A stretch of 64,000 nt of DNA from Vulcanimicrobiota bacterium (lineage in GTDB: Bacteria; Vulcanimicrobiota; Vulcanimicrobiia; Eremiobacterales; Eremiobacteraceae): the NCBI GenBank assembly GCA_013290125.1, contig JABCYQ010000004.1, positions 1 through 64,000 of the forward strand, given 5' to 3'. The notes beneath the pieces are model-generated. The model did not search any database, was not told where the DNA came from, and saw nothing but the letters and a program-made list of their open reading frames with translations. Of the stretch, positions 1-64,000 are shown in pieces. The position numbers and the translations under genes are program-made. Within the stretch, counting starts at the first letter, position 1, and each line of letters opens with the position of its first letter.

Positions 1-1
1 C

Positions 2-571
2 ACGGGTCAGATCTATCCAGGTCTGAGGACGCCCGATCTCCTGTTCTCGGCCATTGCCGAACTGCGAGAAGAGCGCGACCCGGCCGGCCTTGCAGCGCGC
101 TTTGATTTTTTCGGGAACGAGCCGGAACTCGTGCTCAAATGCGCGGCCCGCTACGGTATCTCAGATGCGGTCGCAGCGCACGGTCTCGTCGACCGCTGGA
201 CAGCGCTGCGCGCGCAAAAGCGATCGGCGGTGCTCGTACTGCTGCTTAATATGGAAGGCGACAACGATCCGGTCGAACGTGCGAACCCGGGCAGCAAGAT
301 CTTTGAATATGCCGGCGCGCAACGCCGCATACTCGCGTTAGGTCCACCGCACAATGTCGTGCGCGAGGTCCTTGACGAGACAGGCATCGGACTTTTCGCG
401 AGCGACAAGGCGGAGTGCAAGACGGCGATCAGGCGCCTTTACGACTACTTCTTGGCGGCGGATTTCGCGCCGGCCGGCAGACCGTCGAATTGGTTTCTGA
501 CCCCGCGCGAAATCGCGCAACGGTTCGCCGGCGTGCTCGAACGGGCCACGCAGAGCCGGCCCGGGGCCTGA
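2..571 (+). CDS. Glycosyltransferase (GT-B fold), C-terminal part, cut by window start
   Basis: The open frame enters from outside the window, so no start is visible. It reads TGQIYPGLRTPDLLFSAIAE from base 2 and ends at TGA. The sequence closely parallels the C-terminal half of the intact glycosyltransferase at 10849-12102 and, less closely, the one at 25135-26409. Shared blocks are RFDFFGN, GLVDR.TALRAQ and NPGSKIFEYAG; the last is the usual nucleotide-sugar-binding GSK-EY segment of capsule-type GT4 enzymes. It probably transfers a sugar from an NDP donor at the inner face of the membrane during surface glycan assembly. Donor and acceptor cannot be told. A second glycosyltransferase follows on the same strand. 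Confidence 0.85.
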   Translation, partial: TGQIYPGLRTPDLLFSAIAELREERDPAGLAARFDFFGNEPELVLKCAARYGISDAVAAHGLVDRWTALRAQKRSAVLVLLLNMEGDNDPVERANPGSKIFEYAGAQRRILALGPPHNVVREVLDETGIGLFASDKAECKTAIRRLYDYFLAADFAPAGRPSNWFLTPREIAQRFAGVLERATQSRPGA

Positions 572-663
572 GGGTCCCGTCGAAGTCCCAAGAAGGCCCA
601 GTGAGCATTGGGCCGATACACTGGTTAGCGGTCCATGGCGGGTCGTGTAGAATTGACATATCC

Positions 664-1797
664 ATGAACGGCTCCGCGGTCCCGCTCGTGCACGTCGTCG
701 ACGGCGTGCTGCTCGGCAAGGACTACCTCTGGGGGAAGGAACAGGTCATCCTCAATCTCATGCAAGCCCAAGCGAAAGGCGGCCGCTTCGCGCCGTCACT
801 CGCGGTCTTCGCCTCGTGTCTTCTGAGCGAACGCATCGAACAAGAATCGCTGCCGGTCACCGTGCTCGATGAACGCGGCCATGGGTCCGCTTGGCGCGGG
901 CTCAAGGCGTTCACGTCATATCTGCGATCGCATCCGGGCACGATCGTGCACACGCATGGGTTTAAGGCAAATGTCGTCGGCCGCATCGCCCGAACAATGG
1001 GTGCGCCGATGGCAGGTCTCGTCGCCACCTCACACGGCTTCGATTATTCGGCCGCACGCTTGTATGCGTACAACGCGCTCGACCGGCTGACCGCGCGCGC
1101 GAGCGACGCCGTCACGATGCCTGATGAGAGCATGCTCCGCCGTTTTCCGCGCGGCGCGCGCGTGAAGTTCATCCCCAACGCTATCCCCGACCGTGATGTT
1201 CCAAGTGCGGAAGAACGTGCGCGCGGACGCGCGCGATTCGCATGGTCGAACGGTGATTTCGTGGTCGGCGCGATGGGTCGCGTCTCTTTGGCGAAGGGCG
1301 TGCCAGAATTGATCGCCGCGGCAAACTCGTCGTCGCCTCCGGTTCGGTGGACGATCGCCGGCGTCGGACCGATGAAAGCCGACATCGACGCATGCGATCC
1401 CGCGCGCTTGACCGCTGTCGGTTACATCTCGCCTTCTGACGATTTTGTCGCCGCGATCGATGTCTATCTCCAGCCGTCGAGGTCCGAAGGCCTGAGCCTC
1501 TCGCTGCTGCAAGCGATGCGCGCCGCGAAACCCATCGTCGCGACGAGCGTGAACGCGACGGTGCTCGCGATCCGCGACGGCGTCGACGGCTTGCCCGTCG
1601 AACCGCGCGATCCGGCGGCGCTCGTCTCGGCGGTCGAAAAGCTCCGCAATGATCCCGCTCTTGCGCAGCGGTTGGCTCGATCCGCGCGCGAGCGTTTTGA
1701 AGCGTTGTTCCGTATCGAGGCACAGGCGGCGGCGTACGACGAGCTCTATGCCGACGTCATCGCGAATCGTAAACGCGAGGAGCCTGCGGCACGATGA
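664..1797 (+). CDS. Glycosyltransferase family 4
   Basis: About 377 residues, GT-B fold. The N-terminal half has a HTHGFKANVVGR acceptor-side motif (about residue 99). The C-terminal half has AMGRVSLAKGVPELIAA and QPSRSEGLSLSLLQAM, the donor site. The usual EX7E pair reads E...Q here, so the second acid is replaced. The ATG at 664 was chosen because the conserved fold begins directly after it. A GTG at 601, preceded by AGAAGG, is a real alternative adding 21 residues. The stop overlaps the next gene (a sulfotransferase) by 4 bp, so the two are co-translated and probably act on the same glycan. Substrate unknown. Confidence 0.87.
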   Translation: MNGSAVPLVHVVDGVLLGKDYLWGKEQVILNLMQAQAKGGRFAPSLAVFASCLLSERIEQESLPVTVLDERGHGSAWRGLKAFTSYLRSHPGTIVHTHGFKANVVGRIARTMGAPMAGLVATSHGFDYSAARLYAYNALDRLTARASDAVTMPDESMLRRFPRGARVKFIPNAIPDRDVPSAEERARGRARFAWSNGDFVVGAMGRVSLAKGVPELIAAANSSSPPVRWTIAGVGPMKADIDACDPARLTAVGYISPSDDFVAAIDVYLQPSRSEGLSLSLLQAMRAAKPIVATSVNATVLAIRDGVDGLPVEPRDPAALVSAVEKLRNDPALAQRLARSARERFEALFRIEAQAAAYDELYADVIANRKREEPAAR

Positions 1798-2894
1798 GTT
1801 CGTTCGGCGTGGCCTTCAAGGACGCGATAACCCCGATCTACAGACCCATGTACAATCGACTGCGCTCGTCGCTTATGATCGACCGCAACATGGACCCGCG
1901 GACGACGCTGTTCGTTTCAACCGGCGGCCGGACCGGCGGCACATGGGTGTCGCAGCTCGTCAACTTCGACGGCGCGTTTAGGTTGATGTTCGAACCGATC
2001 AGCCGCGAACGGCTGCTGGTCACGCCCGGACTCGCTCGAACGCTGCCGGACAACCGCCTTCAGTACATCCGGCCGGATTCGACCGACGGCGAGTTGGTCC
2101 GGCGCGTTGAGGCCGTCATCACCGGCCGCTATCGACAGCCTTTGACCGATCAATACAACTACACGCCGCGCATCGTGTTCAACAAGCGGCTCGTCAAGGA
2201 GACGAAATCGAACCTGTGGGCAAAGTGGGTGCACGAACGCTTCCCGCGGATGCCGATCATGCTGCTGCTGCGCCATCCCGTGCCGGCGGTCATGTCGCGT
2301 TACTTTAAGTATTTCGATCTGCCGGTGGACCAGCGCGCCTCGGTCGACGACCCAGCGCGGCGCCAGAGCGAATACGAGACGCTCACGCTCGGTCAACCCG
2401 AACTTCTGGCCGATCACCTCGGCCCGTTGCGTTCCGTGATCGAGTCAGCGCGATCCGTTTTCGCACAGCGCATGGTCGTCTGGTGCATACAGAACTATGT
2501 TCCGCTGCACCAATTCGCGCCCGGTCAGATCCACGTGGCGTTCTACGAGGACTTCTGTCTGAATCCGGTCGGCGAGATGCGCAAACTGCGCGCATATCTC
2601 GGCGAAGATCTGAGCGACCATGAAGTCGCGCGCATCGAGCGCCGCAGTACGAAACCGTCATCCACGTTCCACCGCACGGCGGTGCATCAGTTCCAGGAAG
2701 TCGCCGCGATTCGGGGCTACGAGCAGATCGCGAAATGGCTCAAACGGATACAACCGCAAGAGCGGAGCGAAGCGGCCGAGCTGCTGCAGGCGTTCGGTCT
2801 CGACGCGATCTACAGCGCGGACGATCCGAAACCGAATCCCAATGGCGCGACGGCGCTGATGCGCGCCAACGCGCCCGCCCCGGCGGCCCACTGA
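1794..2894 (+). CDS. Sulfotransferase family protein (copy 1)
   Basis: 366 residues. The 5'-phosphosulfate-binding loop is FVSTGGRTGGTW at about 40-51, and the 3'-phosphate region is LLLRHPVPAVMSR around 153-165. Both are hallmarks of PAPS-dependent sulfotransferases. The central block RLVKETKSNL and the end AFGLDAIYS are shared with the sulfotransferases at 4486-5493 and 5916-6953. There is no signal peptide or clear membrane segment, so it should act in the cytoplasm on a lipid-linked or nucleotide-linked glycan precursor. It overlaps the upstream glycosyltransferase by ATGA. Its stop codon TGA is the first three bases of the repeat array that follows. Acceptor unknown. Confidence 0.85.
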   Translation: MSSFGVAFKDAITPIYRPMYNRLRSSLMIDRNMDPRTTLFVSTGGRTGGTWVSQLVNFDGAFRLMFEPISRERLLVTPGLARTLPDNRLQYIRPDSTDGELVRRVEAVITGRYRQPLTDQYNYTPRIVFNKRLVKETKSNLWAKWVHERFPRMPIMLLLRHPVPAVMSRYFKYFDLPVDQRASVDDPARRQSEYETLTLGQPELLADHLGPLRSVIESARSVFAQRMVVWCIQNYVPLHQFAPGQIHVAFYEDFCLNPVGEMRKLRAYLGEDLSDHEVARIERRSTKPSSTFHRTAVHQFQEVAAIRGYEQIAKWLKRIQPQERSEAAELLQAFGLDAIYSADDPKPNPNGATALMRANAPAPAAH

Positions 2895-3112
2895 AGGGAC
2901 CGACTATCTGAAGGGACCGATCTGAAGGGACCGATCTGAAGGGACCGATCTGAAGGGGCCGACTTTATGTCGGCCCGGCGAAGAAAACGTGGCCGACTAT
3001 CGTCGGCCCCTTCCAAATCCGGGCTAAGCAAACGAATGTGGGCCGACATAAAGTCGGCCCCTTCAGCGGTGGCCGCTTCAGCAGCGGCCCCTTCAGCGGT
3101 GGCCCCTTCACC
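2892..3112. repeat. Palindromic (REP/REPIN-like) repeat array
   Basis: Opens with a 17-bp unit beginning TGAAGGGACCGA, followed by three perfect 14-bp units TGAAGGGACCGATC (2909-2950). Next is a full palindrome, TGAAGGGGCCGAC...GTCGGCCC (2951-2976). Inverted copies follow at about 2991-3014 and 3041-3065, then degenerate half-copies up to 3110. All can form GC-rich hairpins. The array fills the gap between two convergent genes. Confidence 0.9.
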
Positions 3113-4309
3113 TTACAGCGCGGCTGTGTGACTTGACTCGATGACGTCGCAGATGCGGCGCCAGTCATATTGCGCGACGCGTGCCGTTGCGCATTGACGC
3201 ACGTGCTCCCAAAGCGAAGCGTCCTTGAGAATTCGTACGATCGCTTCAGCAAACGCGGCCGGCTCCTGCGCGCAGAGTAGTTCGTCGCCGTCGCTGTACT
3301 CGAGTCCGAACGCGCCGGCCGGCGTTGTCACGACCGGTCGGCCCGCGGCCCACGCTTCAAGGATCCGCAGACGCGTGCCGCTGCTGGCGAGTATCGGCGC
3401 CACGACGATGCGCGCGCGCGCCAGTTCGTCGCGCATGTCCGCGGGATTCGGCGACGGCGTCACGCCCGGATACGCCGCGAGTTCGCGCACCAGTTCATCG
3501 TTCATGCGGCCGGCCACGCGCACCGAGGCTACGCCGTCCTCCACGGCTTGCGAAAGTTTCGGCAGCACCTCGGCCATGAACCAGCGCAAGCCCTGTTGGT
3601 TGGGGCGCCAGTCCATGCTGCCCGAGATGAGGATTGTGGACGTATCCGATTCGCGGCCCACGACCTCCGCGTAGCGAGCGACGTCGACTCCGTTCGGCAC
3701 GACGACCGCGTGCCGTGCATCCATGCCGCAGAACTCGACGAGGTCGCGGATGTCGTCTTCCGAGCAAGCCGTGATCAGTTCGGCCCGCCCCGCGAGCGCG
3801 CTTTCGATCCGGCGCACGCGCTCGGCGTCGAACAGCGCGAGTGCTCGCAGAGGCCCGGTCTCGATCTCGGCGCGACGATGGAACAGCGCGTACTCGCAGT
3901 TATGCGACGCGTAGACGACGGGCGGACAATTCCGCATCGGCAGAGCGCACCGGATCGGCAGATCGTCGACGTGGATCGCCGCATAGTCGATCTCTTCCAC
4001 CGCGCGTTGGACGTGGCGGATGAGCGCGCTCGGGACTTGGCCGGCTGTGAAGAAAGATTCCCCGGGCGCGAGACTTGCGACAGCACGCCGCACGCGTCCG
4101 AGAAAGCCGTGCGGCGCATCGAATTGCGCGATCGACGCACACGCCGCGGCGAATTCGGGCGACGGCGGCAGAAGCGAGCGTTCGGCGATGACCACGTCGA
4201 CGTCGTACCGCCGCGCGAGGCCGATGACCATCCAAAAGTTGCGGATAAGCGCGCCGGCATTCAAATGCCATGGCGCTTCCAAGCAAAGGAATAGGATGCG
4301 CGGTCGGGT
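3113..4309 (-). CDS. Glycosyltransferase family 4
   Basis: About 398 residues from the GTG at 4309 (VTRPRILFLCLEAPWHLNAG). A TTG at 4342 adds 11 residues and neither start has a strong ribosome-binding site. The N-terminal domain has the Rossmann start RILFLCLEAPW with LNAGALIRNF, and ASHNCEYALF in the middle. The C-terminal domain has SMDWRPNQQGLRWF and SGTRLRILEAWAAGRPVVTTP with the conserved glutamate of the donor site. It matches the HNCE-type glycosyltransferases found in exopolysaccharide loci. It lies opposite its neighbours and runs into the repeat array at its 3' end. Sugar specificity unknown. Confidence 0.85.
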   Translation of the reverse strand, partial: TRPRILFLCLEAPWHLNAGALIRNFWMVIGLARRYDVDVVIAERSLLPPSPEFAAACASIAQFDAPHGFLGRVRRAVASLAPGESFFTAGQVPSALIRHVQRAVEEIDYAAIHVDDLPIRCALPMRNCPPVVYASHNCEYALFHRRAEIETGPLRALALFDAERVRRIESALAGRAELITACSEDDIRDLVEFCGMDARHAVVVPNGVDVARYAEVVGRESDTSTILISGSMDWRPNQQGLRWFMAEVLPKLSQAVEDGVASVRVAGRMNDELVRELAAYPGVTPSPNPADMRDELARARIVVAPILASSGTRLRILEAWAAGRPVVTTPAGAFGLEYSDGDELLCAQEPAAFAEAIVRILKDASLWEHVRQCATARVAQYDWRRICDVIESSHTAAL

Positions 4310-4485
4310 CACGCGTCGTGCTTCGGATGTCCGTGCGTTCAACCTTGCGAAACGACAAGACCAAAGCGACGAGACTCGCGGGACTAAGAGCGTCTCAGGC
4401 GATGGGACCGAGGCCCTACCGGTCGGACCTGCCGATAACGTATACTTTACGGGTTGAAAAATATGCGGAGAGAGAACTATCTAAA

Positions 4486-5493
4486 GTGGCGCTGAAGTCT
4501 ACCTGGAAGACGGCGATCCGGCCGCTGTGGAACCGGGTCCGCAGCGCGAGCGTTATCGATCCCGATCCGGCCGTTTCGCGGACGCTTTTCCTATCCTCGG
4601 GAGCGCGCACCGGCAGCACGTGGGCGTCTGAAGTCATCAACTTCGACAACGATTACCGCTACCTGTTCGAGCCGTTCTCTATGGTTGCGCCGCTGCGGCC
4701 GTCGTGGGCGCCCACGCTCGAACCTGACGACCGTCTACGCTACATAAGGCCGTCGTGCGCCGATTCCGACCTGAAGTCGCAAGCCGAACTCGTCCTGAGC
4801 GGACGGTTCCGCCATCCCGAAGTCGATCAATACAACTACAACAGCCGCGTCGTCTTTCACCGGCGCCTCGTCAAAGAGACGAAATCGAACCTTTTTCTGA
4901 AGTGGCTGAACGAGACGTTTCCGGCGATGAAGTCGATCCTGCTGCTGCGCCACCCCATTCCCACCGTGTTGTCGCGCCTCTATAAGAAATCGGAGACCGA
5001 TGCGAAAGCGCGGACCGCTGCATATCGCACGTTGATGTTCGGCCAACCCGAACTCGTCGCCGACTATCTCGCTCCGTTTCGGCCGGTCCTCGAGTCGGCG
5101 GACACGCTGATCGAACAGCGCTTAGCGGTCTGGTGCGTGCAGAACTACGTGCCGCTGCGCCAGTTCAAAGCGGGCGAGATCCACGTCATGTTCTACGAAT
5201 CGCTCTGTATGGACCCTGCCGGCGAATTGCGGCGCTTGGCTGCGTACGTGGGCGACGAGTTGAGCGACGCGAAGCTCGAGCGAGCGTTGCGCCGCGTCCG
5301 GCGGCCGTCCTCGACCATCCATCGCGACGTCAAAGAGTTCCCGAGCGGTCTCGATGTGATCGGGAGGTGGCGCAATGAGGCGCGAGACGAACACCGCGCC
5401 GCCGCCTGGAGGCTGCTGGCCGCATTTGGGTTGGACAAGATCTACGGCGATGATCCAATGCCGAAGGTGGCCCCGGGGCAAGCGTTCCTATGA
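4486..5493 (+). CDS. Sulfotransferase family protein (copy 2)
   Basis: 335 residues from the GTG at 4486, which has GGAGAG about 12 bp upstream. The frame is open to 4270, but that part overlaps the divergent glycosyltransferase and has no counterpart in the paralogues. The PAPS loop is FLSSGARTGSTW and the 3'-phosphate region LLLRHPIPTVLSR. It shares DQYNYNSRVVFHRRLVKETK and AFGLDKIYGDDPMP with copies 1 and 3. A TATACT hexamer at 4441 could be the -10 box of its promoter. It overlaps the next small gene by ATGA. Likely cytoplasmic, using PAPS to sulfate a surface-glycan precursor; acceptor unknown. Confidence 0.85.
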   Translation: MALKSTWKTAIRPLWNRVRSASVIDPDPAVSRTLFLSSGARTGSTWASEVINFDNDYRYLFEPFSMVAPLRPSWAPTLEPDDRLRYIRPSCADSDLKSQAELVLSGRFRHPEVDQYNYNSRVVFHRRLVKETKSNLFLKWLNETFPAMKSILLLRHPIPTVLSRLYKKSETDAKARTAAYRTLMFGQPELVADYLAPFRPVLESADTLIEQRLAVWCVQNYVPLRQFKAGEIHVMFYESLCMDPAGELRRLAAYVGDELSDAKLERALRRVRRPSSTIHRDVKEFPSGLDVIGRWRNEARDEHRAAAWRLLAAFGLDKIYGDDPMPKVAPGQAFL

Positions 5494-5936
5494 ATCGCGT
5501 CCGGCTCTTCGCTGCGGCGATCGTGGTCGGCATCGTCGCGCTGATCGCGTCCTACTATCTCCTCGGCGGCCCGCTGCACATCTCGCTCTATTTCCCGATC
5601 ACGCAATACGTCGGGCCGAAGTACGGGCACATACCGCCGCCGCCGCCTTCGAACGGCCCGAATCTCGGCACACCTGTGCCGCTGCCCAAACCGTCGCCGA
5701 CGAAACGGCCTCATCCGAGCATGCGCGTGCCCACCGCCACAGATGCGATCTTGAAGGCGACGCCACGGCCCATCATGCTCTCGCCCACGCAAGCACCGGT
5801 GACGCCGCCGCCGGCGCCGAGTTATCAGGCCGTCACGCCGCCGCCGTTTGGTCAGACCATTCCGCCCGTGATCATGCCGCATGCCGGCGTGCCGCTCCCC
5901 GGAGCGGTATCGCCTTCACCCAGCAGCTCGCCCTAA
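5490..5936 (+). CDS. Proline-rich membrane-anchored hypothetical protein
   Basis: 148 residues. One hydrophobic segment at about 5-26 (RLFAAAIVVGIVALIASYYLL) would act as a signal anchor. The rest is low-complexity and rich in proline, with IPPPPPSNGP, PLPKPSPTKRP and VTPPPAPSYQ, and no recognisable domain. It overlaps the upstream sulfotransferase by ATGA, so it is probably translated with it. Its 3' end overlaps the convergent sulfotransferase copy 3 by 21 bp. It may be a wall-spanning or periplasmic linker protein. No function can be assigned. Confidence 0.6.
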   Translation: MNRVRLFAAAIVVGIVALIASYYLLGGPLHISLYFPITQYVGPKYGHIPPPPPSNGPNLGTPVPLPKPSPTKRPHPSMRVPTATDAILKATPRPIMLSPTQAPVTPPPAPSYQAVTPPPFGQTIPPVIMPHAGVPLPGAVSPSPSSSP

Positions 5937-6953
5937 AAGGGCATACGCGGCGCCGATGTCGGGCATCGGCTCTGCGGAGTAGACCTGGTCGAGTCCGAAC
6001 GCGCGTAAAATGCGCAACCCGGATTCCATCTCTTCATCGCTCACTTTTTTGCGCCAGCGGCTGACCACTTCCCAACCGTCGGGCATCTGTGTGACGCCGC
6101 CGTGCTGCATCGATTGCGACGGAATGCGGATGCGGTCGAGCGCCGCATCGTCGACCGGCCTTCCGAGAAATCCAAATAGCCGGCGAAGTTCGGATTGCGG
6201 ATCGACACAGAAGTTCTCGTAGAACGCGAGATGAATCGTGCCTGGTTGAAACTGGCGCAGCGGCACGTAGTTCTGCACGCACCAGACCGCGATACGCTGC
6301 TCCCAAACAGTCTGCGCAGATTCGAGGACGTCACGCATCGGCTCGAGGTGATCTTTGACGAGATCGGTCTGACCGAAGACGAGGCGCAGATATTCGCGCG
6401 TGCGCGCCGCAGGATCCATGTCCAAGAGGCGACGGCCGACCGCATCCGCTTGGAAATACTCATAGGCGCGCGACCGCACGGTCGGCATCGGATGCCGCAG
6501 CAGCAAGATGATCGGCAGACCGGGGAACGAGCAAGCGAGCCAACGGATGAAGAGATTCGATGTGACTTCCTTCACAAGCCGCCGCCGGCTGAACAGACGG
6601 CGATTGTAGCGGTCGGTACGCGAATCGTGAAAGCGACCATCGAGCACTTGCAGCGCTTGCTCTCGCAAGTCGGCGTCGTCGTCTTCAGGCCGGATGTAGA
6701 GGATGCGCCTGTCGAAAGTGGTCTGAGCGTGGTTGCGCGGCAGGAGCGGCCTCGATAAGGACGGTTCGTACATGAACCGATACTCATTATTATAGTTGAT
6801 AAGTTCAGCGACCCAAGTGCTGCCGGTGCGAGCTCCCGAGGACAGAAAGACCGAGTCGCGCCAATCCCCCCCGATATCGAACGTGAATGTGCTTTTCACG
6901 CGGAGGTAGGGCGGAGCGGCGATATCTTTCACGAATCGCACGAGGTCACGCAT
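5916..6953 (-). CDS. Sulfotransferase family protein (copy 3)
   Basis: 345 residues. The ATG at 6953 has GGAGAAG about 10 bp upstream. The PAPS loop is FLSSGARTGSTW (about 35-46) and the phosphate region LLLRHPMPTVRSR. The block RRLVKEVTSNLFIRWL and the terminus AFGLDQVYSAEPMP match copies 1 and 2. It is transcribed towards copy 2, so this pair is convergent and not a simple tandem. Three related sulfotransferases within 5 kb suggest sulfation at several positions, or of several sugars, of one glycan. That is inference; only the family is clear. Confidence 0.86.
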   Translation of the reverse strand: MRDLVRFVKDIAAPPYLRVKSTFTFDIGGDWRDSVFLSSGARTGSTWVAELINYNNEYRFMYEPSLSRPLLPRNHAQTTFDRRILYIRPEDDDADLREQALQVLDGRFHDSRTDRYNRRLFSRRRLVKEVTSNLFIRWLACSFPGLPIILLLRHPMPTVRSRAYEYFQADAVGRRLLDMDPAARTREYLRLVFGQTDLVKDHLEPMRDVLESAQTVWEQRIAVWCVQNYVPLRQFQPGTIHLAFYENFCVDPQSELRRLFGFLGRPVDDAALDRIRIPSQSMQHGGVTQMPDGWEVVSRWRKKVSDEEMESGLRILRAFGLDQVYSAEPMPDIGAAYALLGRAAG

Positions 6954-7061
6954 GCAAGCAGCTTCTCCGGACTACATCGCAATAGACTGGGCACCGACTC
7001 GCGAATGCTTGGGCCAAAAGCCCCTTGATGGTCGCGCGCCGGGGCCATACGATATTTGAGC

Positions 7062-8540
7062 ATGGATGTGAAGATTCCCCGACCGCAAGGCGAGCCGAAG
7101 ATCTCCACGCTAGACCCCGCATTGCAGTTGTCGATCCGGTCGGCTCGAGCCACGAGGGCCAAGGCCGCACCGAGGACGTACAGCCGCGGCTGGAAGTTCG
7201 CGCTCTTCGCGCTTGACGTCAGCATGCTCGTGCTGGCGGTGTATATCGCCGGCGGCATCGTCGAAGGTCGCTGGACATTCCAGCAATTCGAACACGATCT
7301 GTTCCACTACTCCATATGGCTTATCGCGATCTGGCTCGTCATCTTCGAACGCGTCGGCCTCTACCATAGATCGTTCGCGCTCTCCGTACGAGACGAATTC
7401 TACTACACGTTCCTGGCCCTCATCATCGGCGTGCTGCCGCAGCTCACGATATTCACCATCGTGCCGGGCATCTCGCGCCTCGCGCTCTTGGCATCCCTGG
7501 GGTGCGCGATCGTCGCGGTCGGCCTTGCGCGCGCGTTCGTCCATGGCATGCGCAACACAGCCGAGCGCGGCCGGCCGCGGCGCATCGCGATCGTGGGCCA
7601 CGGCGACCGCATCTCATCCGTCGCGCAGTCGCTCTCCATGGCCGACGGTTCTGTTCTGCTGCGCCTCGACATTCCGGATATTGACGCCACCGTTCAGAAC
7701 GTCGCCTTCGGCGGGCGTGCCGGACTCGAAGGCATCGATTGGTTCGTCCGCGCGCGCGAGTGGGGCTGCGATACGCTGCTGCTCACCGAGGTGTTGCCGC
7801 CGCACGTGATGCCGCATCTGCTCGCCGTCGCGGCGCAGCACAACATCAAGTTCGCCTTCGCTCCGCCGCGCGTGCAGGTACACGCATATTCGCTCTCGCT
7901 CCAGCTCGACGGCCAGCAGGCGCTGATCGTGCCGTCGCAGCTGCGCTCGTGCACGCCCACCGCAAGATTGCTCAAAAGGCTGCTCGATCTCACTATCGCC
8001 TCGACCGCGCTGATCGTCCTCTGGCCGTTCCTCGCGCTGACCGCCCTCATCGTCTGGCTCGACTCCGGCCGTCCGATCCTGTACCGGCAGACTCGCGTCG
8101 GCCGAGATGGCGAACTATTCGACATTCTCAAATTCCGTTCGATGCGCACCGACGCCGAGGCATCTGGTCCCACGTGGGTCTCCAGCGGCGATTCGCGCGC
8201 GACACGCGTGGGCGGATTTCTGCGGCGCACGAGTCTCGACGAGCTTCCGCAGTTGATCAACGTGATCCGCGGCGACATGTCCGTCGTCGGGCCGCGCCCC
8301 GACCGGCCGATGTACGTCGAAGAGTATCGCAAGCTGCTGCCGCGTTACGATGAGCGTCATCTGGTGCGGCCCGGCATCACCGGCTGGTCGCAGGTCCACA
8401 TGAAGCGCGTGACCATGCCCGAAGACGAAGGCGAGAAGCTGAGCTACGACCTCTTCTATGTCGAGAACTGGTCGCTGTTCATGGATCTTTCGGTCATCTT
8501 CAAGACCGCGTTCGAGTTTCTGTTCAGGCGGGCAGAGTAG
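7062..8540 (+). CDS. Polyprenyl-phosphate sugar-1-phosphate transferase (initiating enzyme)
   Basis: About 492 residues. The ATG at 7062 was chosen; a TTG lies 6 bp upstream. Four membrane segments occur in the first third, including FALFALDVSMLVLAVYIAGG and WLIAIWLVIFERVGLY. A cytoplasmic CoA-binding-like Rossmann region follows, then a fifth membrane helix (LIVLWPFLALTALIVWL) and the bacterial sugar transferase domain. That domain has KFRSMRTDAE, RRTSLDELPQLINVIRGDMS and VVGPRPDRP. This is the WbaP/WcaJ/Gne-like architecture. The enzyme loads the first sugar-phosphate onto undecaprenyl phosphate and starts the repeat unit. It overlaps the convergent deacetylase by 17 bp. Confidence 0.92.
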   Translation: MDVKIPRPQGEPKISTLDPALQLSIRSARATRAKAAPRTYSRGWKFALFALDVSMLVLAVYIAGGIVEGRWTFQQFEHDLFHYSIWLIAIWLVIFERVGLYHRSFALSVRDEFYYTFLALIIGVLPQLTIFTIVPGISRLALLASLGCAIVAVGLARAFVHGMRNTAERGRPRRIAIVGHGDRISSVAQSLSMADGSVLLRLDIPDIDATVQNVAFGGRAGLEGIDWFVRAREWGCDTLLLTEVLPPHVMPHLLAVAAQHNIKFAFAPPRVQVHAYSLSLQLDGQQALIVPSQLRSCTPTARLLKRLLDLTIASTALIVLWPFLALTALIVWLDSGRPILYRQTRVGRDGELFDILKFRSMRTDAEASGPTWVSSGDSRATRVGGFLRRTSLDELPQLINVIRGDMSVVGPRPDRPMYVEEYRKLLPRYDERHLVRPGITGWSQVHMKRVTMPEDEGEKLSYDLFYVENWSLFMDLSVIFKTAFEFLFRRAE

Positions 8541-9441
8541 TCGCGCCGGCGCCTGCCGGAACGAGCCCATCGGTGCCGGCCGGTGCGAATCGCGAGAGCG
8601 GCGGCATCGTCGCGATCACATCGCTCATCGTGCCGAATCGGAAACTCCGAAGCAGCGCTTCGAGGTTGCGCTGGAAACCGGCGAGATTCGTATAGTGCCG
8701 AATGCGCGATTTCAAACGCGTGCGGATGCGTGGTTGCCCTGGGTCGATCTCCCACGGATGCAGATAGACCATCGCAGGCCTGCCCGAGTCCAAGATCTTG
8801 TGCATCCCGAACTTGTTGAACCAGAGCGGCAGCATGCGCAAGTATCCGCCGCCGCCGACCGGAAAATCGTAGCGGAGAGCTCTAAATGTGGACATCGGGA
8901 ATTCGGTCAGGGTGGCGCTGGCGCATTCGATCGCATAGGGCCGCACCGGCGAGCCGACGATGCCGTAGTGATCGTGATAGATCGGGAAAATGCTCGAGTC
9001 GCGCGTGAAACCGCATCGCGCGAGAACGTCGAGCGCCCACATCGAGCGCTTGGTGATGGAGAATGTGGGGGCACGGTAACACGCGATCGTCGTGCCAGCG
9101 GCAGCCTCGATCGCCGCTTTCGCGCGCCGCGTGTCTGCTTCGAATTCTTCGGGCGTCAGCGAGTAGATGAGCCGGTGCCAGTAGCTATGGCATCCCAGTT
9201 CGTGGCCGGCGTCGCGGATCTCGCGGACGAGATCCGGAAAACGCTCCGCAACCCACCCGAGCACAAAAAACGTTCCGCGGACCTCGTGACGCGCGAATAT
9301 GTCGAGGACGCGCCGCGTGTTGTCGACAACGCGCGATGGAAAGGTCGGCCAGTCGTCGCGGCGTACGTCGCGCGCGAACGATTCGGTCTGGAAATAATCC
9401 TCGACGTCGACAGAGATCGCGCTGAGCGGTTCGCCTTGCAT
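8524..9441 (-). CDS. Polysaccharide deacetylase, XrtA/PEP-CTERM-associated type
   Basis: 305 residues from the ATG at 9441, which has GAGAGGAAG about 11 bp upstream. NodB-homology motifs are ISVDVEDYF (9-17, catalytic Asp pair), GCHSYWH (83-89, metal-binding His85 and His89) and YRAPTFSITKRSMWALDVL. FPVGGGGYLRMLP and YLHPWEID near the C-terminus are typical of the deacetylases found in exosortase-type exopolysaccharide loci. No signal peptide is present, as usual for this subfamily. It removes N-acetyl groups from a hexosamine-containing polymer or precursor. No exosortase gene is visible in this window. Confidence 0.9.
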   Translation of the reverse strand: MQGEPLSAISVDVEDYFQTESFARDVRRDDWPTFPSRVVDNTRRVLDIFARHEVRGTFFVLGWVAERFPDLVREIRDAGHELGCHSYWHRLIYSLTPEEFEADTRRAKAAIEAAAGTTIACYRAPTFSITKRSMWALDVLARCGFTRDSSIFPIYHDHYGIVGSPVRPYAIECASATLTEFPMSTFRALRYDFPVGGGGYLRMLPLWFNKFGMHKILDSGRPAMVYLHPWEIDPGQPRIRTRLKSRIRHYTNLAGFQRNLEALLRSFRFGTMSDVIATMPPLSRFAPAGTDGLVPAGAGATTLPA

Positions 9442-9530
9442 CTCGCTTTGACTTCCTCTCGACCCGCAACGCACCCTCCGGCCGCGACGTGGTGTGCGCA
9501 GCGCCGCACGTACGATGTCATATCACGGCG

Positions 9531-10844
9531 ATGAAAAAGCGTGAGCGTACGACGCTCGGTCAGGACAGCCTCCGCACCCTTATCTTCAACATCGGTCAAT
9601 CGGTGTTCGGCGCGCTCACTGGAATCGCCATCGCAAAGGCCATCGGACCCGCGGGAAAAGGCGAATACGCTTTGCTGCAGCTGTTCCAAGCGGCGGCGAG
9701 CGGCGTGACCGGAAACCTCGGCCTCTCGATCACCTACGAGCTCACGCGCCAACGTAAACCCTTTGCGGAACTCGTGAAACCCCTCGGTGTGATGCTCGCG
9801 ATTCTCTCCCTTGTCGAATGGGCGATCATCGGCGTCTGGATTTTGATCAAGGGACCAGCCCCGGCGCCGCTCCTCTTCGCGGCGGCAGTACCCGCGCTGA
9901 TCGTCCTCTCGTGGCAAGGGCCGATCTTCCTCGGGCTCGGCTGGATACGATCGCTCAACGTGCAAGGTCTGGCTTTTGCGATCGGCACGTTCGCGGCGGC
10001 GATGATCACGCTGTATGTGTTCCACTTCGGCACGCTCGGCGCGATGTGGGGTTGGGTTGCAAGCGTCTGGGGCATCGCTATCTCAATACTTGTGCGAACC
10101 GCGCCGGAAGCGCGCGGTCCGCAGACCGAACCCACTCTTGCGATCGTCGGACGGCTGTTGGGTTTCGGGCTCAAAGCCGGCGCCGGCGCTATCTTCGGAT
10201 TCATCAACAGCCGCGTGGATTCCATCGTGATCGTCACGATGGCGGGCACCGCCGCCTTCGGCATCTACTCCGTCGCCGTTTCGGCGGGGGAGATATTGCT
10301 CAAGATCTCGCGCTCTGTGGCGCAGGCAGCGACCAAGCGCGTCGGATCGGCGGAGCGCGACATCGCGGCGGCGACCGCGGCGAAGTCGAACCGAGCGAGC
10401 TTTGCCCTTATCGCGTCATCGGGACTGGTCGCATTCGTTCTTGCGCCGTGGCTGGTCGACACCTTGTACGGCAAAGCGTTCCACGGGGCAGCCGAAGCGA
10501 TGCGCATCCTCCTGCCGGGCATCGCTGCGCTATCGTGCAGCAGCATCCTCTCGACATTCTTCAATTACCAGATGGGCCGCCCGATGTTCTTGGTCTATAC
10601 ATCTTTGATGAACGCTGTCGTCGAGACGACCCTATGCGTTTTCCTCGTGCCTCGGCTCGGGCTCGATGGCGCCGCGCTCGGCTGCACGCTCACCTACTTG
10701 AATGCGGCCGTGGTCACCACGTGGTACTTCTGCAAGCATTCGGGACTCTCGCCGCTCGACGTCTGGATCCCGACGGCCGACGACGCCCGCACGATCTTGC
10801 GCACGCTGCGCAAGCCGATCGAACCTATTTCGCCGATAGACTAA
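9531..10844 (+). CDS. Polysaccharide flippase, MATE/MOP superfamily (copy A)
   Basis: 437 residues with about 12 hydrophobic helices. It opens MKKRERTTLGQDSLRTLIF, followed by the typical GPAGKGEYALLQLFQ segment of Wzx-like transporters. It should flip the undecaprenyl-linked repeat unit across the inner membrane. Its protein aligns without gaps over the full length to the flippase at 14013-15326, with most residues identical by eye. It is followed after 4 bp by a glycosyltransferase (10849), so the two form an operon. The same start is used as in the paralogue. Confidence 0.88.
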   Translation: MKKRERTTLGQDSLRTLIFNIGQSVFGALTGIAIAKAIGPAGKGEYALLQLFQAAASGVTGNLGLSITYELTRQRKPFAELVKPLGVMLAILSLVEWAIIGVWILIKGPAPAPLLFAAAVPALIVLSWQGPIFLGLGWIRSLNVQGLAFAIGTFAAAMITLYVFHFGTLGAMWGWVASVWGIAISILVRTAPEARGPQTEPTLAIVGRLLGFGLKAGAGAIFGFINSRVDSIVIVTMAGTAAFGIYSVAVSAGEILLKISRSVAQAATKRVGSAERDIAAATAAKSNRASFALIASSGLVAFVLAPWLVDTLYGKAFHGAAEAMRILLPGIAALSCSSILSTFFNYQMGRPMFLVYTSLMNAVVETTLCVFLVPRLGLDGAALGCTLTYLNAAVVTTWYFCKHSGLSPLDVWIPTADDARTILRTLRKPIEPISPID

Positions 10845-10848
10845 AGAT

Positions 10849-12102
10849 ATGAAGCGCGTTCTCATCGTGTCGTATTGGTTTCCGCCCCAACCTGCGGCCG
10901 GTGCGCTGCGAGTAGGCTACCTGGCAGAACATCTTCGCGAGTTCGGCTGGGAGCCGGTAGTCCTCACGCGCGAATTCCCGGGCTACGCTGAGTCAGGCTA
11001 TACGATCGCGACCGCTCGCGAGGGTTTCTGGCGGCGATCGCCTGCCGCTCCCGAACCTGCCCGAGCCACTCCCGCGCGCGTCCGGCATCCGCTCGAGCAA
11101 CGCCTGCGCACCCTGATCAAGTGCGTCATCAACGTGCCCGACGATCACAACACATGGATGCCCGCGGCGATGGCCCGCGCCGTATCGCTTGCCAGATCTC
11201 ACAAGATCGATGCCGTGCTCAGCTCTGCGCCACCTGCCACCGTTCATTTCGTCGCGCGCAACGTCGCAACGCGATTCCGCATACCGTGGATCGCCGACTA
11301 TCGCGATCTGTGGTCGGGGCCGTATGGGCCGTACTTCTCATGGATCTACGGACCCGTCCGGCTCGGGATACTCTATGCGATGGAGCGTTGGCTGTTGCGC
11401 AAAGCCACGCACATCACCACCGTGACCAAAGGGCATGCGGACGCTCTCTCAAAGAACTTTCAGCGGTCCGACGTCGAGGTGATTCCAAACGCCAGCGATC
11501 GATCGATTTGGGAATCGATAGCAGAAGAGCGGCCGGCGTCTTTCAGCCTTTGCTACACCGGACAGCTCTATCCGGGCTTGAGGATGCCCGACCTCCTCTT
11601 TTCGGCGGTGGCAAAGATGCGGCAGATGAATGACCCAGCCGGCCTAGCAGCGCGCTTTGATTTCTACGGGAACTCGCCGGAACTCGTTCTGCAATGCGCC
11701 GCCAAATACGGCATCGCGGACTCCGTCAGTTCGCACGGACTTGTGGACCGGGTCACCGCGCTGCGAGCGCAACGGCGAGCCGCCGCGCTCGTTCTGCTTC
11801 TCAACTTCGAAGTCGATCCGATCGAAAGCGCGAACCCGGGCAGCAAGATCCTCGAATATGCGGGCTCGGGCCGGCGCATCCTCGCTCTTGGATCGGCGAG
11901 CAACGTGGTCAAAGACGCATTGAGCGAAACGGGGCTAGGTGTCTACGCAAGCGACGAAGCCGAGTGCATCGCCGCGATCAGACGCCTCTTCGAGTACTAT
12001 CAGCAAGGCGACATCACGCCGGTCGAGCGGCCGTCCGATTGGTTCACATCACCGCGAGACCTCGCGCAGCGGTTTGCCGCCGCGCTCGATCGAGTCACGT
12101 GA
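10849..12102 (+). CDS. Glycosyltransferase (GT-B, capsule type)
   Basis: 417 residues. It starts MKRVLIVSYWFPPQPAAGAL, the Rossmann strand and glycine-rich turn common to WcaI/CapM-like GT4 enzymes. IPWIADYRDLWSGPYGPYF and VTKGHADAL lie in the middle. The C-terminal domain has CYTGQLYPGLRMPDL and NPGSKILEYAGSGRRILALG. It is the intact paralogue of the partial gene at the window start and of 25135-26409. It starts 4 bp after flippase copy A. Its 3' end overlaps the convergent acyltransferase gene by 8 bp. Donor and acceptor are unknown. Confidence 0.87.
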   Translation: MKRVLIVSYWFPPQPAAGALRVGYLAEHLREFGWEPVVLTREFPGYAESGYTIATAREGFWRRSPAAPEPARATPARVRHPLEQRLRTLIKCVINVPDDHNTWMPAAMARAVSLARSHKIDAVLSSAPPATVHFVARNVATRFRIPWIADYRDLWSGPYGPYFSWIYGPVRLGILYAMERWLLRKATHITTVTKGHADALSKNFQRSDVEVIPNASDRSIWESIAEERPASFSLCYTGQLYPGLRMPDLLFSAVAKMRQMNDPAGLAARFDFYGNSPELVLQCAAKYGIADSVSSHGLVDRVTALRAQRRAAALVLLLNFEVDPIESANPGSKILEYAGSGRRILALGSASNVVKDALSETGLGVYASDEAECIAAIRRLFEYYQQGDITPVERPSDWFTSPRDLAQRFAAALDRVT

Positions 12103-13876
12103 CATCGCGCCGCCTTATCCAATGGAAGTATGATTGTCGGATCATGCGATGGCGGACGTCTATTCCTGCTTTCGCCAGACCGCGCCGCGATGAAGTGTTG
12201 TTCGCCATCACATAGACCCATGGTTCCAATCCCAGGCTCCTGATGTGTTGGCCGAGCGACGCCGCAGAGATCGGCTGGATGCCCCTGCCTCGCGCGACAC
12301 GTGCGGTCCAGCCATCGTACATGATTCCCGCGGGCCCGCCGAGCTGCAGCACGAAATCTTCGCCGAGTTCGGTCGCTGTGATCCGATCTTCGACGCGCAA
12401 CCAGTTCATGTGCACGATGATTCCGTTCTCGTACGTGACGAATGGAATGTGACCCGCCTTGATCCGGCGCCTCAGTCCCTGCAAAGTTTCGTCTCCAAGG
12501 TATTCTTCGTTCGCTGCCGCGGCATCCGCGAGATCGCTCAGCTTCGCCTCTTGAAACACGATGGCGCGCCCGTTCGTAGGGACGTCTCGCGGGCCGAACG
12601 TGCCGACCAGCATCTCGTCTCTGGAATAGATCGCTTCGCGGACAAGTTGGGAGAGTGCTTTCCGAGCCAATTCGAGCGGTCCGTCGCGCCGCAGTCCGTC
12701 GCCGACGCGATTAGCAAAAGCCCGAACCGCAGCTCCCGCTTTCTTCGCCACTCGAAACGCGCCGGGGTATGACCGAAGCGTTTCCTTAGCGGCGTGTGAG
12801 AGATGGATCAGCCGCCCTCGTGCCGTGCGAGGATAGACGAACAGCGTGTGGTTGTGCCGTACGTGATTTGCGAACCGGCCTTTGTACGCTTCATCTCCGA
12901 CGGTGAAATCATATTCCTTGACGTCATTCTCGCCGGCATGGGCGAACAGATGCCAGAGCAAGACCTGGCCAGGCGAGAAGTCGAAGAAGTCGATGTCGTA
13001 CGTCGGGGCATAGTGCGACATCTTGCCATCGAGCTGAAATCCGAAAAGATACGCGATCGGATGATCATCGAGCTCTAAGATCGAAAAACGAAGGTCTGTG
13101 CTGGGATCGAGATTCTCGATGAGTGCCGAATAGAAATCAAGCGACCCTTTGTCGAGAAACCTGCTCCGGATGCCGGCGAAAGCCCGGCAGCGGATGTGTT
13201 GCTTGACGAATATCGGCAAGTGTTCGCGCGCCTGAGCGCGGTCCTCGATGTGCCGGAACCGCAACGTTCCCGCCTTTTGCAGCTTACGCAAATGGCGTCG
13301 CTCTTGCGTTCGGTTGAGAATATCGTTCAGAGTTTCGGCGCGCCCTTCGCCAAGCAGAATCGTGGGGCATTGCGCGGAGACGATCGTTTCGGTGCGACGC
13401 CGCTCGCGGGCGGGAAGCGCCTCGCGTGCGCCGATGATCAGGGAGTTTTCGGAGACGTTGGTAAGCTCGCAAAGATCCCACGGAAACGGAGATTCGTCCA
13501 GGGCGGCGATCGCGGCCTCAAGGACCTCCGTCTTCCGAGCAGGCTCACAGATCAGGTCGCTATAGTCGGCAAAAGAGTGCCCGACGAATCGAATCGTGCG
13601 CTTCTCGATGACGAGCGGCACGATGCCTACGAGCGTCGGACCATCGAAGACGGCTGGAGCGAGCAGCTGCAAGCCCGAGCCAAAGCCGCGCCACCAAGCT
13701 TCGAGCCACGGAAGGCTTGTGAATATCTCTTTGTTGGGATTCGATTCCCACAACCGCCGCCAAACACCCGCGAACGATTGCAGCTCTGCGAAATCGGTGA
13801 TCAATCGAGTCGTCAGAGCTCGAGGTTGCGTGCGCCGCGCGCTTTCCGATTCCATGTGGTCCGTTGTGTCCAGCAC
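12095..13876 (-). CDS. Two-domain GNAT/FemAB-like acyltransferase
   Basis: 593 residues from the GTG at 13876, preceded by GGAG at about 7 bp; an ATG 21 bp downstream is possible. The N-terminal 360 residues look like the BioF2/CelD-type GNAT domain. Signs are FTSLPWLEAWWRGFGSG, KLQKAGTLRFRHI, ILELDDHPIAYLFGFQLDGK and VKEYDFTVGDEAYKGRFA. A linker of about 60 residues follows. The last 170 residues form a second small GNAT-like domain, with NEEYLGDETLQGLRRR, IPFVTYENGIIVHM and LGLEPWVYVMANNTSSRRGLAKAG. Such enzymes transfer acyl or aminoacyl groups to polysaccharides or peptidoglycan precursors. The fusion is unusual and the acyl donor is unknown. Confidence 0.78.
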   Translation of the reverse strand: MLDTTDHMESESARRTQPRALTTRLITDFAELQSFAGVWRRLWESNPNKEIFTSLPWLEAWWRGFGSGLQLLAPAVFDGPTLVGIVPLVIEKRTIRFVGHSFADYSDLICEPARKTEVLEAAIAALDESPFPWDLCELTNVSENSLIIGAREALPARERRRTETIVSAQCPTILLGEGRAETLNDILNRTQERRHLRKLQKAGTLRFRHIEDRAQAREHLPIFVKQHIRCRAFAGIRSRFLDKGSLDFYSALIENLDPSTDLRFSILELDDHPIAYLFGFQLDGKMSHYAPTYDIDFFDFSPGQVLLWHLFAHAGENDVKEYDFTVGDEAYKGRFANHVRHNHTLFVYPRTARGRLIHLSHAAKETLRSYPGAFRVAKKAGAAVRAFANRVGDGLRRDGPLELARKALSQLVREAIYSRDEMLVGTFGPRDVPTNGRAIVFQEAKLSDLADAAAANEEYLGDETLQGLRRRIKAGHIPFVTYENGIIVHMNWLRVEDRITATELGEDFVLQLGGPAGIMYDGWTARVARGRGIQPISAASLGQHIRSLGLEPWVYVMANNTSSRRGLAKAGIDVRHRMIRQSYFHWIRRRDVT

Positions 13877-14012
13877 ATACGCTCCGAGCGATCGCTCTAG
13901 GGTCCCTCATTGTGCTTGGACGGTAAACCGCGTAAGTCATTGTGCGAGCGCCTGTATATGGCATTGAGAAAAGGACTTGGCAGTGAAGAGAGCTCACGTC
14001 ATATAAACGACG

Positions 14013-15326
14013 ATGAAGAAACGCGAGGCGACCACACTCGGTCAAGACAGTATCCGGACCCTCGTCTTCAGTCTGGGCCAGTCGGTGTTCGCCGCGCTCA
14101 CAGGCATCGCGGTGGCAAAAGCGATCGGACCCGCCGGCAAAGGCGAGTATGCGCTGCTGCAGTTGTTCCAAGCGGCGGCGAGCGGCGTGACGGGCAACCT
14201 CGGTCTGTCGATAACGTATGAACTCACGCGCCAGCGCAAGCCGTTCGCGGAGCTCGTTAAACCTCTCACCGTGTTGCTCGCGATACTTTCGCTCATCGAG
14301 TGGGCCATAGTCGGCGTCTGGATATGGATCAAAGGACCGGAACCTGCGCCCTTGCTTTTCGCGGCATCGGCGCCGGCGTTGATCGTGCTCTCGTGGCAGT
14401 CGCCGATCTTCCTCGGATTGGGCTGGATCCGGTCGTTAAACGTGCAAGGGCTTGCGTTTGCGATCGGCACGTTCGCCGCCGCGGTGATCACGCTCTATGT
14501 CTTTCACCTCGGAACGATCGGCGCGATGTGGGGTTGGGTTGCCAGCGTCTGGGCGATCGCGATCTCCACACTTGTCCGCACGGCGCCGGTCGCGCACGGC
14601 GAACAGACAGACAGGACGATGACGATCGTCGGCAGGCTGATGCACTTCGGGATCCGGGCCGGCGCCGGCGGCATCTTCGGATTCATCAATAGCCGCATCG
14701 CGTCGGTGATCGTCGTCTCGATGGCGGGCACGGCGGCCCTAGGGATTTTCTCCGTCGCGGTTTCGGCCGGTGAGGTCTTGCTCAAGATCTCACGCTCGGT
14801 CGCGCAGGCGGCGACGAAGCGGGTCGGGTCGTCTCAGCGCGACGTCGCGGCTGCTACCGTTGCCAAGTCGAACCGCGCGAGCACAGCGTTGATCGTCTCG
14901 TCGGGAACGGCTGCCTTTATTTTGGCGCCATGGCTTGTCGACACGCTCTACGGCACAAAATTCCACGAGGCGAGCATCGCGCTGCGCATTCTCTTGCCGG
15001 GCATCGCGGCGCTCTCGTGCGCCGGAATTCTCTCGACGTTCTTCAACTATCAGATGGGAAGACCGATATTCTTGGTCTTCACATCCGTGATGAACGCGGT
15101 CATCGTGACGGTACTGTGCTTCATCTTGGTGCCGCGCTTCGGAATGGTGGGCGCCGCCTGGAGCTGCACGATCACGTATCTCAATGCCGCAGTGGTCACC
15201 ACCTGGTATTTCTGCAAACATTCCGGCATGTCGGCGTTTGAAGTTTGGATCCCCAAGGTCGACGATGTCAAGACTATCTTGACCGCGCTGCGCAAACCCG
15301 GCCTGGTCACCCCGTCGTCAGATTGA
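14013..15326 (+). CDS. Polysaccharide flippase, MATE/MOP superfamily (copy B)
   Basis: 437 residues, the same length as copy A at 9531 and alignable to it without gaps. Long stretches are identical, for example AKAIGPAGKGEYALLQLFQA and LSTFFNYQMGRP. Differences are spread evenly, with more in the cytoplasmic loop after TAP and in the C-terminal tail. Function as for copy A: translocation of lipid-linked oligosaccharide. Two diverged copies in one locus may handle two different repeat units, or one may be a relic of a segmental duplication that also produced the related glycosyltransferases. The 3' end overlaps gmhA on the other strand by 20 bp. Confidence 0.88.
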   Translation: MKKREATTLGQDSIRTLVFSLGQSVFAALTGIAVAKAIGPAGKGEYALLQLFQAAASGVTGNLGLSITYELTRQRKPFAELVKPLTVLLAILSLIEWAIVGVWIWIKGPEPAPLLFAASAPALIVLSWQSPIFLGLGWIRSLNVQGLAFAIGTFAAAVITLYVFHLGTIGAMWGWVASVWAIAISTLVRTAPVAHGEQTDRTMTIVGRLMHFGIRAGAGGIFGFINSRIASVIVVSMAGTAALGIFSVAVSAGEVLLKISRSVAQAATKRVGSSQRDVAAATVAKSNRASTALIVSSGTAAFILAPWLVDTLYGTKFHEASIALRILLPGIAALSCAGILSTFFNYQMGRPIFLVFTSVMNAVIVTVLCFILVPRFGMVGAAWSCTITYLNAAVVTTWYFCKHSGMSAFEVWIPKVDDVKTILTALRKPGLVTPSSD

Positions 15327-15870
15327 GTTCGCACAGCTCGCAGAGAATGTGACCGAGCGCGAAGTGCACTTCCTGCACTTTCCATGACGGACCTGATGGC
15401 CCGACGATCGCGATATCGGCAAGTTCCGCCACCGGGCCGCCGCCGTTTCCGGTGAACGCGATGCGCACGACGCCAAGCTCTTGGGCCGCTCGCAGCGCTT
15501 CGATAACATTTTTCGACGAACCGGATGTGGTGAACCCGATCGCGACATCGCCGCGGCGCGCGATCGCGCGCAACTGACGCTCGAAGACGCGGTCGTAGCC
15601 GTAGTCGTTCGCTATCGCGGTCAACGCGCTCGTGTCGGTCGTCAGCGCGATGCCTGCCCATGCCGGCCGCTCGAGAAGAAATCGGCCGGAGAACTCGGCC
15701 GCGATGTGCTGCGCCTGCGCCGCGCTGCCGCCGTTGCCGAAGAGCAGGACGCGCCCACCGCCGCGGATCGTCTTCACGACGGCAGCGACCGCGCGATCGA
15801 TCGCCGGACCGTAATCTGCGCCGGCGAAAAGATCTCGCCGTTCCGCGAGACAGTCGGAGAACGTCTTCAT
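15307..15870 (-). CDS. gmhA: Sedoheptulose-7-phosphate isomerase, SIS domain
   Basis: 187 residues from the ATG at 15870. The frame is open further upstream, but that part is translated repeat DNA. SIS motifs are LLFGNGGSAAQAQHIAAEFS, then LTTDTSALTAIANDYGYDRVF, IGFTTSGSSKNVIEAL, and the metal-site region VQEVHFALGHILCELCE near the end. These are typical of GmhA, which converts sedoheptulose 7-phosphate to D-glycero-D-manno-heptose 7-phosphate. The same substrate feeds the cyclase encoded at 19241-21241, so the gene probably belongs to the C7 part of this locus. No hldE-type or hddA-type GHMP kinase is visible. Confidence 0.9.
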   Translation of the reverse strand: MKTFSDCLAERRDLFAGADYGPAIDRAVAAVVKTIRGGGRVLLFGNGGSAAQAQHIAAEFSGRFLLERPAWAGIALTTDTSALTAIANDYGYDRVFERQLRAIARRGDVAIGFTTSGSSKNVIEALRAAQELGVVRIAFTGNGGGPVAELADIAIVGPSGPSWKVQEVHFALGHILCELCELNLTTG

Positions 15871-15926
15871 CGCGCCGCATTTTGTGTCCGATGTGGGGCG
15901 GACCTTTACGATCCGCTTCGGATGCC

Positions 15927-15958
15927 TGAAGGGGCCGACGCTAGTCGGCCCGCTTTTT
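15927..15958 (+). repeat. REP-like palindrome with T-tract, possible terminator
   Basis: TGAAGGGGCCGACG with loop CTA-type sequence and GTCGGCCC, followed by GCTTTTTT. The perfect 8-bp stem and T-run make it look like a factor-independent terminator on the + strand, although it lies between two gene starts. The preceding bases (GGGCGGACCTTTAC, 15896-15909) recur beside the repeat at 26981. Confidence 0.75.
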
Positions 15959-16079
15959 TCGGGGCTCATCCGGCGACGTCGATAGCCGGGGCGTCTGAGG
16001 CGGCGAAAGCCGCCGAAGTCGAGCGGCGGAGGACGATGACGTAGGACCAGTCAGCGACCTTAGGGTATGGTCGGGCCTG

Positions 16080-16997
16080 ATGCAACATACTATCGCCGTG
16101 ACCGGCGCGGGCGGATTCATCGGTTCGCGCGTCGTCGCTGCTTTGGCGGCGCGTGGCGCGCGGGTAAAAGCGCATCTCGGTCCGCCCGGATACGATGCAC
16201 GACCGCTGCCTCCGCAGGTCGTGACAGCGTTCGCGGACGTCAACGACGCCGGAGCGATGCGCTCGATCATCGCGGGCAGCGACGCGGTGATCCATCTCGC
16301 CGGTCCGCCATCGGTTCGCGCATCGTTCGCTGCGGCAGCTGATTACGCGGCGCAGCATGTCGGTGGAACCGCGGTCTGCCTTCAGGCCTGCGTCGATGAA
16401 AAAGTGCGACGCTTCGTCCTCATCTCATCGGCCGATGTCTACGGGCGGCCGCAAACCGATCGAGTCGCAGAGGATCATCCGCTCAGCGCGCGTTCGCCAT
16501 ATGCGGCGGCGAAGATCGGCGCAGAACAGATGGCCGGCGCGTTCGCCCAAGCGCACGGAATCGAAGTGGCGATATTGCGTCCGTTTTCTATTTACGGTCC
16601 GGGTGTTTCCCGATATTCGCTGCTTTGGACGATTCTGGAGCAAGCACGCTTGCGCGCCGAGATCACGCTCGCCGACCTGAAGCCCGTTCGCGATTATTGT
16701 TACGTCGACGACCTGGCAGATGCGGCGGTGCGCGCCGCTCTTGCCCCGATCGAATCGCCGCTGATCCTGAACATCGGCTCCGGCGTCGGTACGAGCGTGG
16801 TTGACCTCGCGAAGTTGACGCTTCGCGTCATGGGGCGGACGGGTGACGTGCTCGAGCACGCAAACGACAAGCGCGTGGGTGAATCCGAGATCTACCGGCT
16901 CGTGGCGGATCCGAGCAGGGCGCAAAGCCTGCTCAACTGGCATACGGAAACCGATCTTGCGGCCGGTCTGCGCAAGACGATCGACGCGCTTCTTTAA
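16080..16997 (+). CDS. NAD-dependent epimerase/dehydratase (extended SDR)
   Basis: 305 residues. It has the cofactor motif GAGGFIG (9-15), the NAD-side motif HLAGPPSVRAS, active-site SSADVYG (about 116-122) and YAAAK (141-145), and RPFSIYGPG. It belongs to the NDP-sugar epimerase/4,6-dehydratase group. It probably modifies a nucleotide-activated sugar or cyclitol; the exact reaction cannot be read from sequence. It converges on the GH4-type gene with a 4-bp overlap. Its start is 210 bp from that of gmhA on the other strand, so a divergent promoter region lies between them. Confidence 0.87.
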   Translation: MQHTIAVTGAGGFIGSRVVAALAARGARVKAHLGPPGYDARPLPPQVVTAFADVNDAGAMRSIIAGSDAVIHLAGPPSVRASFAAAADYAAQHVGGTAVCLQACVDEKVRRFVLISSADVYGRPQTDRVAEDHPLSARSPYAAAKIGAEQMAGAFAQAHGIEVAILRPFSIYGPGVSRYSLLWTILEQARLRAEITLADLKPVRDYCYVDDLADAAVRAALAPIESPLILNIGSGVGTSVVDLAKLTLRVMGRTGDVLEHANDKRVGESEIYRLVADPSRAQSLLNWHTETDLAAGLRKTIDALL

Positions 16998-18229
16998 CGG
17001 CCGATCTCCGCCGCCAGCTGCGTCGCGACTGAGCCGTCGCGAACCCACGGGTGGCCTTTGATCGCGGCGGCCAAAGCCTTTGTGTCGCGATTTCTCACGG
17101 CATTCGACGCCGCACGCTCGAACTCGACGAATGCATCGAGCGGCGCGCGCAGCCTGTCCGGAATAGCACCGATCGCGTCGAGCGGTTTCAAATCACCGTT
17201 TGAAAACCGGTGGGGAATCTCGAGCACGTCTTGTGCGTCAAACGCAGAGGTGTAGCTGCCATTTCTAACGGTGAGAAAAGACGCTGTGGGCGAGGCACGT
17301 CCGCCGAAACCGCCTATCAGCGGTGCGATCGCATGCTCGTACCACGGGGTCGATCGAGCGCGCAGATGCGCCACAATCGCGGGGCGGTCCCTGGTCCGAT
17401 ACGCGGCGTACGCCCGTTCCTGCAGCTCCAATAGCTCCCGGCCGCGCGATCGCGGCGACTTGCGTTGCTCTTCCAATACGGAATCTGCTTCGTAGTGCAA
17501 TCGAAGATACTTGAGCGGGATAGCTCCCAAGCGCTCGATCAACGCGCCCGATGGAAACTCGATAGCATTCTGGCGCGCAGCTGCATATTCGGCGACGACA
17601 TCGCGCCCCGACGCGAACACGCTCCAAAACCATCCGAGGTGATTTACGCCGGCGTACGCAAACGTCGCGCCCCGCACATCCGCGCCTACAGCGACGCAGG
17701 CATCCGTAAGCGTGGTCCACGGCAATTCGCAAACGCCGGCTAACCACAGGTCGCCGAATTCGTCGAGCGCGCAACGTGTGAGTATTCCGACCGGCGACGT
17801 CATGAGGATGATGCGAGCCAACGGCGCGTGACGCCGGATCGATATGAGGGTCTCGCGCAGCACGGGCCACGCGCGCCACGCGGCCGCAAGCCCACCTACG
17901 CCAAGGCCTTCGTCACCGCACAGGCCGAACTTCAACGGGAACGTCTCGTCCGATTCCCGCGCTTCGTAGCCGCCATAACGGGCTTGGCAGAGCACGACGT
18001 CCGCGCCACGCAGCGCCGACATATCGCCGCCAGGAGCGATCGCGACCGAGGCAACGCGAAATGTCGTCGGCGCGGTGATCAACTCGATCGCGCGCGCCAC
18101 CGCGTCGAGCCGCTCCGTCGAGCGTCCGAGCAGAACGACCTCAAGCGTCTCCGCCAACTCTCTAAGCGGATCGCACGCGAAAAGATTGGGTGTGCTGTGA
18201 GCACTGCCGCCGACGATGACGAGCTTCAT
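16994..18229 (-). CDS. GH4-type NAD-dependent glycosidase/dehydrogenase
   Basis: 411 residues from the ATG at 18229 (MKLVIVGGSAHSTP). Family 4 features are the N-terminal Rossmann strand, LLGRSTERLDA, LCGDEGLGVGGLAAAWR (102-119) and LMTSPVGILT (142-151). The metal ligands sit at Cys167 in VCELP and His197 in NHLGW. Family 4 enzymes use NAD+ and a divalent metal to oxidise C3 and then eliminate the aglycone. In this operon it could instead act as an oxidoreductase or lyase on a C7 intermediate; that is inference. Its start overlaps the ROK gene stop by ATGA. Confidence 0.82.
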   Translation of the reverse strand: MKLVIVGGSAHSTPNLFACDPLRELAETLEVVLLGRSTERLDAVARAIELITAPTTFRVASVAIAPGGDMSALRGADVVLCQARYGGYEARESDETFPLKFGLCGDEGLGVGGLAAAWRAWPVLRETLISIRRHAPLARIILMTSPVGILTRCALDEFGDLWLAGVCELPWTTLTDACVAVGADVRGATFAYAGVNHLGWFWSVFASGRDVVAEYAAARQNAIEFPSGALIERLGAIPLKYLRLHYEADSVLEEQRKSPRSRGRELLELQERAYAAYRTRDRPAIVAHLRARSTPWYEHAIAPLIGGFGGRASPTASFLTVRNGSYTSAFDAQDVLEIPHRFSNGDLKPLDAIGAIPDRLRAPLDAFVEFERAASNAVRNRDTKALAAAIKGHPWVRDGSVATQLAAEIGR

Positions 18230-19236
18230 CGACGCTTGCGCGCGAACGACGCGGCGAACAGACCGGCGCCTCGCAGACACGCATCCTCCGGCGATCGCCC
18301 GAAGTCGATGACGTCGTCGATCCGCACGTCGATCAATCCCGGGCTCATCCGGCGCTGGACCGACATCCGCAGAGAATCGATGTACCGATGACCGAGGCTA
18401 ACGGCAAAACCGCCTATCACGAGCACCCGCTGTAGTGATGCGGCTATAATCGCGGCTGAGAGCGTCTGTGCAAGCGGCTCTTGCCCCTTGGCGATGACGC
18501 TCCACGCCCAAACATCGCCCGCCTGCGCTGCGGGAACCAGATGCTGCTCGTTCGTCACACTGTCGGCTGTGGCGCCGAACGACGTGGCGCAGCTCGATCG
18601 AAGAAACGAAGCCGAGTCGAACAGCGCCATGCGTCGGGCCAGGTTCTCTGTACCACGACCAGACGCGATCGCTCCAAGGTGACCGCGCCCGCCGCAGTCG
18701 CAAAGCGGTGCATCACTTGCGTCATCGACTGTGATGTGGCCGATTTCGCCCGCGAACGGCCACGCGTCCAAAACCCGGTCAGGATTCGCGCGATCGACGA
18801 GTTTGCTGCCGATGCCGCTGCTCACCGTGACGACTAGAAAACGATCGGCGCGCTCGGTGGTCAAGAAAAACCAGCCGGCAGCGGACACGTCGTTGAGCAG
18901 ATAAACGCGACGGCCCGTGCGTTTGCCTACGATGCTTACGGCGTCCGGCATCTCAACCGATTGTCCGACTACGGTCGGCGCGCGAACGATTCGCGAATGA
19001 TTCCCGATCGGCCCCGGGAACGCGAGCGCGATCGGATCGTCCGCAGCAAGACCACTATGAGCAGCGCCGGCGAACTCCTCGATCAGCCTGAAGATATGGT
19101 TCCACACTTGTTGCGGGTCGCGGTCCGCGGGCCCCAGGTCGATCCGATGCGTGACGACGTCGGTCACGTCTCCCGAATCGGAACAGACGGCACACCGCAA
19201 GAACGTTCCGCCGAGGTCTACAGCCACGGACGGCAC
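18226..19236 (-). CDS. ROK-family sugar/cyclitol kinase
   Basis: 336 residues, GTG start at 19236, only 4 bp after the cyclase stop. It has the phosphate-binding VAVDLGGTFLR (4-14), the catalytic Asp in LLNDVSAAGW, and GEIGHI with the metal His. The ROK zinc segment CDCGGRGHLGAIASG has His where the third Cys of CXCGXXGC is normal. Known C7-cyclitol kinases (AcbM and ValC in acarbose and validamycin biosynthesis) belong to the same broad kinase group. It may therefore phosphorylate the cyclase product. A repressor role is unlikely because there is no N-terminal HTH domain. Confidence 0.85.
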   Translation of the reverse strand: MPSVAVDLGGTFLRCAVCSDSGDVTDVVTHRIDLGPADRDPQQVWNHIFRLIEEFAGAAHSGLAADDPIALAFPGPIGNHSRIVRAPTVVGQSVEMPDAVSIVGKRTGRRVYLLNDVSAAGWFFLTTERADRFLVVTVSSGIGSKLVDRANPDRVLDAWPFAGEIGHITVDDASDAPLCDCGGRGHLGAIASGRGTENLARRMALFDSASFLRSSCATSFGATADSVTNEQHLVPAAQAGDVWAWSVIAKGQEPLAQTLSAAIIAASLQRVLVIGGFAVSLGHRYIDSLRMSVQRRMSPGLIDVRIDDVIDFGRSPEDACLRGAGLFAASFARKRR

Positions 19237-19240
19237 GCGT

Positions 19241-21241
19241 TTACGCGTCCGCTAGTGCAGGTTCTACGCCCGCGACAAAGCGCGCCGCAGCATCGATTTC
19301 GCTGGGCTCGACGTCTTGCAGAAAGGCGCCGGCGCCGACTTCGGTGGGCACGACCAAATTGAGGTTGCCGCCGCGGTGAAGCCGCGTTTCGTCAAGGCTG
19401 GTCGCAAGCACGTCGCTCGAACATAGCGCGTGGATGACCGGCAGCTGCGCGGCATGGTAGAGGCGTATCATCCGCTGCACAACGGAGATGTGGCATACGT
19501 GCCGTTGCACCGCGAGCGCCGTGGCGAGCGCCATATCGAGGGCCACAGCCTCGCCGTGGGCCAGTTCGTGACGGCTGCTGAGTTCGAGCGTCGGACTGAA
19601 CGTATGCCCGAAGTCGACCCAACGCCGCAGATCGTGTTCGTAGAGATTCGGTTGCAATTGCTGCAGCATCGAGAGCTGTGCGCGCAATATGCTTTCATCG
19701 GCCGCCAACGCCGGCTTCTGGAAGTGAGAATCGACAAATTGGTTTATATTCGCTTCGAGAATCTCAAATAGACGGCGGTCGCAGACGAGCGCGATCTTGA
19801 TCATCTCCGCCACGCCGCACGCGATGTGCCGGCGAGGAAGGGTTTTGAGGAACAGCGGGTCGTTGACGCATCCGAACGGCGGGTAGAAAGAGCCCAATAG
19901 ATTCTTCTTTGACGCGAAATTCACGCCTTGCTTGATACCGACGCCGGCGTCGATCAGACCCACGAGCGTCGTCGGCACTCGGACGTAGCGGATTCCGCGA
20001 CGGAATATCGATGCGGCCATGCCGGTGACGTCCAGCGTGATGCCGCCGCCCAGCGCCATCATGATTCCCTCTCGACCGAGCCCGCAGCGCAGCGCCTCCG
20101 CGCAGATGCGCTCGACGAGCGGCCACGACTTCTCCGCTTCGGTTGCGTCGATGATCAACTCACCGACGAGATCGATGTGGCGCTCCGCGTACGACTTCAG
20201 CGCGCGGCCATACTGTTCGTTGACGGCGCGGTCCACGACGATGAAGGTCTGCCTGCCATCAAGCTGTGACGCAAGCGTCGGGTCGTCCAGGTCGAAGATA
20301 TGCCGCGAGACATGCCTCACGTCGTACGCGATGTTGCGCTCCGTGACGAGCGAGAACGCCGGCCGATCGATCGTGCCGGCAAACCACACGCCAGGCGACC
20401 GGCCGACCGCGCTCACACATCTCAACGCACCGCTATACCGGTCGGCGCGCGTGCTGAGGATGAACGGCACGCGTCGATCGCCGCTGAGCCTAGACGCTTC
20501 ATTCGCGAAGGCCACCGCCACAGACGGCGATGAGAAGAGCGTGCTCACGCAGACGACTGCGTCGTACCCGAACGACTGCAGCACGCCGAGCATCGGTTCG
20601 AGGTCGTGCAATAGGTGAGCGAAGACGTTCTCGGCGCGCATGGGGTTCGCCGTATCGTGCGCGGACGCGGCCGATACCGCGACCGCTGCCGACGCACCCG
20701 GCGCGGGCGCGCTGATGAGGTCCGCCAACAGATCCGTATGCACGACTTGCCGATGCGGCCTACGCGACAAGAGACTGCGCAGATCGCCGTCGCACTCGAT
20801 GAGATCGTCGATGACCGCGCCGGCCCCGCGCTTGAGCAGACTCGCCGATCCCCCGCCCCGAAAATCAAGAATGACAAATCGTGCGTGCTGCGGCGGCACA
20901 GAACTTGCGATCGCGCTCGACGGATGCACGACCCAGACAGGGAGGGGATAGCCGGCCACGAGTCTCGGCTCGAAGCCTTTTGACGAGCCGGTATCCTCCG
21001 CGAGAAAAATCACCGAGTCCACCGGACCGAGATCCGCTGCAAGCGACTCCGCGATCGAGCAGAGATCGTCGACTGTGGCCTCGCGCCCTGGCCCACCATC
21101 CAAGGTGAAACATTCGATCTGCGCGGCATCGCGGGCTTCGACGATCGTCGCCGTCCAGACGCCGAGCGACTGCCGCTCGATGATGAGCGTGCGTCCGCAG
21201 CTGGCCGGAGGCGCGTGAGCCCGGTGTTTCACGGCCGTCAA
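19241..21241 (-). CDS. Sedoheptulose-7-phosphate-cyclase-like protein with extra N-terminal domain
   Basis: 666 residues, TTG start overlapping the cupin stop. Residues about 300-666 are a dehydroquinate-synthase-fold domain. It has ALGGGITLDVTG (397-407), VPTTLVGLIDAGVGIKQ (422-438), NFASKKNLLGSFYPP, and metal ligands Glu479 (GVAEMIK), His546 (FGHTFSP) and His562 (AHGEAVALDM). VGLIDAGVGIK and DFGHTFSP, in place of the dehydroquinate synthase GHTFGHAIE, point to the sedoheptulose 7-phosphate cyclases (2-epi-5-epi-valiolone synthase and relatives). Residues 17-290 are an extra domain with LDFRGGGSASLLKRGAG and CVSTLFSSPSVAVAF. I do not recognise it firmly; it could be ASKHA-like. The exact cyclitol product cannot be told. 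Confidence 0.82.
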   Translation of the reverse strand: MTAVKHRAHAPPASCGRTLIIERQSLGVWTATIVEARDAAQIECFTLDGGPGREATVDDLCSIAESLAADLGPVDSVIFLAEDTGSSKGFEPRLVAGYPLPVWVVHPSSAIASSVPPQHARFVILDFRGGGSASLLKRGAGAVIDDLIECDGDLRSLLSRRPHRQVVHTDLLADLISAPAPGASAAVAVSAASAHDTANPMRAENVFAHLLHDLEPMLGVLQSFGYDAVVCVSTLFSSPSVAVAFANEASRLSGDRRVPFILSTRADRYSGALRCVSAVGRSPGVWFAGTIDRPAFSLVTERNIAYDVRHVSRHIFDLDDPTLASQLDGRQTFIVVDRAVNEQYGRALKSYAERHIDLVGELIIDATEAEKSWPLVERICAEALRCGLGREGIMMALGGGITLDVTGMAASIFRRGIRYVRVPTTLVGLIDAGVGIKQGVNFASKKNLLGSFYPPFGCVNDPLFLKTLPRRHIACGVAEMIKIALVCDRRLFEILEANINQFVDSHFQKPALAADESILRAQLSMLQQLQPNLYEHDLRRWVDFGHTFSPTLELSSRHELAHGEAVALDMALATALAVQRHVCHISVVQRMIRLYHAAQLPVIHALCSSDVLATSLDETRLHRGGNLNLVVPTEVGAGAFLQDVEPSEIDAAARFVAGVEPALADA

Positions 21242-21591
21242 GTCCGCACTTGCACGACGAAGATCTCAACGTCATCGCGCGTGTCGTTCACGAGCTCGTG
21301 CCATCCGCCGGAGCGCACTAGGGTGACGTCGGCGCGCCGAAGGCGACGCTCGATACCGTCGACGCGCATGAGCGGCGTGCCGCTGACGATGAAATATAGC
21401 TCTTCGTTGCCGGTGTGGTCGTGCCGGCCGATCGTGCTATTCGGCGGGATGACCGTGAGATCGAGAAAATCTATCTTTGACTCGAATTGCTCCGAGGCCA
21501 TGAGCCGGCGAAAGACGATCGGACCGACGCCGCCGTGTTCAGCCGAGCGATGGATCGCAGCGACTTCCTCCGGCGAGACGAACTTCTTCAT
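21238..21591 (-). CDS. Cupin-domain protein
   Basis: 117 residues. GAGGTG about 9 bp before the ATG is a good ribosome-binding site. It is a single cupin barrel: GRHDHTGNEELYFIVSG supplies the HXH...E metal ligands of motif 1, and VRSGGWHELVND is motif 2 with the remaining His. It overlaps the cyclase start by 4 bp, so it is the first gene of a four-gene operon (cupin, cyclase, ROK kinase, GH4-type enzyme). It may be an epimerase or isomerase acting on the cyclitol, or a small-molecule sensor. The family alone does not decide this. Confidence 0.83.
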   Translation of the reverse strand: MKKFVSPEEVAAIHRSAEHGGVGPIVFRRLMASEQFESKIDFLDLTVIPPNSTIGRHDHTGNEELYFIVSGTPLMRVDGIERRLRRADVTLVRSGGWHELVNDTRDDVEIFVVQVRT

Positions 21592-21797
21592 GCCGCGGCA
21601 CCTCGGCGCGCGTTGAAGTCAGATGCGAAAAATCGCGGCCGAGACAATCGCTTCCGACTCACGCGCCGCTTGACGGATTAGGCCGACCTCGGATTGGAAC
21701 CTCGCGCTTGGATGGTGCAAAAGACCTAACCGCGCGCGACCCGCACAGGCGCGTGTTCTCGGGTCCCCGTAGTTCTGGTCATGGTCGACGTGAAGCG
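21592..21797. promoter_or_regulatory. Divergent intergenic region between the two C7 operons
   Basis: About 206 bp separate the cupin gene (-) from the nucleotidyltransferase gene (+). Both operons must be transcribed from here, which suggests shared control. I see no convincing -35/-10 pair or palindrome, so this entry rests on gene arrangement only. Confidence 0.4.
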
Positions 21798-22907
21798 GTG
21801 AGCACGATCGGACCGCGCGTGACGGCGGTCATCAACGCCGGCGGCCGATCTCAACGCATGGCGGCGAGCGGCATCGCGCTTCACAAAGCGCTCGTGCCCG
21901 TGCTCGGCGTACCGCTCGTGGAACGAAACCTCGTCGTGCTCCTCGAGCAAGGCTTCAAGGACATTGTCATCGTGGTCAGCGCCAAGTCACCCGACGTCGA
22001 AGCGTTCGCGCGCGGGCGTGCATCGGGTCTTGCCTCGGCGCGCGGCGCTTCCGTCGAGTGCGTCCGAGAGATCGAATCGCTCGGGAACATGGGGATCGCC
22101 GGCAGACTTGGATCACGCGCGCAGGATCTGGTCGTGACGTTTGTCGACAACCTCACGACGCTCGATCTGACGCGCGTGATCGATCGACATCGCGAAAGTG
22201 ATGCCGCGCTCACGGTCGCATCGCACGTTGAATCGTTCACCGTTCCGCACGGCGAATTGACGATCTCCGATGCTTTCGTCATCGACTACATCGAAAAGCC
22301 CGCGAAGCCGGTTCAAGTCGCAAGCGGTATCTACGTCCTTAAACCGCGCGCAGCCGCTTGCATCCCTTCGGACAGGCCCACGGGGGCGGTTGACTTGTTT
22401 CGACTGCTCAAGGAGCGTGGTGAAAGCGTCGCGGCGTTCGTCCACGACGCTCCATGGATCGACATCAACGACAGCGCTGCCGTGCGGCGCGCGGAAACGC
22501 TGGTCGCCGCCAATCCCGACGCGTTCGAACTCTTCGAATCGCAGCCGGACGTCACCGACGACTGCCTTCTCGTCAGGGCGAAAGACGAGATTCTCGTTCG
22601 CGAGAATGTGGGGGGCGATTTTCGCGGGCGGTTCGACGTCGTGCGCGGGCGCGACGCAGCATCACTGTCCGACGGCGCGGCGCGCTTCACGGCGGGCGCA
22701 AAGACCCACCTCGCCACGTTCGACGACTTCGCCGATGTCAGCAAAAGGTTTATAAGGCACACCGTGTCGCTGGTGGAAGCCGGCGGCGTCAAGACGCAAG
22801 AAGCCGCCGAGGTCTTTGCGTGGATCGCGGCCGACGCAGCTCACGATCCAGCGGATCTGACACAGCCGCTTCGCCGCTGTCTTGCGATAGCGCAGCGACA
22901 TACGTGA
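21798..22907 (+). CDS. Nucleotidyltransferase (NDP-sugar pyrophosphorylase-like)
   Basis: About 369 residues from the GTG at 21798; a second GTG at 21819 directly before TAVINAGG is equally possible. The signature is VINAGGRSQRM, followed by HKALVPVLGVPLVERNL. This corresponds to the GGXGXRL...K-P pattern of RmlA/GlmU/GCD1-type transferases. VVTFVDNLTTLDL carries the metal-binding Asp and IEKP the product-site Lys. The last 140 residues (from about FELFESQPDV) are an extra helical region without the usual left-handed beta-helix. It probably activates a sugar or cyclitol phosphate to an NDP form. It overlaps the next glycosyltransferase by GTGA. Confidence 0.83.
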   Translation: MSTIGPRVTAVINAGGRSQRMAASGIALHKALVPVLGVPLVERNLVVLLEQGFKDIVIVVSAKSPDVEAFARGRASGLASARGASVECVREIESLGNMGIAGRLGSRAQDLVVTFVDNLTTLDLTRVIDRHRESDAALTVASHVESFTVPHGELTISDAFVIDYIEKPAKPVQVASGIYVLKPRAAACIPSDRPTGAVDLFRLLKERGESVAAFVHDAPWIDINDSAAVRRAETLVAANPDAFELFESQPDVTDDCLLVRAKDEILVRENVGGDFRGRFDVVRGRDAASLSDGAARFTAGAKTHLATFDDFADVSKRFIRHTVSLVEAGGVKTQEAAEVFAWIAADAAHDPADLTQPLRRCLAIAQRHT

Positions 22908-24103
22908 GCGGTAAGATCAAAGTCGTGTCGCTCATGAACGAGCTGCTGTTCGGCGGCGATGAGAATCGCCTGCTTTCGATGTCGCGCGCTATCGACAAGA
23001 CACGCTTCGACCACCGCGTAATGACGATCAAGCGGCCCGACGCGGAATTCGATGCGCGTTTCGGAACGATGCGCGGACACTATGCGGCTGCCGGCATCGA
23101 AGTCGATGACTTGGGTGAAGGCTACCCGAATGCGCACGTTCGACCCGGCGATCCGGTGCTTGTGCTCAATCGGGCGACGATGCTTGCCCGAACGATGAAT
23201 CACTTCTCGCGTTATGTGCGCCGCCACCGTATCGATGTCATCGATGCGCACCTCGGGCCCGGAAATCTCGTCGGCGTAGCCACGGGCAAGATGACGCGGA
23301 CACCGGTCGCCGTCACGACCTACCACGCCGAACCGTGGGAGCCGCGTTGGCTGTGGCGGCGCGTGCACGCATCCGTGTTGCGCAACGCAACGGTCGTCAT
23401 CACCGATTCGGAAGCGTGCGCGGACACACTGCGCTCGTTCATGGACCGGCCGAGTGCCGCGATATCGGTCATCACGAACGGCCTCGATCCGCCGTCAAGC
23501 AGTCGTTCGCGCGCAGAGATGCGGCGATCGCTCGGGTTGCCTGATGGTCCGGCCGTGCGTGTGATCGGTCAAGTGGCAACGCTTTTGCCGACGAAGGGTC
23601 AGATGGTACTCCTGGACGCGGCGAAAATCATACTGAACGAGACATCGGATGTGGCTTTTCTCATCGTGGGTTTTCCGCGCGATCCGGCCTACAGAGATGC
23701 GCTCGTTCGCCGCGCCGAAGAACTCGGCATCCAGGAGCGCGTGCGGATCGTGTGCTATCCCGGACCGATCGGAGACGTTTGGAAGGCGATCGACATCCAC
23801 ACCCACCCCACACTGCTCGACTCGCTGCCGCAAGCGATCATGGAAGCGATGTCGCTCGGGCTGCCGTCTGTGGTGACGCCTATCGCCGGAATACCGACGA
23901 TGATCGAGGACGACCACACAGGTCTGATCGTACGCCCAAGCGATCCGGGCGATCTCGCGCGTGCGTTGTTGAGACTTCTATCAGACGCGCCTTCTGCGCA
24001 GCGCCTCGGTGCGGCGGCATCGCAGCGCTTCCGCGAACGATACACGACTGAGATCATGACGCGTTCGCTCGAAGATCTTTTCGCGAGAATGGCGGGCGCA
24101 TGA
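22904..24103 (+). CDS. Glycosyltransferase family 4
   Basis: 399 residues from the GTG at 22904, which overlaps the upstream TGA. VVSLMNELLFGGDENRLL opens the N-terminal domain. IDAHLGPGNLVGV and VTTYHAEPWEPRW follow. The donor domain has QVATLLPTKGQMVLLDA and THPTLLDSLPQAIMEAMSLG, where Asp replaces the first acid of EX7E. It sits between the nucleotidyltransferase and an SDR gene with overlaps on both sides. It is therefore the natural candidate to use the NDP-activated C7 unit. That assignment is from context only. Confidence 0.86.
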   Translation: MSGKIKVVSLMNELLFGGDENRLLSMSRAIDKTRFDHRVMTIKRPDAEFDARFGTMRGHYAAAGIEVDDLGEGYPNAHVRPGDPVLVLNRATMLARTMNHFSRYVRRHRIDVIDAHLGPGNLVGVATGKMTRTPVAVTTYHAEPWEPRWLWRRVHASVLRNATVVITDSEACADTLRSFMDRPSAAISVITNGLDPPSSSRSRAEMRRSLGLPDGPAVRVIGQVATLLPTKGQMVLLDAAKIILNETSDVAFLIVGFPRDPAYRDALVRRAEELGIQERVRIVCYPGPIGDVWKAIDIHTHPTLLDSLPQAIMEAMSLGLPSVVTPIAGIPTMIEDDHTGLIVRPSDPGDLARALLRLLSDAPSAQRLGAAASQRFRERYTTEIMTRSLEDLFARMAGA

Positions 24104-25131
24104 CGAGCCGGTATCTCGTGACCGGAGCGCAAGGGTTCGTCGGCCGTTTCCTCGTGGCGCATCTCCTGACGAGCGACGACGGCGCAAACGTACTCGGGAT
24201 CGGTCGTTCGCCGGCAAACGATCTGCATTTCACGCACATAGTGCACTGGGGGAAGCAGACAGTCCCTGCGCCGTTGCCGGCTGCATCGAAGACCGCTCGT
24301 GGCGATCGCTATCGGTACCAGACCGCAGATCTGCAAGATCGCCCCGCGTTGGAGTCGCTCATGCGATCGTTCAAGCCGGACGTGATCATGCATATGGCCT
24401 CAGGTCTTCGCGACGATCCGCTGGAGCATCTCTTCCGGACAAATGTCGAAGGCACGGCGCACCTCATCGAAGCCGTGGCTACATCCGAAATCCCGGTTCG
24501 GCGGATCGTATTCGGCTCGAGCGGAGCGATTTATGGACGCTCGGCTCTCGAACGGCTGCCGCTCGACGAAGAGACACCATGTCAGCCGGTCGATCTTTAT
24601 TCGGCCAGCAAACTCGCTGCTGAGAACGTCTCGCGCATCATGACCGAGCATCATGGCATCCCGGCTGTCTGGGCGCGGATCTTCAATATCGCCGGTCCGG
24701 GTCAAGAGGAACGGCATTTCTGCGGCAAAGTCGCAGCCCAAACCGCGGCGATCAAATTCGGCTTACTGCCGGCCAGGATCGAAGTCGGAGACCTCACGCC
24801 GACGCGCGACTTCATCGACGTACGCGACGTCGCCGTGGCGCTCTCGACGCTTGGGTCTCGCGGGAAACCGGGTCTCGCGTACAACGTTGCGAGCGGCACA
24901 GAGACAGCGATGGGAAAAGTGCTTGACGTTGCGCTTGAGATTTCGGGATTGGCTGGTCAGGTGGCGATCGAAAACACGTATCGGCGGCCCGCAGACATCG
25001 CGCGTGCGTACGCGGGAATAGATCGACTGACCGATCTCGGATTTGCGCCACGTTTCGACCTGCGTCGAAGCATGGCCGATTTGATCGATTACTATTCCAC
25101 GACCGTCCGATCGGAAGCGGAAAGCGCCTGA
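24100..25131 (+). CDS. NAD-dependent epimerase/dehydratase (extended SDR)
   Basis: 343 residues, ATGA overlap with the upstream glycosyltransferase. The cofactor motif is GAQGFVG (9-15). The active site is GSSGAIYG with YSASK at 167-171, and RIFNIAGPG and TPTRDFIDVRDVA follow. The overall pattern is close to GDP-4-keto-6-deoxy-mannose reductase and GDP-mannose 4,6-dehydratase. It probably reduces or epimerises a nucleotide-linked keto-sugar. It is the last gene of the rightward three-gene operon and converges on the glycosyltransferase at 25135. Confidence 0.86.
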   Translation: MTSRYLVTGAQGFVGRFLVAHLLTSDDGANVLGIGRSPANDLHFTHIVHWGKQTVPAPLPAASKTARGDRYRYQTADLQDRPALESLMRSFKPDVIMHMASGLRDDPLEHLFRTNVEGTAHLIEAVATSEIPVRRIVFGSSGAIYGRSALERLPLDEETPCQPVDLYSASKLAAENVSRIMTEHHGIPAVWARIFNIAGPGQEERHFCGKVAAQTAAIKFGLLPARIEVGDLTPTRDFIDVRDVAVALSTLGSRGKPGLAYNVASGTETAMGKVLDVALEISGLAGQVAIENTYRRPADIARAYAGIDRLTDLGFAPRFDLRRSMADLIDYYSTTVRSEAESA

Positions 25132-25134
25132 CGC

Positions 25135-26409
25135 CTACTCGATCGCCCGATTGAGGACTTTTGCGAAATCGGCGGCGAGATCGCGCGGCGTGTACGGATG
25201 GAAATCGGGCGAAAGATCGGGCTCGATACGGCCGGCCACGAAATCGGCGTAGCATTGATCGAGGGCAGCCGCGCACGTCGCGACGTCGAATGCGCACCGT
25301 CCGATCCCAAGCTGCTCCACGAGGCGAAGGCCGGCGCTCCCGGGCGATCCGATAGCGAGAACCGGGCGGCGTGCGCCGACATATTCGAAGATCTTGCTGC
25401 CGACGTTGCCGCCTTCGATCGGATCGGGCGTGCCCTCGGTGTGGAGAAGCAGCACGAGCACGGCGGCGTGACGCTGCGCCGCCATCGCGACCGCTCGGTC
25501 GACTTCACCATGAACGGTTACCGCGTCGGAGATGCCGTGCCGGACCGCCGACTCGAAGACGAGCTGCGCGTTGCTGCCGTAGAAGTGCAGTTTCGCTTTC
25601 AGGCCGGCCGGATGTCCGGCTTGCCTCAGCTGCGCGACGGCCGCGAAAAGCGGGTCCGGTGTGCGCAACCCCTCGTGGATGGCGCCGGCATAGCAGAGTT
25701 CGAACTCAGTAGGTTTGGAATCGGGGATCGACGTCCACGCTTCCAAGTCGCACGCGTTTGGAACGACGACCGCATCGGTTCTTCCAAAGGCATCGACGAG
25801 GCCTTGGCGGTGCGCGGCCGTGGTCGTCGTTATCGACTTGGCCGAGCGGAGCAGCCGGCGTTCCAGCATGTAGCCGAGCGCGCGAGGAACTCTCCCGAGA
25901 TTTCGGACGAAATACGCGGTTGGCGGACCGGACCAGAGATCGCGATAGTCGGCGATCCACGGAATGCGAAGTCGATTTGCGATCGAGCGGGCGACGAAGT
26001 GGCCGGTGATCGGCGGCGCCGTGCTGAGCACCGCGTCGAAGCGCTGTTCACGACCCAACGAGACACCATTCGCCACGGCCGGTCGGTACCAACTCGACGC
26101 ATAGTCCGGGAAAAACAGAACCGACCGCGCGATTCCGCGAACAAATTCCTCGACGCGCGATCGACGTCGTGCCGCGACAGTTGGCGCAGCTTCCGGCAAT
26201 ACTCGCGCAGTGGAGAGGGACTGCGCCACCGGATGGACGTTGCGCGGCGTAGCACCTTGAGTCTCCCCGTACGCAACCGTCAACACGGTCCATTCCCAGC
26301 CAAATTCGGCGAGATGGCGTGTGAGATAGCTCGGACGAAGAGCACCAGCTCGAGGCTGCGGAGGATAGTAGTACGCGACGATGAGCACGCGGTGCATCGC
26401 AGCGTTCAT
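25135..26409 (-). CDS. Glycosyltransferase (GT-B, capsule type)
   Basis: 424 residues from the ATG at 26409, which overlaps the upstream acyltransferase stop. MHRVLIVAYYYPPQPRAGAL starts the Rossmann domain. IPWIADYRDLWSGPP and NVGSKIFEYVGARRPVLAIG are shared with the paralogues at 10849-12102 and 2-571. It probably transfers a sugar during assembly of the same surface glycan. Upstream in-frame codons up to 26526 lie inside the acyltransferase gene and were excluded. Substrate unknown. Confidence 0.86.
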   Translation of the reverse strand: MNAAMHRVLIVAYYYPPQPRAGALRPSYLTRHLAEFGWEWTVLTVAYGETQGATPRNVHPVAQSLSTARVLPEAAPTVAARRRSRVEEFVRGIARSVLFFPDYASSWYRPAVANGVSLGREQRFDAVLSTAPPITGHFVARSIANRLRIPWIADYRDLWSGPPTAYFVRNLGRVPRALGYMLERRLLRSAKSITTTTAAHRQGLVDAFGRTDAVVVPNACDLEAWTSIPDSKPTEFELCYAGAIHEGLRTPDPLFAAVAQLRQAGHPAGLKAKLHFYGSNAQLVFESAVRHGISDAVTVHGEVDRAVAMAAQRHAAVLVLLLHTEGTPDPIEGGNVGSKIFEYVGARRPVLAIGSPGSAGLRLVEQLGIGRCAFDVATCAAALDQCYADFVAGRIEPDLSPDFHPYTPRDLAADFAKVLNRAIE

Positions 26410-26918
26410 TTTCGCGATCGGATGATCCGTGCTGGGCCGCTGACCATGACGGCAAATGCAGGAACGTCGGTTGCGACGATGGATCCCGCGCCGATCACCG
26501 CACCTTCGCCGATGGTGACGCCGCACAAGACGATGACGTTGGTGAAAAGCGCGGCGCCCTTGCCGATAATCACGTCCGCCTCAGTCCACGGCTGCTCCAT
26601 TATAGGGATATCGAGATCTTTTAGACCGCGGCTCGATGTGAAGATCCGTACGCCGGGCGCGAGTGCGACGTCATCGTTTAGGACGAGCTTCGCGTTTGGA
26701 GACGCCCACAAGCACGTGTCGGGTCCGACACTCACGGAATCGCCGATCGAGATATTTTCCGGTGACCGCAGCGAGCAGCGGCTGTGGATATAAGAACGCT
26801 TGCCGAAGTGCGCAAGTTTGAGCGCCGGAACGGTGTAGTCGAAGACTTGATCTCGCACCAACTGTGCGAGCGCTCGAATTCCATAGCCCGCGACCATGGC
26901 GAGTCTCCGAACGTCCAT
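26406..26918 (-). CDS. Hexapeptide-repeat acyltransferase (WcaF/serine acetyltransferase-like)
   Basis: 170 residues from the ATG at 26918, with AAAAGGA about 12 bp upstream; a TTG 21 bp earlier is possible. Left-handed beta-helix repeats run from about residue 40, for example SIGDSVSVGPDTCLW, LVLNDDVALAPGVRIF, VIIGKGAALFTNVIVL and TIGEGAVIGAGSIVATDVP. It would O-acetylate a sugar in the cytoplasm with acetyl-CoA. It overlaps the following glycosyltransferase by ATGA and is the last recognisable gene of the glycan locus before a repeat block. Confidence 0.87.
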   Translation of the reverse strand: MDVRRLAMVAGYGIRALAQLVRDQVFDYTVPALKLAHFGKRSYIHSRCSLRSPENISIGDSVSVGPDTCLWASPNAKLVLNDDVALAPGVRIFTSSRGLKDLDIPIMEQPWTEADVIIGKGAALFTNVIVLCGVTIGEGAVIGAGSIVATDVPAFAVMVSGPARIIRSRK

Positions 26919-26980
26919 GACGGCGGCATTCCTTTTCAAATGTAGGGCGGACCTTTACCGTCAGCCCGAAGGGCCGAATC

Positions 26981-27046
26981 TGAAGGGGCCGATTTTAGAT
27001 CGGCCCGGGCAAACATAACGTGGGCCGACTAACGTCGGCCCCTTCA
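26981..27046. repeat. REPIN-like inverted pair of palindromes
   Basis: A forward copy, TGAAGGGGCCGAT...ATCGGCCC, and an inverted copy, GGGCCGACTAACGTCGGCCCCTTCA split by about 16 bp, form a symmetric pair. TGTAGGGCGGACCTTTAC just upstream (26941-26958) recurs near the repeat at 15927. Confidence 0.88.
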
Positions 27047-27063
27047 GTGGAATCGCGGGGCAT

Positions 27064-28311
27064 TCAGCTATCACACGCGCTTGCGCGACGTTCGAGAAAG
27101 CGCCGCTCCGTCGGATTGCGCGCGACGGCGGCTGCTGCCTGGAAGCTCTTGCGCGCCGACGCAACATTCCCGCTGCGCAATTCGAGTTCGCCGATCGCAG
27201 CATGGTAGAACGGGTATTCGGCGAGGCGGTCGGCGTCGGCGATCGCGCGGATCTCCGCCAGACCCGGCGCGGGTCCATCTGCTTGCGCTATCGCGATTGC
27301 GCGGTTGAGCGCCACGATCGGCGAAGGCTGCAGCGCGACGAGCTTGTCGTAGAGCGATACGATCTCCATCCAATCCGTCTCTCTTGAACTGGCCGCGCTG
27401 GCGTGCACCGCGGCGATCGCCGCTTCGATGTGATATTCCGAAAGGTCGGATCCGACCGCGGACCGCTCGAGCAACCGCTGCCCTTCCTTTATAAGCGACG
27501 CATCCCAGAGCGTGCGGTCTTGATCGGCGAGCGGTGTCAGGTCTCCGGCCGCGTCGATGCGCGCAGGGAGGCGCGCGGCGTGCAGCCGCATGAGCGCGCA
27601 GAGCGCGTACGTCGCCGGCGTGGCGGCGGGCGCGAAATCAAGAAGCAGCCCCGCCAAGCGCATCGCCTCACGGCAAAGCTCGGTGCGCACGACTGACTCG
27701 CGCGACGCACCATGATAGCCTTCGTTGAAGAGCAGATAGAGCGCGCGTCGAACCGCTGTGAGGCGGACCGAAAAATCGCGATCCGTGAGGTCGAAAAGCC
27801 GCTTCGCTCCTGCGAGAACGTGCTTCGCTCGCGAGATCCGCTTTTCGATCGCCGCTTTGCCGCTCAAGAACGCAGCAGCGATCTCCGCCGTGCCGAATCC
27901 ACAGACGAGATGCAGAACGAGCGCGACCTGCGCCGCTTCCGAAAGACGGGGATCGCAGCACGAGAACATCATCCGCAGGAGATCGTCTTTGATCGCGGTC
28001 GGCTGGAAGTATTCTTCGATCGTGGGGACGAGCGTCCACTCGCTTTCGTGACGCTTGTCGAGCTCGGGAGAGAATTCTCGGACCTTGCGCTCCTTGCGCA
28101 AAACATCGATGGCGCGGTTCTTCGCTGCTTTGAGAAGCCACGCCGCCGGATTGTCCGGAACGCCGCGCAGCTTCCATGTCTCCAAGGCTCGGCAGAAGGC
28201 ATCTTGCACGACGTCTTCCGCCAAGCCGAGGTTGTGCATCCCGAAGATCCGCGTGAGCGTGGCGACCATCCGCCCCGATTCTCGCCGGAAGAGATGCTCG
28301 TCGACGATCAC
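27064..28311 (-). CDS. ECF sigma factor, ECF42 type with C-terminal extension
   Basis: 415 residues from a GTG at 28311 that shares a base with the upstream TAG; GGAG sits 7 bp before it. The sigma2 region has GLAEDVVQDAFCRALETWKL and NPAAWLLKAAKNRAIDVLR. The sigma4 region has LVLHLVCGFGTAEIAAAFL. The long C-terminal TPR-like extension, with LYLLFNEGYHGA, ALNRAIAIAQADGPAPGL and YHAAIGELELRSGN, is typical of ECF42. This group pairs with DGPF/YCII-type proteins, as here. It directs RNA polymerase to a small regulon. No anti-sigma gene is adjacent. Confidence 0.92.
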   Translation of the reverse strand: MIVDEHLFRRESGRMVATLTRIFGMHNLGLAEDVVQDAFCRALETWKLRGVPDNPAAWLLKAAKNRAIDVLRKERKVREFSPELDKRHESEWTLVPTIEEYFQPTAIKDDLLRMMFSCCDPRLSEAAQVALVLHLVCGFGTAEIAAAFLSGKAAIEKRISRAKHVLAGAKRLFDLTDRDFSVRLTAVRRALYLLFNEGYHGASRESVVRTELCREAMRLAGLLLDFAPAATPATYALCALMRLHAARLPARIDAAGDLTPLADQDRTLWDASLIKEGQRLLERSAVGSDLSEYHIEAAIAAVHASAASSRETDWMEIVSLYDKLVALQPSPIVALNRAIAIAQADGPAPGLAEIRAIADADRLAEYPFYHAAIGELELRSGNVASARKSFQAAAAVARNPTERRFLERRASACDS

Positions 28312-28646
28312 TACATCTCCATGACGGGCCGGACTTCGACCATTCCTCCGGTCTCGAAGATCGGGCAGCCCTTGGCTAGCTCCGCCGCGTGCGCAAGATC
28401 CCTCGCTTCGACCAGAGTGTAGCCGCCGACGACGTCTTTGGTTTCGGCGTACGGACCATCGGTGACGACTTTCTGCTTGCCCTTGACGACCTTGCCCTCG
28501 GATTCCAGCGGCTGACCGCGATCCTTCATGTGACCCTTCTGACCAAGTTCGGTCATCCATGCCACCCAGCGCTGCATGACCTTTTCCGACTCTTCCGGCG
28601 TGTTCGCGCGCTCACCGCCGCGATAGATGTATAGGAAGTCGCTCAT
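28311..28646 (-). CDS. YCII-related DGPF-domain protein, partner of ECF42 sigma factor
   Basis: 111 residues. AAGGAGA about 12 bp before the ATG is a good ribosome-binding site. It is a small ferredoxin-like-fold protein with VVTDGPYAETKDVVGGYTLVE, the DGPF-type signature found in genes next to ECF42 sigma factors. Its stop overlaps the sigma factor start by one base, so the two are translationally coupled. Its biochemical activity is not known for the family; it is thought to belong to the regulated response. Confidence 0.9.
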   Translation of the reverse strand: MSDFLYIYRGGERANTPEESEKVMQRWVAWMTELGQKGHMKDRGQPLESEGKVVKGKQKVVTDGPYAETKDVVGGYTLVEARDLAHAAELAKGCPIFETGGMVEVRPVMEM

Positions 28647-28682
28647 TGTGATAGTCTCCTTGACTTCAAGTGTTCAGCTATC

Positions 28683-28701
28683 GGGCGAGCATCGCTTGCC
28701 C
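28683..28701. repeat. 19-bp palindrome, second repeat family
   Basis: GGGCGAGCATCGCTTGCCC: 8-bp arms around a 3-bp centre, with one mismatch. Related copies lie at 45914, 47066 and 51213. Confidence 0.8.
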
Positions 28702-28753
28702 GTACGCCGTAATGACGAACGAGCACGCCGACTACGGACACCTTAATTCTGGG

Positions 28754-28765
28754 CATTCTAGAATG
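28754..28765. promoter_or_regulatory. Perfect 12-bp palindrome, possible operator
   Basis: CATTCTAGAATG sits between the start of the DGPF/ECF42 operon (28646) and the secreted-protein gene (28898). It is a plausible dimeric-regulator site but could be chance. Confidence 0.35.
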
Positions 28766-28897
28766 TTCAACGCACAACCGTTCGGCGCGCATAGGACGTA
28801 AGGGCATTGCGCCGATCTTCAGCCAGCAGTATTCTTTTTTCACCTGGGGTGCCAACTACCAGGTGTTTAGCATTGTCGTCGGGAGGTTACCTTACTT

Positions 28898-30628
28898 ATG
28901 GTTCGTACCCGATTTTGGCGATTGGCTGCTTTGAGCGCAGCCTTCGCGTCTTTGGCCGTCGCCGCGCTGGTCATGCCCGCGCCCGCGTCGGCTCGCGTCC
29001 TAGGCAGACCTGTTTCCATGCAACCCATCCACATGCACACGGTGTTCGCCGGGCTGATACCGGGCGGCGGACTCGCGCGAACCACTCGTCAAGTCCACAT
29101 CGGAGAGGTCCCGTTTCACACAGGCGTTTCGCCGGCTGTAGAGGCGCAGAGAAAACTGCGGGCCGAACTCAACCGCTATCTGCCGATGGCAAACGAGCAC
29201 TTTCTCCCGCGACCGAACGGCAAGTCACTCGGCGTCGGTCCGCTGCTTACCCTCGACCGAGAATTCAGCGGAATGCAAGACGGCACGGTGTGTCAGTACT
29301 TCGGCGGCAGCTGTGCACCGCCCGACGGCGCTATCGCGGCGTCCAAGTTCTACGTCGTCGAGGCGCTGAACACGTCGATCGCGGTCTACAGCCCGACGGG
29401 CGTACTCCACGCCGGCTGGCCGAAGAACACCAACAACTTCTTCGGGATCCCAGCCCCCGGAGCATGCGACACGAACGGTCCGTTCACGTCAGACCCGCGC
29501 GCCTTTTACGATTCCGGCGCCGACAATTTCGTCATCGCGTTCCTCCAAGTCGAAGGCGGACTGATCGGCAACTCCTGCCCGAACAGCACGACCTATTGGA
29601 TCGCCGTCAGCGCGACGCCGAATCCGACGGGCGCGTGGTTCATCTATGCGTTCAACATGGATCCCACCAACGCGGGCAACGCCGCAGATTTCACGCAAGT
29701 CGGCTTCAGCCACACGTCGCTCTGCTTCTCCGGCAACATGTTCAGCCAGACGTCCGGGAGCTACCAATACGCCGAGACGTTCTGCGCCCCCAAGGAAAAG
29801 ATGAATCACGGCAAAGGCGTGACCGCGTTCGGTTTCCTAAATCTCACCGACTCGAACGGAACTGTCGTCGACACGGTTCAGCCCGTGGACACGCTCAGTT
29901 CCGTCAACGGTGATCCGGGCGTTCAGTTCTTCGCCAACACATACAACATCACGTCCGGCGGTGGGCAATGCAGCACCGGCTGCAGCACCATGGATATCTG
30001 GGCGATGAGCAATCCGGGATCGTCGAGCGAGACATTGCAGAATGTTCCGTTGACGATCTTCGGTTACTCGCTGGCGCCGTCGGCATCGGAGCCCGGCTGC
30101 AGCAACTGCCTCGACACCGATGATACGCGGATCAGCGGCACCCCGGTCTACCGCGCAGGGAACATCTATGCCGCATTCAACGCGGCGTTCAACAACGGTG
30201 CGCAAATCGTTGACGGCGTCGGCATCGAGGAAGCCGTGCCGCGCTTCAGCGGCGGAACACTGAGCGTGTCACAAGGTGAGTTCGGCGGCGTATACGGACT
30301 GAACGATGGAGCCAGCGACGACCTCGGCATGTACTACGGTGAGACGGTTACCGACAGCTCGAACAACCTGGCATTCGTGTTCACGCTTTCGGGCAACACG
30401 GCCGGCATCGATCCGTCCGTGGACGTCGCGACCCACAACGTCACAGATTGTTGCGGCGCATTCTCATCCCTCTTCGGTCTAGTATCCGGAGCCGCTGCGA
30501 CCCCCGACTTCCGCATGGGCGACTACAACGCAGCTACGTGGGATGGCAACGACAGGCTCTGGGTTGAAGGCGAGTTCACGCCGTCAACATCGGACTGGGG
30601 TTCCGGAATCGGGCGCGTGCAGTTCTGA
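28898..30628 (+). CDS. Secreted hypothetical protein, probable beta-propeller
   Basis: 576 residues. The ATG at 28898 has GGGAGG about 12 bp upstream. A signal peptide ends near residue 32 (LAVAALVMPAPASA). The mature part has repeated beta-rich blocks with acidic turns and many Asn, Gly and Ser residues. PPDGAIAASKFYVVEALN and AVYSPTGVLHAGWP resemble the blades of secreted propeller-like proteins of soil bacteria. Paired cysteines (GGQCSTGCST, CSNCLD, DCCGAF) suggest disulfides outside the membrane. No catalytic motif is recognised. The gene stands alone between a possible operator and a strong terminator. Confidence 0.75.
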   Translation: MVRTRFWRLAALSAAFASLAVAALVMPAPASARVLGRPVSMQPIHMHTVFAGLIPGGGLARTTRQVHIGEVPFHTGVSPAVEAQRKLRAELNRYLPMANEHFLPRPNGKSLGVGPLLTLDREFSGMQDGTVCQYFGGSCAPPDGAIAASKFYVVEALNTSIAVYSPTGVLHAGWPKNTNNFFGIPAPGACDTNGPFTSDPRAFYDSGADNFVIAFLQVEGGLIGNSCPNSTTYWIAVSATPNPTGAWFIYAFNMDPTNAGNAADFTQVGFSHTSLCFSGNMFSQTSGSYQYAETFCAPKEKMNHGKGVTAFGFLNLTDSNGTVVDTVQPVDTLSSVNGDPGVQFFANTYNITSGGGQCSTGCSTMDIWAMSNPGSSSETLQNVPLTIFGYSLAPSASEPGCSNCLDTDDTRISGTPVYRAGNIYAAFNAAFNNGAQIVDGVGIEEAVPRFSGGTLSVSQGEFGGVYGLNDGASDDLGMYYGETVTDSSNNLAFVFTLSGNTAGIDPSVDVATHNVTDCCGAFSSLFGLVSGAAATPDFRMGDYNAATWDGNDRLWVEGEFTPSTSDWGSGIGRVQF

Positions 30629-30655
30629 TCTCAGACTAACGCGTTTCCTTGACAA

Positions 30656-30694
30656 CGAGGAGCCGCCCCGTCCGGGGCGGCTCCTCGTTTTATT
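30656..30694 (+). terminator. Factor-independent terminator
   Basis: A perfect 14-bp GC-rich stem, CGAGGAGCCGCCCC with GGGGCGGCTCCTCG around loop GTCC, followed by TTTTATT. It lies 27 bp after the secreted-protein stop and should end that transcript. Confidence 0.93.
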
Positions 30695-30710
30695 GTACGG
30701 GCGAGATAAA

Positions 30711-30820
30711 TGAAGGGGCCGACTTTATGTCGGCCCACGTCTTGTTCGCTCGGGCCGACATAAAGTCGGCCCCTTCAAGTCGGTCCCTTCAAGTCGGCCC
30801 CTTCAAGTCGGCCCCTTCAG
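30711..30820. repeat. REPIN-like pair plus tandem half-copies
   Basis: A forward TGAAGGGGCCGAC...GTCGGCCC copy (30711-30736) and an inverted copy (about 30752-30777) are followed by three further inverted half-copies spaced 14-15 bp apart, each ending CCCTTCA. It lies between the terminator and a convergent gene. Confidence 0.9.
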
Positions 30821-30827
30821 CAATTCG

Positions 30828-32084
30828 TTACGCGGCGCCGGCAGAATCTTGTTCCGCGTTGTAGGCGCCGACGGCGCGCGCAAAGTCGCGGCCGTCGACC
30901 GCGTCGTAAAATCGGTTGTGCGTCTCGCTCACGCCTTGATCGGCCCACGCGTCGAAACTCGAGCGCGACGTGGGCGCGTGCACGGTAGGCCCGGCTGCGT
31001 CGCTGTAGGATGAATTGAACGGACCAAAGCTGCGCGACTCGGCATGCGCCAGGACGATATCGCGCACTGCTGCGGCCGCAGTGCGTGCGGCGGAGCGCAG
31101 TTGGCTCGGCAATCGGTCATCTGCAGCGATCGTATCATATACTGCTTCGGCTGGACGATCGGCGTGCCACGGCATGCCGGTGCGGTCGAAGCGCACCATG
31201 CCGTGGACGGAGCGCAGATCGGATCGCAATGCGGCCAATTGCTCGGATGAGCGCGGCAACGCTGCGGCCGCATCGTCGAACGAACGCACTGCGCTGCGCA
31301 CCGCCGCCATTTTCTTGGGCGCAAGATCGAGGACGTCGAAGGCGGCGGCCGGATGAAACGCATCGCCGGCAGGGCCGTAGCGCGCTCGCATGGTGGCGTC
31401 CACGACCGCGTTCGGCCAATCGCCGCCTGCGGAAATGGCGTCGGCGACTTTCGCGGATGGCACGCCAGGCGCCAACATGGTCTCCGGCGACGCCGCCAAA
31501 TAGCGAACACCGCTGCGCGACAACGCATCTGCGAACCCAAGCGACGCCATCAAACATTGGTTCGCGACCACGCCTTTGACCGAATCGTCTGCTCTCGGAT
31601 GGGACCGCGCGAATGCCGCGCGGCCGTCGCGGATCGCGCCCGCGATGTCTTCGATCGACATGAAGCCGCCGCTCTCATCCGCCTGAAGGCCGCCGCCGTC
31701 GCCGCCGCCGTGGTCGACGAGATCGAGCCAGACGTCGGAATGCGCGAACGCCCGGTCTGCTGCTCTGGCTTCGAGCGTACGCTGGACGAAAGCGGAGAGC
31801 GTCTGACGACTGGACATGTCCTTGGGCGCGGTGACGCGCGTGACGTGCTGCGCTCCGGATTGGATGACCGACGACTCCGTTCGCAAATCGCCTTGGTCGA
31901 ACGGCGCGCGCGGCAGCGACGTGGTGTCTTCGACGACCACTTTGAGATCGGGATTGGCGGCTGTGGTTTTTATGAAGTCGGTGACGTTGCGCTCTTGCGC
32001 GGCATCAAGATTGTTGTCGCCGTCTCGATAGACGCCGAAAACGACAGGCTGGCGTGTGGTCTGACCAACGGCGATCGCATCCAT
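30828..32084 (-). CDS. Clostripain-like (C11) cysteine peptidase family protein
   Basis: 418 residues from the ATG at 32084, which has GGAGGG 7 bp upstream; a TTG at 32147 is weaker. Family motifs are YRDGDNNLDAAQ near the N-terminus, WLDLVDHGGGDGGG with the catalytic His, and VVANQCLMASLGFADAL with the catalytic Cys, followed by YLAASPETM. These correspond to DGDN, HG and C-M in clostripains. No signal peptide is visible, unlike most secreted members, so it may act in the cytoplasm or leave by another route. Substrate unknown. Confidence 0.75.
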   Translation of the reverse strand: MDAIAVGQTTRQPVVFGVYRDGDNNLDAAQERNVTDFIKTTAANPDLKVVVEDTTSLPRAPFDQGDLRTESSVIQSGAQHVTRVTAPKDMSSRQTLSAFVQRTLEARAADRAFAHSDVWLDLVDHGGGDGGGLQADESGGFMSIEDIAGAIRDGRAAFARSHPRADDSVKGVVANQCLMASLGFADALSRSGVRYLAASPETMLAPGVPSAKVADAISAGGDWPNAVVDATMRARYGPAGDAFHPAAAFDVLDLAPKKMAAVRSAVRSFDDAAAALPRSSEQLAALRSDLRSVHGMVRFDRTGMPWHADRPAEAVYDTIAADDRLPSQLRSAARTAAAAVRDIVLAHAESRSFGPFNSSYSDAAGPTVHAPTSRSSFDAWADQGVSETHNRFYDAVDGRDFARAVGAYNAEQDSAGAA

Positions 32085-32203
32085 GACATAGCCCTCCGCA
32101 GCGCGCGATGATGCCGGGGCGTTCACGTTGCGCGGCGGCAACGTCAAGGAGCGCGCGAACGAAGGGATAAGGACGCCGCCTCAGGCACGGCGAACGCCCG
32201 GGC

Positions 32204-32758
32204 GTGCAAAGCACTCTCGAAATGCGCTGGCGCGCCGGCGCCGTCTGGTTCTACTGGGCGGCGGCGCTCGCAGTCGCGGCGGCCGTGCTCCACGCCTACG
32301 GCCAGACCTGGGCGGGAGCCCTAAGCTTCGGCGTCCTTCAATCGCCGATGACCGCGGCGATGCGCGCGGGGAACACCGTCGGCGCCCTCGCGATCGCGGT
32401 CACGTTCATCGTCTTCATCGGCTGGTTCGCCGGAACCGGGAGGACGTGGGCGTTTGCGCTCGGCATGCTCGCATATGCAGCGGATGGCGCGCTCTTCGCG
32501 ATGGACCGCCAATGGGTCGCCGTAGCGCTGCACGTCATAATCCTGTTCTTCATCTATCCAGGGTTGGTGGCCGCCGGAATGCGCCGTCAGAACGAGGCGC
32601 TCACTCGCGATCTCGCGATCCGCGCCGCGCTCGCGAAGGACAAAGCCTCGCGACCCGCCATCACCGAAGACGTGGTGAAACCCAAATCGGCGGATCCGCT
32701 CGACGCACCCGCCCCATACCGACCCGGCGTCTCCGCGCCACCAACCGAAGAGGAGTGA
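32204..32758 (+). CDS. Four-helix membrane hypothetical protein
   Basis: 184 residues from the GTG at 32204, or 178 from the ATG at 32222. Four hydrophobic segments are [58 protein letters not shown] and [21 protein letters not shown] charged cytoplasmic tail rich in Pro and Lys follows. No family is recognised. It ends 2 bp before apt and may be co-transcribed with it. Confidence 0.7.
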
Positions 32759-32760
32759 AC

Positions 32761-33282
32761 GTGGATTCAAGCGGGCTGAAAGCGCTCATCAGATCGATTC
32801 CGGACTTTCCGATTCCGGGCATCTTATTCCGCGACGTTACGCCTCTACTAAAGGATAAAGAAGGCTTCCGCTCGGCTATCGATCTGATGGCCGCGAACTA
32901 CGCAAACAAGCAGATCGACTACGTAGTAGCGATCGAGGCGCGGGGATATATCTTCGGGGCGCCGATCGCTTACAAACTCGGGGCGGGCTTCATTCCTGTG
33001 CGCAAGCCCGGCAAGCTGCCATACGAGAAGATCAACGTGGACTATGAACTCGAATACGGCACCAACACACTCGAGATGCACGCGGACGCCTTGGCAAACG
33101 GAGAGCGAGTCCTCGTCGTTGACGACCTGCTCGCGACCGGCGGAACTGCCGCCGCGACCGCGCAGCTCTTGAAGAAATTCGGAGCGCACGTCGTCGGATT
33201 CGCGTTCCTCGTCGAGTTGACCGCATTAGGCGGCCGCGCCAAACTGCCCGGCGTGGACGTTCGTTCGTTCATCGAGTACTAA
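32761..33282 (+). CDS. apt: Adenine phosphoribosyltransferase
   Basis: 173 residues from the GTG at 32761, preceded by GAGGAG. It has the family start [20 protein letters not shown], then [25 protein letters not shown] and the PRPP-binding [16 protein letters not shown]. It converts adenine and PRPP to AMP in purine salvage. Length is normal for the family. The start agrees with the conserved N-terminus. Confidence 0.96.
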
Positions 33283-33286
33283 GCGA

Positions 33287-34291
33287 ATGACCGGCCCGAC
33301 CGCCGGCCGCGGCGACAGCACGGTCCGGCGCATTGTCCGCGTGCCGCTCGACGAGTGGCAAGCGTCGGACGCCGCGGCGCCGGCCCCAACATTTTTTGCA
33401 CGCCCCGCGTGGGCGCGCGCTCTCGCGAAGGCTGACCCGCGATTCAGAATATCGCCGACTCGCTGCGAATTCTCCGACGCGACCACGGTGGACGTGCCGC
33501 TCGTGGCCGAACGCGGCCGGCTCGGCTGGACGGAATACACTGGGATGCCGCTCGACACGTACGTCATCGCTCGCGAGCGCGACGGCTCGCTCGCCACGCC
33601 AGCGCGCGCCGGCGAGGCATTCCGTGCTATCGTTAGGCGCCTCGGTCAGCGCTGTCGCATCACGCCGTGGCCCGCGGCGTACGCCGCCATCAAAATTCCG
33701 GACTGCGAGAGCCGGCCGCGGGAGACTTCACTGATCGACGTCTCGGGCGGTGCGGAGGCAGCCATCGATCGTATGGATGGAGTCGTCCGCCGGATGGCGG
33801 GTCAAGCAGAGCGGCGCGGCGTGGTCTGTGCGCGCGTTGCCGACACCGCAGCCGCAGTCGACGAGTACTACGCGATGCTTTCTGCCGCCGCCGCCCGTTG
33901 GGAGCGAGGAAGACCGAGCTTTTCTAAGTCGCTTTTGCGCGCGGTCGTCGAGTATGGCGGGCAGGACGTCGAGATATGGTTTGCACGATTCGAAAATGCG
34001 CCGATCGCCGGAGGCGTTATCTTGTTCGGGGCCGACGAGCTCATGTTCTGGAGCGCGGCGATGCTGCCCGAGCATTCGACGCTCAGACCGAGCAACGCAC
34101 TCAACGTGGCCCTCATCAGAAGGGCGGCCGAGCGAGGGGTCCGTTGGTATAATCTCGGATCGAGTGAGGGTCTGCCCGGGGTGAAGCGGTTCAAAGAAGG
34201 TCTGGGCGCGGATTCGGTCGCGTACGCTTCGTTTGAGCGGACTTCTGCGCTGTATGCGGCCTACCGGAAAATGCGCAGCGGAAAGACTTAG
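33287..34291 (+). CDS. FemAB/BioF2-like GNAT acyltransferase
   Basis: 334 residues. The N-terminal part has FFARPAWARALAKADPRF, as in FemAB-like proteins that start with a F/W-rich substrate-side segment. The C-terminal GNAT half has EIWFARFENAPIAGGVILF, ALNVALIRRAAERGVRWYNL and GLPGVKRFKEGLGADSV. The GVKRFKEGFGA-type ending is typical of peptidoglycan-bridge or lipid-II aminoacyl transferases and related exopolysaccharide acyltransferases. It begins 4 bp after apt. It resembles the N-terminal half of the protein at 12095-13876 only at family level. Confidence 0.75.
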   Translation: MTGPTAGRGDSTVRRIVRVPLDEWQASDAAAPAPTFFARPAWARALAKADPRFRISPTRCEFSDATTVDVPLVAERGRLGWTEYTGMPLDTYVIARERDGSLATPARAGEAFRAIVRRLGQRCRITPWPAAYAAIKIPDCESRPRETSLIDVSGGAEAAIDRMDGVVRRMAGQAERRGVVCARVADTAAAVDEYYAMLSAAAARWERGRPSFSKSLLRAVVEYGGQDVEIWFARFENAPIAGGVILFGADELMFWSAAMLPEHSTLRPSNALNVALIRRAAERGVRWYNLGSSEGLPGVKRFKEGLGADSVAYASFERTSALYAAYRKMRSGKT

Positions 34292-34409
34292 TAGACCCAT
34301 AGGACCTAAGGGTGGCAGGCACTCTTTCGTAGGCGGCAAATCAATCGTCGGACTTAGCGCCGGGAATATCTAGCGCGGAATCGCTTTGTGAGCTGACCGA
34401 TCGCGGCAT

Positions 34410-35815
34410 TTGGGGAGGCCACGACTGATCTTCGAAAGAGAAACCTATGCCCGCACCGCTGTGCTCGCCGCTGCCGTATGTGTCGCGTCGGCGCTAGCCG
34501 CGTGCGGCCATAGCGCGCTCTCGCCCGAACCTTGGATGACAACGCCCATCGACGGCTCCGTCGGTCCGGGCGGCGGCGAGATGATGTACGCGAAGAGTCC
34601 ATATATCGAAGATACGACCAGTGGGTTCCACGCGATTCAGATCTTCGATGAGGACAAAAATAATTTCATCACGGTGCCCGAAGCGGCGAGCAGCGGCAAT
34701 CGATACGGCGCCGTCTGGGGGAATCGCACCGCGACCGCGATTCCGTGGCAGGCGCGCAATCCCGGTTTGAGCCCGCTGCTCTACACACCGTTCGACACCG
34801 ATTCCCAGACCTCGGCCACGGTCTGCCGTGGTGGAAGGCCACTCACCCGGACTGGATTCTGTACGAATGCGACCGGACGACGATCGCCTATGTGAGCGGT
34901 CTTCCCGAAGTGCCGCTCGACTTCGCAAACCCGGCCGTCGCCGCATATCAGTCCGCCACGCTCGGCACGTACGCTGCGGTGAACGATTACAACGGCCTCG
35001 CGGCCGATGTCGTCGACCTCAACAACAATACTGGAAGTCCGGTGCGCGGCCGCGGCGGCTGCGGAGTATGGGAGAATAATCACACGGTCTGGGTGCAGCG
35101 CTTTTCCGGTCAGTCCACTGACCCGCGCTGGGATGCCGCGCTCATCGCGTGGGCGAGGGCCCTCAGCTCTTCGCTCCACAAGTCGTTTGCATCGCCGCTC
35201 GCGCTGGCCGTGAACACGAGCCCAGCGTCGTACGCCGGCCCGGTGAACGGCAATGGCGGCGACCCGAACGTGCGCGCTCTCTTCAATAATGTGGACGTCG
35301 TCCTGGATGAAGCCGGGTTCTCGATCTGGGGGAACTATGTCGGCGACACGGAGTTCAACAACGTCGTGCGCTGGTCGGAATACCTGCAATCGCAGAGCAA
35401 AGCGTTTCTCGTGGCAGACGATTGGAATCTGCAAAAAAGCGTGCCCACGGTGCACGAAGTCGATTACTCGTTAGCAACGTACCTGATGGGGAAAGAGCAA
35501 GCGTCTGCCGTGTACATCGGCAAGAACGACATGTACGGCTCACAGAATTACTACCATCAATATAACGCTTCAATCGGGCAGGCGTGTGCGCCGATGTATG
35601 GCGGTCCGAACGACCCGCATTTCCACGGCGAGCGCGTCTATCTGCGCGTGTTCAGCGGCGGGCTCGCTATCGTCAACGTCGACCAGCACAAACAATTCTT
35701 GGTGAAGCTGCCCAAGCAGCAGTACACGAACATCGAAGGCGGGACCGTTCGGAGCCCGGTCACAATCGGTCCCAATACCGGATTCGTCCTCTTGAGTCCG
35801 GGCGGGTGTTCGTAA
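34410..35815 (+). pseudogene. Glycoside-hydrolase-like lipoprotein (GHL15-like), frameshifted
   Basis: The N-terminal part is readable from a TTG at 34410. It includes a lipoprotein signal ending at SALAAC and runs to PFDTDSQT near 34810. The rest is in another frame, from about GLPWWKATHPDWILYECD (34820) to the stop at 35815. The intact neighbour at 35942-37384 reads through PFDTD...SWWLANHPDWILYECD without a break. Both halves here are well conserved, so one base is missing around 34800-34840. No slippery heptamer is apparent. It may be a recent mutation or a sequencing error. Function if intact: as for the neighbour. The N-terminal start is uncertain. Confidence 0.75.
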
Positions 35816-35941
35816 GCGAGGACACTCTTACTCGCGCGGTCCCCTCGATTGTGAGGGGCGTCAACGTAGCCGGTCGGATCTCTCCATATAATGAGGATGC
35901 GCTTAGCAAAGCGCAGGAATTCTCATGGTTTGGGGAACGTC

Positions 35942-37384
35942 GTGAATTTTCGGCTCTCGTTCAAGTGGAGCGCAGCCCTTCTTGTCGGCGCCGCGCTTGT
36001 TTCATCGTGTGGATGCGGCGGTAGCGGTGCCGCAAGCGTGCTCGGACTCGCTCTGCCGCAGAGCGCAGCACAGATGCACGCGTCGCAAATCGCGATCGGC
36101 CAGCTGCCGATAAATCACCCGCTGCCGCTCCAACCTCCCCCGCACGGCCAGCACTTGTTCCCCGATACCACGGTCGGCATCCACGCGCTGCAAGTCTTCG
36201 ACCAAGACCACGACAACGTCATCAGTTTCAGTCAGGGCACGGCAGACGGTTCGCGTTATGCTTCCGTCTGGGGCGTGCGCAATCGGAACATGGCGCTCGC
36301 ATGGCACACGAACAACTCGTCTCTCAACGCGCTGATCTACACGCCGTTCGACACCGACGCGACCGGCAGCGGGCTCAACATGCCGACCTCGTGGTGGCTT
36401 GCGAACCATCCGGATTGGATTCTCTACGAGTGCGACCAATCGACGATCGCGTATGTGGGCGGACTGTCGGGCGTGCCGCTCGACATCTCCAATCCGGCGG
36501 TGATCGCCTATCAGAGCTCGCTGCTTGGCGGCTTCGCTGAGGCAAATGGCTTCAACGGCATCGCCGCTGACATCGTCTCGCTCGAGAACAACACCGGCAA
36601 AGTCGATTCCGGACACGGCGGCTGCGGTGTCTGGCAGGCGAACCACACGGTCTGGGTGCAGAAATTTTCTGGTGCGAAGTCGGATCCGGCATGGGCTGCG
36701 GCCGCGATTACCTGGGTTACAACCATGCACGCGGCGCTGCACAATCCGCAGACCTACTCGCGACCGCTTGCACTCGCCGTCAACACGGCCGTCAATTCGT
36801 ATTCGGCGCCGGTCAACGGCATAGGCGGCGATCCAGGCGAGCGAGCCATCGTAGCCGGCGCAGATATCGTCTTGGATGAAGCGGGCTTCGCGGACTGGGG
36901 CCAATATGTGTCGCAGCAAGATTTTGTCAACGCGGTCGGATGGATGGAATACTCGCAATCGCTCGGCGAAGGCATGCTCGTGACCGACGACTGGAACCGA
37001 CAGCAAATAGCTCCCACGATTCCGCAACTCGACTACTCGTTGGCGACGTATCTGATGGGTAAAGAGCAGGCCGCGGCGCTCTACGTCGGCAGCAACTCGA
37101 TGTATGGCAAAGAGAACTTCTATCCGCAGTACGGCGCGGCGATCGGCACACCGTGCGCACCGATGTACGGCGGCCCCTCCGATCCGCATTACTCCGGCGA
37201 GGACGTGTATTTCCGAAAGTATAGCGGTGGATTTGCGGTCGTCAACGTAAGCGCCAAGAAGACGTACGTGGTGAGCCTGCCGAAATCGGCGTATTCGAAT
37301 ATCGAAGGCGGATACGTGAGGAGCCCGCTGACGATCGTTCCGAACACCGGCTACGTGCTGCTCACATCCAACGGCTGCCGGTAG
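35942..37384 (+). CDS. Secreted glycoside-hydrolase-like lipoprotein (GHL15-like)
   Basis: 480 residues from the GTG at 35942, with GGGGAA upstream. The lipoprotein-type signal has ALLVGAALVSSC. The mature part resembles a TIM-barrel hydrolase of the hypothetical GHL15/GH114 kind, with WWLANHPDWILYECD, GFNGIAADIVSLENN, ADIVLDEAGFADW (possible acidic active-site residues), GEGMLVTDDWN and YLMGKEQAAALYV. A small beta-sandwich end follows, ending SPLTIVPNTGYVLL. It likely acts on a polysaccharide outside the cell, possibly a surface polymer. The family call is moderate and rests on pattern memory. It is the tandem paralogue of 34410-35815. Confidence 0.65.
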   Translation: MNFRLSFKWSAALLVGAALVSSCGCGGSGAASVLGLALPQSAAQMHASQIAIGQLPINHPLPLQPPPHGQHLFPDTTVGIHALQVFDQDHDNVISFSQGTADGSRYASVWGVRNRNMALAWHTNNSSLNALIYTPFDTDATGSGLNMPTSWWLANHPDWILYECDQSTIAYVGGLSGVPLDISNPAVIAYQSSLLGGFAEANGFNGIAADIVSLENNTGKVDSGHGGCGVWQANHTVWVQKFSGAKSDPAWAAAAITWVTTMHAALHNPQTYSRPLALAVNTAVNSYSAPVNGIGGDPGERAIVAGADIVLDEAGFADWGQYVSQQDFVNAVGWMEYSQSLGEGMLVTDDWNRQQIAPTIPQLDYSLATYLMGKEQAAALYVGSNSMYGKENFYPQYGAAIGTPCAPMYGGPSDPHYSGEDVYFRKYSGGFAVVNVSAKKTYVVSLPKSAYSNIEGGYVRSPLTIVPNTGYVLLTSNGCR

Positions 37385-37409
37385 CACCACTTTAACCGAA
37401 CGGAATATC

Positions 37410-37491
37410 TGAAGGGGCAGACGTTGAAGGGGCCGACTTTATGTCGGCCCTAGCGAACGTAACCCGGGCCGACATAAAGTCGGCCCCTTCA
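37410..37491. repeat. REPIN-like inverted pair of palindromes
   Basis: A degenerate TGAAGGGGCAGACG start is followed by TGAAGGGGCCGAC...GTCGGCCC and, 16 bp on, its inverted copy ending CCCCTTCA. It lies between the hydrolase stop and the relA/spoT start. Confidence 0.92.
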
Positions 37492-37541
37492 TTGGCGGCG
37501 AGGGGTTTTTCGCATCGTCGAATAACTAGAACCCGAACGCC

Positions 37542-39722
37542 ATGCCTTCCGATATTTCTCACCTGCTCGAGCGGGTGAAATCGTACCAGCCGAACCTCGA
37601 CGCCGCCTGGCTCGAGGGAGTGTACACCTTCGCCAAATCGGCCCACGACGGCCAGACACGCGCCAGCGGCGAGACCTTCATCTCGCATCCGCTCGAAGTG
37701 GCGACGATCCTCGCCGACCTCGAGATGGACCCGGCCTCGATCGCCGCGAGCCTGCTGCACGACGTCGTTGAAGACACGACGATCCCGTTAGAAGAAGTCG
37801 AGCGCCGTTTCGGTTCTGAGATCGCCGGACTCGTCGACGGACTAACCAAACTCACGAAGATCCCCTATCAATCCAAAGAGGACATCCAGGTCGAGAACCT
37901 GCGCAAGATGTTCCTTTCGATGGCCAAAGACATCCGCGTCATCATCATCAAGCTGGCGGATCGCCTGCACAACATGCGGACGCTGCAGAGCCTCCCCCCG
38001 GCGAAGCAGCACGACATCGCCCAAGAAACGCTCGAGATCTACGCCCCGCTTGCCCACCGTCTTGGCATCTATAAGATGAAGTGGGATCTCGAAGACCTGG
38101 CTTTGCGCTATCTCGACGCGGCCGGCTACCGCGATATCGCGGAGAAAGTCGCGAAGCGGCGCAACGAGCGCGAGCAGCTCGTCGAGACGGTCGTGCAGCA
38201 AGTTTCGGAGCGCTTCGGGGCCACTGGCATCGAAGCCGACATCAGCGGCCGGCCCAAACACTTTTTCTCCATCTATCAAAAGCTGCAACGCGGCAAAGAT
38301 TTCTCCGATATCTTCGACCTGATCGCGATCCGCATTGTCGTCGACTCGGTGCACGATTGCTACGGCGCGGTCGGCATCGTGCACAGCCTTTGGACACCGC
38401 TGCCCGGCCGCTTCAAAGACTACGTCGCCATGCCGAAGACGAACGGCTATCAATCCATCCACACCACCGTGATCGGACCCGGCGGAGATCCGCTTGAGAT
38501 CCAGATCCGTACGCGCGAGATGCATCGCACGTCCGAGTACGGCATCGCGGCGCATTGGCGCTACAAAGAGGGCGGCCGCGGCGACGACCTGGATCAGAAA
38601 CTCTCATGGCTGCGCTCGCTGCTCGAGTGGCAAGAGGACATGCGAGACAGCCGCGAGTTCATGGAGCACCTCAAGCTCAACCTCTTCGACAACCAAGTGT
38701 TCGTCTTCACGCCGAAGGGCGACGTCATGGGCCTGACGGTGGAAGCCACGCCGCTCGACTTCGCGTACCACGTGCACACGTCGGTCGGTCACCATTGCGT
38801 CGGCGCGAAGGTGAACGGCAAGATCGTGCCGCTCGACTACACGCTGCACACGGGCGACATCTGCGAAGTGATGGTCAACAAGAGCAGCGCCGGGCCGTCG
38901 CTCGACTGGATCTCGATCTGCAAGACGTCGAGCGCCAAGCACAAGATCAAACAGTGGTTCCGTAAGAACCGCCGCGATGAGAACATCACCTCAGGGCGCG
39001 ATGCGTTCGAACGTGAAGTATCGCGCCAGCAACTTGGTTCGATCGCCACGGCGCCGTTCATGACCGCGCTCGCGACGCGCCTTAACCACACTTCGGTCGA
39101 CGATCTCATGGCCGCGATCGGCTTCGGCGATATCTCGCTGCAGTCGATCATCGCGAAGCTACGCGAAGAAGCGCGAAAACAGAACGTCATCTCACTCGAT
39201 GGGCGGTTGAAATCGGCGGTGCCATCCGCGCGTCGTCCGAGTGTGCGCCGCGTGGCGTCCGGCGTCTCCGTACTTGGTGCCGGCGACGTGCTCATCCGTT
39301 TCGCGAAATGCTGCATGCCGGTGCCGGGCGACCCGATTCTCGGATTCATCTCGCAGGGCAAAGGGGTGTCGGTCCACCGCGTGGATTGCCCGAACGTGGG
39401 CCACATCATGGCGCAGCCCGAGCGGCTCATCGACGTAGCGTGGGACGCCGCGCCGCGCGAATCGCACCAGGTGGACGTCGAGGTAGAGGCGCTCGATCGG
39501 CCGGGCCTCTTGCAAGACATCATGGCCGTTCTTTCGGAGCAGAAGACGAACGCGACGTCGGTCACTGCCCGCGTCAAGCGCGATCGCACCGCTACGATTT
39601 CGTGCAGCCTTGAGATCCGCGATCTGGACCATTTGAGCCGCATCCTCGGGAAGGTGTCGAAGGTCCGCGACGTCCGCAGCGCCTATCGCGTCACGAAGCG
39701 GGAAGCGCGCGCCGGTTCGTAG
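37542..39722 (+). CDS. Bifunctional (p)ppGpp synthetase/hydrolase
   Basis: 726 residues, the full length of a Rel/SpoT protein. The HD hydrolase domain has [19 protein letters not shown] and LLHDVVEDT (about 48-80). The synthetase domain has [13 protein letters not shown] and the EIQIRT strand near 305-325. The TGS domain has [12 protein letters not shown] (about 387), and the C-terminal ACT domain has [17 protein letters not shown]. Intact HD residues suggest that it both makes and degrades the stringent-response alarmone. It is followed by dtd and alr on the same strand with short spacing. Confidence 0.95.
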
Positions 39723-39729
39723 CTCGCGG

Positions 39730-40179
39730 ATGAGAGCCGTCGTCCAGCGCGTCACTTCTGCAAGCGTGGCTGTCTCGGATACGATCGTCGGCGAGATCGG
39801 CCGCGGTTTTCTTGCGCTGATCGGCGTGGCTCGCGACGACGGCGAAGCCGACGTAGAACTCATCGCCTTGAAGATCGCAGGCTTGCGCATCTTCGACGAC
39901 GCCGCAGGCGACATGAATCTCGGGCTGCGCGACGTCGACGGCGCGATACTCGCCGTCTCGCAGTTCACGCTCTACGGCGATGCGCGTCGAGGACGGCGGC
40001 CGTCCTTCATCGAGGCGGCGCCCGGCGAGGCAGCGCGCGCGCTGTTCGATAGCGTCGTCGCGCGTCTGCGCCGTGACGGGCTGAAGGTGGCGACGGGCGA
40101 GTTCGGCGCCGACATGCAGGTGCGGCTCGTCAACGACGGTCCTGTGACGATTCTCCTCGACTCGAGAAAGACGTTTTGA
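39730..40179 (+). CDS. dtd: D-aminoacyl-tRNA deacylase
   Basis: 149 residues, standard length. [15 protein letters not shown] starts the domain. SQFTLYGD and [11 protein letters not shown] carry the SQFTL and cross-subunit GP-V-T active-site motifs. It hydrolyses D-amino acids from mischarged tRNA. It starts 7 bp after relA/spoT, a gene order common in bacteria, and overlaps alr by TTGA. Confidence 0.96.
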
Positions 40180-41246
40180 AGCAGCCCCGCCTGATCGTGG
40201 ACGCGGCTGCGATCGAGCACAACGTGAGGGCGTGGCAGCGCATCCTCGCGCCGCGAGCGCTCTGGCCCGTCGTCAAATCTGATGCCTATCGCATGGGTGC
40301 GGCGGCCGTCGCGCAGGCGTGCGTGGCGGCTGGTGCGCCGCGCCTCGCGATAGTGGATGTCGACGAGGCGGCTTCCCTGCGGCGTGCGGGCATTGAAGTT
40401 CCGCTCGTTCACGTAACGACGACGCCGAGCGATGCGCTCGCAGATGCCGTGCACATGAACGTGATCCCTACCGTTGAGGACACCGCTGCCGCCCGCGCTC
40501 TGTCTGGGATCGGGCAATGGCGCGGAGCTCGCGTGCGCGCGCACGTGGCTGTCGATACGGGAACCGGATGGAGCGGCGTGCCGGCGTGGCGGACGCCTGC
40601 CTTCGCCTCTTCGGTATCCGATCTCGACGGCATCGTATGGGAAGGTGCTTGGACGCACATCGCAAGTCGCGAGACGCTGCACGATCAATCCGTCGCATTC
40701 GCCGGCGCGCTCGCTTCGCTTCGGCTCGCCGGAGTCGCCGTGCCGATCGCGCACATCGGCTCCACTGGTCCGGTCGTTTGGGGTTGCGGAGGCGAAGCTG
40801 CGCGGATCGGCATCGGCTTGTACGGGGCCGCGTTCGGCGACTCGTCTATCGCGCATGAGTTGCGGACGGCCGTGGAAGTCCGCGCGTCGGTCGTTGCGTA
40901 CAAGCGGTTCGATGTCGCCACGCCGCTTGGATATGGCGGGCACGAAGTCGCACAACCTGGCGACTCTGTTGCGACGCTTCGGCTCGGTTACGCTGACGGC
41001 ATGCCGCGGGAACTATCGAAGCGCGGGATGGTTCGAATCCGCGACGTCGCGTGCCGGATTGGAGGTGCGATCGGGATGAATTTCACGATGGTGTTCATTC
41101 CACCGCAGATCCGAGACGCGGTGGCGATCGGCGATGACGCCCTCGTGATGGGTGACGCCGACGGCGTGCGGCTCGACGATCTCGCGCTCGCGGCCAATGT
41201 GACGCCGCACGAGATCATCGTCGGCTTCGGCGCCGCCCTCCGCTGA
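40176..41246 (+). CDS. alr: Alanine racemase
   Basis: 356 residues from a TTG overlapping the dtd stop. The PLP lysine is Lys34 in [12 protein letters not shown]. The second catalytic residue is the Tyr in [24 protein letters not shown] and IGIGLYG belong to the barrel. The usual AVVKANAYGHG motif is diverged (SDAYRMG), but the catalytic residues are present. It makes D-alanine for peptidoglycan. The coupling to dtd is notable because both handle D-amino acids. Confidence 0.88.
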
Positions 41247-41248
41247 AA

Positions 41249-41272
41249 TGAAGGGGCTGACTCTATGCCCGG
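41249..41272 (+). repeat. Degenerate REP-like element
   Basis: TGAAGGGGCTGACTCTATG keeps the left arm of the repeat, but the right arm is decayed to GCCCGGGC. It directly follows the alr stop. Confidence 0.55.
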
Positions 41273-41329
41273 GCGTTTCATCGCCCCGGAGCATTCGATG
41301 GCAGAACATTTTGATTCGACAAGTCTAAA

Positions 41330-41397
41330 CGGACATCTGGTTTCAAATTCGCACTTTTGAACAGGCGTTTTCGGCGGACGGGCAAGAACGAAATGAG
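41330..41397 (+). pseudogene. Fragment related to the 3' part of the next gene
   Basis: Bases 41332-41380 read DIWFQIRTFEQAFSADG in one frame, with stops around it. They match SDITPTSCHFEQAFSADGG encoded near 41935-41990 in the following gene. A short nucleotide run, TTTTGAACAGGC, is identical. This looks like the decayed end of a former tandem paralogue. Confidence 0.45.
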
Positions 41398-41445
41398 ATT
41401 CGCTTCTCGCCGCTGCGCACCCCGCGCGACCGACTGGAGGAAACA

Positions 41446-42042
41446 GTGAAGGCATTTCGGCGTTTTGCGGTCTTTTGTCTATTGTGCGCTCTCGGTTGTC
41501 TATCGCATCCCCAGTATGCGCTTTCGCAAAGCGCACCGACTGGAGCAGGAGCAGCGCAGCCCACCGCTGTGCGCGATGGGCAGCACGATTTCGATTGGGA
41601 TATCGGGACCTGGAAGACGCACCAGAGGCGCCTGCTGCATCCCCTGAAGGGCTCCACCACATGGGTCGAATACGACGGCACGGACGTGGTTCAGAAAATT
41701 TGGGATGGCGCCAATATGGGGTTGATCGAAGCGGATGGCCCGGCGGGCCACCTCGAGATCTACACACTGCGCCTGTACAATCCCCAAGCTCACCAATGGG
41801 GCATCAGCTTTTCCAATAGTGCGAGCGGTACCCTGAGCGCACCCGCGATCGGACAGTTCGAAAATGGGCGCGGCGACTTCTTCGATCAGGAAACATATGA
41901 CGACAGAAGTATTCTGCTCCGATTCAGCGTGTCAGACATCACTCCGACTTCGTGTCATTTTGAACAGGCATTCTCGGCTGACGGCGGGCGGACTTGGGAA
42001 GTGAACTTCATCGTCACGGAGACATTGGTGAAAGCCGCGTAA
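41446..42042 (+). CDS. Secreted hypothetical protein (DUF1579-like)
   Basis: 198 residues from a GTG with CTGGAGGA about 6 bp upstream. The signal peptide is AVFCLLCALGCLSHPQYALS. The mature part has DGQHDFDWDIGTWKTH, as in small calycin-like proteins whose GxW motif begins the barrel, then LYNPQAHQWGISFSN and HFEQAFSADGGRTWEVNF. It probably binds a small ligand outside the membrane; no catalytic motif is seen. It stands alone between repeats. Confidence 0.7.
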   Translation: MKAFRRFAVFCLLCALGCLSHPQYALSQSAPTGAGAAQPTAVRDGQHDFDWDIGTWKTHQRRLLHPLKGSTTWVEYDGTDVVQKIWDGANMGLIEADGPAGHLEIYTLRLYNPQAHQWGISFSNSASGTLSAPAIGQFENGRGDFFDQETYDDRSILLRFSVSDITPTSCHFEQAFSADGGRTWEVNFIVTETLVKAA

Positions 42043-42045
42043 CGT

Positions 42046-42071
42046 GGGCCGACATGAAGTCGGCCCCTTCA
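42046..42071 (-). repeat. REP-like palindrome supplying a stop codon
   Basis: GGGCCGACATGAAGTCGGCC followed by CCTTCA. Read on the minus strand it starts TGAAGGGGCC, and that TGA is the stop codon of the thioredoxin-like gene. Confidence 0.9.
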
Positions 42072-42623
42072 GTTGCGCGGTGAAGCGGCCGCGGCGAGGC
42101 GTTCCAGGGCATCGTAGGTCAACGGGCCGGTCACATCCGCGCGGACGATGCCATGTGCGTCGACGACGATCGTCGTCGGCATCGCGCGCGCGCCGAGCAC
42201 GGTCTTCGTGTCGCGCCCGCTGTCGATGAGATATGGATACGTGATGCCGTACTGACTGCGGAACGCATCCACTTGGCGCGCGCTCTCGGCGCGGTCGATC
42301 CCGATCACCGCGATGCCCCGCTTCTCAGCGTCCGCCGCGAAGCGGACGAGATCCGGCGTCTCGGCGCGGCATGGCGGGCACCACGTCGCGAAGACGTTGA
42401 CGAAGGTGACCTGACCGCGCGCCGGCGCGAAGTACACGGGTTTGCGATCGGGCGTGATGAGGTCGACTGGCGGAAACGGACGACCAATGGCTATGATCTG
42501 CGATGGTCCGAGACCGGTGACGCGCCCTAAGACACGCACCACACCGGCACGATGCGCGAATGCAAATGCAAACGCCGCGGCAGCGACGCCGACGATCGCG
42601 ATGACGATTAATGTTCGTTTCAA
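42069..42623 (-). CDS. TlpA/ResA-like membrane-anchored thioredoxin
   Basis: 184 residues. An N-terminal signal anchor (LIVIAIVGVAAAAFAFAFA) places the domain outside the membrane. The redox motif WCPPC is at 81-85, preceded by VTFVNVFAT. The cis-Pro is in ARAMPTTIVVDAHG. It reduces disulfides or cytochrome apoproteins in the periplasm. It overlaps the upstream 1058-residue secreted protein by ATGA, so it may service that protein's cysteines. The stop TGA is part of a REP-like element. Confidence 0.88.
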   Translation of the reverse strand: MKRTLIVIAIVGVAAAAFAFAFAHRAGVVRVLGRVTGLGPSQIIAIGRPFPPVDLITPDRKPVYFAPARGQVTFVNVFATWCPPCRAETPDLVRFAADAEKRGIAVIGIDRAESARQVDAFRSQYGITYPYLIDSGRDTKTVLGARAMPTTIVVDAHGIVRADVTGPLTYDALERLAAAASPRN

Positions 42624-45600
42624 AGATCAGGCGACCACGAGGCCGGGTTTTGGCTTGTGTGACCGACGCTTCCCACATGGAATGTGCCGGCTCTATCAAT
42701 CCACCCGTAGACGACAACGGCTCGACCGAGCGGCAACACGCCGAGGTGACGCGCGGCGCGTGCAGGAGCGATGTCGACGGCGACGCGGCGTCCGTCGCGC
42801 AGCCGCAGCGTCAGCGCGTTCGCAGAAACTTGCACGACGAGACCGGTCAAGCGACGTTCGAAGCCGGCAGAAGGCAACGTGTTCGACGAAAACGTGGCAT
42901 GCCGTGAACCTCCGAGCCCGAACACCTCCACTTGATTCGTCGATGGAACGTAGACTTTTCCGTTTGCGACGAGCGGCGTCAAGAAGCCGTTGTTCTGCGG
43001 ATTCGACCAGCTGCCGGCGTCTTGTTGGAAGAGCAACTGTGAGACGTCGGTTGCGTCGTAGGCTTCAAGTTCGAGCGGCGCGCTGCGCTTGATGAGCCAG
43101 ACGATCGCAGTGCCCGGCTGTTGGCCGTTCGACGAGACTATCGGCAGCGAACCACCATATCCAGCGTTGCTCACCCCGGTGGAAGAGAGTTTGAGTTGCG
43201 GCACACCGGCGGCGTTGATCAAGATCGAGAACGCGAGCAGCGGCGCGCTGTCAGATTGACTGTAGACGAATTGGCCTGCTGGTCCGCTGTAGTACGCGGG
43301 CCCGCCCCACACGCCGTTACCGGTGTTGGGTATCGATTGCAGAGCGCCAGCGTCGCCGGATTTGACGTGGCCGAGATGCGAGCGGTCGAGAAGATAGAGC
43401 GTCGAATACTTGCCTTGCGCCACTGCCGTGAATTTCGTCTTAGCGTTCTGTGCCGGCAGCAGCATGACGCCGCCCGATCCGAAGTCGATGTCGCCGTTGT
43501 TGAGGTCGCTCCAATTCCCCGGTGTGAAGAAATCGGTGACCGCGGAAAGATCGGAGGGAAGCCGGAGAACGCTCTCGCCGAAATTCTTTCCGCCGGTATG
43601 ATCCGCATCGAACGAGCCGTTGCCTGTCACGACGAAGATATCACCGCCCGCATCGACGGCCGGCGCGAATCCCGTCATCCAGACGCTGCTCAGCAAGTAC
43701 GAATCCGTGTCTTCCGTCGTCGAAAACTTGGCGGTCTGTTTCAGCGACGCATCGTAGCGGAGCATCCAGCCGACGATGTTGCCGGCGTTGCTATCGCAAT
43801 GCGATCCGATGCCGACATAGACCGAGCCGCCGCTTTCCACCAAGCTCGTGCGGCTTTGCTGATTCTGGGGATCGTATTTCACCAGCGAACCGTTGCTGAG
43901 CACGGTCGATGCCGTGATCTCGACGGCTGGGATTTGGTCCTTCAGCGTGCCGATGTCGAGCGCGTGGAGTTTCGTATGGAACGCAAACGCCTTGGGTTCG
44001 GTCGCCGCGACGAGATAGATCCGTCCGAGCGCGCGGTCGATGACCGGCGTCGAAGTGATGCCGTACTCGGGCCGGATATCGCCGCATCCCACATCCGAAC
44101 TCGATTGCGAAGCGCCGAGGCTGACGCGCTTGATCAGCGACTCTGTATCGGCGTCGAATTCGTATACCGAGTCGTGTTCCGTCGCGACGACGATGATGTC
44201 TCGCGGGCCGCCGGGCAGCGGGTACTGATGCAGGTAGAGCGGCTGGGCTAGCACGTCTCCGTCCACGGGCAGCGTGAGGAGGCTGCCGAATTCATTCGTC
44301 CCGACATTGGTCGTGTTGAGAATAGTTTCGTTCGGGTTCCAGCCGGATCGGAAAAGATCGTTGTGATACGTGAGCTCGTCTGTCGAGGCGGTACTGAACG
44401 CGCTGGCTCTCAACGGCGTTGCGAGCCGCGACGGCGCCGCGAGCCGAGACGGCGCCGCCGCTGCGCGATCGGCGGTGAACGAAGTGAGCGGCTGCAGCCG
44501 CGGGCGCCGGTTCGGCCCTTCGACCGGCGGCGTGATGTCGGCTCCGACCGCTAAGACGAAATCGTGTCGTGGAGCTATTGATGCGCGCGTCCCCATGTCG
44601 TCGCCGATCAGCTCGCCCGAAGCCAATCGCCAGGACGGACGGGGCCCGCCGGCACCCGCCGCTATCGCAAGGGTGCGCTCGTAACTCGACCGGTCGTCTG
44701 CCTCGATGGCGAGCATCTGCGCGTGCTCTGCCGCGTGCGCGAACGAGAGGATGGTCCGATCGGCGCGCGCCGCGCTCGCATCGGTCGCTCCTGGCAGCGA
44801 GAGCACGTGCGCGACGTTGCGCGCATCGCGCCCGAAAGCAATGTCGACAACCGAGAAAACTTGGACGGAGCGCGCAGCGTACCACTCGAGCGCAGCGGAG
44901 GAGGCGTCACCCGGCAGGCGCGTGTTGCGTGCCGCCATCCGAGCGTATGCGTTCTCTCTCGATCCGGCCTGCCAGACGCGATCGCCGTATTCGAACATCG
45001 GCTGCAGCCGTGGGTCGAGCAGGCTGTGCGCGAGCGCCGCGATGCCGTAGACGTAACCATCGGTCGCGCCGACCGGAAGTACGAACCAGGGGTCGGCTCC
45101 CGTCGCGTTCGCGAGCGCGATCTCGTACTCCGGCGCGACGCCCGCGTCCATCGCCTGGGATACGCGGGAGACGCGCGGGCGGATCGGCCAGACCGACGAC
45201 TGCACGTCGGATTGCGTGTTCGACCACAAGCCAAAGCGCAGCGTTTCAGAGCCTGTCAGCGATCGAAGGTACTGCGGAAGAAACGGCTGATTGTTCGCGG
45301 ATTTTTCGAAGCCCGGCAAGATCAAGCGGACGTTTCGGGCAGGATCGCGGGAATCAATCGCTACCAGATGCATGACTAGCGCTGCGGTCGGCGATACGAC
45401 TAAGACCACCGCTCGGCCCGGGCCGTGCGCGATGATGACAGCGCCTTCGAAATCGAACGATCCGGCGCCGTCATACAGAAGCGTGTAGTCGCCGACCGGG
45501 TGTGGCTGCCCGGCCGCGAATACCACGCGAGAAGCGGTCTGCTGCGGCGCGAGCTCCAGGACTTGACCATCTCCATCTTCAGCGAGCGGCGCCGCGCTCA

Positions 45601-45796
45601 ACCAAGGTGTCGACTGCTTGAGCGCGTCGACGAAGACGATCGGCGTCCGAGGACCAGGCGCAATACCTGGCGGCTCGAATCCCACTCGTGCGGACGCCGG
45701 CGCAACCCAAGTCAGCGCGGCCGAAACCGCGAATATGATAGGAAGAACAGCGACGCAAAAACGACGATCGATCAAATGCTTCCTCCGCACCTTCAC
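42620..45796 (-). CDS. Large secreted protein with C-terminal beta-propeller
   Basis: 1058 residues. A signal peptide ends near residue 36 (VSAALTWVAPASA). Residues about 40-470 are of unknown fold; AGVAPEYEIALANATGADPWF and GDRVWQAGSRENAYARMAAR recall secreted polysaccharide-active proteins. After a low-complexity link (APSRLAAPSRLATP), residues about 500-950 look like a PQQ/WD-type propeller. Examples are DVLAQPLYLHQYPL, VVATEHDSVYEFDADT, GITSTPVIDRALGRIYLV and FTAVAQGKYSTLYLLDRSHL. The last 80 residues form a small basic domain. It overlaps the TlpA-like gene. Function unknown. Confidence 0.78.
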   Translation of the reverse strand: MKVRRKHLIDRRFCVAVLPIIFAVSAALTWVAPASARVGFEPPGIAPGPRTPIVFVDALKQSTPWLSAAPLAEDGDGQVLELAPQQTASRVVFAAGQPHPVGDYTLLYDGAGSFDFEGAVIIAHGPGRAVVLVVSPTAALVMHLVAIDSRDPARNVRLILPGFEKSANNQPFLPQYLRSLTGSETLRFGLWSNTQSDVQSSVWPIRPRVSRVSQAMDAGVAPEYEIALANATGADPWFVLPVGATDGYVYGIAALAHSLLDPRLQPMFEYGDRVWQAGSRENAYARMAARNTRLPGDASSAALEWYAARSVQVFSVVDIAFGRDARNVAHVLSLPGATDASAARADRTILSFAHAAEHAQMLAIEADDRSSYERTLAIAAGAGGPRPSWRLASGELIGDDMGTRASIAPRHDFVLAVGADITPPVEGPNRRPRLQPLTSFTADRAAAAPSRLAAPSRLATPLRASAFSTASTDELTYHNDLFRSGWNPNETILNTTNVGTNEFGSLLTLPVDGDVLAQPLYLHQYPLPGGPRDIIVVATEHDSVYEFDADTESLIKRVSLGASQSSSDVGCGDIRPEYGITSTPVIDRALGRIYLVAATEPKAFAFHTKLHALDIGTLKDQIPAVEITASTVLSNGSLVKYDPQNQQSRTSLVESGGSVYVGIGSHCDSNAGNIVGWMLRYDASLKQTAKFSTTEDTDSYLLSSVWMTGFAPAVDAGGDIFVVTGNGSFDADHTGGKNFGESVLRLPSDLSAVTDFFTPGNWSDLNNGDIDFGSGGVMLLPAQNAKTKFTAVAQGKYSTLYLLDRSHLGHVKSGDAGALQSIPNTGNGVWGGPAYYSGPAGQFVYSQSDSAPLLAFSILINAAGVPQLKLSSTGVSNAGYGGSLPIVSSNGQQPGTAIVWLIKRSAPLELEAYDATDVSQLLFQQDAGSWSNPQNNGFLTPLVANGKVYVPSTNQVEVFGLGGSRHATFSSNTLPSAGFERRLTGLVVQVSANALTLRLRDGRRVAVDIAPARAARHLGVLPLGRAVVVYGWIDRAGTFHVGSVGHTSQNPASWSPDL

Positions 45797-45913
45797 ATCG
45801 GCGCTTCGCCTACGCTGGCCGGACGCACCTATCCGACCGACCGACTAGTGATCAAAGATAGGTCGCGCGGTCCATACGCCTGTCCCAAACGTCCGGCTCC
45901 TCGTCTCGTAGTC
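45797..45913. other. Intergenic sequence without recognised gene
   Basis: Start of a 385-bp gap between the secreted-protein gene and rpsF. I see only the upstream sequence of the divergent genes here; the rest of the gap holds two repeats, a promoter and a leader, listed separately. Confidence 0.5.
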
Positions 45914-45932
45914 GGGCAAGCCTCGCTTGCCC
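45914..45932. repeat. 19-bp palindrome, second repeat family
   Basis: GGGCAAGCCTCGCTTGCCC: near-perfect 8-bp arms around a 3-bp centre, 16 bp from a REP-like element. Confidence 0.85.
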
Positions 45933-45948
45933 CAAGCAAACAAAACGA

Positions 45949-45974
45949 GGGCCGACATGAAGTCGGCCCCTTCG
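45949..45974. repeat. REP-like palindrome
   Basis: GGGCCGACATGAAGTCGGCC then CCTTC, in inverted orientation, just upstream of the rpsF promoter. Confidence 0.88.
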
Positions 45975-45990
45975 AACGACGAGCGCGAAC

Positions 45991-46020
45991 TTGTCACGTC
46001 GCCCTCGCGTGTGATATACT
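45991..46020 (+). promoter_or_regulatory. Sigma70-type promoter of the rpsF operon
   Basis: TTGTCA (45991-45996), an 18-bp spacer and TATACT (46015-46020). This is the clearest housekeeping promoter in the window. It sits about 160 bp upstream of rpsF. Confidence 0.75.
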
Positions 46021-46026
46021 GCACGG

Positions 46027-46181
46027 GCTCGCCGCGCGATTTCTTAATCGCGGGTGGCGGGATGCTGCGCCCTCGCCTTTCCGGCTGGGACAATAGCTTC
46101 CGCCAATTTCCTTCCTGCTCGTCGTCGCCGCGTTCGCGGTGCACGACAAGCCTTACGCCCAGAGGGAGGCAGCGCACGTTC
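46027..46181 (+). promoter_or_regulatory. Structured 5' leader of rpsF
   Basis: The leader contains a hairpin, CGCGAT-TTCTTA-ATCGCG (about 46037-46054), and further GC-rich inverted segments before GGGAGG at 46164. S6:S18 complexes are known to bind rpsF leaders in many bacteria, so autoregulation is possible. I cannot confirm the known motif by eye. Confidence 0.35.
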
Positions 46182-46463
46182 GTGGCGCATTACGAAATCA
46201 CGTATATTCTTCGCCCAGTACTCGAAGATCCTCAAGTCGACGAGGTGGCGGCGCATTTCTCCACGGTCGCAAAAGATAACGGCGGCACGGAGATCGCCCC
46301 TGAACGCATGGGCAAGAAACGGCTGGCCTTCGAGATCCAAAAACTCCGCGAAGGTCACTATATCTGCATGAAGTTCGACGGAACGGCTGATTGCGCGAAA
46401 GAGATCGTGCGTCAGATGCGGCTCCACGAGAACGTCATGCGGGCACTGCTCATTCGCCTGTAG
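46182..46463 (+). CDS. rpsF: 30S ribosomal protein S6
   Basis: 93 residues from the GTG at 46182; upstream in-frame codons are leader, not S6. AHYEITYILRPVLEDPQVDE and KKRLAFEIQKLREGHYICMK are typical S6 strands. The end VMRALLIRL is standard. S6 binds 16S rRNA together with S18, which is encoded two genes downstream. It is the first gene of rpsF-ssb-rpsR-rplI. Confidence 0.95.
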   Translation: MAHYEITYILRPVLEDPQVDEVAAHFSTVAKDNGGTEIAPERMGKKRLAFEIQKLREGHYICMKFDGTADCAKEIVRQMRLHENVMRALLIRL

Positions 46464-46553
46464 ACTACTAGGCGCTCGCGCGTTTTCGCCGCGGGCTCAT
46501 CGCCCGGAGTCGCGGCGGTCTTCGCGTCCTCGAAAATAGCAAGAGGTGTAGCC

Positions 46554-46994
46554 ATGGCCGGTTCATACAATCATATCGTCCTCGTCGGAAGGCTGGTCGC
46601 CGATCCGGAGTTGCGGCAGACGCAGGACGGCACGCAGGTCTGCTCGTTCCGCATCGCCGTCGACCGGCCGAAGCGGCGCGACGCGACCGAAAAACAGACG
46701 GACTTCTTCGGCGTCTCGGTCTGGCGCCAGCGCGCAGAGATCGCGGCGAAGTACATGCAGAAGGGCAAGTCGGTGCTCGTCTCCGGCCGCCTTCAGATCC
46801 GCGAGTACACGGATCGAGACAACAACAAACGAACGGCGGTCGAAGTCACCGCTGACGACTTCCAATTCATGGATTCGCGCAGCGACGGCGACGGCGGCGC
46901 AGCGCGCCCGCGTGCCGAAGCGCCGAAGAGCGCAGCCGGCACAGAACTTCCCACCTACGAATACAGCGACGCCGACGAAGAAGTCCCGTTCTGA
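46554..46994 (+). CDS. ssb: Single-stranded DNA-binding protein
   Basis: 146 residues. AGAGGTG precedes the ATG. OB-fold start YNHIVLVGRLVADPELRQT, then CSFRIAVDRPKR and ADDFQFMDSR. A Gly/Ala/Pro-rich linker leads to the acidic tail DADEEVPF, which recruits partner proteins. Its TGA stop is the start of a tandem REP element. Placement between rpsF and rpsR is the classical bacterial order. Confidence 0.97.
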   Translation: MAGSYNHIVLVGRLVADPELRQTQDGTQVCSFRIAVDRPKRRDATEKQTDFFGVSVWRQRAEIAAKYMQKGKSVLVSGRLQIREYTDRDNNKRTAVEVTADDFQFMDSRSDGDGGAARPRAEAPKSAAGTELPTYEYSDADEEVPF

Positions 46995-47057
46995 AGGGGC
47001 CGACTTTACGTCGGCCCACGTAACTGAAGGGGCCGACTTTACGTCGGCCCACGTAAC
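46992..47057 (+). repeat. Tandem pair of REP-like elements (33-bp unit)
   Basis: Two perfect 33-bp direct copies (46992-47024 and 47025-47057) of TGAAGGGGCCGAC TTTAC GTCGGCCC ACGTAAC. The first TGA is the ssb stop. The hairpins lie inside the ribosomal-protein operon and may attenuate or process the transcript. Confidence 0.93.
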
Positions 47058-47065
47058 GACGGTCT

Positions 47066-47084
47066 GGGCAAGCGATGCTTGCCC
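47066..47084. repeat. 19-bp palindrome, second repeat family
   Basis: GGGCAAGCGATGCTTGCCC, 9 bp after the tandem REP-like pair and 38 bp before rpsR. Confidence 0.87.
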
Positions 47085-47122
47085 TGCTTCGAGAACCGCA
47101 TCACGAGAGGTAAGCATAACCA

Positions 47123-47380
47123 ATGCCCCCCAAAAGAATAAAAACCAAGAAACGCGCAGCCAAAGACCGCAAACCGAAGCGTAAGGTCTGTTCGTTCTGC
47201 GTCGAGAAGATCGATGATCTCGACTACAAGGACGCGCCGCGGCTGCGCAAGTACGTCTCCGAACGTGGCAAGATCTTGCCGCGCCGCATCTCGGGCAATT
47301 GCGCTCGCCATCAGCGCGCCCTGACCGACGCGGTGAAGCGCGCGCGCGTGATCGCGCTCATGCCGTTCGCCGCCGACTAG
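47123..47380 (+). CDS. rpsR: 30S ribosomal protein S18
   Basis: 85 residues with GAGAGGT upstream of the ATG. Basic N-terminus, then [35 protein letters not shown] and [21 protein letters not shown], all standard S18. The CXXC plus a later Cys suggests the zinc-binding form. It partners S6 in the 30S platform. Confidence 0.97.
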
Positions 47381-47404
47381 AGTATTCGAGAGGCGTCAGA
47401 GCGC

Positions 47405-47854
47405 GTGAAAGTCATCCTTAAAGCGGATGTCAAGGGAATAGGCAAGGCCGGCGTGGTCGCTGAGGTGGCTGAAGGCTACGGCCGCAACTATCTCTTGCCG
47501 CGCGGGCTTGCTATGGAGGCAACGAGCGGCTCGCTCGCGCAGTTGGCCGTCACGCGTCAGGCTAAAGAGCGGCGCGACGAGAAAGCGCTCGCCGAAGCGC
47601 GCGCGCTTGCGGCGACGCTCGAGAGCCGACCTGTCGAGATCCACGCCAAGGGCGGCGAGCGCGGCAAGCTCTTCGGCGCTGTGACGAACGCGCAGATCGC
47701 CGACGCGCTGCACACCGCGTTCGCGATCGATGTCGATCGACACAAGATCGACCTCGCAGATCCGATCAAGGCCGCCGGCGAGTACACGTGCGCCGTAAAG
47801 CTCGTCCCGGGCGTCACGGCGAAGGTCACCGTGCGCGTCGTCGCCGGCGCATAA
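47405..47854 (+). CDS. rplI: 50S ribosomal protein L9
   Basis: 149 residues from the GTG at 47405. The N-terminal domain has VKVILKADVKGIGKAGVVAE and GYGRNYLLPRGLAMEA. A long helix follows (VTRQAKERRDEKALAEARAL), then the C-terminal domain with KLFGAVTNAQIADAL. Normal length. It binds 23S rRNA domain V. Confidence 0.97.
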   Translation: MKVILKADVKGIGKAGVVAEVAEGYGRNYLLPRGLAMEATSGSLAQLAVTRQAKERRDEKALAEARALAATLESRPVEIHAKGGERGKLFGAVTNAQIADALHTAFAIDVDRHKIDLADPIKAAGEYTCAVKLVPGVTAKVTVRVVAGA

Positions 47855-47877
47855 GCGCCAAGCGCGGTACATACGAA

Positions 47878-49776
47878 GTGGCGAAGATCCAAAACGAGAA
47901 CGCGGTCGGCCGTCAAGTCACGGCGCTCTTCGAAATGCTCGCCGGCCTTTTGGGGCCGGACAAACTCGTGCTCAAAGCAGGCAAGCTCGATGCGCTGTCG
48001 CTCATGCGCAGCAAATCGCTGACCAAACGGATGCTCGCGCTGCAGCGGCTCGTCTTCGAAGACCCCACGATCGACAAGGTCCCCGCGCTGTCGTCCATGC
48101 CGAGCGCGCTTGCCGCTGTTGAAGAAGAACTCGCCGACATGATAGCGCAGCGCACAGTAGAAGAAGATATCGAAAAGAAGGTCGGTGTGAAGATGGCCGA
48201 GCGCCATCGCGACTACATCAAAGACCTCAAACTCGAAGCGCTCAAAGAAGATGGCGGTCCCGAAACCTCGAGCACGCTGAAGAAGAAGGAAGAACTCGAT
48301 GCGCTCGAGCGTCGCGGTCTTCCGTCGTCTGCGCTCGCCGTGCTCCGGCCGGCGAAGCTCGAGGACGTGGTCGGACAAGACGCTGCGGTGCGTGCGCTGT
48401 TGGCGAAGATCGCATCCCCCTTTCCGCAGCACGTCATCTTATACGGTCCGCCCGGCGTCGGCAAGACGACCGTCGCTCGGCTCGCGCTTGAGGCGGCCAA
48501 GGCTGCGTCGTATTCGCCGTTCGCCGCTGAAGCGCCATTTGTGGAAGTCGGCGGATCCACGCTGCGCTGGGACCCACGCGAGATCACCAATCCGCTGCTC
48601 GGCTCGGTGCACGATCCCATCTATCAAGGAACGCGGCGCGATTTCGCCGAGGGCGGCGTACCCGAACCCAAGCTCGGGCTCGTGACGAAAGCGCACGGCG
48701 GCGTGCTCTTCATCGACGAGATCGGCGAACTCGATCCGATGATGCAAGTGAAACTGCTGAAGGTGCTCGAGGACAAACGCGTCACGTTTGACTCGTCGTA
48801 CTACGATGAATCGGATGCGAACGTCCCCGCCTATATCAAAAAACTGTTCGCCGACGGCGCGCCGGCCGATTTCGTGCTCGTCGGAGCGACCACGCGTCAG
48901 CCCGAAGAGATCGATCCCGCCGTCCGCTCGCGTTGCGCAGAAGTCTATTTCATGCCGCTCGCGCAAGTCCAGATCGCCGAGATCGTGCGGCGCGCGGCGC
49001 TGCGATTGCAAGCCACGCTCGACGAAGGCACGGCCGACCGCATCGCCGAGTACACGCTCGAAGGGCGCATGGCGGTGCAAGTCCTCGCCGACGCGTTCGG
49101 AGTGGCGCTCTACCGCGCGAGCCGCGGGTCTGAAGCGGCGCCCGCCGACACCGTCCGCGTGACCGCAGCCGACGTCCTGGAAGTCATCCACAGCCGGCGA
49201 CTGAGCCGCCACACACCCGTTCGCGCCTCGGCGCGGCGCGAAGTGGGCAAGGCGTTTGGCCTCGGCGTGCATCGGTTCATGGGCAGCCTCATCGAATTCG
49301 AAGCGGTCTCCTTCAAGTCTGCCCGCGCCGGAAAGGGCGCCGTCCGCTTCAACGAGACCGCCGGCTCCATGGCCAAGGACTCCGTCTTCAACGCGACATC
49401 GGTCATCCGCGCCGTCTGCGGCGTCGACCCGGCGGACTACGACCTGCATGTGAACGTCGTCGGCGGCGGAGCCATCGACGGTCCTTCGGCCGGGCTCGCG
49501 GTGTTCACGTGTCTGTATTCCGCGCTGCGCGCGGCGCCGATCCCGCAAGATGTGGCGATGACGGGCGAAGTCGGCATCGGCGGCGCCGTGCGGCCGGTGG
49601 GCGGCGTTCCAGAGAAACTGTACGCGGCGCGGGCCGCCGGCATGCGCGCGGCGCTCGTACCGCTCGAAAACGAGCATGACGTGCCGCAAGAATTGCGCGG
49701 GATGGATGTGGTGCTCGTGTCCGACGTCCGCGAGGCGTTGGCAGCGCTCGGCGTCGAACTGCCGCCGAACGAATGA
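47878..49776 (+). CDS. Lon-family ATP-dependent protease (LonC/LonB-like)
   Basis: 632 residues from the GTG at 47878. There is no LON substrate-binding N-domain. Instead, a helical region of about 150 residues has VGRQVTALFEMLAGLLGPDK and LTKRMLALQRLVFEDPTIDK. The AAA+ domain follows: Walker A GPPGVGKTT, Walker B GGVLFIDEIGELD. The C-terminal protease has Ser537 in AIDGPSAGLA and Lys580 in VGGVPEKLYAAR, the 43-residue Lon dyad spacing. This layout matches the spore-former LonC type (TIGR02903-like). It sits between rplI and dnaB and overlaps dnaB by ATGA. Confidence 0.9.
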   Translation: MAKIQNENAVGRQVTALFEMLAGLLGPDKLVLKAGKLDALSLMRSKSLTKRMLALQRLVFEDPTIDKVPALSSMPSALAAVEEELADMIAQRTVEEDIEKKVGVKMAERHRDYIKDLKLEALKEDGGPETSSTLKKKEELDALERRGLPSSALAVLRPAKLEDVVGQDAAVRALLAKIASPFPQHVILYGPPGVGKTTVARLALEAAKAASYSPFAAEAPFVEVGGSTLRWDPREITNPLLGSVHDPIYQGTRRDFAEGGVPEPKLGLVTKAHGGVLFIDEIGELDPMMQVKLLKVLEDKRVTFDSSYYDESDANVPAYIKKLFADGAPADFVLVGATTRQPEEIDPAVRSRCAEVYFMPLAQVQIAEIVRRAALRLQATLDEGTADRIAEYTLEGRMAVQVLADAFGVALYRASRGSEAAPADTVRVTAADVLEVIHSRRLSRHTPVRASARREVGKAFGLGVHRFMGSLIEFEAVSFKSARAGKGAVRFNETAGSMAKDSVFNATSVIRAVCGVDPADYDLHVNVVGGGAIDGPSAGLAVFTCLYSALRAAPIPQDVAMTGEVGIGGAVRPVGGVPEKLYAARAAGMRAALVPLENEHDVPQELRGMDVVLVSDVREALAALGVELPPNE

Positions 49777-51113
49777 ACACCCTCGAGCGCATCCCTCCGC
49801 AGAATCTCGATGCCGAACAGGCAGTGCTCGGCGCGCTCATGGTCGATCGCGAGCTGATGTCGGCGGTCGGCGAGATCGTGCAGCGCTCCGATTTCTACGC
49901 GCCGCATAACGCCACGATCTTCCACGCGCTGCAGAATCTGTACGAGCGCGGCGAGCCGATCGACAAGGTTTCCGTCGCGGAAGAACTGCGGCGCCGGAAT
50001 CTTCTCGAAGAGGTCGGCGGCGTCGAATTCTTGAGCAGACTGCTGGAATCGGTTCCCACGACAGCATCCGCCGAGTACTACGCGCGCGTCGTCGCCGAGA
50101 AAGCGGTGCTCCGTTCTTTGATCGGAGCGGGGAGCCGGATTGCGCAGATAGGCTTTGAGCCATCCGACGACGTGGACGAGACGCTCGACCGCTGCGAGCA
50201 GATGATCTTCGAGATCGGTCGCCGCCAAGGCGGCGGGTTCGTGCTGGTAAAGGATCTGCTCAAACCGGCCTTCGAACTGATCGACAAACTCTACCATCAA
50301 AAGGGCCAGGTCACAGGCGTTCCCTCGGGATTCCACCGCCTGGATCAGTTCACTGCTGGTTTCCAACCCGGCGAGCTCGTCATCATCGCCGCGCGTCCAT
50401 CCATGGGAAAGACGTCGCTCTGCCTCAACGTGGCGATGCATGCCGCGCGCGATGCCGGTAAGGCAACAGCCGTCTTCTCGCTTGAGATGAGCAACGAGCA
50501 GCTGGTGCAGCGTTTTCTTTCGAGCGAAGCCAAGCTCGACGCGCAACGCCTTCGCACCGGCAATATCAAAGACGAGGAGTGGGGACACATCACGGCCGCC
50601 ATGGGCGTGCTGGCCGAAGTCCCGATCTACGTCGACGACTCGGCCGCGCTCACGGTAAGTGAAATCCGCTCGCGCTGCCGGCGGCTCAAGGCGAACACCG
50701 GCCTTGACTTGATCATCGTGGACTATCTGCAGCTCTTGCGCTCGACCAACCCGCGCGTCACGAGCCGTGTGGAGATCATCGACGAGATCTGCCGCGGCCT
50801 CAAAGCACTATCGAAGGAATTGAAAGTGCCGGTCATCGCACTGGCGCAGCTCAACCGCTCGCCCGAGATGCGCAACGACAAGCGGCCGATGCTCTCGGAT
50901 CTGCGCGAGTCGGGCGGCATCGAACAAGAAGCCGACGTCGTCGCCTTCATCTACCGCGACGAGTACTATAATCCGCCGACGCCCGAGAACGAGAATCTGG
51001 CGGAGATCATTATCGCCAAGCAGCGCAACGGCCCGACCGGCACAGTCATGTTGCGCTTCGATAAGAAATACACCACGTTCTCGGACGTGGATCTGGACCA
51101 CACCCCTCCGTAG
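49773..51113 (+). CDS. dnaB: Replicative DNA helicase
   Basis: 446 residues. The N-terminal DnaB domain starts RIPPQNLDAEQAVLGALMVD. The RecA-like domain has VTGVPSGFHRLDQFTAGFQP, Walker A ARPSMGKTS, FSLEMSNEQLVQRFLS, and the DnaB signatures LDLIIVDYLQLL and ALAQLNRSPEMRNDKRPMLS. Normal length, no intein. It unwinds DNA at the fork. Order rplI-(lon)-dnaB is widespread among bacteria. Confidence 0.97.
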   Translation: MNTLERIPPQNLDAEQAVLGALMVDRELMSAVGEIVQRSDFYAPHNATIFHALQNLYERGEPIDKVSVAEELRRRNLLEEVGGVEFLSRLLESVPTTASAEYYARVVAEKAVLRSLIGAGSRIAQIGFEPSDDVDETLDRCEQMIFEIGRRQGGGFVLVKDLLKPAFELIDKLYHQKGQVTGVPSGFHRLDQFTAGFQPGELVIIAARPSMGKTSLCLNVAMHAARDAGKATAVFSLEMSNEQLVQRFLSSEAKLDAQRLRTGNIKDEEWGHITAAMGVLAEVPIYVDDSAALTVSEIRSRCRRLKANTGLDLIIVDYLQLLRSTNPRVTSRVEIIDEICRGLKALSKELKVPVIALAQLNRSPEMRNDKRPMLSDLRESGGIEQEADVVAFIYRDEYYNPPTPENENLAEIIIAKQRNGPTGTVMLRFDKKYTTFSDVDLDHTPP

Positions 51114-51118
51114 CCTGT

Positions 51119-51144
51119 TGAAGGGGCCGACTTTATGTCGGCCC
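51119..51144 (+). repeat. REP-like palindrome
   Basis: TGAAGGGGCCGACTTTATG then TCGGCCC, 5 bp after the dnaB stop. A hairpin here could protect the operon's 3' end. Confidence 0.9.
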
Positions 51145-51212
51145 TCAAAACAAATCCCTTCGCCTCTTATTCAATATCTGGCCAAAGGCGCGCCGTCGTC
51201 GTTCCCGTAGTA

Positions 51213-51231
51213 GGGCAAGCATCGCTTGCGC
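51213..51231. repeat. 19-bp palindrome, second repeat family
   Basis: GGGCAAGCATCGCTTGCGC; one arm mismatch. It lies just before the GNAT gene. Confidence 0.8.
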
Positions 51232-51249
51232 CATTTAGCAGGAAGCGCC

Positions 51250-51795
51250 ATGCAGATCAGACCCGTGATTTCCGAAGATGCCGAGCAGATCGCGGCGATC
51301 TACGCGCCGATCGTCGAACACACGCCGATCTCATTCGAAGAGCGCGCGCCGACGGCAGCGGAGATGCGCGAAAGGATACGGGCGCTTACGACGACCCATC
51401 CGTGGCTCGTCGCCGCAGCGGGCGACGAAATCCTCGGCTACGCGTACGCCTGTGCACATCAGGAGCGCGCAGGTTATCGATGGTCGGTGAACTCAAGCAT
51501 CTATCTACGCGAAGAATCACGTGGGCGAGGACTCGGGAAGCAGCTTTACTCCGAGTTATTCCGCCAGCTCGAAGCGCGGCGCTTCCACGCGGTCTTCGCT
51601 GGCATAACGCTGCCGAACGAAGCAAGCATCGGGCTGCATCGCAGCCTCGGATTTGCGCTCGTTGGAACGTATCGCGAAGTGGGGCTCAAATTCGGCACGT
51701 GGTTCGATACGTCGTGGTGGCAGGTGCGGCTTTCCCCGGATTCGCCGTCCCAGCAAACGCAGGGGACACCAGCCGCGCGCTTAAACGCAAGCTAA
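51250..51795 (+). CDS. GNAT N-acetyltransferase, phosphinothricin-acetyltransferase-like
   Basis: 181 residues from the ATG at 51250, with AGGAAG upstream. IRPVISEDAEQIAAIYAPIV, TPISFEERAPTAAEM and GYAYACAHQERAGYRW are typical of PAT/Bar-like proteins. The acetyl-CoA loop is SRGRGLGKQLY. GFALVGTYREVGLKFGTWFD closes the domain. Such enzymes acetylate small amines or amino-acid analogues. The true substrate is unknown. It precedes the oxidase pair by 43 bp. Confidence 0.9.
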   Translation: MQIRPVISEDAEQIAAIYAPIVEHTPISFEERAPTAAEMRERIRALTTTHPWLVAAAGDEILGYAYACAHQERAGYRWSVNSSIYLREESRGRGLGKQLYSELFRQLEARRFHAVFAGITLPNEASIGLHRSLGFALVGTYREVGLKFGTWFDTSWWQVRLSPDSPSQQTQGTPAARLNAS

Positions 51796-51838
51796 TAATC
51801 GCAACATCAACCGCCTCTTAACTGCTGGAGGTCGCCGC

Positions 51839-52915
51839 ATGTCCTTACGCATCGCGTCTATTTTACTTTTGGTCGTCGGGCTCGTCTCCGCTGGCGTGCA
51901 GCCATCCCAGGCCACCGTGCGGACATACTATATCGCGGCAGACGAAGTCGTCTGGAACTACGCACCGAGTGGCGAAGACCTCATCGCACAGAAGCCGCTT
52001 CCGCCGCTCCTGCCGCTGCAGCTCGGCTGGCAATATCGAAAAGCGATATATCGCGCGTACACCGACGCGACGTTCACGCACCTCAAGCCGCGCCCGGCGT
52101 CCGACGCCTATTTGGGTATCATGGGTCCGGTCATCCACGCGGTGGTCGGCGATACGGTAGTCGTCGTCTTCAAAAACAACGCCAGGTTTCCGCTCACCGT
52201 CCACGCACACGGACTGTTCTACACCAAGTCGTCGGAAGGCGCACCATACCTCGACGGGATTCCCGCGTCGTACAAGCCCGGCGATGGAGTGCCGACGGGC
52301 AAGACCTTCACGTACACGTGGCAGGTCCCCGCGCGCGCTGGCCCAGGACCTGGCGACGGCAGCTCTGTGCTCTGGATGTACCACTCGCATTCGGATGAAG
52401 TGCGGGATGTCAATACCGGCCCGATCGGCCCGATCGTGGTGACCGCAAAGGGCATGGCGCGACCCGATGGCACGCCGAAGGACGTGGATCGCGAAGTGTT
52501 CGCGATGTTCGCCGAATACGATGAGAGCTCGAGCCGATACTTTCCGTCAAACGTAGCGGACCCGCAGATAAACCCGCGACACGTCAAGGCGACCGGACCG
52601 TTCCTCTTCGACGATATGCTTTGGACGATCAACGGCTTCGTCTACGGCAACATGCCGATGCCGACGATGCATCTCGGACAGCACGTCCGCTGGTACGTGC
52701 TGTCGACCATGAGTGACTTCGATTTCCACTCGCCGCACTGGCACGGTCAGACGGTGGTGTCGAACGGTATGCGCACGGATCTCCTGAACCTTGCGCCGAT
52801 GTCGATGGTTGTCGCCGACATGACGCCGGACAATCCGGGAATGTGGCTGTTCCACTGCCACGTCAACCTGCATCTGGCCGGCGGCATGGAAGCACGGTAC
52901 GAGGTGCTCAAGTGA
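51839..52915 (+). CDS. Two-domain multicopper oxidase, all copper ligands present
   Basis: 358 residues. CTGGAGG precedes the ATG. A signal peptide ends near residue 26 (LVSAGVQPSQA). The copper motifs are HAH (122-124), HSH (182-184), HSPHWHG (297-303) and HCHVNLHLAGGM (339-350), with the axial Met350. This is the full set for a type 1 site and a type 2/3 trinuclear cluster. The size and the motif WMYHSHSDEVRDVNTGPIG recall two-domain, ceruloplasmin-like oxidases, which usually assemble as trimers. It would oxidise a metal ion or phenol and reduce O2 outside the membrane. It overlaps the next gene by GTGA. Confidence 0.9.
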   Translation: MSLRIASILLLVVGLVSAGVQPSQATVRTYYIAADEVVWNYAPSGEDLIAQKPLPPLLPLQLGWQYRKAIYRAYTDATFTHLKPRPASDAYLGIMGPVIHAVVGDTVVVVFKNNARFPLTVHAHGLFYTKSSEGAPYLDGIPASYKPGDGVPTGKTFTYTWQVPARAGPGPGDGSSVLWMYHSHSDEVRDVNTGPIGPIVVTAKGMARPDGTPKDVDREVFAMFAEYDESSSRYFPSNVADPQINPRHVKATGPFLFDDMLWTINGFVYGNMPMPTMHLGQHVRWYVLSTMSDFDFHSPHWHGQTVVSNGMRTDLLNLAPMSMVVADMTPDNPGMWLFHCHVNLHLAGGMEARYEVLK

Positions 52916-53937
52916 AGGCGGCGGCAGCGCTCGGCATCGCGTGCCTCGCTCTGCTCGTGGCGTTCTGCGAACCCGCGGCCGCGCGCGTGCGCATCCACTA
53001 CATCGCCGCCGACGAAGTGATGTGGAACTATGCGCCGCTACGGATGAATCCGATCGCCGGCACGCCGCTGCCTCCGCTGTTGCCAACGCAACTCGGCTGG
53101 ACCTTTCAGAAAGCGATCTACCGGGAGTATACCGACGCAACGTTTGCTCATCTTGTGCCGGTCGCGCCGAGCGAGCGCTATCACGGGATGACCGGGCCGA
53201 CAATCCATGCCGAGGTCGGCGATACCGTCGTCATCGTCTTCCGAAATCGGACACGCTTTCCGTTCGATATCGCACCGAGCGGCGTGCGTTCCACCCCGAA
53301 TCCATCGGCTGTATTGCCGGGCGCGACGCGTACGTTTCGCTGGCCGATCAGCGACGCTGACGGTCCGGGTGTAAACGATGGCAGTTCACTCCTCTACGTC
53401 TACGAGTCCGACGTGAATCAACGGACGAGCGAAAGCGCCGGCCTCATCGGTCCGCTCATCGTCACGCGCCGCGGGCAAGCGCGTGCGGATGGATCGCCGG
53501 CCGATGTCGACAGAGAGATCGTCGCGCTGTTCTCGGTGCAGGATGAGTTTCAAAATCCGTTCCTTTCTTTGAATCTCGCGAGCGCCGCCATTAACCCCAG
53601 ACATTTCAGCGGGCGCGAAAAGACTTTCGAGAACGACAACTACATCCACACGATCAACGGGTTCGCATGGGGCAACATGCCGACGCCTACGATGCGCGTG
53701 GGAGAACGAGTCCGCTGGTATCTGCTTTCAACCATGACCCCAGCCGATGGCCATGCTCCGACTTGGTCTGGCCAAACCGTGCTGTCTCAGGGCAACCGCA
53801 GCGATGTGGTCGCACTGGTCACGCCGCATGCGGTCGCCGACATGGTGCCGGACAATCCGGGTGTGTGGCTGCTCGTCTGCACGTTGAACATCCACTTGCT
53901 CAACGGCATGGAAGCCCGCTACAAAGTCGTCAAATAA
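52912..53937 (+). CDS. Multicopper-oxidase paralogue lacking the trinuclear copper site
   Basis: 341 residues from a GTG overlapping the upstream stop. A signal peptide ends near residue 25. It aligns along its length with the preceding oxidase. HAHG has become APSG, HSH has become ESD, HSPHWHG has become HAPTWSG, and HCHVNLH has become VCTLNIH. All eight type 2/3 histidines are gone, while the type 1 ligands His281, Cys323, His328 and axial Met333 remain. It should hold one blue copper at most, so it is likely an electron-transfer partner or a structural subunit of the first protein. That role is inference. Confidence 0.85.
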   Translation: MKAAAALGIACLALLVAFCEPAAARVRIHYIAADEVMWNYAPLRMNPIAGTPLPPLLPTQLGWTFQKAIYREYTDATFAHLVPVAPSERYHGMTGPTIHAEVGDTVVIVFRNRTRFPFDIAPSGVRSTPNPSAVLPGATRTFRWPISDADGPGVNDGSSLLYVYESDVNQRTSESAGLIGPLIVTRRGQARADGSPADVDREIVALFSVQDEFQNPFLSLNLASAAINPRHFSGREKTFENDNYIHTINGFAWGNMPTPTMRVGERVRWYLLSTMTPADGHAPTWSGQTVLSQGNRSDVVALVTPHAVADMVPDNPGVWLLVCTLNIHLLNGMEARYKVVK

Positions 53938-53959
53938 AATTAGGGCGAACTATCTTAAC

Positions 53960-53984
53960 TGAAGGGGCCGACGCTAGTCGGCCC
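53960..53984 (+). repeat. REP-like palindrome
   Basis: TGAAGGGGCCGACGCTA then GTCGGCCC. It has the same CGCTAG centre as the copy at 15927 but is not followed by a T-tract. Confidence 0.88.
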
Positions 53985-54095
53985 GCATTTATATCGAACC
54001 AAATCGGGTCGCTCCCTCCGCTGACCTCGGAGGCGTCGAGCGACGCCCCGTTGAATCGAGCCGACCGTTACGCCACGTGGCTTTTGCACCCTAAC

Positions 54096-54171
54096 GCCGA
54101 CGTAGCTCAGCTGGTAGAGCGGCGGTTTCGTAAACCGCAGGTCTCCGGTTCAATCCCGGACGTCGGCTCCA
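54096..54171 (+). tRNA. tRNA-Thr (anticodon CGU)
   Basis: The acceptor stem GCCGACG pairs with CGTCGGC. The D arm is GCTC...GAGC. The anticodon stem GCGGT/ACCGC encloses loop TTCGTAA with anticodon CGT. The T arm is TCCGG-TTCAATC-CCGGA, followed by T and an encoded CCA. It reads ACG codons. I saw no duplicate of its 3' end that would mark an integrated element. Confidence 0.97.
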
Positions 54172-54191
54172 TATTCCATGATAGTTTCCGC

Positions 54192-54350
54192 TTGAACGGC
54201 ATCAATAGCGGCCTTCTCAGCACAGCGACTCAATCCGCCGCCCAAGTCGAGCTAGGCTCACTATTGGAGGCATTCGGAAATACAGACTGGCGAACTTTCT
54301 TGCCCGCTAGTTCGTCCGCTGCGGGCGCGCTTGCGAAGAAGTTTAGTTGA
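54192..54350 (+). pseudogene. Short open frame, possible C-terminal remnant
   Basis: About 52 codons from a TTG at 54192, encoding LLSTATQSAAQVELGSLLEA and ending AAGALAKKFS. It begins 21 bp after the tRNA and its TGA overlaps the next gene start by TTGA. That overlap suggests a once-coupled gene pair whose first member was truncated, perhaps by insertion at the tRNA. It could also be chance. Confidence 0.3.
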
Positions 54351-54742
54351 CGGTGTTGCATCTGGAAGAGATTCCCAGCCGGCTTGAAGAGGCGATGCCT
54401 GAACTGAGCGGTAGACTGCGGGAGCTCACGGAACTCTTCGGCGGGCCGCTACCGCATTTAATTTTTCTGGATCTCGCTGAATATGTCCGCGGCGAGCTGC
54501 GGAGATCAGCGGACAAATCTTCGGGGACGCCGGATATTCCATCCTTGGAGCGATTGTTTGCATTTGTTGAACTGTGTGCTCGGTCCACCGATGTACGGGT
54601 GAGCCGCGACCTCCTGGAGCTTTCCTTCTTAAACGAATTTACCCATGGTGACACGTCTTACCCTGAAATCTACGCGTTGTCTGGCTTGCGAACAAAAGAA
54701 AAGCTTGACCAACTTAGACGTAAATCGGCTTTTGATCACTAA
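54347..54742 (+). CDS. Hypothetical protein (DUF7674-like)
   Basis: 131 residues from a TTG at 54347; GTG at 54353 is also possible. It is mostly helical and acidic. LPHLIFLDLAEYVRGELRRS and LERLFAFVELCARSTD resemble small uncharacterised proteins of the DUF7674 type, some of which sit beside toxin genes. ELSFLNEFTHGDTSYPEIY is near the end. Base composition is less GC-rich than the flanks, hinting at transfer. No function is assigned. Confidence 0.5.
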   Translation: MTVLHLEEIPSRLEEAMPELSGRLRELTELFGGPLPHLIFLDLAEYVRGELRRSADKSSGTPDIPSLERLFAFVELCARSTDVRVSRDLLELSFLNEFTHGDTSYPEIYALSGLRTKEKLDQLRRKSAFDH

Positions 54743-55799
54743 GCTATCATTCGCACTTGCGGCCGCGCTAATACTAGTTTTCTGCTCGCCGTGGTTTTTC
54801 GGCGGGAGACTGGGGCAGGCGACAGCGACCCAAACCGCGAGCGCCGGCAACCGGTTTTCTACGACGTGCAGTGCGCGAGCCGCGCTATATGTTGCCGAAA
54901 TTGCGCTGACCAAAGTAACATCCTTGACACAGGTTTCGAATGAGCGGTATGAAGGTATGGCTCCAACTGGAAAGGTCACCGTGCGATGGAATTGCGGCGT
55001 TGAGCCGGAGCCATACGATGTTCAGTTGGATTGGTCTGATACGTCTCAGCCCATTCAGTTGAAGTTTAGAAAGCGACCCATCGCGAGCGTCGCGTTTCGT
55101 CGGCGTGTGACCGACTATGCAGGGCTGATAGCGGACTCGGCGGGGCGGCGATCTCTCGTTTCCACATCGGAGCCGCCAAGGCTTATATTCTCCGGCGATT
55201 CAAGGCAAATCGGGTTGGGCTACAGTTCGTCTGATCGTGTCGAAGCGGCCGAAACCACTACAAGCATCATTTCTGGAAATCGCGGTCCTGTGTTGTTTCA
55301 TCAGGGGGAGGATGATAAGTGGCCGGAAGGGCGTCTTGTCGTCGCTCAAGACCTAGCACCGCAAGTTAGAATTGGTCCGCTTACTCTGCGAATGAGCGTC
55401 TTTGAAATGCACCGCGTTTTGGGCACGGGGAAAGTCGAACCGTACTGTTTCGGGTCGAGTTCAACTTTGTGCGTTTCCTCGGAACGATATTCTGGCGCGA
55501 ATGGTACGCTCGAAATCCTCGAAGCAAAACATAGCGACGAGCTTGGAGTTGAGACGTCCGTAGTTGTTGGGATGGTCCTTCGCTGTCCGTTGTCAAAAAG
55601 CAATTCTGCCGGGGCCAGGGGCGTCACGGAGTTCGGTGGTTGGAAGATTAACGGGAAGCCCCTAGCGGAGCTCCAAGACGGGATTCCGACGTGGGCGGTT
55701 CTGAACAGCGGTGTCGGGTTCAAGAGACTATCAGATGGATTTTGGACCGCTGAGGTCACATACAACGGTTCAATCATGCAACTTTATATCGGACCCTAA
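54732..55799 (+). CDS. Hypothetical membrane-anchored protein
   Basis: 355 residues from a TTG at 54732. An ATG at 54645 would add a CLACEQ segment but overlap the upstream gene by 98 bp. A signal anchor, LSFALAAALILVFCSPWFF, starts the protein. The rest is polar and beta-rich, with WNCGVEPEPYDVQLDW, IGPLTLRMSVFEMHRVLG (as in proteins with a SmpA/DUF-type repeat) and VGMVLRCPL. I do not recognise the family. Codon use is more relaxed than in neighbouring operons. Confidence 0.5.
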   Translation: MITKLSFALAAALILVFCSPWFFGGRLGQATATQTASAGNRFSTTCSARAALYVAEIALTKVTSLTQVSNERYEGMAPTGKVTVRWNCGVEPEPYDVQLDWSDTSQPIQLKFRKRPIASVAFRRRVTDYAGLIADSAGRRSLVSTSEPPRLIFSGDSRQIGLGYSSSDRVEAAETTTSIISGNRGPVLFHQGEDDKWPEGRLVVAQDLAPQVRIGPLTLRMSVFEMHRVLGTGKVEPYCFGSSSTLCVSSERYSGANGTLEILEAKHSDELGVETSVVVGMVLRCPLSKSNSAGARGVTEFGGWKINGKPLAELQDGIPTWAVLNSGVGFKRLSDGFWTAEVTYNGSIMQLYIGP

Positions 55800-55883
55800 C
55801 TCTCGCATGAGACGCTCGAAAAAAAGATGTGATCTCCGAGCGAAACCCTATTTATTCCATAAGCACTTGGAGTTGGCTTCCGT

Positions 55884-56621
55884 ATGAAAGCGACGTTTTA
55901 TTGGCGCGTAGTCTTTGGTGCGTCGGCTATGCTATCGGGCGTCGCCTCGCTGATCTGGCACGACTCAGGGATGTGGCTGCGTTCGCGCGCGTTCGGACCG
56001 ACCTTAGCGCCAGTCGTCGCTTGGGTTCTCGCGATCGCGCTCGTTACAGCTGGCGCAGCGATCATGCATCCGCGAACTGCACGATTCGCGTCGGCCGTGC
56101 TTGGCGTCATTTACGGCCTGTTCACGCTGGCGTGCATTCCCGATATGATCGCCGCACCATCCACACCCTTGTCATACGTGGACTTCTTCGAACAGCTCTC
56201 CATCGTATGCGGCGCAATTGCGATATATGCGGCAACCGAGAAGGATGCAGCTCGGTCCGCTGCGGTCGGGCGGGCGGCGCGCCTGGGGTTCGGAGTCTGC
56301 ACGGCCTCGTTCGCTTGGGCGCAGATCGTCTATCTTCGCCATACGGAGAGCTTGGTTCCGATGTGGATAGAGCCGAACCCGATGTTTTGGACGATCCTCA
56401 CGACAGTCGCGTTCGGACTCGCAGCGATCGCAATCCTCATAAACTATCGAGCGCGTCTGGCGATGCGCCTGATGGCCTTGATGTTGGCGCTCTTCGGCCT
56501 GCTGGTGTGGCTGCCGCGGATCGTCACGCATCCCGAAACGCTAGCGAACTGGACCGAATTCAGCTCGAACTACCTGATGACAGCGGCCTCTTGGCTGGTG
56601 TCAGACGTGAGGGCTCTCTGA
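55884..56621 (+). CDS. Multi-pass membrane hypothetical protein
   Basis: 245 residues with about seven or eight hydrophobic helices, for example WRVVFGASAMLSGVASLIW, VVAWVLAIALVTAGAAIM, TTVAFGLAAIAILINY and MLALFGLLVWLPRIV. A DoxX-like or DUF-type small membrane protein is possible. It stands alone between the hypothetical gene and phosphoketolase. The start ATG follows a stretch without a clear ribosome-binding site. Confidence 0.65.
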   Translation: MKATFYWRVVFGASAMLSGVASLIWHDSGMWLRSRAFGPTLAPVVAWVLAIALVTAGAAIMHPRTARFASAVLGVIYGLFTLACIPDMIAAPSTPLSYVDFFEQLSIVCGAIAIYAATEKDAARSAAVGRAARLGFGVCTASFAWAQIVYLRHTESLVPMWIEPNPMFWTILTTVAFGLAAIAILINYRARLAMRLMALMLALFGLLVWLPRIVTHPETLANWTEFSSNYLMTAASWLVSDVRAL

Positions 56622-56730
56622 ATCGCTGACTGCGCTGGCATACGTAGATAATATTATGGTCTGGTAAAGGCGCACGTCGAATCGTGCAGCACCGTGGGTA
56701 ACAGCAGCCGCGAGACCGAAATACGAACCG

Positions 56731-59115
56731 ATGCTCACTGAACGTAACCAAGACCTGAACGAGCTTTCGCAAGACGAATTGCACCGAATCGATGCATACT
56801 GGCGCGCTGCCAACTATCTTTCCGTCGGCCAGATTTATCTGCTCGACAATCCGCTGCTGAGAGAATCGCTTAAAGCCGAACATGTGAAGCCGCGATTGCT
56901 TGGCCACTGGGGAACGACGCCAGGGCTAAACTTCGTCTACGCGCACTTGAACCGGGCGATCAAGAAGCACGATTTGGATATGATCTTCATCGCCGGCCCT
57001 GGCCACGGCGGCCCAGCTGTTGTCGCGAACACGTACTTAGAGGGAACGTACAGCGAACTGTATCCGAACGTCGGTCAGGATACCAAAGGCATGCAGGCGC
57101 TTTTCAAGCAGTTCTCATTCCCCGGGGGAGTGCCGAGCCATGCTTCGCCGGAGACTCCAGGTTCGATCAACGAAGGCGGTGAGCTTGGCTACGCGCTCAC
57201 GCACGCGTTCGGCGCCGTGTTCGACAATCCGAGCCTCATAGCGGCGACCGTCGTCGGTGATGGAGAAGCTGAGACCGGAGCGCTCGCCGCAAGCTGGCAT
57301 TCGAATAAATTTCTCAATCCGGCGCGCGACGGCGCCGTGCTGCCGATCCTGCATCTCAATGGATATAAAATAGCCGGGCCGACCGTGCTCGCGCGGATTC
57401 CAGACAAAGAACTCACGTCTCTGCTCGAAGGGTACGGCTATGCGCCCCACACGGTGGAAGGCGACGAGCCTGAGGCGATGCACCGCCACATGGCTGAAAC
57501 GCTCGGAAGAGTTCTCGCGGAAATTCGCTCGATTCAAGACCAAGCGCGCGCGAGCGGCTTCACGACTCGCCGGCCCTGGCCCATGATCGTGCTGCGTTCG
57601 CCCAAAGGCTGGACCGGACCCAAGACTGTGGATGGTCTACAAGTTGAGGGAACGTTCCGCGCACACCAGGTCCCCGTGGACGACGTGCGAGCAAATCCAA
57701 GACATTTGCGCATTTTGGAAGATTGGATGCGAAGCTATCGCCCGGCCGAATTGTTCGATGAAAACGGTCGGTTGAGGCCGGAGTTGGCCGGGCTCGCGCC
57801 TGTTGGAAATCGCAGAATGGGTTCCAACCCTCACGCGAACGGCGGATTGTTGCTTCGGGACCTCATCATGCCCGATTTCCGCGACCATGCCGTTGCGGTC
57901 AACGCGCCGGGCGTCGCGCGCGGAGAAGCGACGCGTGTCCTGGGTAAGTTCTTGCGCGAGATCGTGCGCCTAAATCCCGACACGTTTCGCGTGGTCGGCC
58001 CGGACGAGACGAATTCCAATCGGCTCAATGCATTGTTCGACGTCACGAACCGCTGTTCCACGGCGGAGATACTCCCGACAGACGACCACATAGCACCTGA
58101 CGGACGTGTGATGGAAGTGTTGAGCGAGCATCTCTGTCAAGGTTGGCTCGAAGGATATCTCTTGACGGGACGTCACGGGTTCTTCTCATGTTATGAGGCG
58201 TTCAGTCACATCATCGGCTCGATGTTCAACCAACACGCGAAGTGGCTGAAGGTCACGCGCTGCATACCGTGGCGGCGCCCCATCGCGTCGCTCAACTATC
58301 TCCTAACGTCCCACGTTTGGCGCCAGGATAACAACGGTTTCAGTCATCAGGACCCAGGCTTCATCGATCACGTCGTCAACAAGAAAGCAGACGTCGTGCG
58401 AGTCTATCTCCCACCGGACGCCAACACGCTGCTCTCTGTCGCGGATCATTGCTTGCGTAGCCGGCACTACGTCAACGTCATCGTCGCGGGCAAGCAGCCT
58501 GAATGGCAGTGGTTAGATATCGAGGCGGCGATCCGCCATTGCACCGAGGGCATCGGCATTTGGGACTGGGCGAGCAACGATCAGGGCCTCGATCCCGACG
58601 TCGTCATGGCCTGCGCGGGCGACGTGCCGACGCTCGAGACACTCGCGGCCGTCGCGTTGCTCAATCAACACCTGCCGGACGTGAAAATCCGGGTGGTCAA
58701 TGTCGTAGACCTTATGACGCTCCAATCGCGTTCAGAACATCCACACGGATTACCTGACGACGAATTCGATTCGATATTCACAAAAAATGCGCCGATCATC
58801 TTCGCGTTTCACGGTTATCCCGCACTCATCCACAGGCTGACGTATCGACGCGCGAACCATGCTGGGCTTCACGTCCATGGCTACAAGGAAGAAGGCTCGA
58901 CGACGACGCCGTTCGACATGACCGTTAGAAATGAGATCGATCGATACCATTTGGCGAATGACGCGATCAATCGGCTGCCACCGATCCAAGACCGTTCGGC
59001 GCACCTGCAGCAGCTCATCCGAGATAAACTCGTCGAACACGCTGTCTACGTACGCCAATTCGGCGAAGATATGCCGGAGATCCGCGACTGGCGTTGGCGT
59101 TCCGGAAGACTCTGA
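56731..59115 (+). CDS. xfp: Phosphoketolase (xylulose 5-phosphate/fructose 6-phosphate)
   Basis: 794 residues, the normal length. [38 protein letters not shown], and the ThDP motif [20 protein letters not shown] with KFLNP are family hallmarks. [10 protein letters not shown] and [20 protein letters not shown] occur in the second half. It cleaves ketose phosphates with Pi to acetyl phosphate plus a shorter sugar phosphate. It is followed after 3 bp by acetate kinase, which would turn acetyl phosphate into acetate and ATP. Confidence 0.97.
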
Positions 59116-59118
59116 TCC

Positions 59119-60306
59119 GTGAAGATACTCTGCCTTGACGCGGGCTCGTCGTCGCTCAAGTTCGCCGTGTTCGAGTCCGACGACAAATCACAGCGGCTGC
59201 TCCTTCGCGGTGCTGCCGAAGGTTTGGGCCAGCCGTCTACACAGTTTTGGGCACAGGATTCAACCGGTAAGAGTGTTGACGACGCTATGTCGAGCAATCG
59301 CCTCGACCCGGAAACAGCGCTCGATCGCGTCTTCGGCGCGATGGCAAAAGCAGAGATCGGAGTCGCCGAGGCGATAGGGCACCGAATCGTCTTCGGCGGG
59401 CCGGATCATGTCGCGCCGGCGCTGGTGACGCCGGCGTTGTTGGCGGATCTCGACCGCTTCGTGCAGTTCGATCCGATGCACCTGCGGTCGCAATTGGATC
59501 TCGTGACTAGGGTGTCGAAGCGGGATCCGAATGCAATACAGGTCGCATGCTTCGACACCGCATTTCATCAACGCATGCCAAGCATAGCGAAGCGCATTCC
59601 TCTGCCGCGATCGGTCGGGCCTTTGATTCAACGCTATGGTTATCATGGACTATCGTTTGAATACATCATCTCTGCGCTCGGAAATGCGTCAGCCGGTCGA
59701 GTCTTGATCGCGCATCTCGGCAGCGGGTCAAGCCTCGCGGCCGTGCGTGACGGCCAACCGGTCGATACGACGATGGGATTCAGTCCGCTGGGCGGCTTGA
59801 TGATGGGCACGAGGCCCGGAGATCTCGATCCAGGCGTGCTGCTGTATCTTATCCAGGCACATTATTCGGCGGCAGAATTGGAGACGCTGCTGACCGAGCG
59901 ATCCGGATTGCTTGGCGTCTCCGACGCCAGCGCCAGCATGGAGACGCTCTTGGACCGCGCTGCTGCAGATCGCCAGTCGATGGACGCTATCGAACTCTTT
60001 GTCTACCAGGTCCGCAAGCACGCCGGTGCGCTGATCGCTGTCCTAGGTGGATTGGATACGCTCGTGTTCACCGGCGGAATCGGCGAGCATGCGGCGCCGA
60101 TCCGCAACATGATCGCAGACGGTTTGATGTGCGCCGGTGTTCGCGTGGATCCCGCTAGAAATGCGGCGAGCGATGCCGTCATTTCACCTGACGATAGTCT
60201 CGTCACAGTGCGCGTCATTCCCACCGATGAAAGCCAGATGATCGCGCGTCACGTTCGAGATATCCTAGTCCAACCCCGGGAGTTCACAAGCGTTCGTCGA
60301 AGATAA
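59119..60306 (+). CDS. ackA: Acetate kinase
   Basis: 395 residues from the GTG at 59119. The first ASKHA motif is CLDAGSSSLKFAVF, with Asp instead of the usual Asn. GHRIVFGGPDHVAP, ACFDTAFHQRMP and GYHGLSFEYI follow, then FSPLGGLMMGTRPGDLDPG and LVFTGGIGEHAAPIR. It pairs with phosphoketolase and works from acetyl phosphate and ADP. The 3-bp spacing indicates one transcript. Confidence 0.93.
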   Translation: MKILCLDAGSSSLKFAVFESDDKSQRLLLRGAAEGLGQPSTQFWAQDSTGKSVDDAMSSNRLDPETALDRVFGAMAKAEIGVAEAIGHRIVFGGPDHVAPALVTPALLADLDRFVQFDPMHLRSQLDLVTRVSKRDPNAIQVACFDTAFHQRMPSIAKRIPLPRSVGPLIQRYGYHGLSFEYIISALGNASAGRVLIAHLGSGSSLAAVRDGQPVDTTMGFSPLGGLMMGTRPGDLDPGVLLYLIQAHYSAAELETLLTERSGLLGVSDASASMETLLDRAAADRQSMDAIELFVYQVRKHAGALIAVLGGLDTLVFTGGIGEHAAPIRNMIADGLMCAGVRVDPARNAASDAVISPDDSLVTVRVIPTDESQMIARHVRDILVQPREFTSVRRR

Positions 60307-60348
60307 GCCAGGACGCGGATAATCCGCTTGTACTGAGTTAAAGGACTT

Positions 60349-60825
60349 ATGATGGCCGGCGACCTGGAATCGGAATTCAACAAACGGAGGGATGAGGCCA
60401 ACGCGCCGCTTGTCGCGTCGGACGACCTCGTCGCGGCCGTTGATAAAATGCGCCGCGCCGGTGCGCGGATCTGCGCCGAGACGATCCGAGCTGCTGTGAA
60501 GGCCGACGCCCGGCTTGCCGGTGCGCTGACGCCTCATGCTGAGAACCTTTCCGGCGGCAATTTCAAACTCGAGTTTACGGGCAACAGTTTTGACGTCCGC
60601 GTCGATGGGCAGGTATCGTACAACCAATCCAAAGCGATGTTCGACAGACCACAGGATCCCGGCTGGACCTCATTTGAGATAAGCGCGACCGTGACCGCTC
60701 ACACTATCACCACCAAGTCGGCCTCAGAGAGAATCGAGGCGCGCTTTGCGCCGGACGGCACCGCCGTGATGGTCGTAGCGCTAGCGATCGAGGCGGCAGT
60801 CGCCGACTTGGCGGGCCGAAATTGA
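60349..60825 (+). CDS. Hypothetical protein
   Basis: 158 residues beginning MMAGDLESEFNKRRDEANAP. The first half is helical and charged; the second half is beta-rich, with FKLEFTGNSFDVRVDG and SFEISATVTAHTITTKSASE. No family is recognised. It follows ackA by 42 bp on the same strand and may be the last gene of that transcript. Confidence 0.55.
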   Translation: MMAGDLESEFNKRRDEANAPLVASDDLVAAVDKMRRAGARICAETIRAAVKADARLAGALTPHAENLSGGNFKLEFTGNSFDVRVDGQVSYNQSKAMFDRPQDPGWTSFEISATVTAHTITTKSASERIEARFAPDGTAVMVVALAIEAAVADLAGRN

Positions 60826-60841
60826 TCTCGTAGATCGCCCG

Positions 60842-61060
60842 TTATTTAGAATGGTCTTTCTTGGTGCGGCGTTGCTTGCCGACGATGTTGCCGTGTTCTG
60901 TCGCCTTCTCCAATTCAGCATGCTGCCGCGCCATATCGTAGCGCTCCACGCCGGCGATCCGTTGCGACGACATCGACACGGATCTATCTCGCTTGCCCTG
61001 TGTGTGCGCGGCGTTGACGTTAGATCGCCCGCCGCTCGGCCTTCCGCCGCCCTTACCCAC
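60842..61060 (-). CDS. Small basic hypothetical protein
   Basis: 72 residues from a GTG with GGAGG 8 bp upstream, which is the main support. The sequence is Gly/Lys/Arg-rich at the start (GKGGGRPSGGRSN) and ends TKKDHSK, so it may bind nucleic acid. No domain is recognised. It converges on the hypothetical gene at 60349. Confidence 0.5.
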   Translation of the reverse strand: MGKGGGRPSGGRSNVNAAHTQGKRDRSVSMSSQRIAGVERYDMARQHAELEKATEHGNIVGKQRRTKKDHSK

Positions 61061-61411
61061 GACAATCCTCCGATTCGACTTTGAGCCCGGCTCAGGCGCC
61101 TACCGCCACGGATAGGAACGCGATGATCGCCTTCCAAGCGCGCAAAATCTGACTGATAAAATCCACCAGTTCTAGAGCAAGCGGTTCATGACGCAGTCGG
61201 CCGCTGCATCGGCTAAATTTAGAAGCGGCGCCTTGGGGCGACGCCGCTCTTGCCCTTCAGTTGGCATCACGATACTACATCGGATCGAGTAACTTGTCTG
61301 TATCTATTCGAACCATCAGACGGCCCTGCGTCCAGTGACCAGGTTGCAGTTAAATGCCACTTGCTACTAGCATCGGAAGAAGTTGAGCAGGCTACGGCCG
61401 AGGCAACTCGT
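61061..61411. other. Intergenic sequence, no gene recognised
   Basis: About 350 bp between two leftward genes. I see no convincing gene, repeat or terminator; short open frames here lack ribosome-binding sites. Confidence 0.5.
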
Positions 61412-61852
61412 TCAATCGTGCAGCCCAGCCGACAATCTTCGGGGGAAAAAATGTGAGATGCATATCTCCCACCAGCTTTGTCGGGCTGAAAGTGTCTTTG
61501 CTCGTTCTTCGTCTATATACGCCGTAAGCGCCAATCTAGCTGCCTGCTCTAACCTTAGAGTCTCTCGCGACTTTGCAGTGCTGTCTGCAAGGTTGTTCAA
61601 CGCGCCCGTCAGATCCGAAAAGGCCGCATAAGCTGATTCTACTTGCGTTTGTGCCACGTCGCGATTCGCCACGTCGTTCTGGTGCGTCAGGCTCGCTAGG
61701 CGGACGGCCTCGCTGAGCATCGTCGTCCTAGAATCTACTTCCAGCGCGTGATCGAGGACGCCGTTGCTCAGACACCATTGACAGACCGCCAACGAATCGG
61801 CGCGAAAAATCTGATTGGAGCGTTCCTTACACAGGTCACACGCGATGGCCAC
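61412..61852 (-). CDS. Hypothetical protein with N-terminal zinc ribbon and coiled coil
   Basis: 146 residues from a GTG with AAGGAA about 8 bp upstream. The start CDLCKERSNQIF...CQWC carries two CXXC pairs (about residues 5-8 and 24-27), a likely zinc ribbon. The middle (about 50-115) is helical with heptad-like Leu and Ala and could form a coiled coil. The end is FPRRLSAGLHD. No family is recognised. Confidence 0.55.
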   Translation of the reverse strand: MAIACDLCKERSNQIFRADSLAVCQWCLSNGVLDHALEVDSRTTMLSEAVRLASLTHQNDVANRDVAQTQVESAYAAFSDLTGALNNLADSTAKSRETLRLEQAARLALTAYIDEERAKTLSARQSWWEICISHFFPRRLSAGLHD

Positions 61853-62020
61853 TGATCAATTCCTTAATAACGGGTCGCGAAGTACTAAAACGCGCTTCCG
61901 ACCGCTTACTTACTTAGGATAGCCGTTGCCGAAGCAAAAGTCTGTATTCAAGCGTACCAAGCAACCGGCGAGTGCAGGTCGAGAATGGGCTGCGGGCTGG
62001 ATACGATGATTAGCGGTGGG

Positions 62021-62846
62021 TCAACCTAGGGCGACGCTGGCTATACGTCGACGCGATCGCTTTTTGGTCGGAGGCAAGTGAGTCGCCTCGATGACGTTGA
62101 CCGAACGGAGCAGTCCGCCGAACTGCTCGCGAGCAACTTCATAGCATTCGCAGCTCGCATCGGCGAGTCCGGCTCGATCTAGGAGTGTGATGACACCATG
62201 GGCATACTCAATGAATCCGGCCTTCTGAAAAGTCGCAGCGGCGATCGTGACCCCGGAGCGTTGCGTGCCGAGCATCATCGCCAAGTACTCATGAGTAAGC
62301 CTAATCTTCGCAGAGCCGACTCGATCGTACGTCATGAGAAGCCATCGCGCACAGCGCTCGTATACATGATGGAGCCGATTGCAGGCGGCCAACTGGCCGA
62401 GCATGTTTACGTACGACTGTACGTACCGGTCGAGCAGCTGGCTGAACTTAAGATTGGCCCTTAGCGACTGAAATAATGTCGCATCGATCCTAACGGCGAA
62501 CCCTGGGACCTGGCAATAGCACTCGTTTGCAGTGGTCTTCGCGCCCAGCAGCAGCGGGATGGCAGAGACGCCTTCGCGTCCGATCGTTCCGACTTCGATC
62601 TGGCCTCCATCCTTCATCCGAGTGACGACGGAGAGCACGCAATCAATAGGAAAATATACGTCATCGATACGGACGTCCGGTTCGTAGATCTCGTCTTTTA
62701 CCGACAAGTCGACGATCTGGCCTGCCCTTGATTACTGCGGCGGCCTCCGGATTCCCAAGCCCGGTGAGAATTGCGTTGAACTTGAGGACTTCAAAGGTTG
62801 GCCTTGAGACCGACCGAACCGACTTCGTTTGTTTTAGGCTTTTCAC
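62021..62846 (-). pseudogene. Crp/Fnr-family transcriptional regulator, frameshifted
   Basis: The downstream frame (62021-62707) encodes most of a Crp/Fnr protein. It covers VYFPIDCVLSVVTRMKDG through the cNMP-fold core, then the helix-turn-helix region HEYLAMMLGTQRSGVTIAAA. The missing N-terminus, FEVLKFNAILTGLGNPEAAA, is in a different frame just upstream (about 62735-62795), with a possible GTG at 62846. One extra base near 62725-62735 would explain the break. It may be inactive, translated from a TTG at 62707 as a shortened form, or a sequencing error. Confidence 0.72.
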
Positions 62847-62947
62847 GTCACAATGCAGCTCTAGAAGCGGTGTTTGCACGAACCTCTCTCCGGGAAATTT
62901 GGCGGAAATTGCTCGCATCCCTATGTGAAGCCCCGCCCTACCTCGCC

Positions 62948-62969
62948 GTATTACGCTCATACGTAATAC
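62948..62969. promoter_or_regulatory. Perfect 22-bp palindrome, candidate Crp/Fnr-type operator
   Basis: GTATTACG-CTCATA-CGTAATAC: 8-bp perfect arms around a 6-bp centre, the geometry of Crp/Fnr sites. It lies between the Crp/Fnr gene (-) and the DUF1059 gene (+), so it may control one or both. Confidence 0.6.
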
Positions 62970-63045
62970 TTTGCGGCTTCGGGTCCGCTTGGAAGTCGAT
63001 TCTATTGGGTATGTTAAGGCAGACTTACTCGCGAGGAGAGATACA

Positions 63046-63264
63046 ATGAAAACACTGACATGCAAGGACCTCGGCGGCAAATGCGGCGAGAAACTTTCGG
63101 CCGGATCGTGGGACGAAGTCGTAACTGTGATGACAAAGCACGTGATGGAGAACCATCCGGATGTGGCTCAACAAATGGAAGCGATGCACAACGAAGACCC
63201 AAAGCGATGGAGCCGAGAGAATAAGCCAAAGTGGGATGCGGCACCCGAGTCGTCAACGGTTTGA
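63046..63264 (+). CDS. DUF1059 small protein
   Basis: 72 residues from the ATG at 63046, with GAGGAGAG about 7 bp upstream. LTCKDLGGKCGEKLSAGSWD and HVMENHPDVAQQM fit the DUF1059 family of small Cys-containing proteins. The function of the family is unknown. It sits about 80 bp after the 22-bp palindrome and could be regulated through it. It overlaps the convergent GAF gene by 12 bp. Confidence 0.8.
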   Translation: MKTLTCKDLGGKCGEKLSAGSWDEVVTVMTKHVMENHPDVAQQMEAMHNEDPKRWSRENKPKWDAAPESSTV

Positions 63265-64000
63265 AAAATCGCCGGCCGTCAATTCCTGAGCCCGCCTGCG
63301 GGCGGTCCCAACATCAATCGCTCCCGACGCGAGCTGTTCAACGAGGTCCGCACGATCGGCGGCTCCTATAGCGGCGAGAGCGGCCGCCACCTCGCGTGCG
63401 ACGGAGCGCAGCAGATCGCGCTCTTCGGGATCGTAATTCTCTTCGTTGTCTCTGTTGCCGACGACAAGTGCGCCGAGCAGGCGGTTCTGCACCGCCATCG
63501 CAAATGCATAGCCGGATGAGCCTAGCGAACCCGGTGCGTCGCCAAGGTCTACATCCGAGAGATATGTTCGCAGGCGCACGAACGCAGCATCGTCGACGTC
63601 CACCGCAGTCGGGAATGCCTCGGAGTCGGAAGCCGCCGCCATCCGGTAGTGCGATCCGTGCTCGAGAAAGACCACCGCGGCAGAACACTTGAACGAATCT
63701 CGCACGGTATCCACGGCGCGATCCAACAACGCATCCGTCTTGCGTATATATCGCGCTTCATCGATATATCGACGCAGCGCCAAGACGGCCGCGCGCCGAT
63801 CGCGGAAGAACAGGCGGTCGATCACGCCCTCCACCCGCTTGTAGCCGAAGTCGAAGGAGAAGGCGAGGACCAGGGCCGCGACCGATTGGGCGATGATGCT
63901 GTCGTTGCGCGAGAGCGTCATGCGCTCGACGAAGGAACTGATCACCGCGAATATCCCGAACACAAGGGTCGTGACGATCGTGAAGACGATCGCGCGGTTG
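63253..64000 (-). CDS. Membrane protein with GAF domain, partial
   Basis: The frame is open to the window end, so the start lies outside; the visible C-terminal part is about 248 residues. It begins in a membrane segment (IVFTIVTTLVFGIFAVISS), followed by a helix (SIIAQSVAALVLAFSFDFGY). A GAF domain comes next, with LLDRAVDTVRDSFKCSAAVV, LGSSGYAFAMAVQNRLLGAL and ERDLLRSVAREVAAALAAI. This resembles the sensor half of signalling proteins, but no kinase domain follows the GAF domain here. It probably senses a small ligand or redox state. Confidence 0.8.
   Translation of the reverse strand, partial: NRAIVFTIVTTLVFGIFAVISSFVERMTLSRNDSIIAQSVAALVLAFSFDFGYKRVEGVIDRLFFRDRRAAVLALRRYIDEARYIRKTDALLDRAVDTVRDSFKCSAAVVFLEHGSHYRMAAASDSEAFPTAVDVDDAAFVRLRTYLSDVDLGDAPGSLGSSGYAFAMAVQNRLLGALVVGNRDNEENYDPEERDLLRSVAREVAAALAAIGAADRADLVEQLASGAIDVGTARRRAQELTAGDFSNR

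What the first reader, a model, noticed from the sequence alone, without database searches (positions are those of the whole stretch)
15307..25131. Candidate C7-cyclitol (sedoheptulose-derived) pathway inside a sulfated-glycan locus
Two tight operons diverge from 21.6-21.8 kb. Leftward: cupin, sedoheptulose-7-phosphate-cyclase-like protein, ROK kinase, GH4-type NAD enzyme. Rightward: nucleotidyltransferase, GT4 glycosyltransferase, SDR. gmhA and a second SDR adjoin. The set cyclase + ROK-type kinase + nucleotidyltransferase + glycosyltransferase parallels validamycin and acarbose biosynthesis (ValA/ValC/ValB/ValL, AcbC/AcbM). Here it lies in a polysaccharide locus, and no aminotransferase is visible. 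Inference: an NDP-activated, nitrogen-free C7-cyclitol is built into a surface glycan. If so, this would be a new use of that chemistry.
Basis: partly seen in the sequence, partly recalled or inferred. Interest (0 to 1): 0.92.

Follow-up and report, generated by a model that had tools for sequence, protein, structure and literature searches.

The report
Ring-shaped sugar-mimic pathway in uncultured bacteria
A group of uncultured bacteria carries a conserved seven- to eight-gene set that looks built to make a ring-shaped mimic of a sugar, the kind of building block known from the drug acarbose, and to join it by a sugar-type linkage to something; in this genome the set sits among genes for a sulfated surface coat, but that the ring ends up in the coat is unproven.

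Summary
The 666-aa cyclase belongs to the sedoheptulose-7-phosphate (S7P) cyclases, not to dehydroquinate synthases: its nearest solved structure is ValA, the S7P-cyclase clade has 100/99 support, grouping it with AroB is rejected (AU p 0.0014), it matches ValA at three sites that separate EEVS from DDGS, EboD and AroB here, and the genome has a separate aroB. Cyclase, ROK kinase, nucleotidyltransferase, GT4, two SDRs and a GH4-like NAD enzyme form a cassette conserved in 6 of 149 genomes of the phylum (five genera); where profiled, the genes co-occur exactly. gmhA is not part of it. A dedicated C7-cyclitol pathway is likely. Incorporation into a surface glycan is not shown: the cassette lies beside polymer genes in three genomes but stands alone in two. 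'Nitrogen-free' fits the window, but the closest relative carries an aminotransferase plus Gfo/Idh dehydrogenase beside both copies. New here: the cyclase carries an N-terminal ~280-aa domain with a predicted sugar-kinase fold that lacks kinase motifs. Verdict: a new variant of known C7-cyclitol logic; product unknown.

The parts
19241..20344 (-). S7P cyclase (EEVS-type) domain, about residues 300-666 of the 666-aa protein
   Evidence: PF01761 and PF24621; best PDB 4p53 ValA E 2.4e-75, then 5tpr; S7P-cyclase clade 100/99, AroB grouping rejected p 0.0014; L/D/H pattern as ValA
20345..21241 (-). N-terminal domain of the cyclase protein (about residues 1-299): predicted ROK/sugar-kinase (ASKHA) fold without kinase motifs
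   Evidence: No Pfam hit; AF2 model pLDDT 66, pTM 0.68; Foldseek best 2yhy ManNAc kinase E 3.1e-8, TM 0.49; no sequence-profile match to ROK; repeat from a relative failed
18226..19236 (-). ROK-family kinase, putative cyclitol kinase
   Evidence: PF00480; DLGGT, ND, GEIGH intact and CDCGGxxH shared with ROKs beside S7P cyclases of Streptomyces clavuligerus and Rhizobium rhizogenes; orthologs only in the 6 cassette genomes
16994..18280 (-). GH4-like NAD/Mn enzyme, putative cyclitol oxidoreductase/epimerase
   Evidence: PF02056 and PF11975; Cys and His metal ligands kept, Asn of the TNP motif replaced by Ser/Ala in all cassette members covering it; close relatives only in the 6 cassette genomes
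21238..21591 (-). Small cupin, accessory (possible epimerase/isomerase)
   Evidence: PF07883; beside the cyclase in 5 loci
21708..22907 (+). Sugar-1-phosphate-type nucleotidyltransferase (true start probably downstream; C-terminal extension of about 135 aa in the window copy)
   Evidence: PF00483/PF12804; AGGRSxRM...HK motif conserved in all cassette copies
22898..24103 (+). GT4 retaining glycosyltransferase
   Evidence: PF00534/PF13439; nearest PDB 3c4q/3c48 (MshA); orthologs only in the 6 cassette genomes
24100..25131 (+). SDR2, extended SDR (epimerase/reductase type)
   Evidence: PF01370/PF16363; YxxxK kept, GSSGAIYG in place of a dehydratase TDE motif
16080..16997 (+). SDR1, extended SDR, conserved in cassettes, convergent with the GH4-like gene
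   Evidence: PF01370; orthologs in G042, G122, G108 and the second G011 copy
15307..15969 (-). GmhA-like SIS isomerase; adjoining, not core
   Evidence: gmhA models matched below cut-off; present only here and in one G011 locus

Best explanation
A dedicated C7-cyclitol (carbasugar) cassette of Eremiobacterota. Shown by sequence: an S7P-type cyclase with the EEVS residue pattern, linked in six genomes to a ROK kinase, a nucleotidyltransferase, a GT4, two extended SDRs and a GH4-like NAD enzyme. Inferred steps: the cyclase turns S7P into 2-epi-5-epi-valiolone or a stereoisomer; the ROK kinase phosphorylates the exocyclic (C7) hydroxyl, as AcbM and ValC do; the GH4-like enzyme, SDR1 and the cupin adjust the ketone and stereochemistry; a housekeeping phosphoglucomutase moves the phosphate to C1, for which PMC12041759 is a precedent and of which this genome has three PGM-family genes; the nucleotidyltransferase makes NDP-cyclitol; SDR2 may modify it; and the GT4 transfers it. 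In this genome the acceptor is probably an intermediate of the sulfated glycan, but that last step is the weakest. The N-terminal kinase-fold domain of the cyclase is probably a non-catalytic scaffold or sensor.
For: Cyclase: ValA nearest; tree, AU test; residues; separate aroB. Cassette: gene order; same 6 of 149 genomes. ROK with intact motifs and CDCGGxxH shared with other cyclase-linked ROKs. SDRs lack the dehydratase triad. PGM route: (PMC12041759). Acarbose/validamycin logic: (PMC9200736). Glycan setting in three genomes.
Against: Only one kinase, and no dedicated C1 kinase or phosphatase. The cassette cyclases form a sister clade of known EEVS/DDGS, with a unique IKQ motif where relatives read KT, KV or KN, so the product may differ from EEV. 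The nucleotidyltransferase has no close characterised relative. GT4 is not the GT20-type pseudoglycosyltransferase of validamycin and is nearest to MshA, whose cyclitol is the acceptor. Two cassettes stand apart from recognised glycan genes. No biochemistry or metabolite data exist.
Confidence: 0.55

Rival explanations
1. The cyclitol is the acceptor, not the donor. The nucleotidyltransferase and SDRs make an NDP-sugar, and the GT4 puts that sugar on the C7-cyclitol phosphate, giving a small pseudo-disaccharide (mycothiol-like or streptol-glucoside-like), which serves as a solute, protectant or signal and not as a polymer unit.
For: Only one kinase; GT4 nearest in the PDB to MshA, which uses inositol-1-phosphate as acceptor; cassettes in G122 and G108 have no recognised glycan-assembly genes within about 20 kb; the single GT in the cassette would be enough; SDRs look like NDP-sugar epimerases.
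Against: Three other loci lie beside polymer assembly genes; no exporter is conserved in the cassette; MshA similarity is about 76 bits, typical of many GT4 enzymes.
Confidence: 0.25
2. An aminocyclitol pathway of the C7N kind, with the amination genes elsewhere or lost in the window genome.
For: The closest relative (cyclase 67% identical) has DegT, Gfo/Idh and Nudix genes beside both of its copies; that DegT matches the DegT of the S. clavuligerus S7P-cyclase cluster at 323 bits; the window begins at a contig end.
Against: No ortholog in the window genome (95% complete; best DegT hits 31-32%) and none among the genes shared by the other cassettes.
Confidence: 0.1
3. Ordinary heptose or nucleotide-sugar biosynthesis: the cyclase is a stray DHQS paralog and the rest makes an NDP-heptose or NDP-hexose for the glycan.
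For: gmhA lies next door; nucleotidyltransferase, SDRs and GTs are usual in glycan loci.
Against: The cyclase is excluded from AroB by tree, AU test and residues; gmhA is not conserved with the cassette; the kinase is ROK, not the GHMP type of the HddA heptose pathway; cyclase, ROK, GH4 and GT4 track each other.
Confidence: 0.07

Closest known systems
[quoted passage not shown]
   Same: S7P-cyclase clade, same L/D/H pattern at the sites separating EEVS from DDGS, EboD and AroB, same metal-ligand motifs
   Different: Sister clade of the known EEVS/DDGS set, unique IKQ motif, extra N-terminal kinase-fold domain in the window copy
Validamycin and acarbose pathways (ValA-ValC-ValB-ValL; AcbC-AcbM-AcbR-AcbS)
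   Same: Cyclase, ROK-type kinase, nucleotidyltransferase and glycosyltransferase in one gene set
   Different: No aminotransferase, VOC epimerase, second kinase or GT20-type pseudoglycosyltransferase in the core; GH4-like enzyme, GT4 and two extended SDRs instead; different phylum; sometimes in glycan loci
ebo cluster (EboD cyclase, UbiA-type EboC)
   Same: Uncharacterised sugar phosphate cyclase in a conserved operon spread over bacteria (PMC5133447)
   Different: EboD is a separate clade with I/D/H residues, and no ROK, NTP or GT genes were annotated beside it in the loci read
S. clavuligerus and Rhizobium rhizogenes plasmid loci with S7P cyclase plus ROK kinase
   Same: Cyclase and ROK adjacent; ROK shares CDCGGxxH
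   Different: No orthologs of the cassette's GH4, NTP, GT4 or SDRs in the stretches read
MshA, mycothiol GT4
   Same: Nearest solved GT4; acts on a cyclitol phosphate
   Different: Low similarity; there the cyclitol is made by inositol phosphate synthase, not by an S7P cyclase (general knowledge)

Membership tests
Sedoheptulose-7-phosphate cyclases (EEVS/DDGS clade) | Phylogenetic placement with ValA/DDGS apart from AroB and EboD | tested here: met
   Clade 100/99; cassette+AroB rejected, p-AU 0.0014
Sedoheptulose-7-phosphate cyclases (EEVS/DDGS clade) | Turns over S7P | not testable with these tools
   Needs an enzyme assay
EEVS proper | Residues at ValA 267/281/360 as L/D/H (DDGS E/A/T, AroB V/N/V or V/N/R). 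Numbering recalled from knowledge of the literature; pattern verified by alignment here | tested here: met
   only 3 of the 14 published fingerprint sites were checked
EEVS proper | Nested among characterised EEVS sequences | tested here: inconclusive
   Cassette clade (99/98) is sister to ValA, S. clavuligerus, R. rhizogenes, second-phylum and DDGS sequences, not inside them
3-Dehydroquinate synthase (AroB) | Groups with AroB and carries its residue pattern (V/N and KK) | tested here: not met
   separate aroB in the genome
Validamycin/acarbose-type C7N pathway | ROK-family C7 kinase next to the EEVS | tested here: met
   the phosphorylated position was not tested
Validamycin/acarbose-type C7N pathway | Cyclitol-1-phosphate nucleotidyltransferase (VldB/AcbR type) | tested here: inconclusive
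   NTP_transferase with conserved motif; best models only weakly similar; VldB/AcbR sequences not compared
Validamycin/acarbose-type C7N pathway | GT20-type (trehalose-phosphate-synthase-like) pseudoglycosyltransferase | tested here: not met
   The GT is GT4
Validamycin/acarbose-type C7N pathway | Aminotransferase | tested here: not met
   None in the window's cassette; best genome-wide DegT hits 31-32%; present in G011
ROK kinases (N-terminal domain of the cyclase protein) | ROK fold | tested here: inconclusive
   Foldseek E 3.1e-8 but TM about 0.5 on a pLDDT-66 model; repeat model failed; no profile-profile match
ROK kinases (N-terminal domain of the cyclase protein) | DxGGT, catalytic Asp, ExGH and CxCG motifs | tested here: not met
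   Sequence: none of them present
GH4 | NAD-binding fold plus Cys/His metal ligands | tested here: met
   PF02056/PF11975; Cys and His conserved
GH4 | TNP-motif Asn of classical GH4 glycosidases | tested here: not met
   Ser or Ala in all cassette members that cover it

The most novel reading that the evidence does not exclude
Eremiobacterota make an NDP-activated, nitrogen-free C7 carbasugar and a retaining GT4 builds it into a sulfated surface polysaccharide, using a cyclase fused to a kinase-fold pseudoenzyme and a GH4-derived cyclitol oxidoreductase: a carbasugar as a structural glycan residue.
Probability: 0.2. Interest if true: 0.88.

Novelty: new variant of a known kind. Interest (0 to 1): 0.66.

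Why it matters
C7-cyclitol chemistry is known mainly from antibiotics, enzyme inhibitors and sunscreens. A conserved cassette in an uncultured phylum, with a GH4-derived redox enzyme, a GT4 and a fused kinase-fold domain, would widen that chemistry and offer new enzymes for carbasugar synthesis. If the product is part of a surface glycan, it would be a sugar mimic likely to resist glycosidases in a bacterial coat, a use for which I found no report in the paper library searched. Every step can be tested with recombinant enzymes in E. coli.

Tried and rejected
Rejected: cyclase as a DHQS paralog. Rejected: gmhA as part of the set; it is linked in only two loci. Rejected as general: strict dependence on polysaccharide loci; L049 and L050 with +-20 kb gave no hit to the glycan genes of the window and L047, though that test used only those genes as baits. 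Tried: a wider taxonomic search; genome contigs with strict patterns gave only the G011 contigs, one foreign contig (L024 = L025) and AroB-like hits; 11 of 350 genomes of a second phylum (reached through a Dehalococcoidia MAG) hold EEVS-like cyclases, but none has cassette neighbours. Tried: a repeat fold of the N-terminal domain from L024; pLDDT 39, unusable. Tried: hhalign of the N-terminal domain against the ROK set; no match. Two key papers (10.1021/acschembio.7b00066 and 10.1021/bi5003508) are not held, so the 14-site fingerprint was not checked in full. A row annotated as DOI synthase and an S. halstedii row were long branches in the first tree and were dropped from the second. EVS and aminoDHQS references were not available.
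Full report
What is there. The window is the start of a 138-kb contig of a 2.9-Mb draft genome. A relative in the same family, G011, is a named 'Candidatus Eremiobacteria' MAG (its 12,129-base contig matches JANWLL010000046.1). The nine genes of the finding are present as described. The leftward genes cupin, cyclase, ROK kinase and GH4-like are tightly packed, with the cupin stop and cyclase start overlapping as TTGA. The rightward genes are an NTP transferase, a GT4 and an extended SDR. A second SDR converges on the GH4-like gene, and a GmhA-like isomerase lies beyond it. To the left lie three sulfotransferase-family proteins, an initiating sugar transferase, a flippase-like protein and several glycosyltransferases, so the glycan setting is real here.

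The cyclase is an S7P cyclase. Its best solved relative is ValA (4p53, E 2.4e-75), followed by the cyanobacterial protein of PDB 5tpr (DDGS by literature knowledge; the PDB entry calls it 3-dehydroquinate synthase); true DHQS chains score far lower. The genome has another, separate DHQ_synthase gene on contig 32, which groups with AroB in the tree. In a tree of 33 cyclases the eight cassette proteins form a clade (99/98). That clade sits with ValA, the S. clavuligerus and R. rhizogenes S7P cyclases, DDGS and a clade from a second phylum in a group with 100/99 support; AroB and EboD lie outside, and a grouping of cassette plus AroB is rejected (p-AU 0.0014). At the three positions that separate the known types in this alignment, the window protein reads L/D/H like ValA, while DDGS reads E/A/T, EboD I/D/H and AroB V/N/V or V/N/R. 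I recalled the site numbers from knowledge of the ValA structure work; the pattern itself is computed here. The cassette clade is sister to the known EEVS/DDGS set and has its own IKQ motif near the active site, so 2-epi-5-epi-valiolone is the most likely product but not the only one possible.

It is a conserved cassette. The cyclase, ROK, NTP transferase, GT4, SDR2 and GH4-like genes lie together in the window and in G011, G042, G051, G122 and G108; SDR1 is seen in most, and the cupin in some. G011 has two copies; the second appears split over two contig ends that both break inside the GH4-like gene. A foreign contig, binned as Syntrophaceae (L024) and again as Ignavibacteriales (L025), has cupin, a two-domain cyclase and ROK. 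Over the same 149 genomes of the phylum, close relatives of the cyclase (apart from G115, whose cyclase falls elsewhere in the tree), ROK, GH4-like protein and GT4 each occur in the same six. The two congeners of the window genome lack the set, so its spread is patchy. Because the genes are physically linked and the genomes related, this co-occurrence is not six independent events. EEVS-like cyclases in 11 of 350 genomes of a second phylum, reached through a Dehalococcoidia MAG, lack all cassette neighbours.

Individual enzymes. The ROK kinase has intact motifs; in place of the usual CxCGxxGC it reads CDCGGxxH, as do the ROKs beside S7P cyclases in S. clavuligerus and R. rhizogenes. The GH4-like protein keeps the Cys and His metal ligands, but the TNP asparagine is Ser or Ala in every cassette member that covers it, which suggests a new substrate; a role as cyclitol oxidoreductase or epimerase is inference. 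Both SDRs keep YxxxK and lack the 4,6-dehydratase triad (and the sequences). The GT4 is nearest to MshA. The window's NTP transferase has a C-terminal extension absent from most relatives.

A fused kinase-fold domain. The first ~280 residues of the cyclase protein match no Pfam family. The predicted structure (pLDDT 66, pTM 0.68) matches sugar kinases of the ROK/ASKHA fold (best 2yhy, E 3.1e-8, TM 0.49). It lacks the ROK phosphate-binding and catalytic motifs, and no profile match to ROK sequences was found. A second prediction from the distant L024 sequence failed. I read it as a degenerate kinase-fold domain, a scaffold or sensor, with moderate confidence. Similar N-termini are seen in G011 (one shortened), L024 and G051 but not in G042, G122 or G108.

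How it most likely works. Known logic: EEVS makes 2-epi-5-epi-valiolone; a ROK kinase adds a C7 phosphate; redox and epimerisation follow; a nucleotidyltransferase makes GDP-valienol; a pseudoglycosyltransferase couples it (PMC9200736). The window lacks a second kinase, but a housekeeping phosphoglucomutase, combined with ValB, turned valienol-7-phosphate into GDP-valienol, by way (as the authors propose) of valienol-1-phosphate (PMC12041759), and this genome has three PGM-family genes. So a route S7P to cyclitol to cyclitol-7-phosphate to cyclitol-1-phosphate to NDP-cyclitol to GT4 product needs no extra gene. The alternative, in which the cyclitol phosphate is the acceptor for an ordinary NDP-sugar, is not excluded.

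Surface glycan or not. The cassette is next to polymer genes in the window, G042 and G051 (Wzy-type ligase, Amj-type flippase, UDP-glucose dehydrogenase, C5-epimerase, initiating transferase). In G122 and G108 no homolog of those genes lies within about 20 kb; this test used only the window and L047 glycan genes as baits.

Nitrogen. No aminotransferase lies in the window's cassette, and the best DegT hits in the genome are 31-32% identical and elsewhere. In G011 both copies carry a DegT aminotransferase, a Gfo/Idh oxidoreductase and a Nudix protein, and that DegT matches the DegT of the S. clavuligerus S7P-cyclase cluster strongly. 'Nitrogen-free' may therefore be right for the window and wrong for its nearest relative.

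Literature. Searches of the held library gave no paper joining C7-cyclitol biosynthesis with a bacterial surface polysaccharide; most subscription papers are not held, so this is weak evidence of absence. Nitrogen-free C7 cyclitols exist elsewhere: streptol glucoside (PMC8599487), gadusol (PMC4426668) and oxygen-bridged validamycin analogues (PMC12041759).

Verdict. The chemistry (a dedicated C7-cyclitol cassette) is well supported by sequence, at about 0.8 in my estimate; activation of the cyclitol itself is about even; incorporation into a surface glycan is about 0.2 to 0.3. It is a new variant of a known kind.

Noticed in passing
window 56731-60306: A phosphoketolase (XFP) followed by acetate kinase, a sugar-phosphate cleaving route; no link to the finding tested.
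   Followed up: no
window 27064-28560; L077 3750-5270: An ORF near the window cassette that reads like an ECF-type sigma factor (not scanned against Pfam) has a strong homolog (E 3e-204) about 1.8 kb from the second G011 cassette, suggesting a shared chromosomal position.
   Followed up: partly
L024 and L025: Practically the same contig (12,179 and 12,182 bases) is binned into a Syntrophaceae MAG and an Ignavibacteriales MAG; at least one bin is contaminated, so the host of this cyclase is unknown.
   Followed up: no
L088-L098: A clade of EEVS-pattern cyclases in a second phylum, without ROK neighbours; one sits in a 1010-aa ORF (L089 9008-12040).
   Followed up: partly
L047 2358-3446 and 10868-11980; L048 10830-11828 and 16570-17610: A family of proteins of unknown function occurs twice in each of the two glycan-linked cassettes of G042 and G051; no Pfam match.
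   Followed up: partly
L051 (G115): An EEVS-pattern cyclase beside UbiA and a xylose-isomerase-like protein, ebo-like by neighbours but not in the EboD clade.
   Followed up: partly
L052 8942-15030: Streptomyces clavuligerus plasmid cluster with ROK, S7P cyclase, DegT, alcohol dehydrogenase and ribulose-phosphate epimerase, apparently a C7N cluster.
   Followed up: no
window 21708-22907: The nucleotidyltransferase has a C-terminal extension of about 135 aa that most cassette relatives lack; nature unknown.
   Followed up: no
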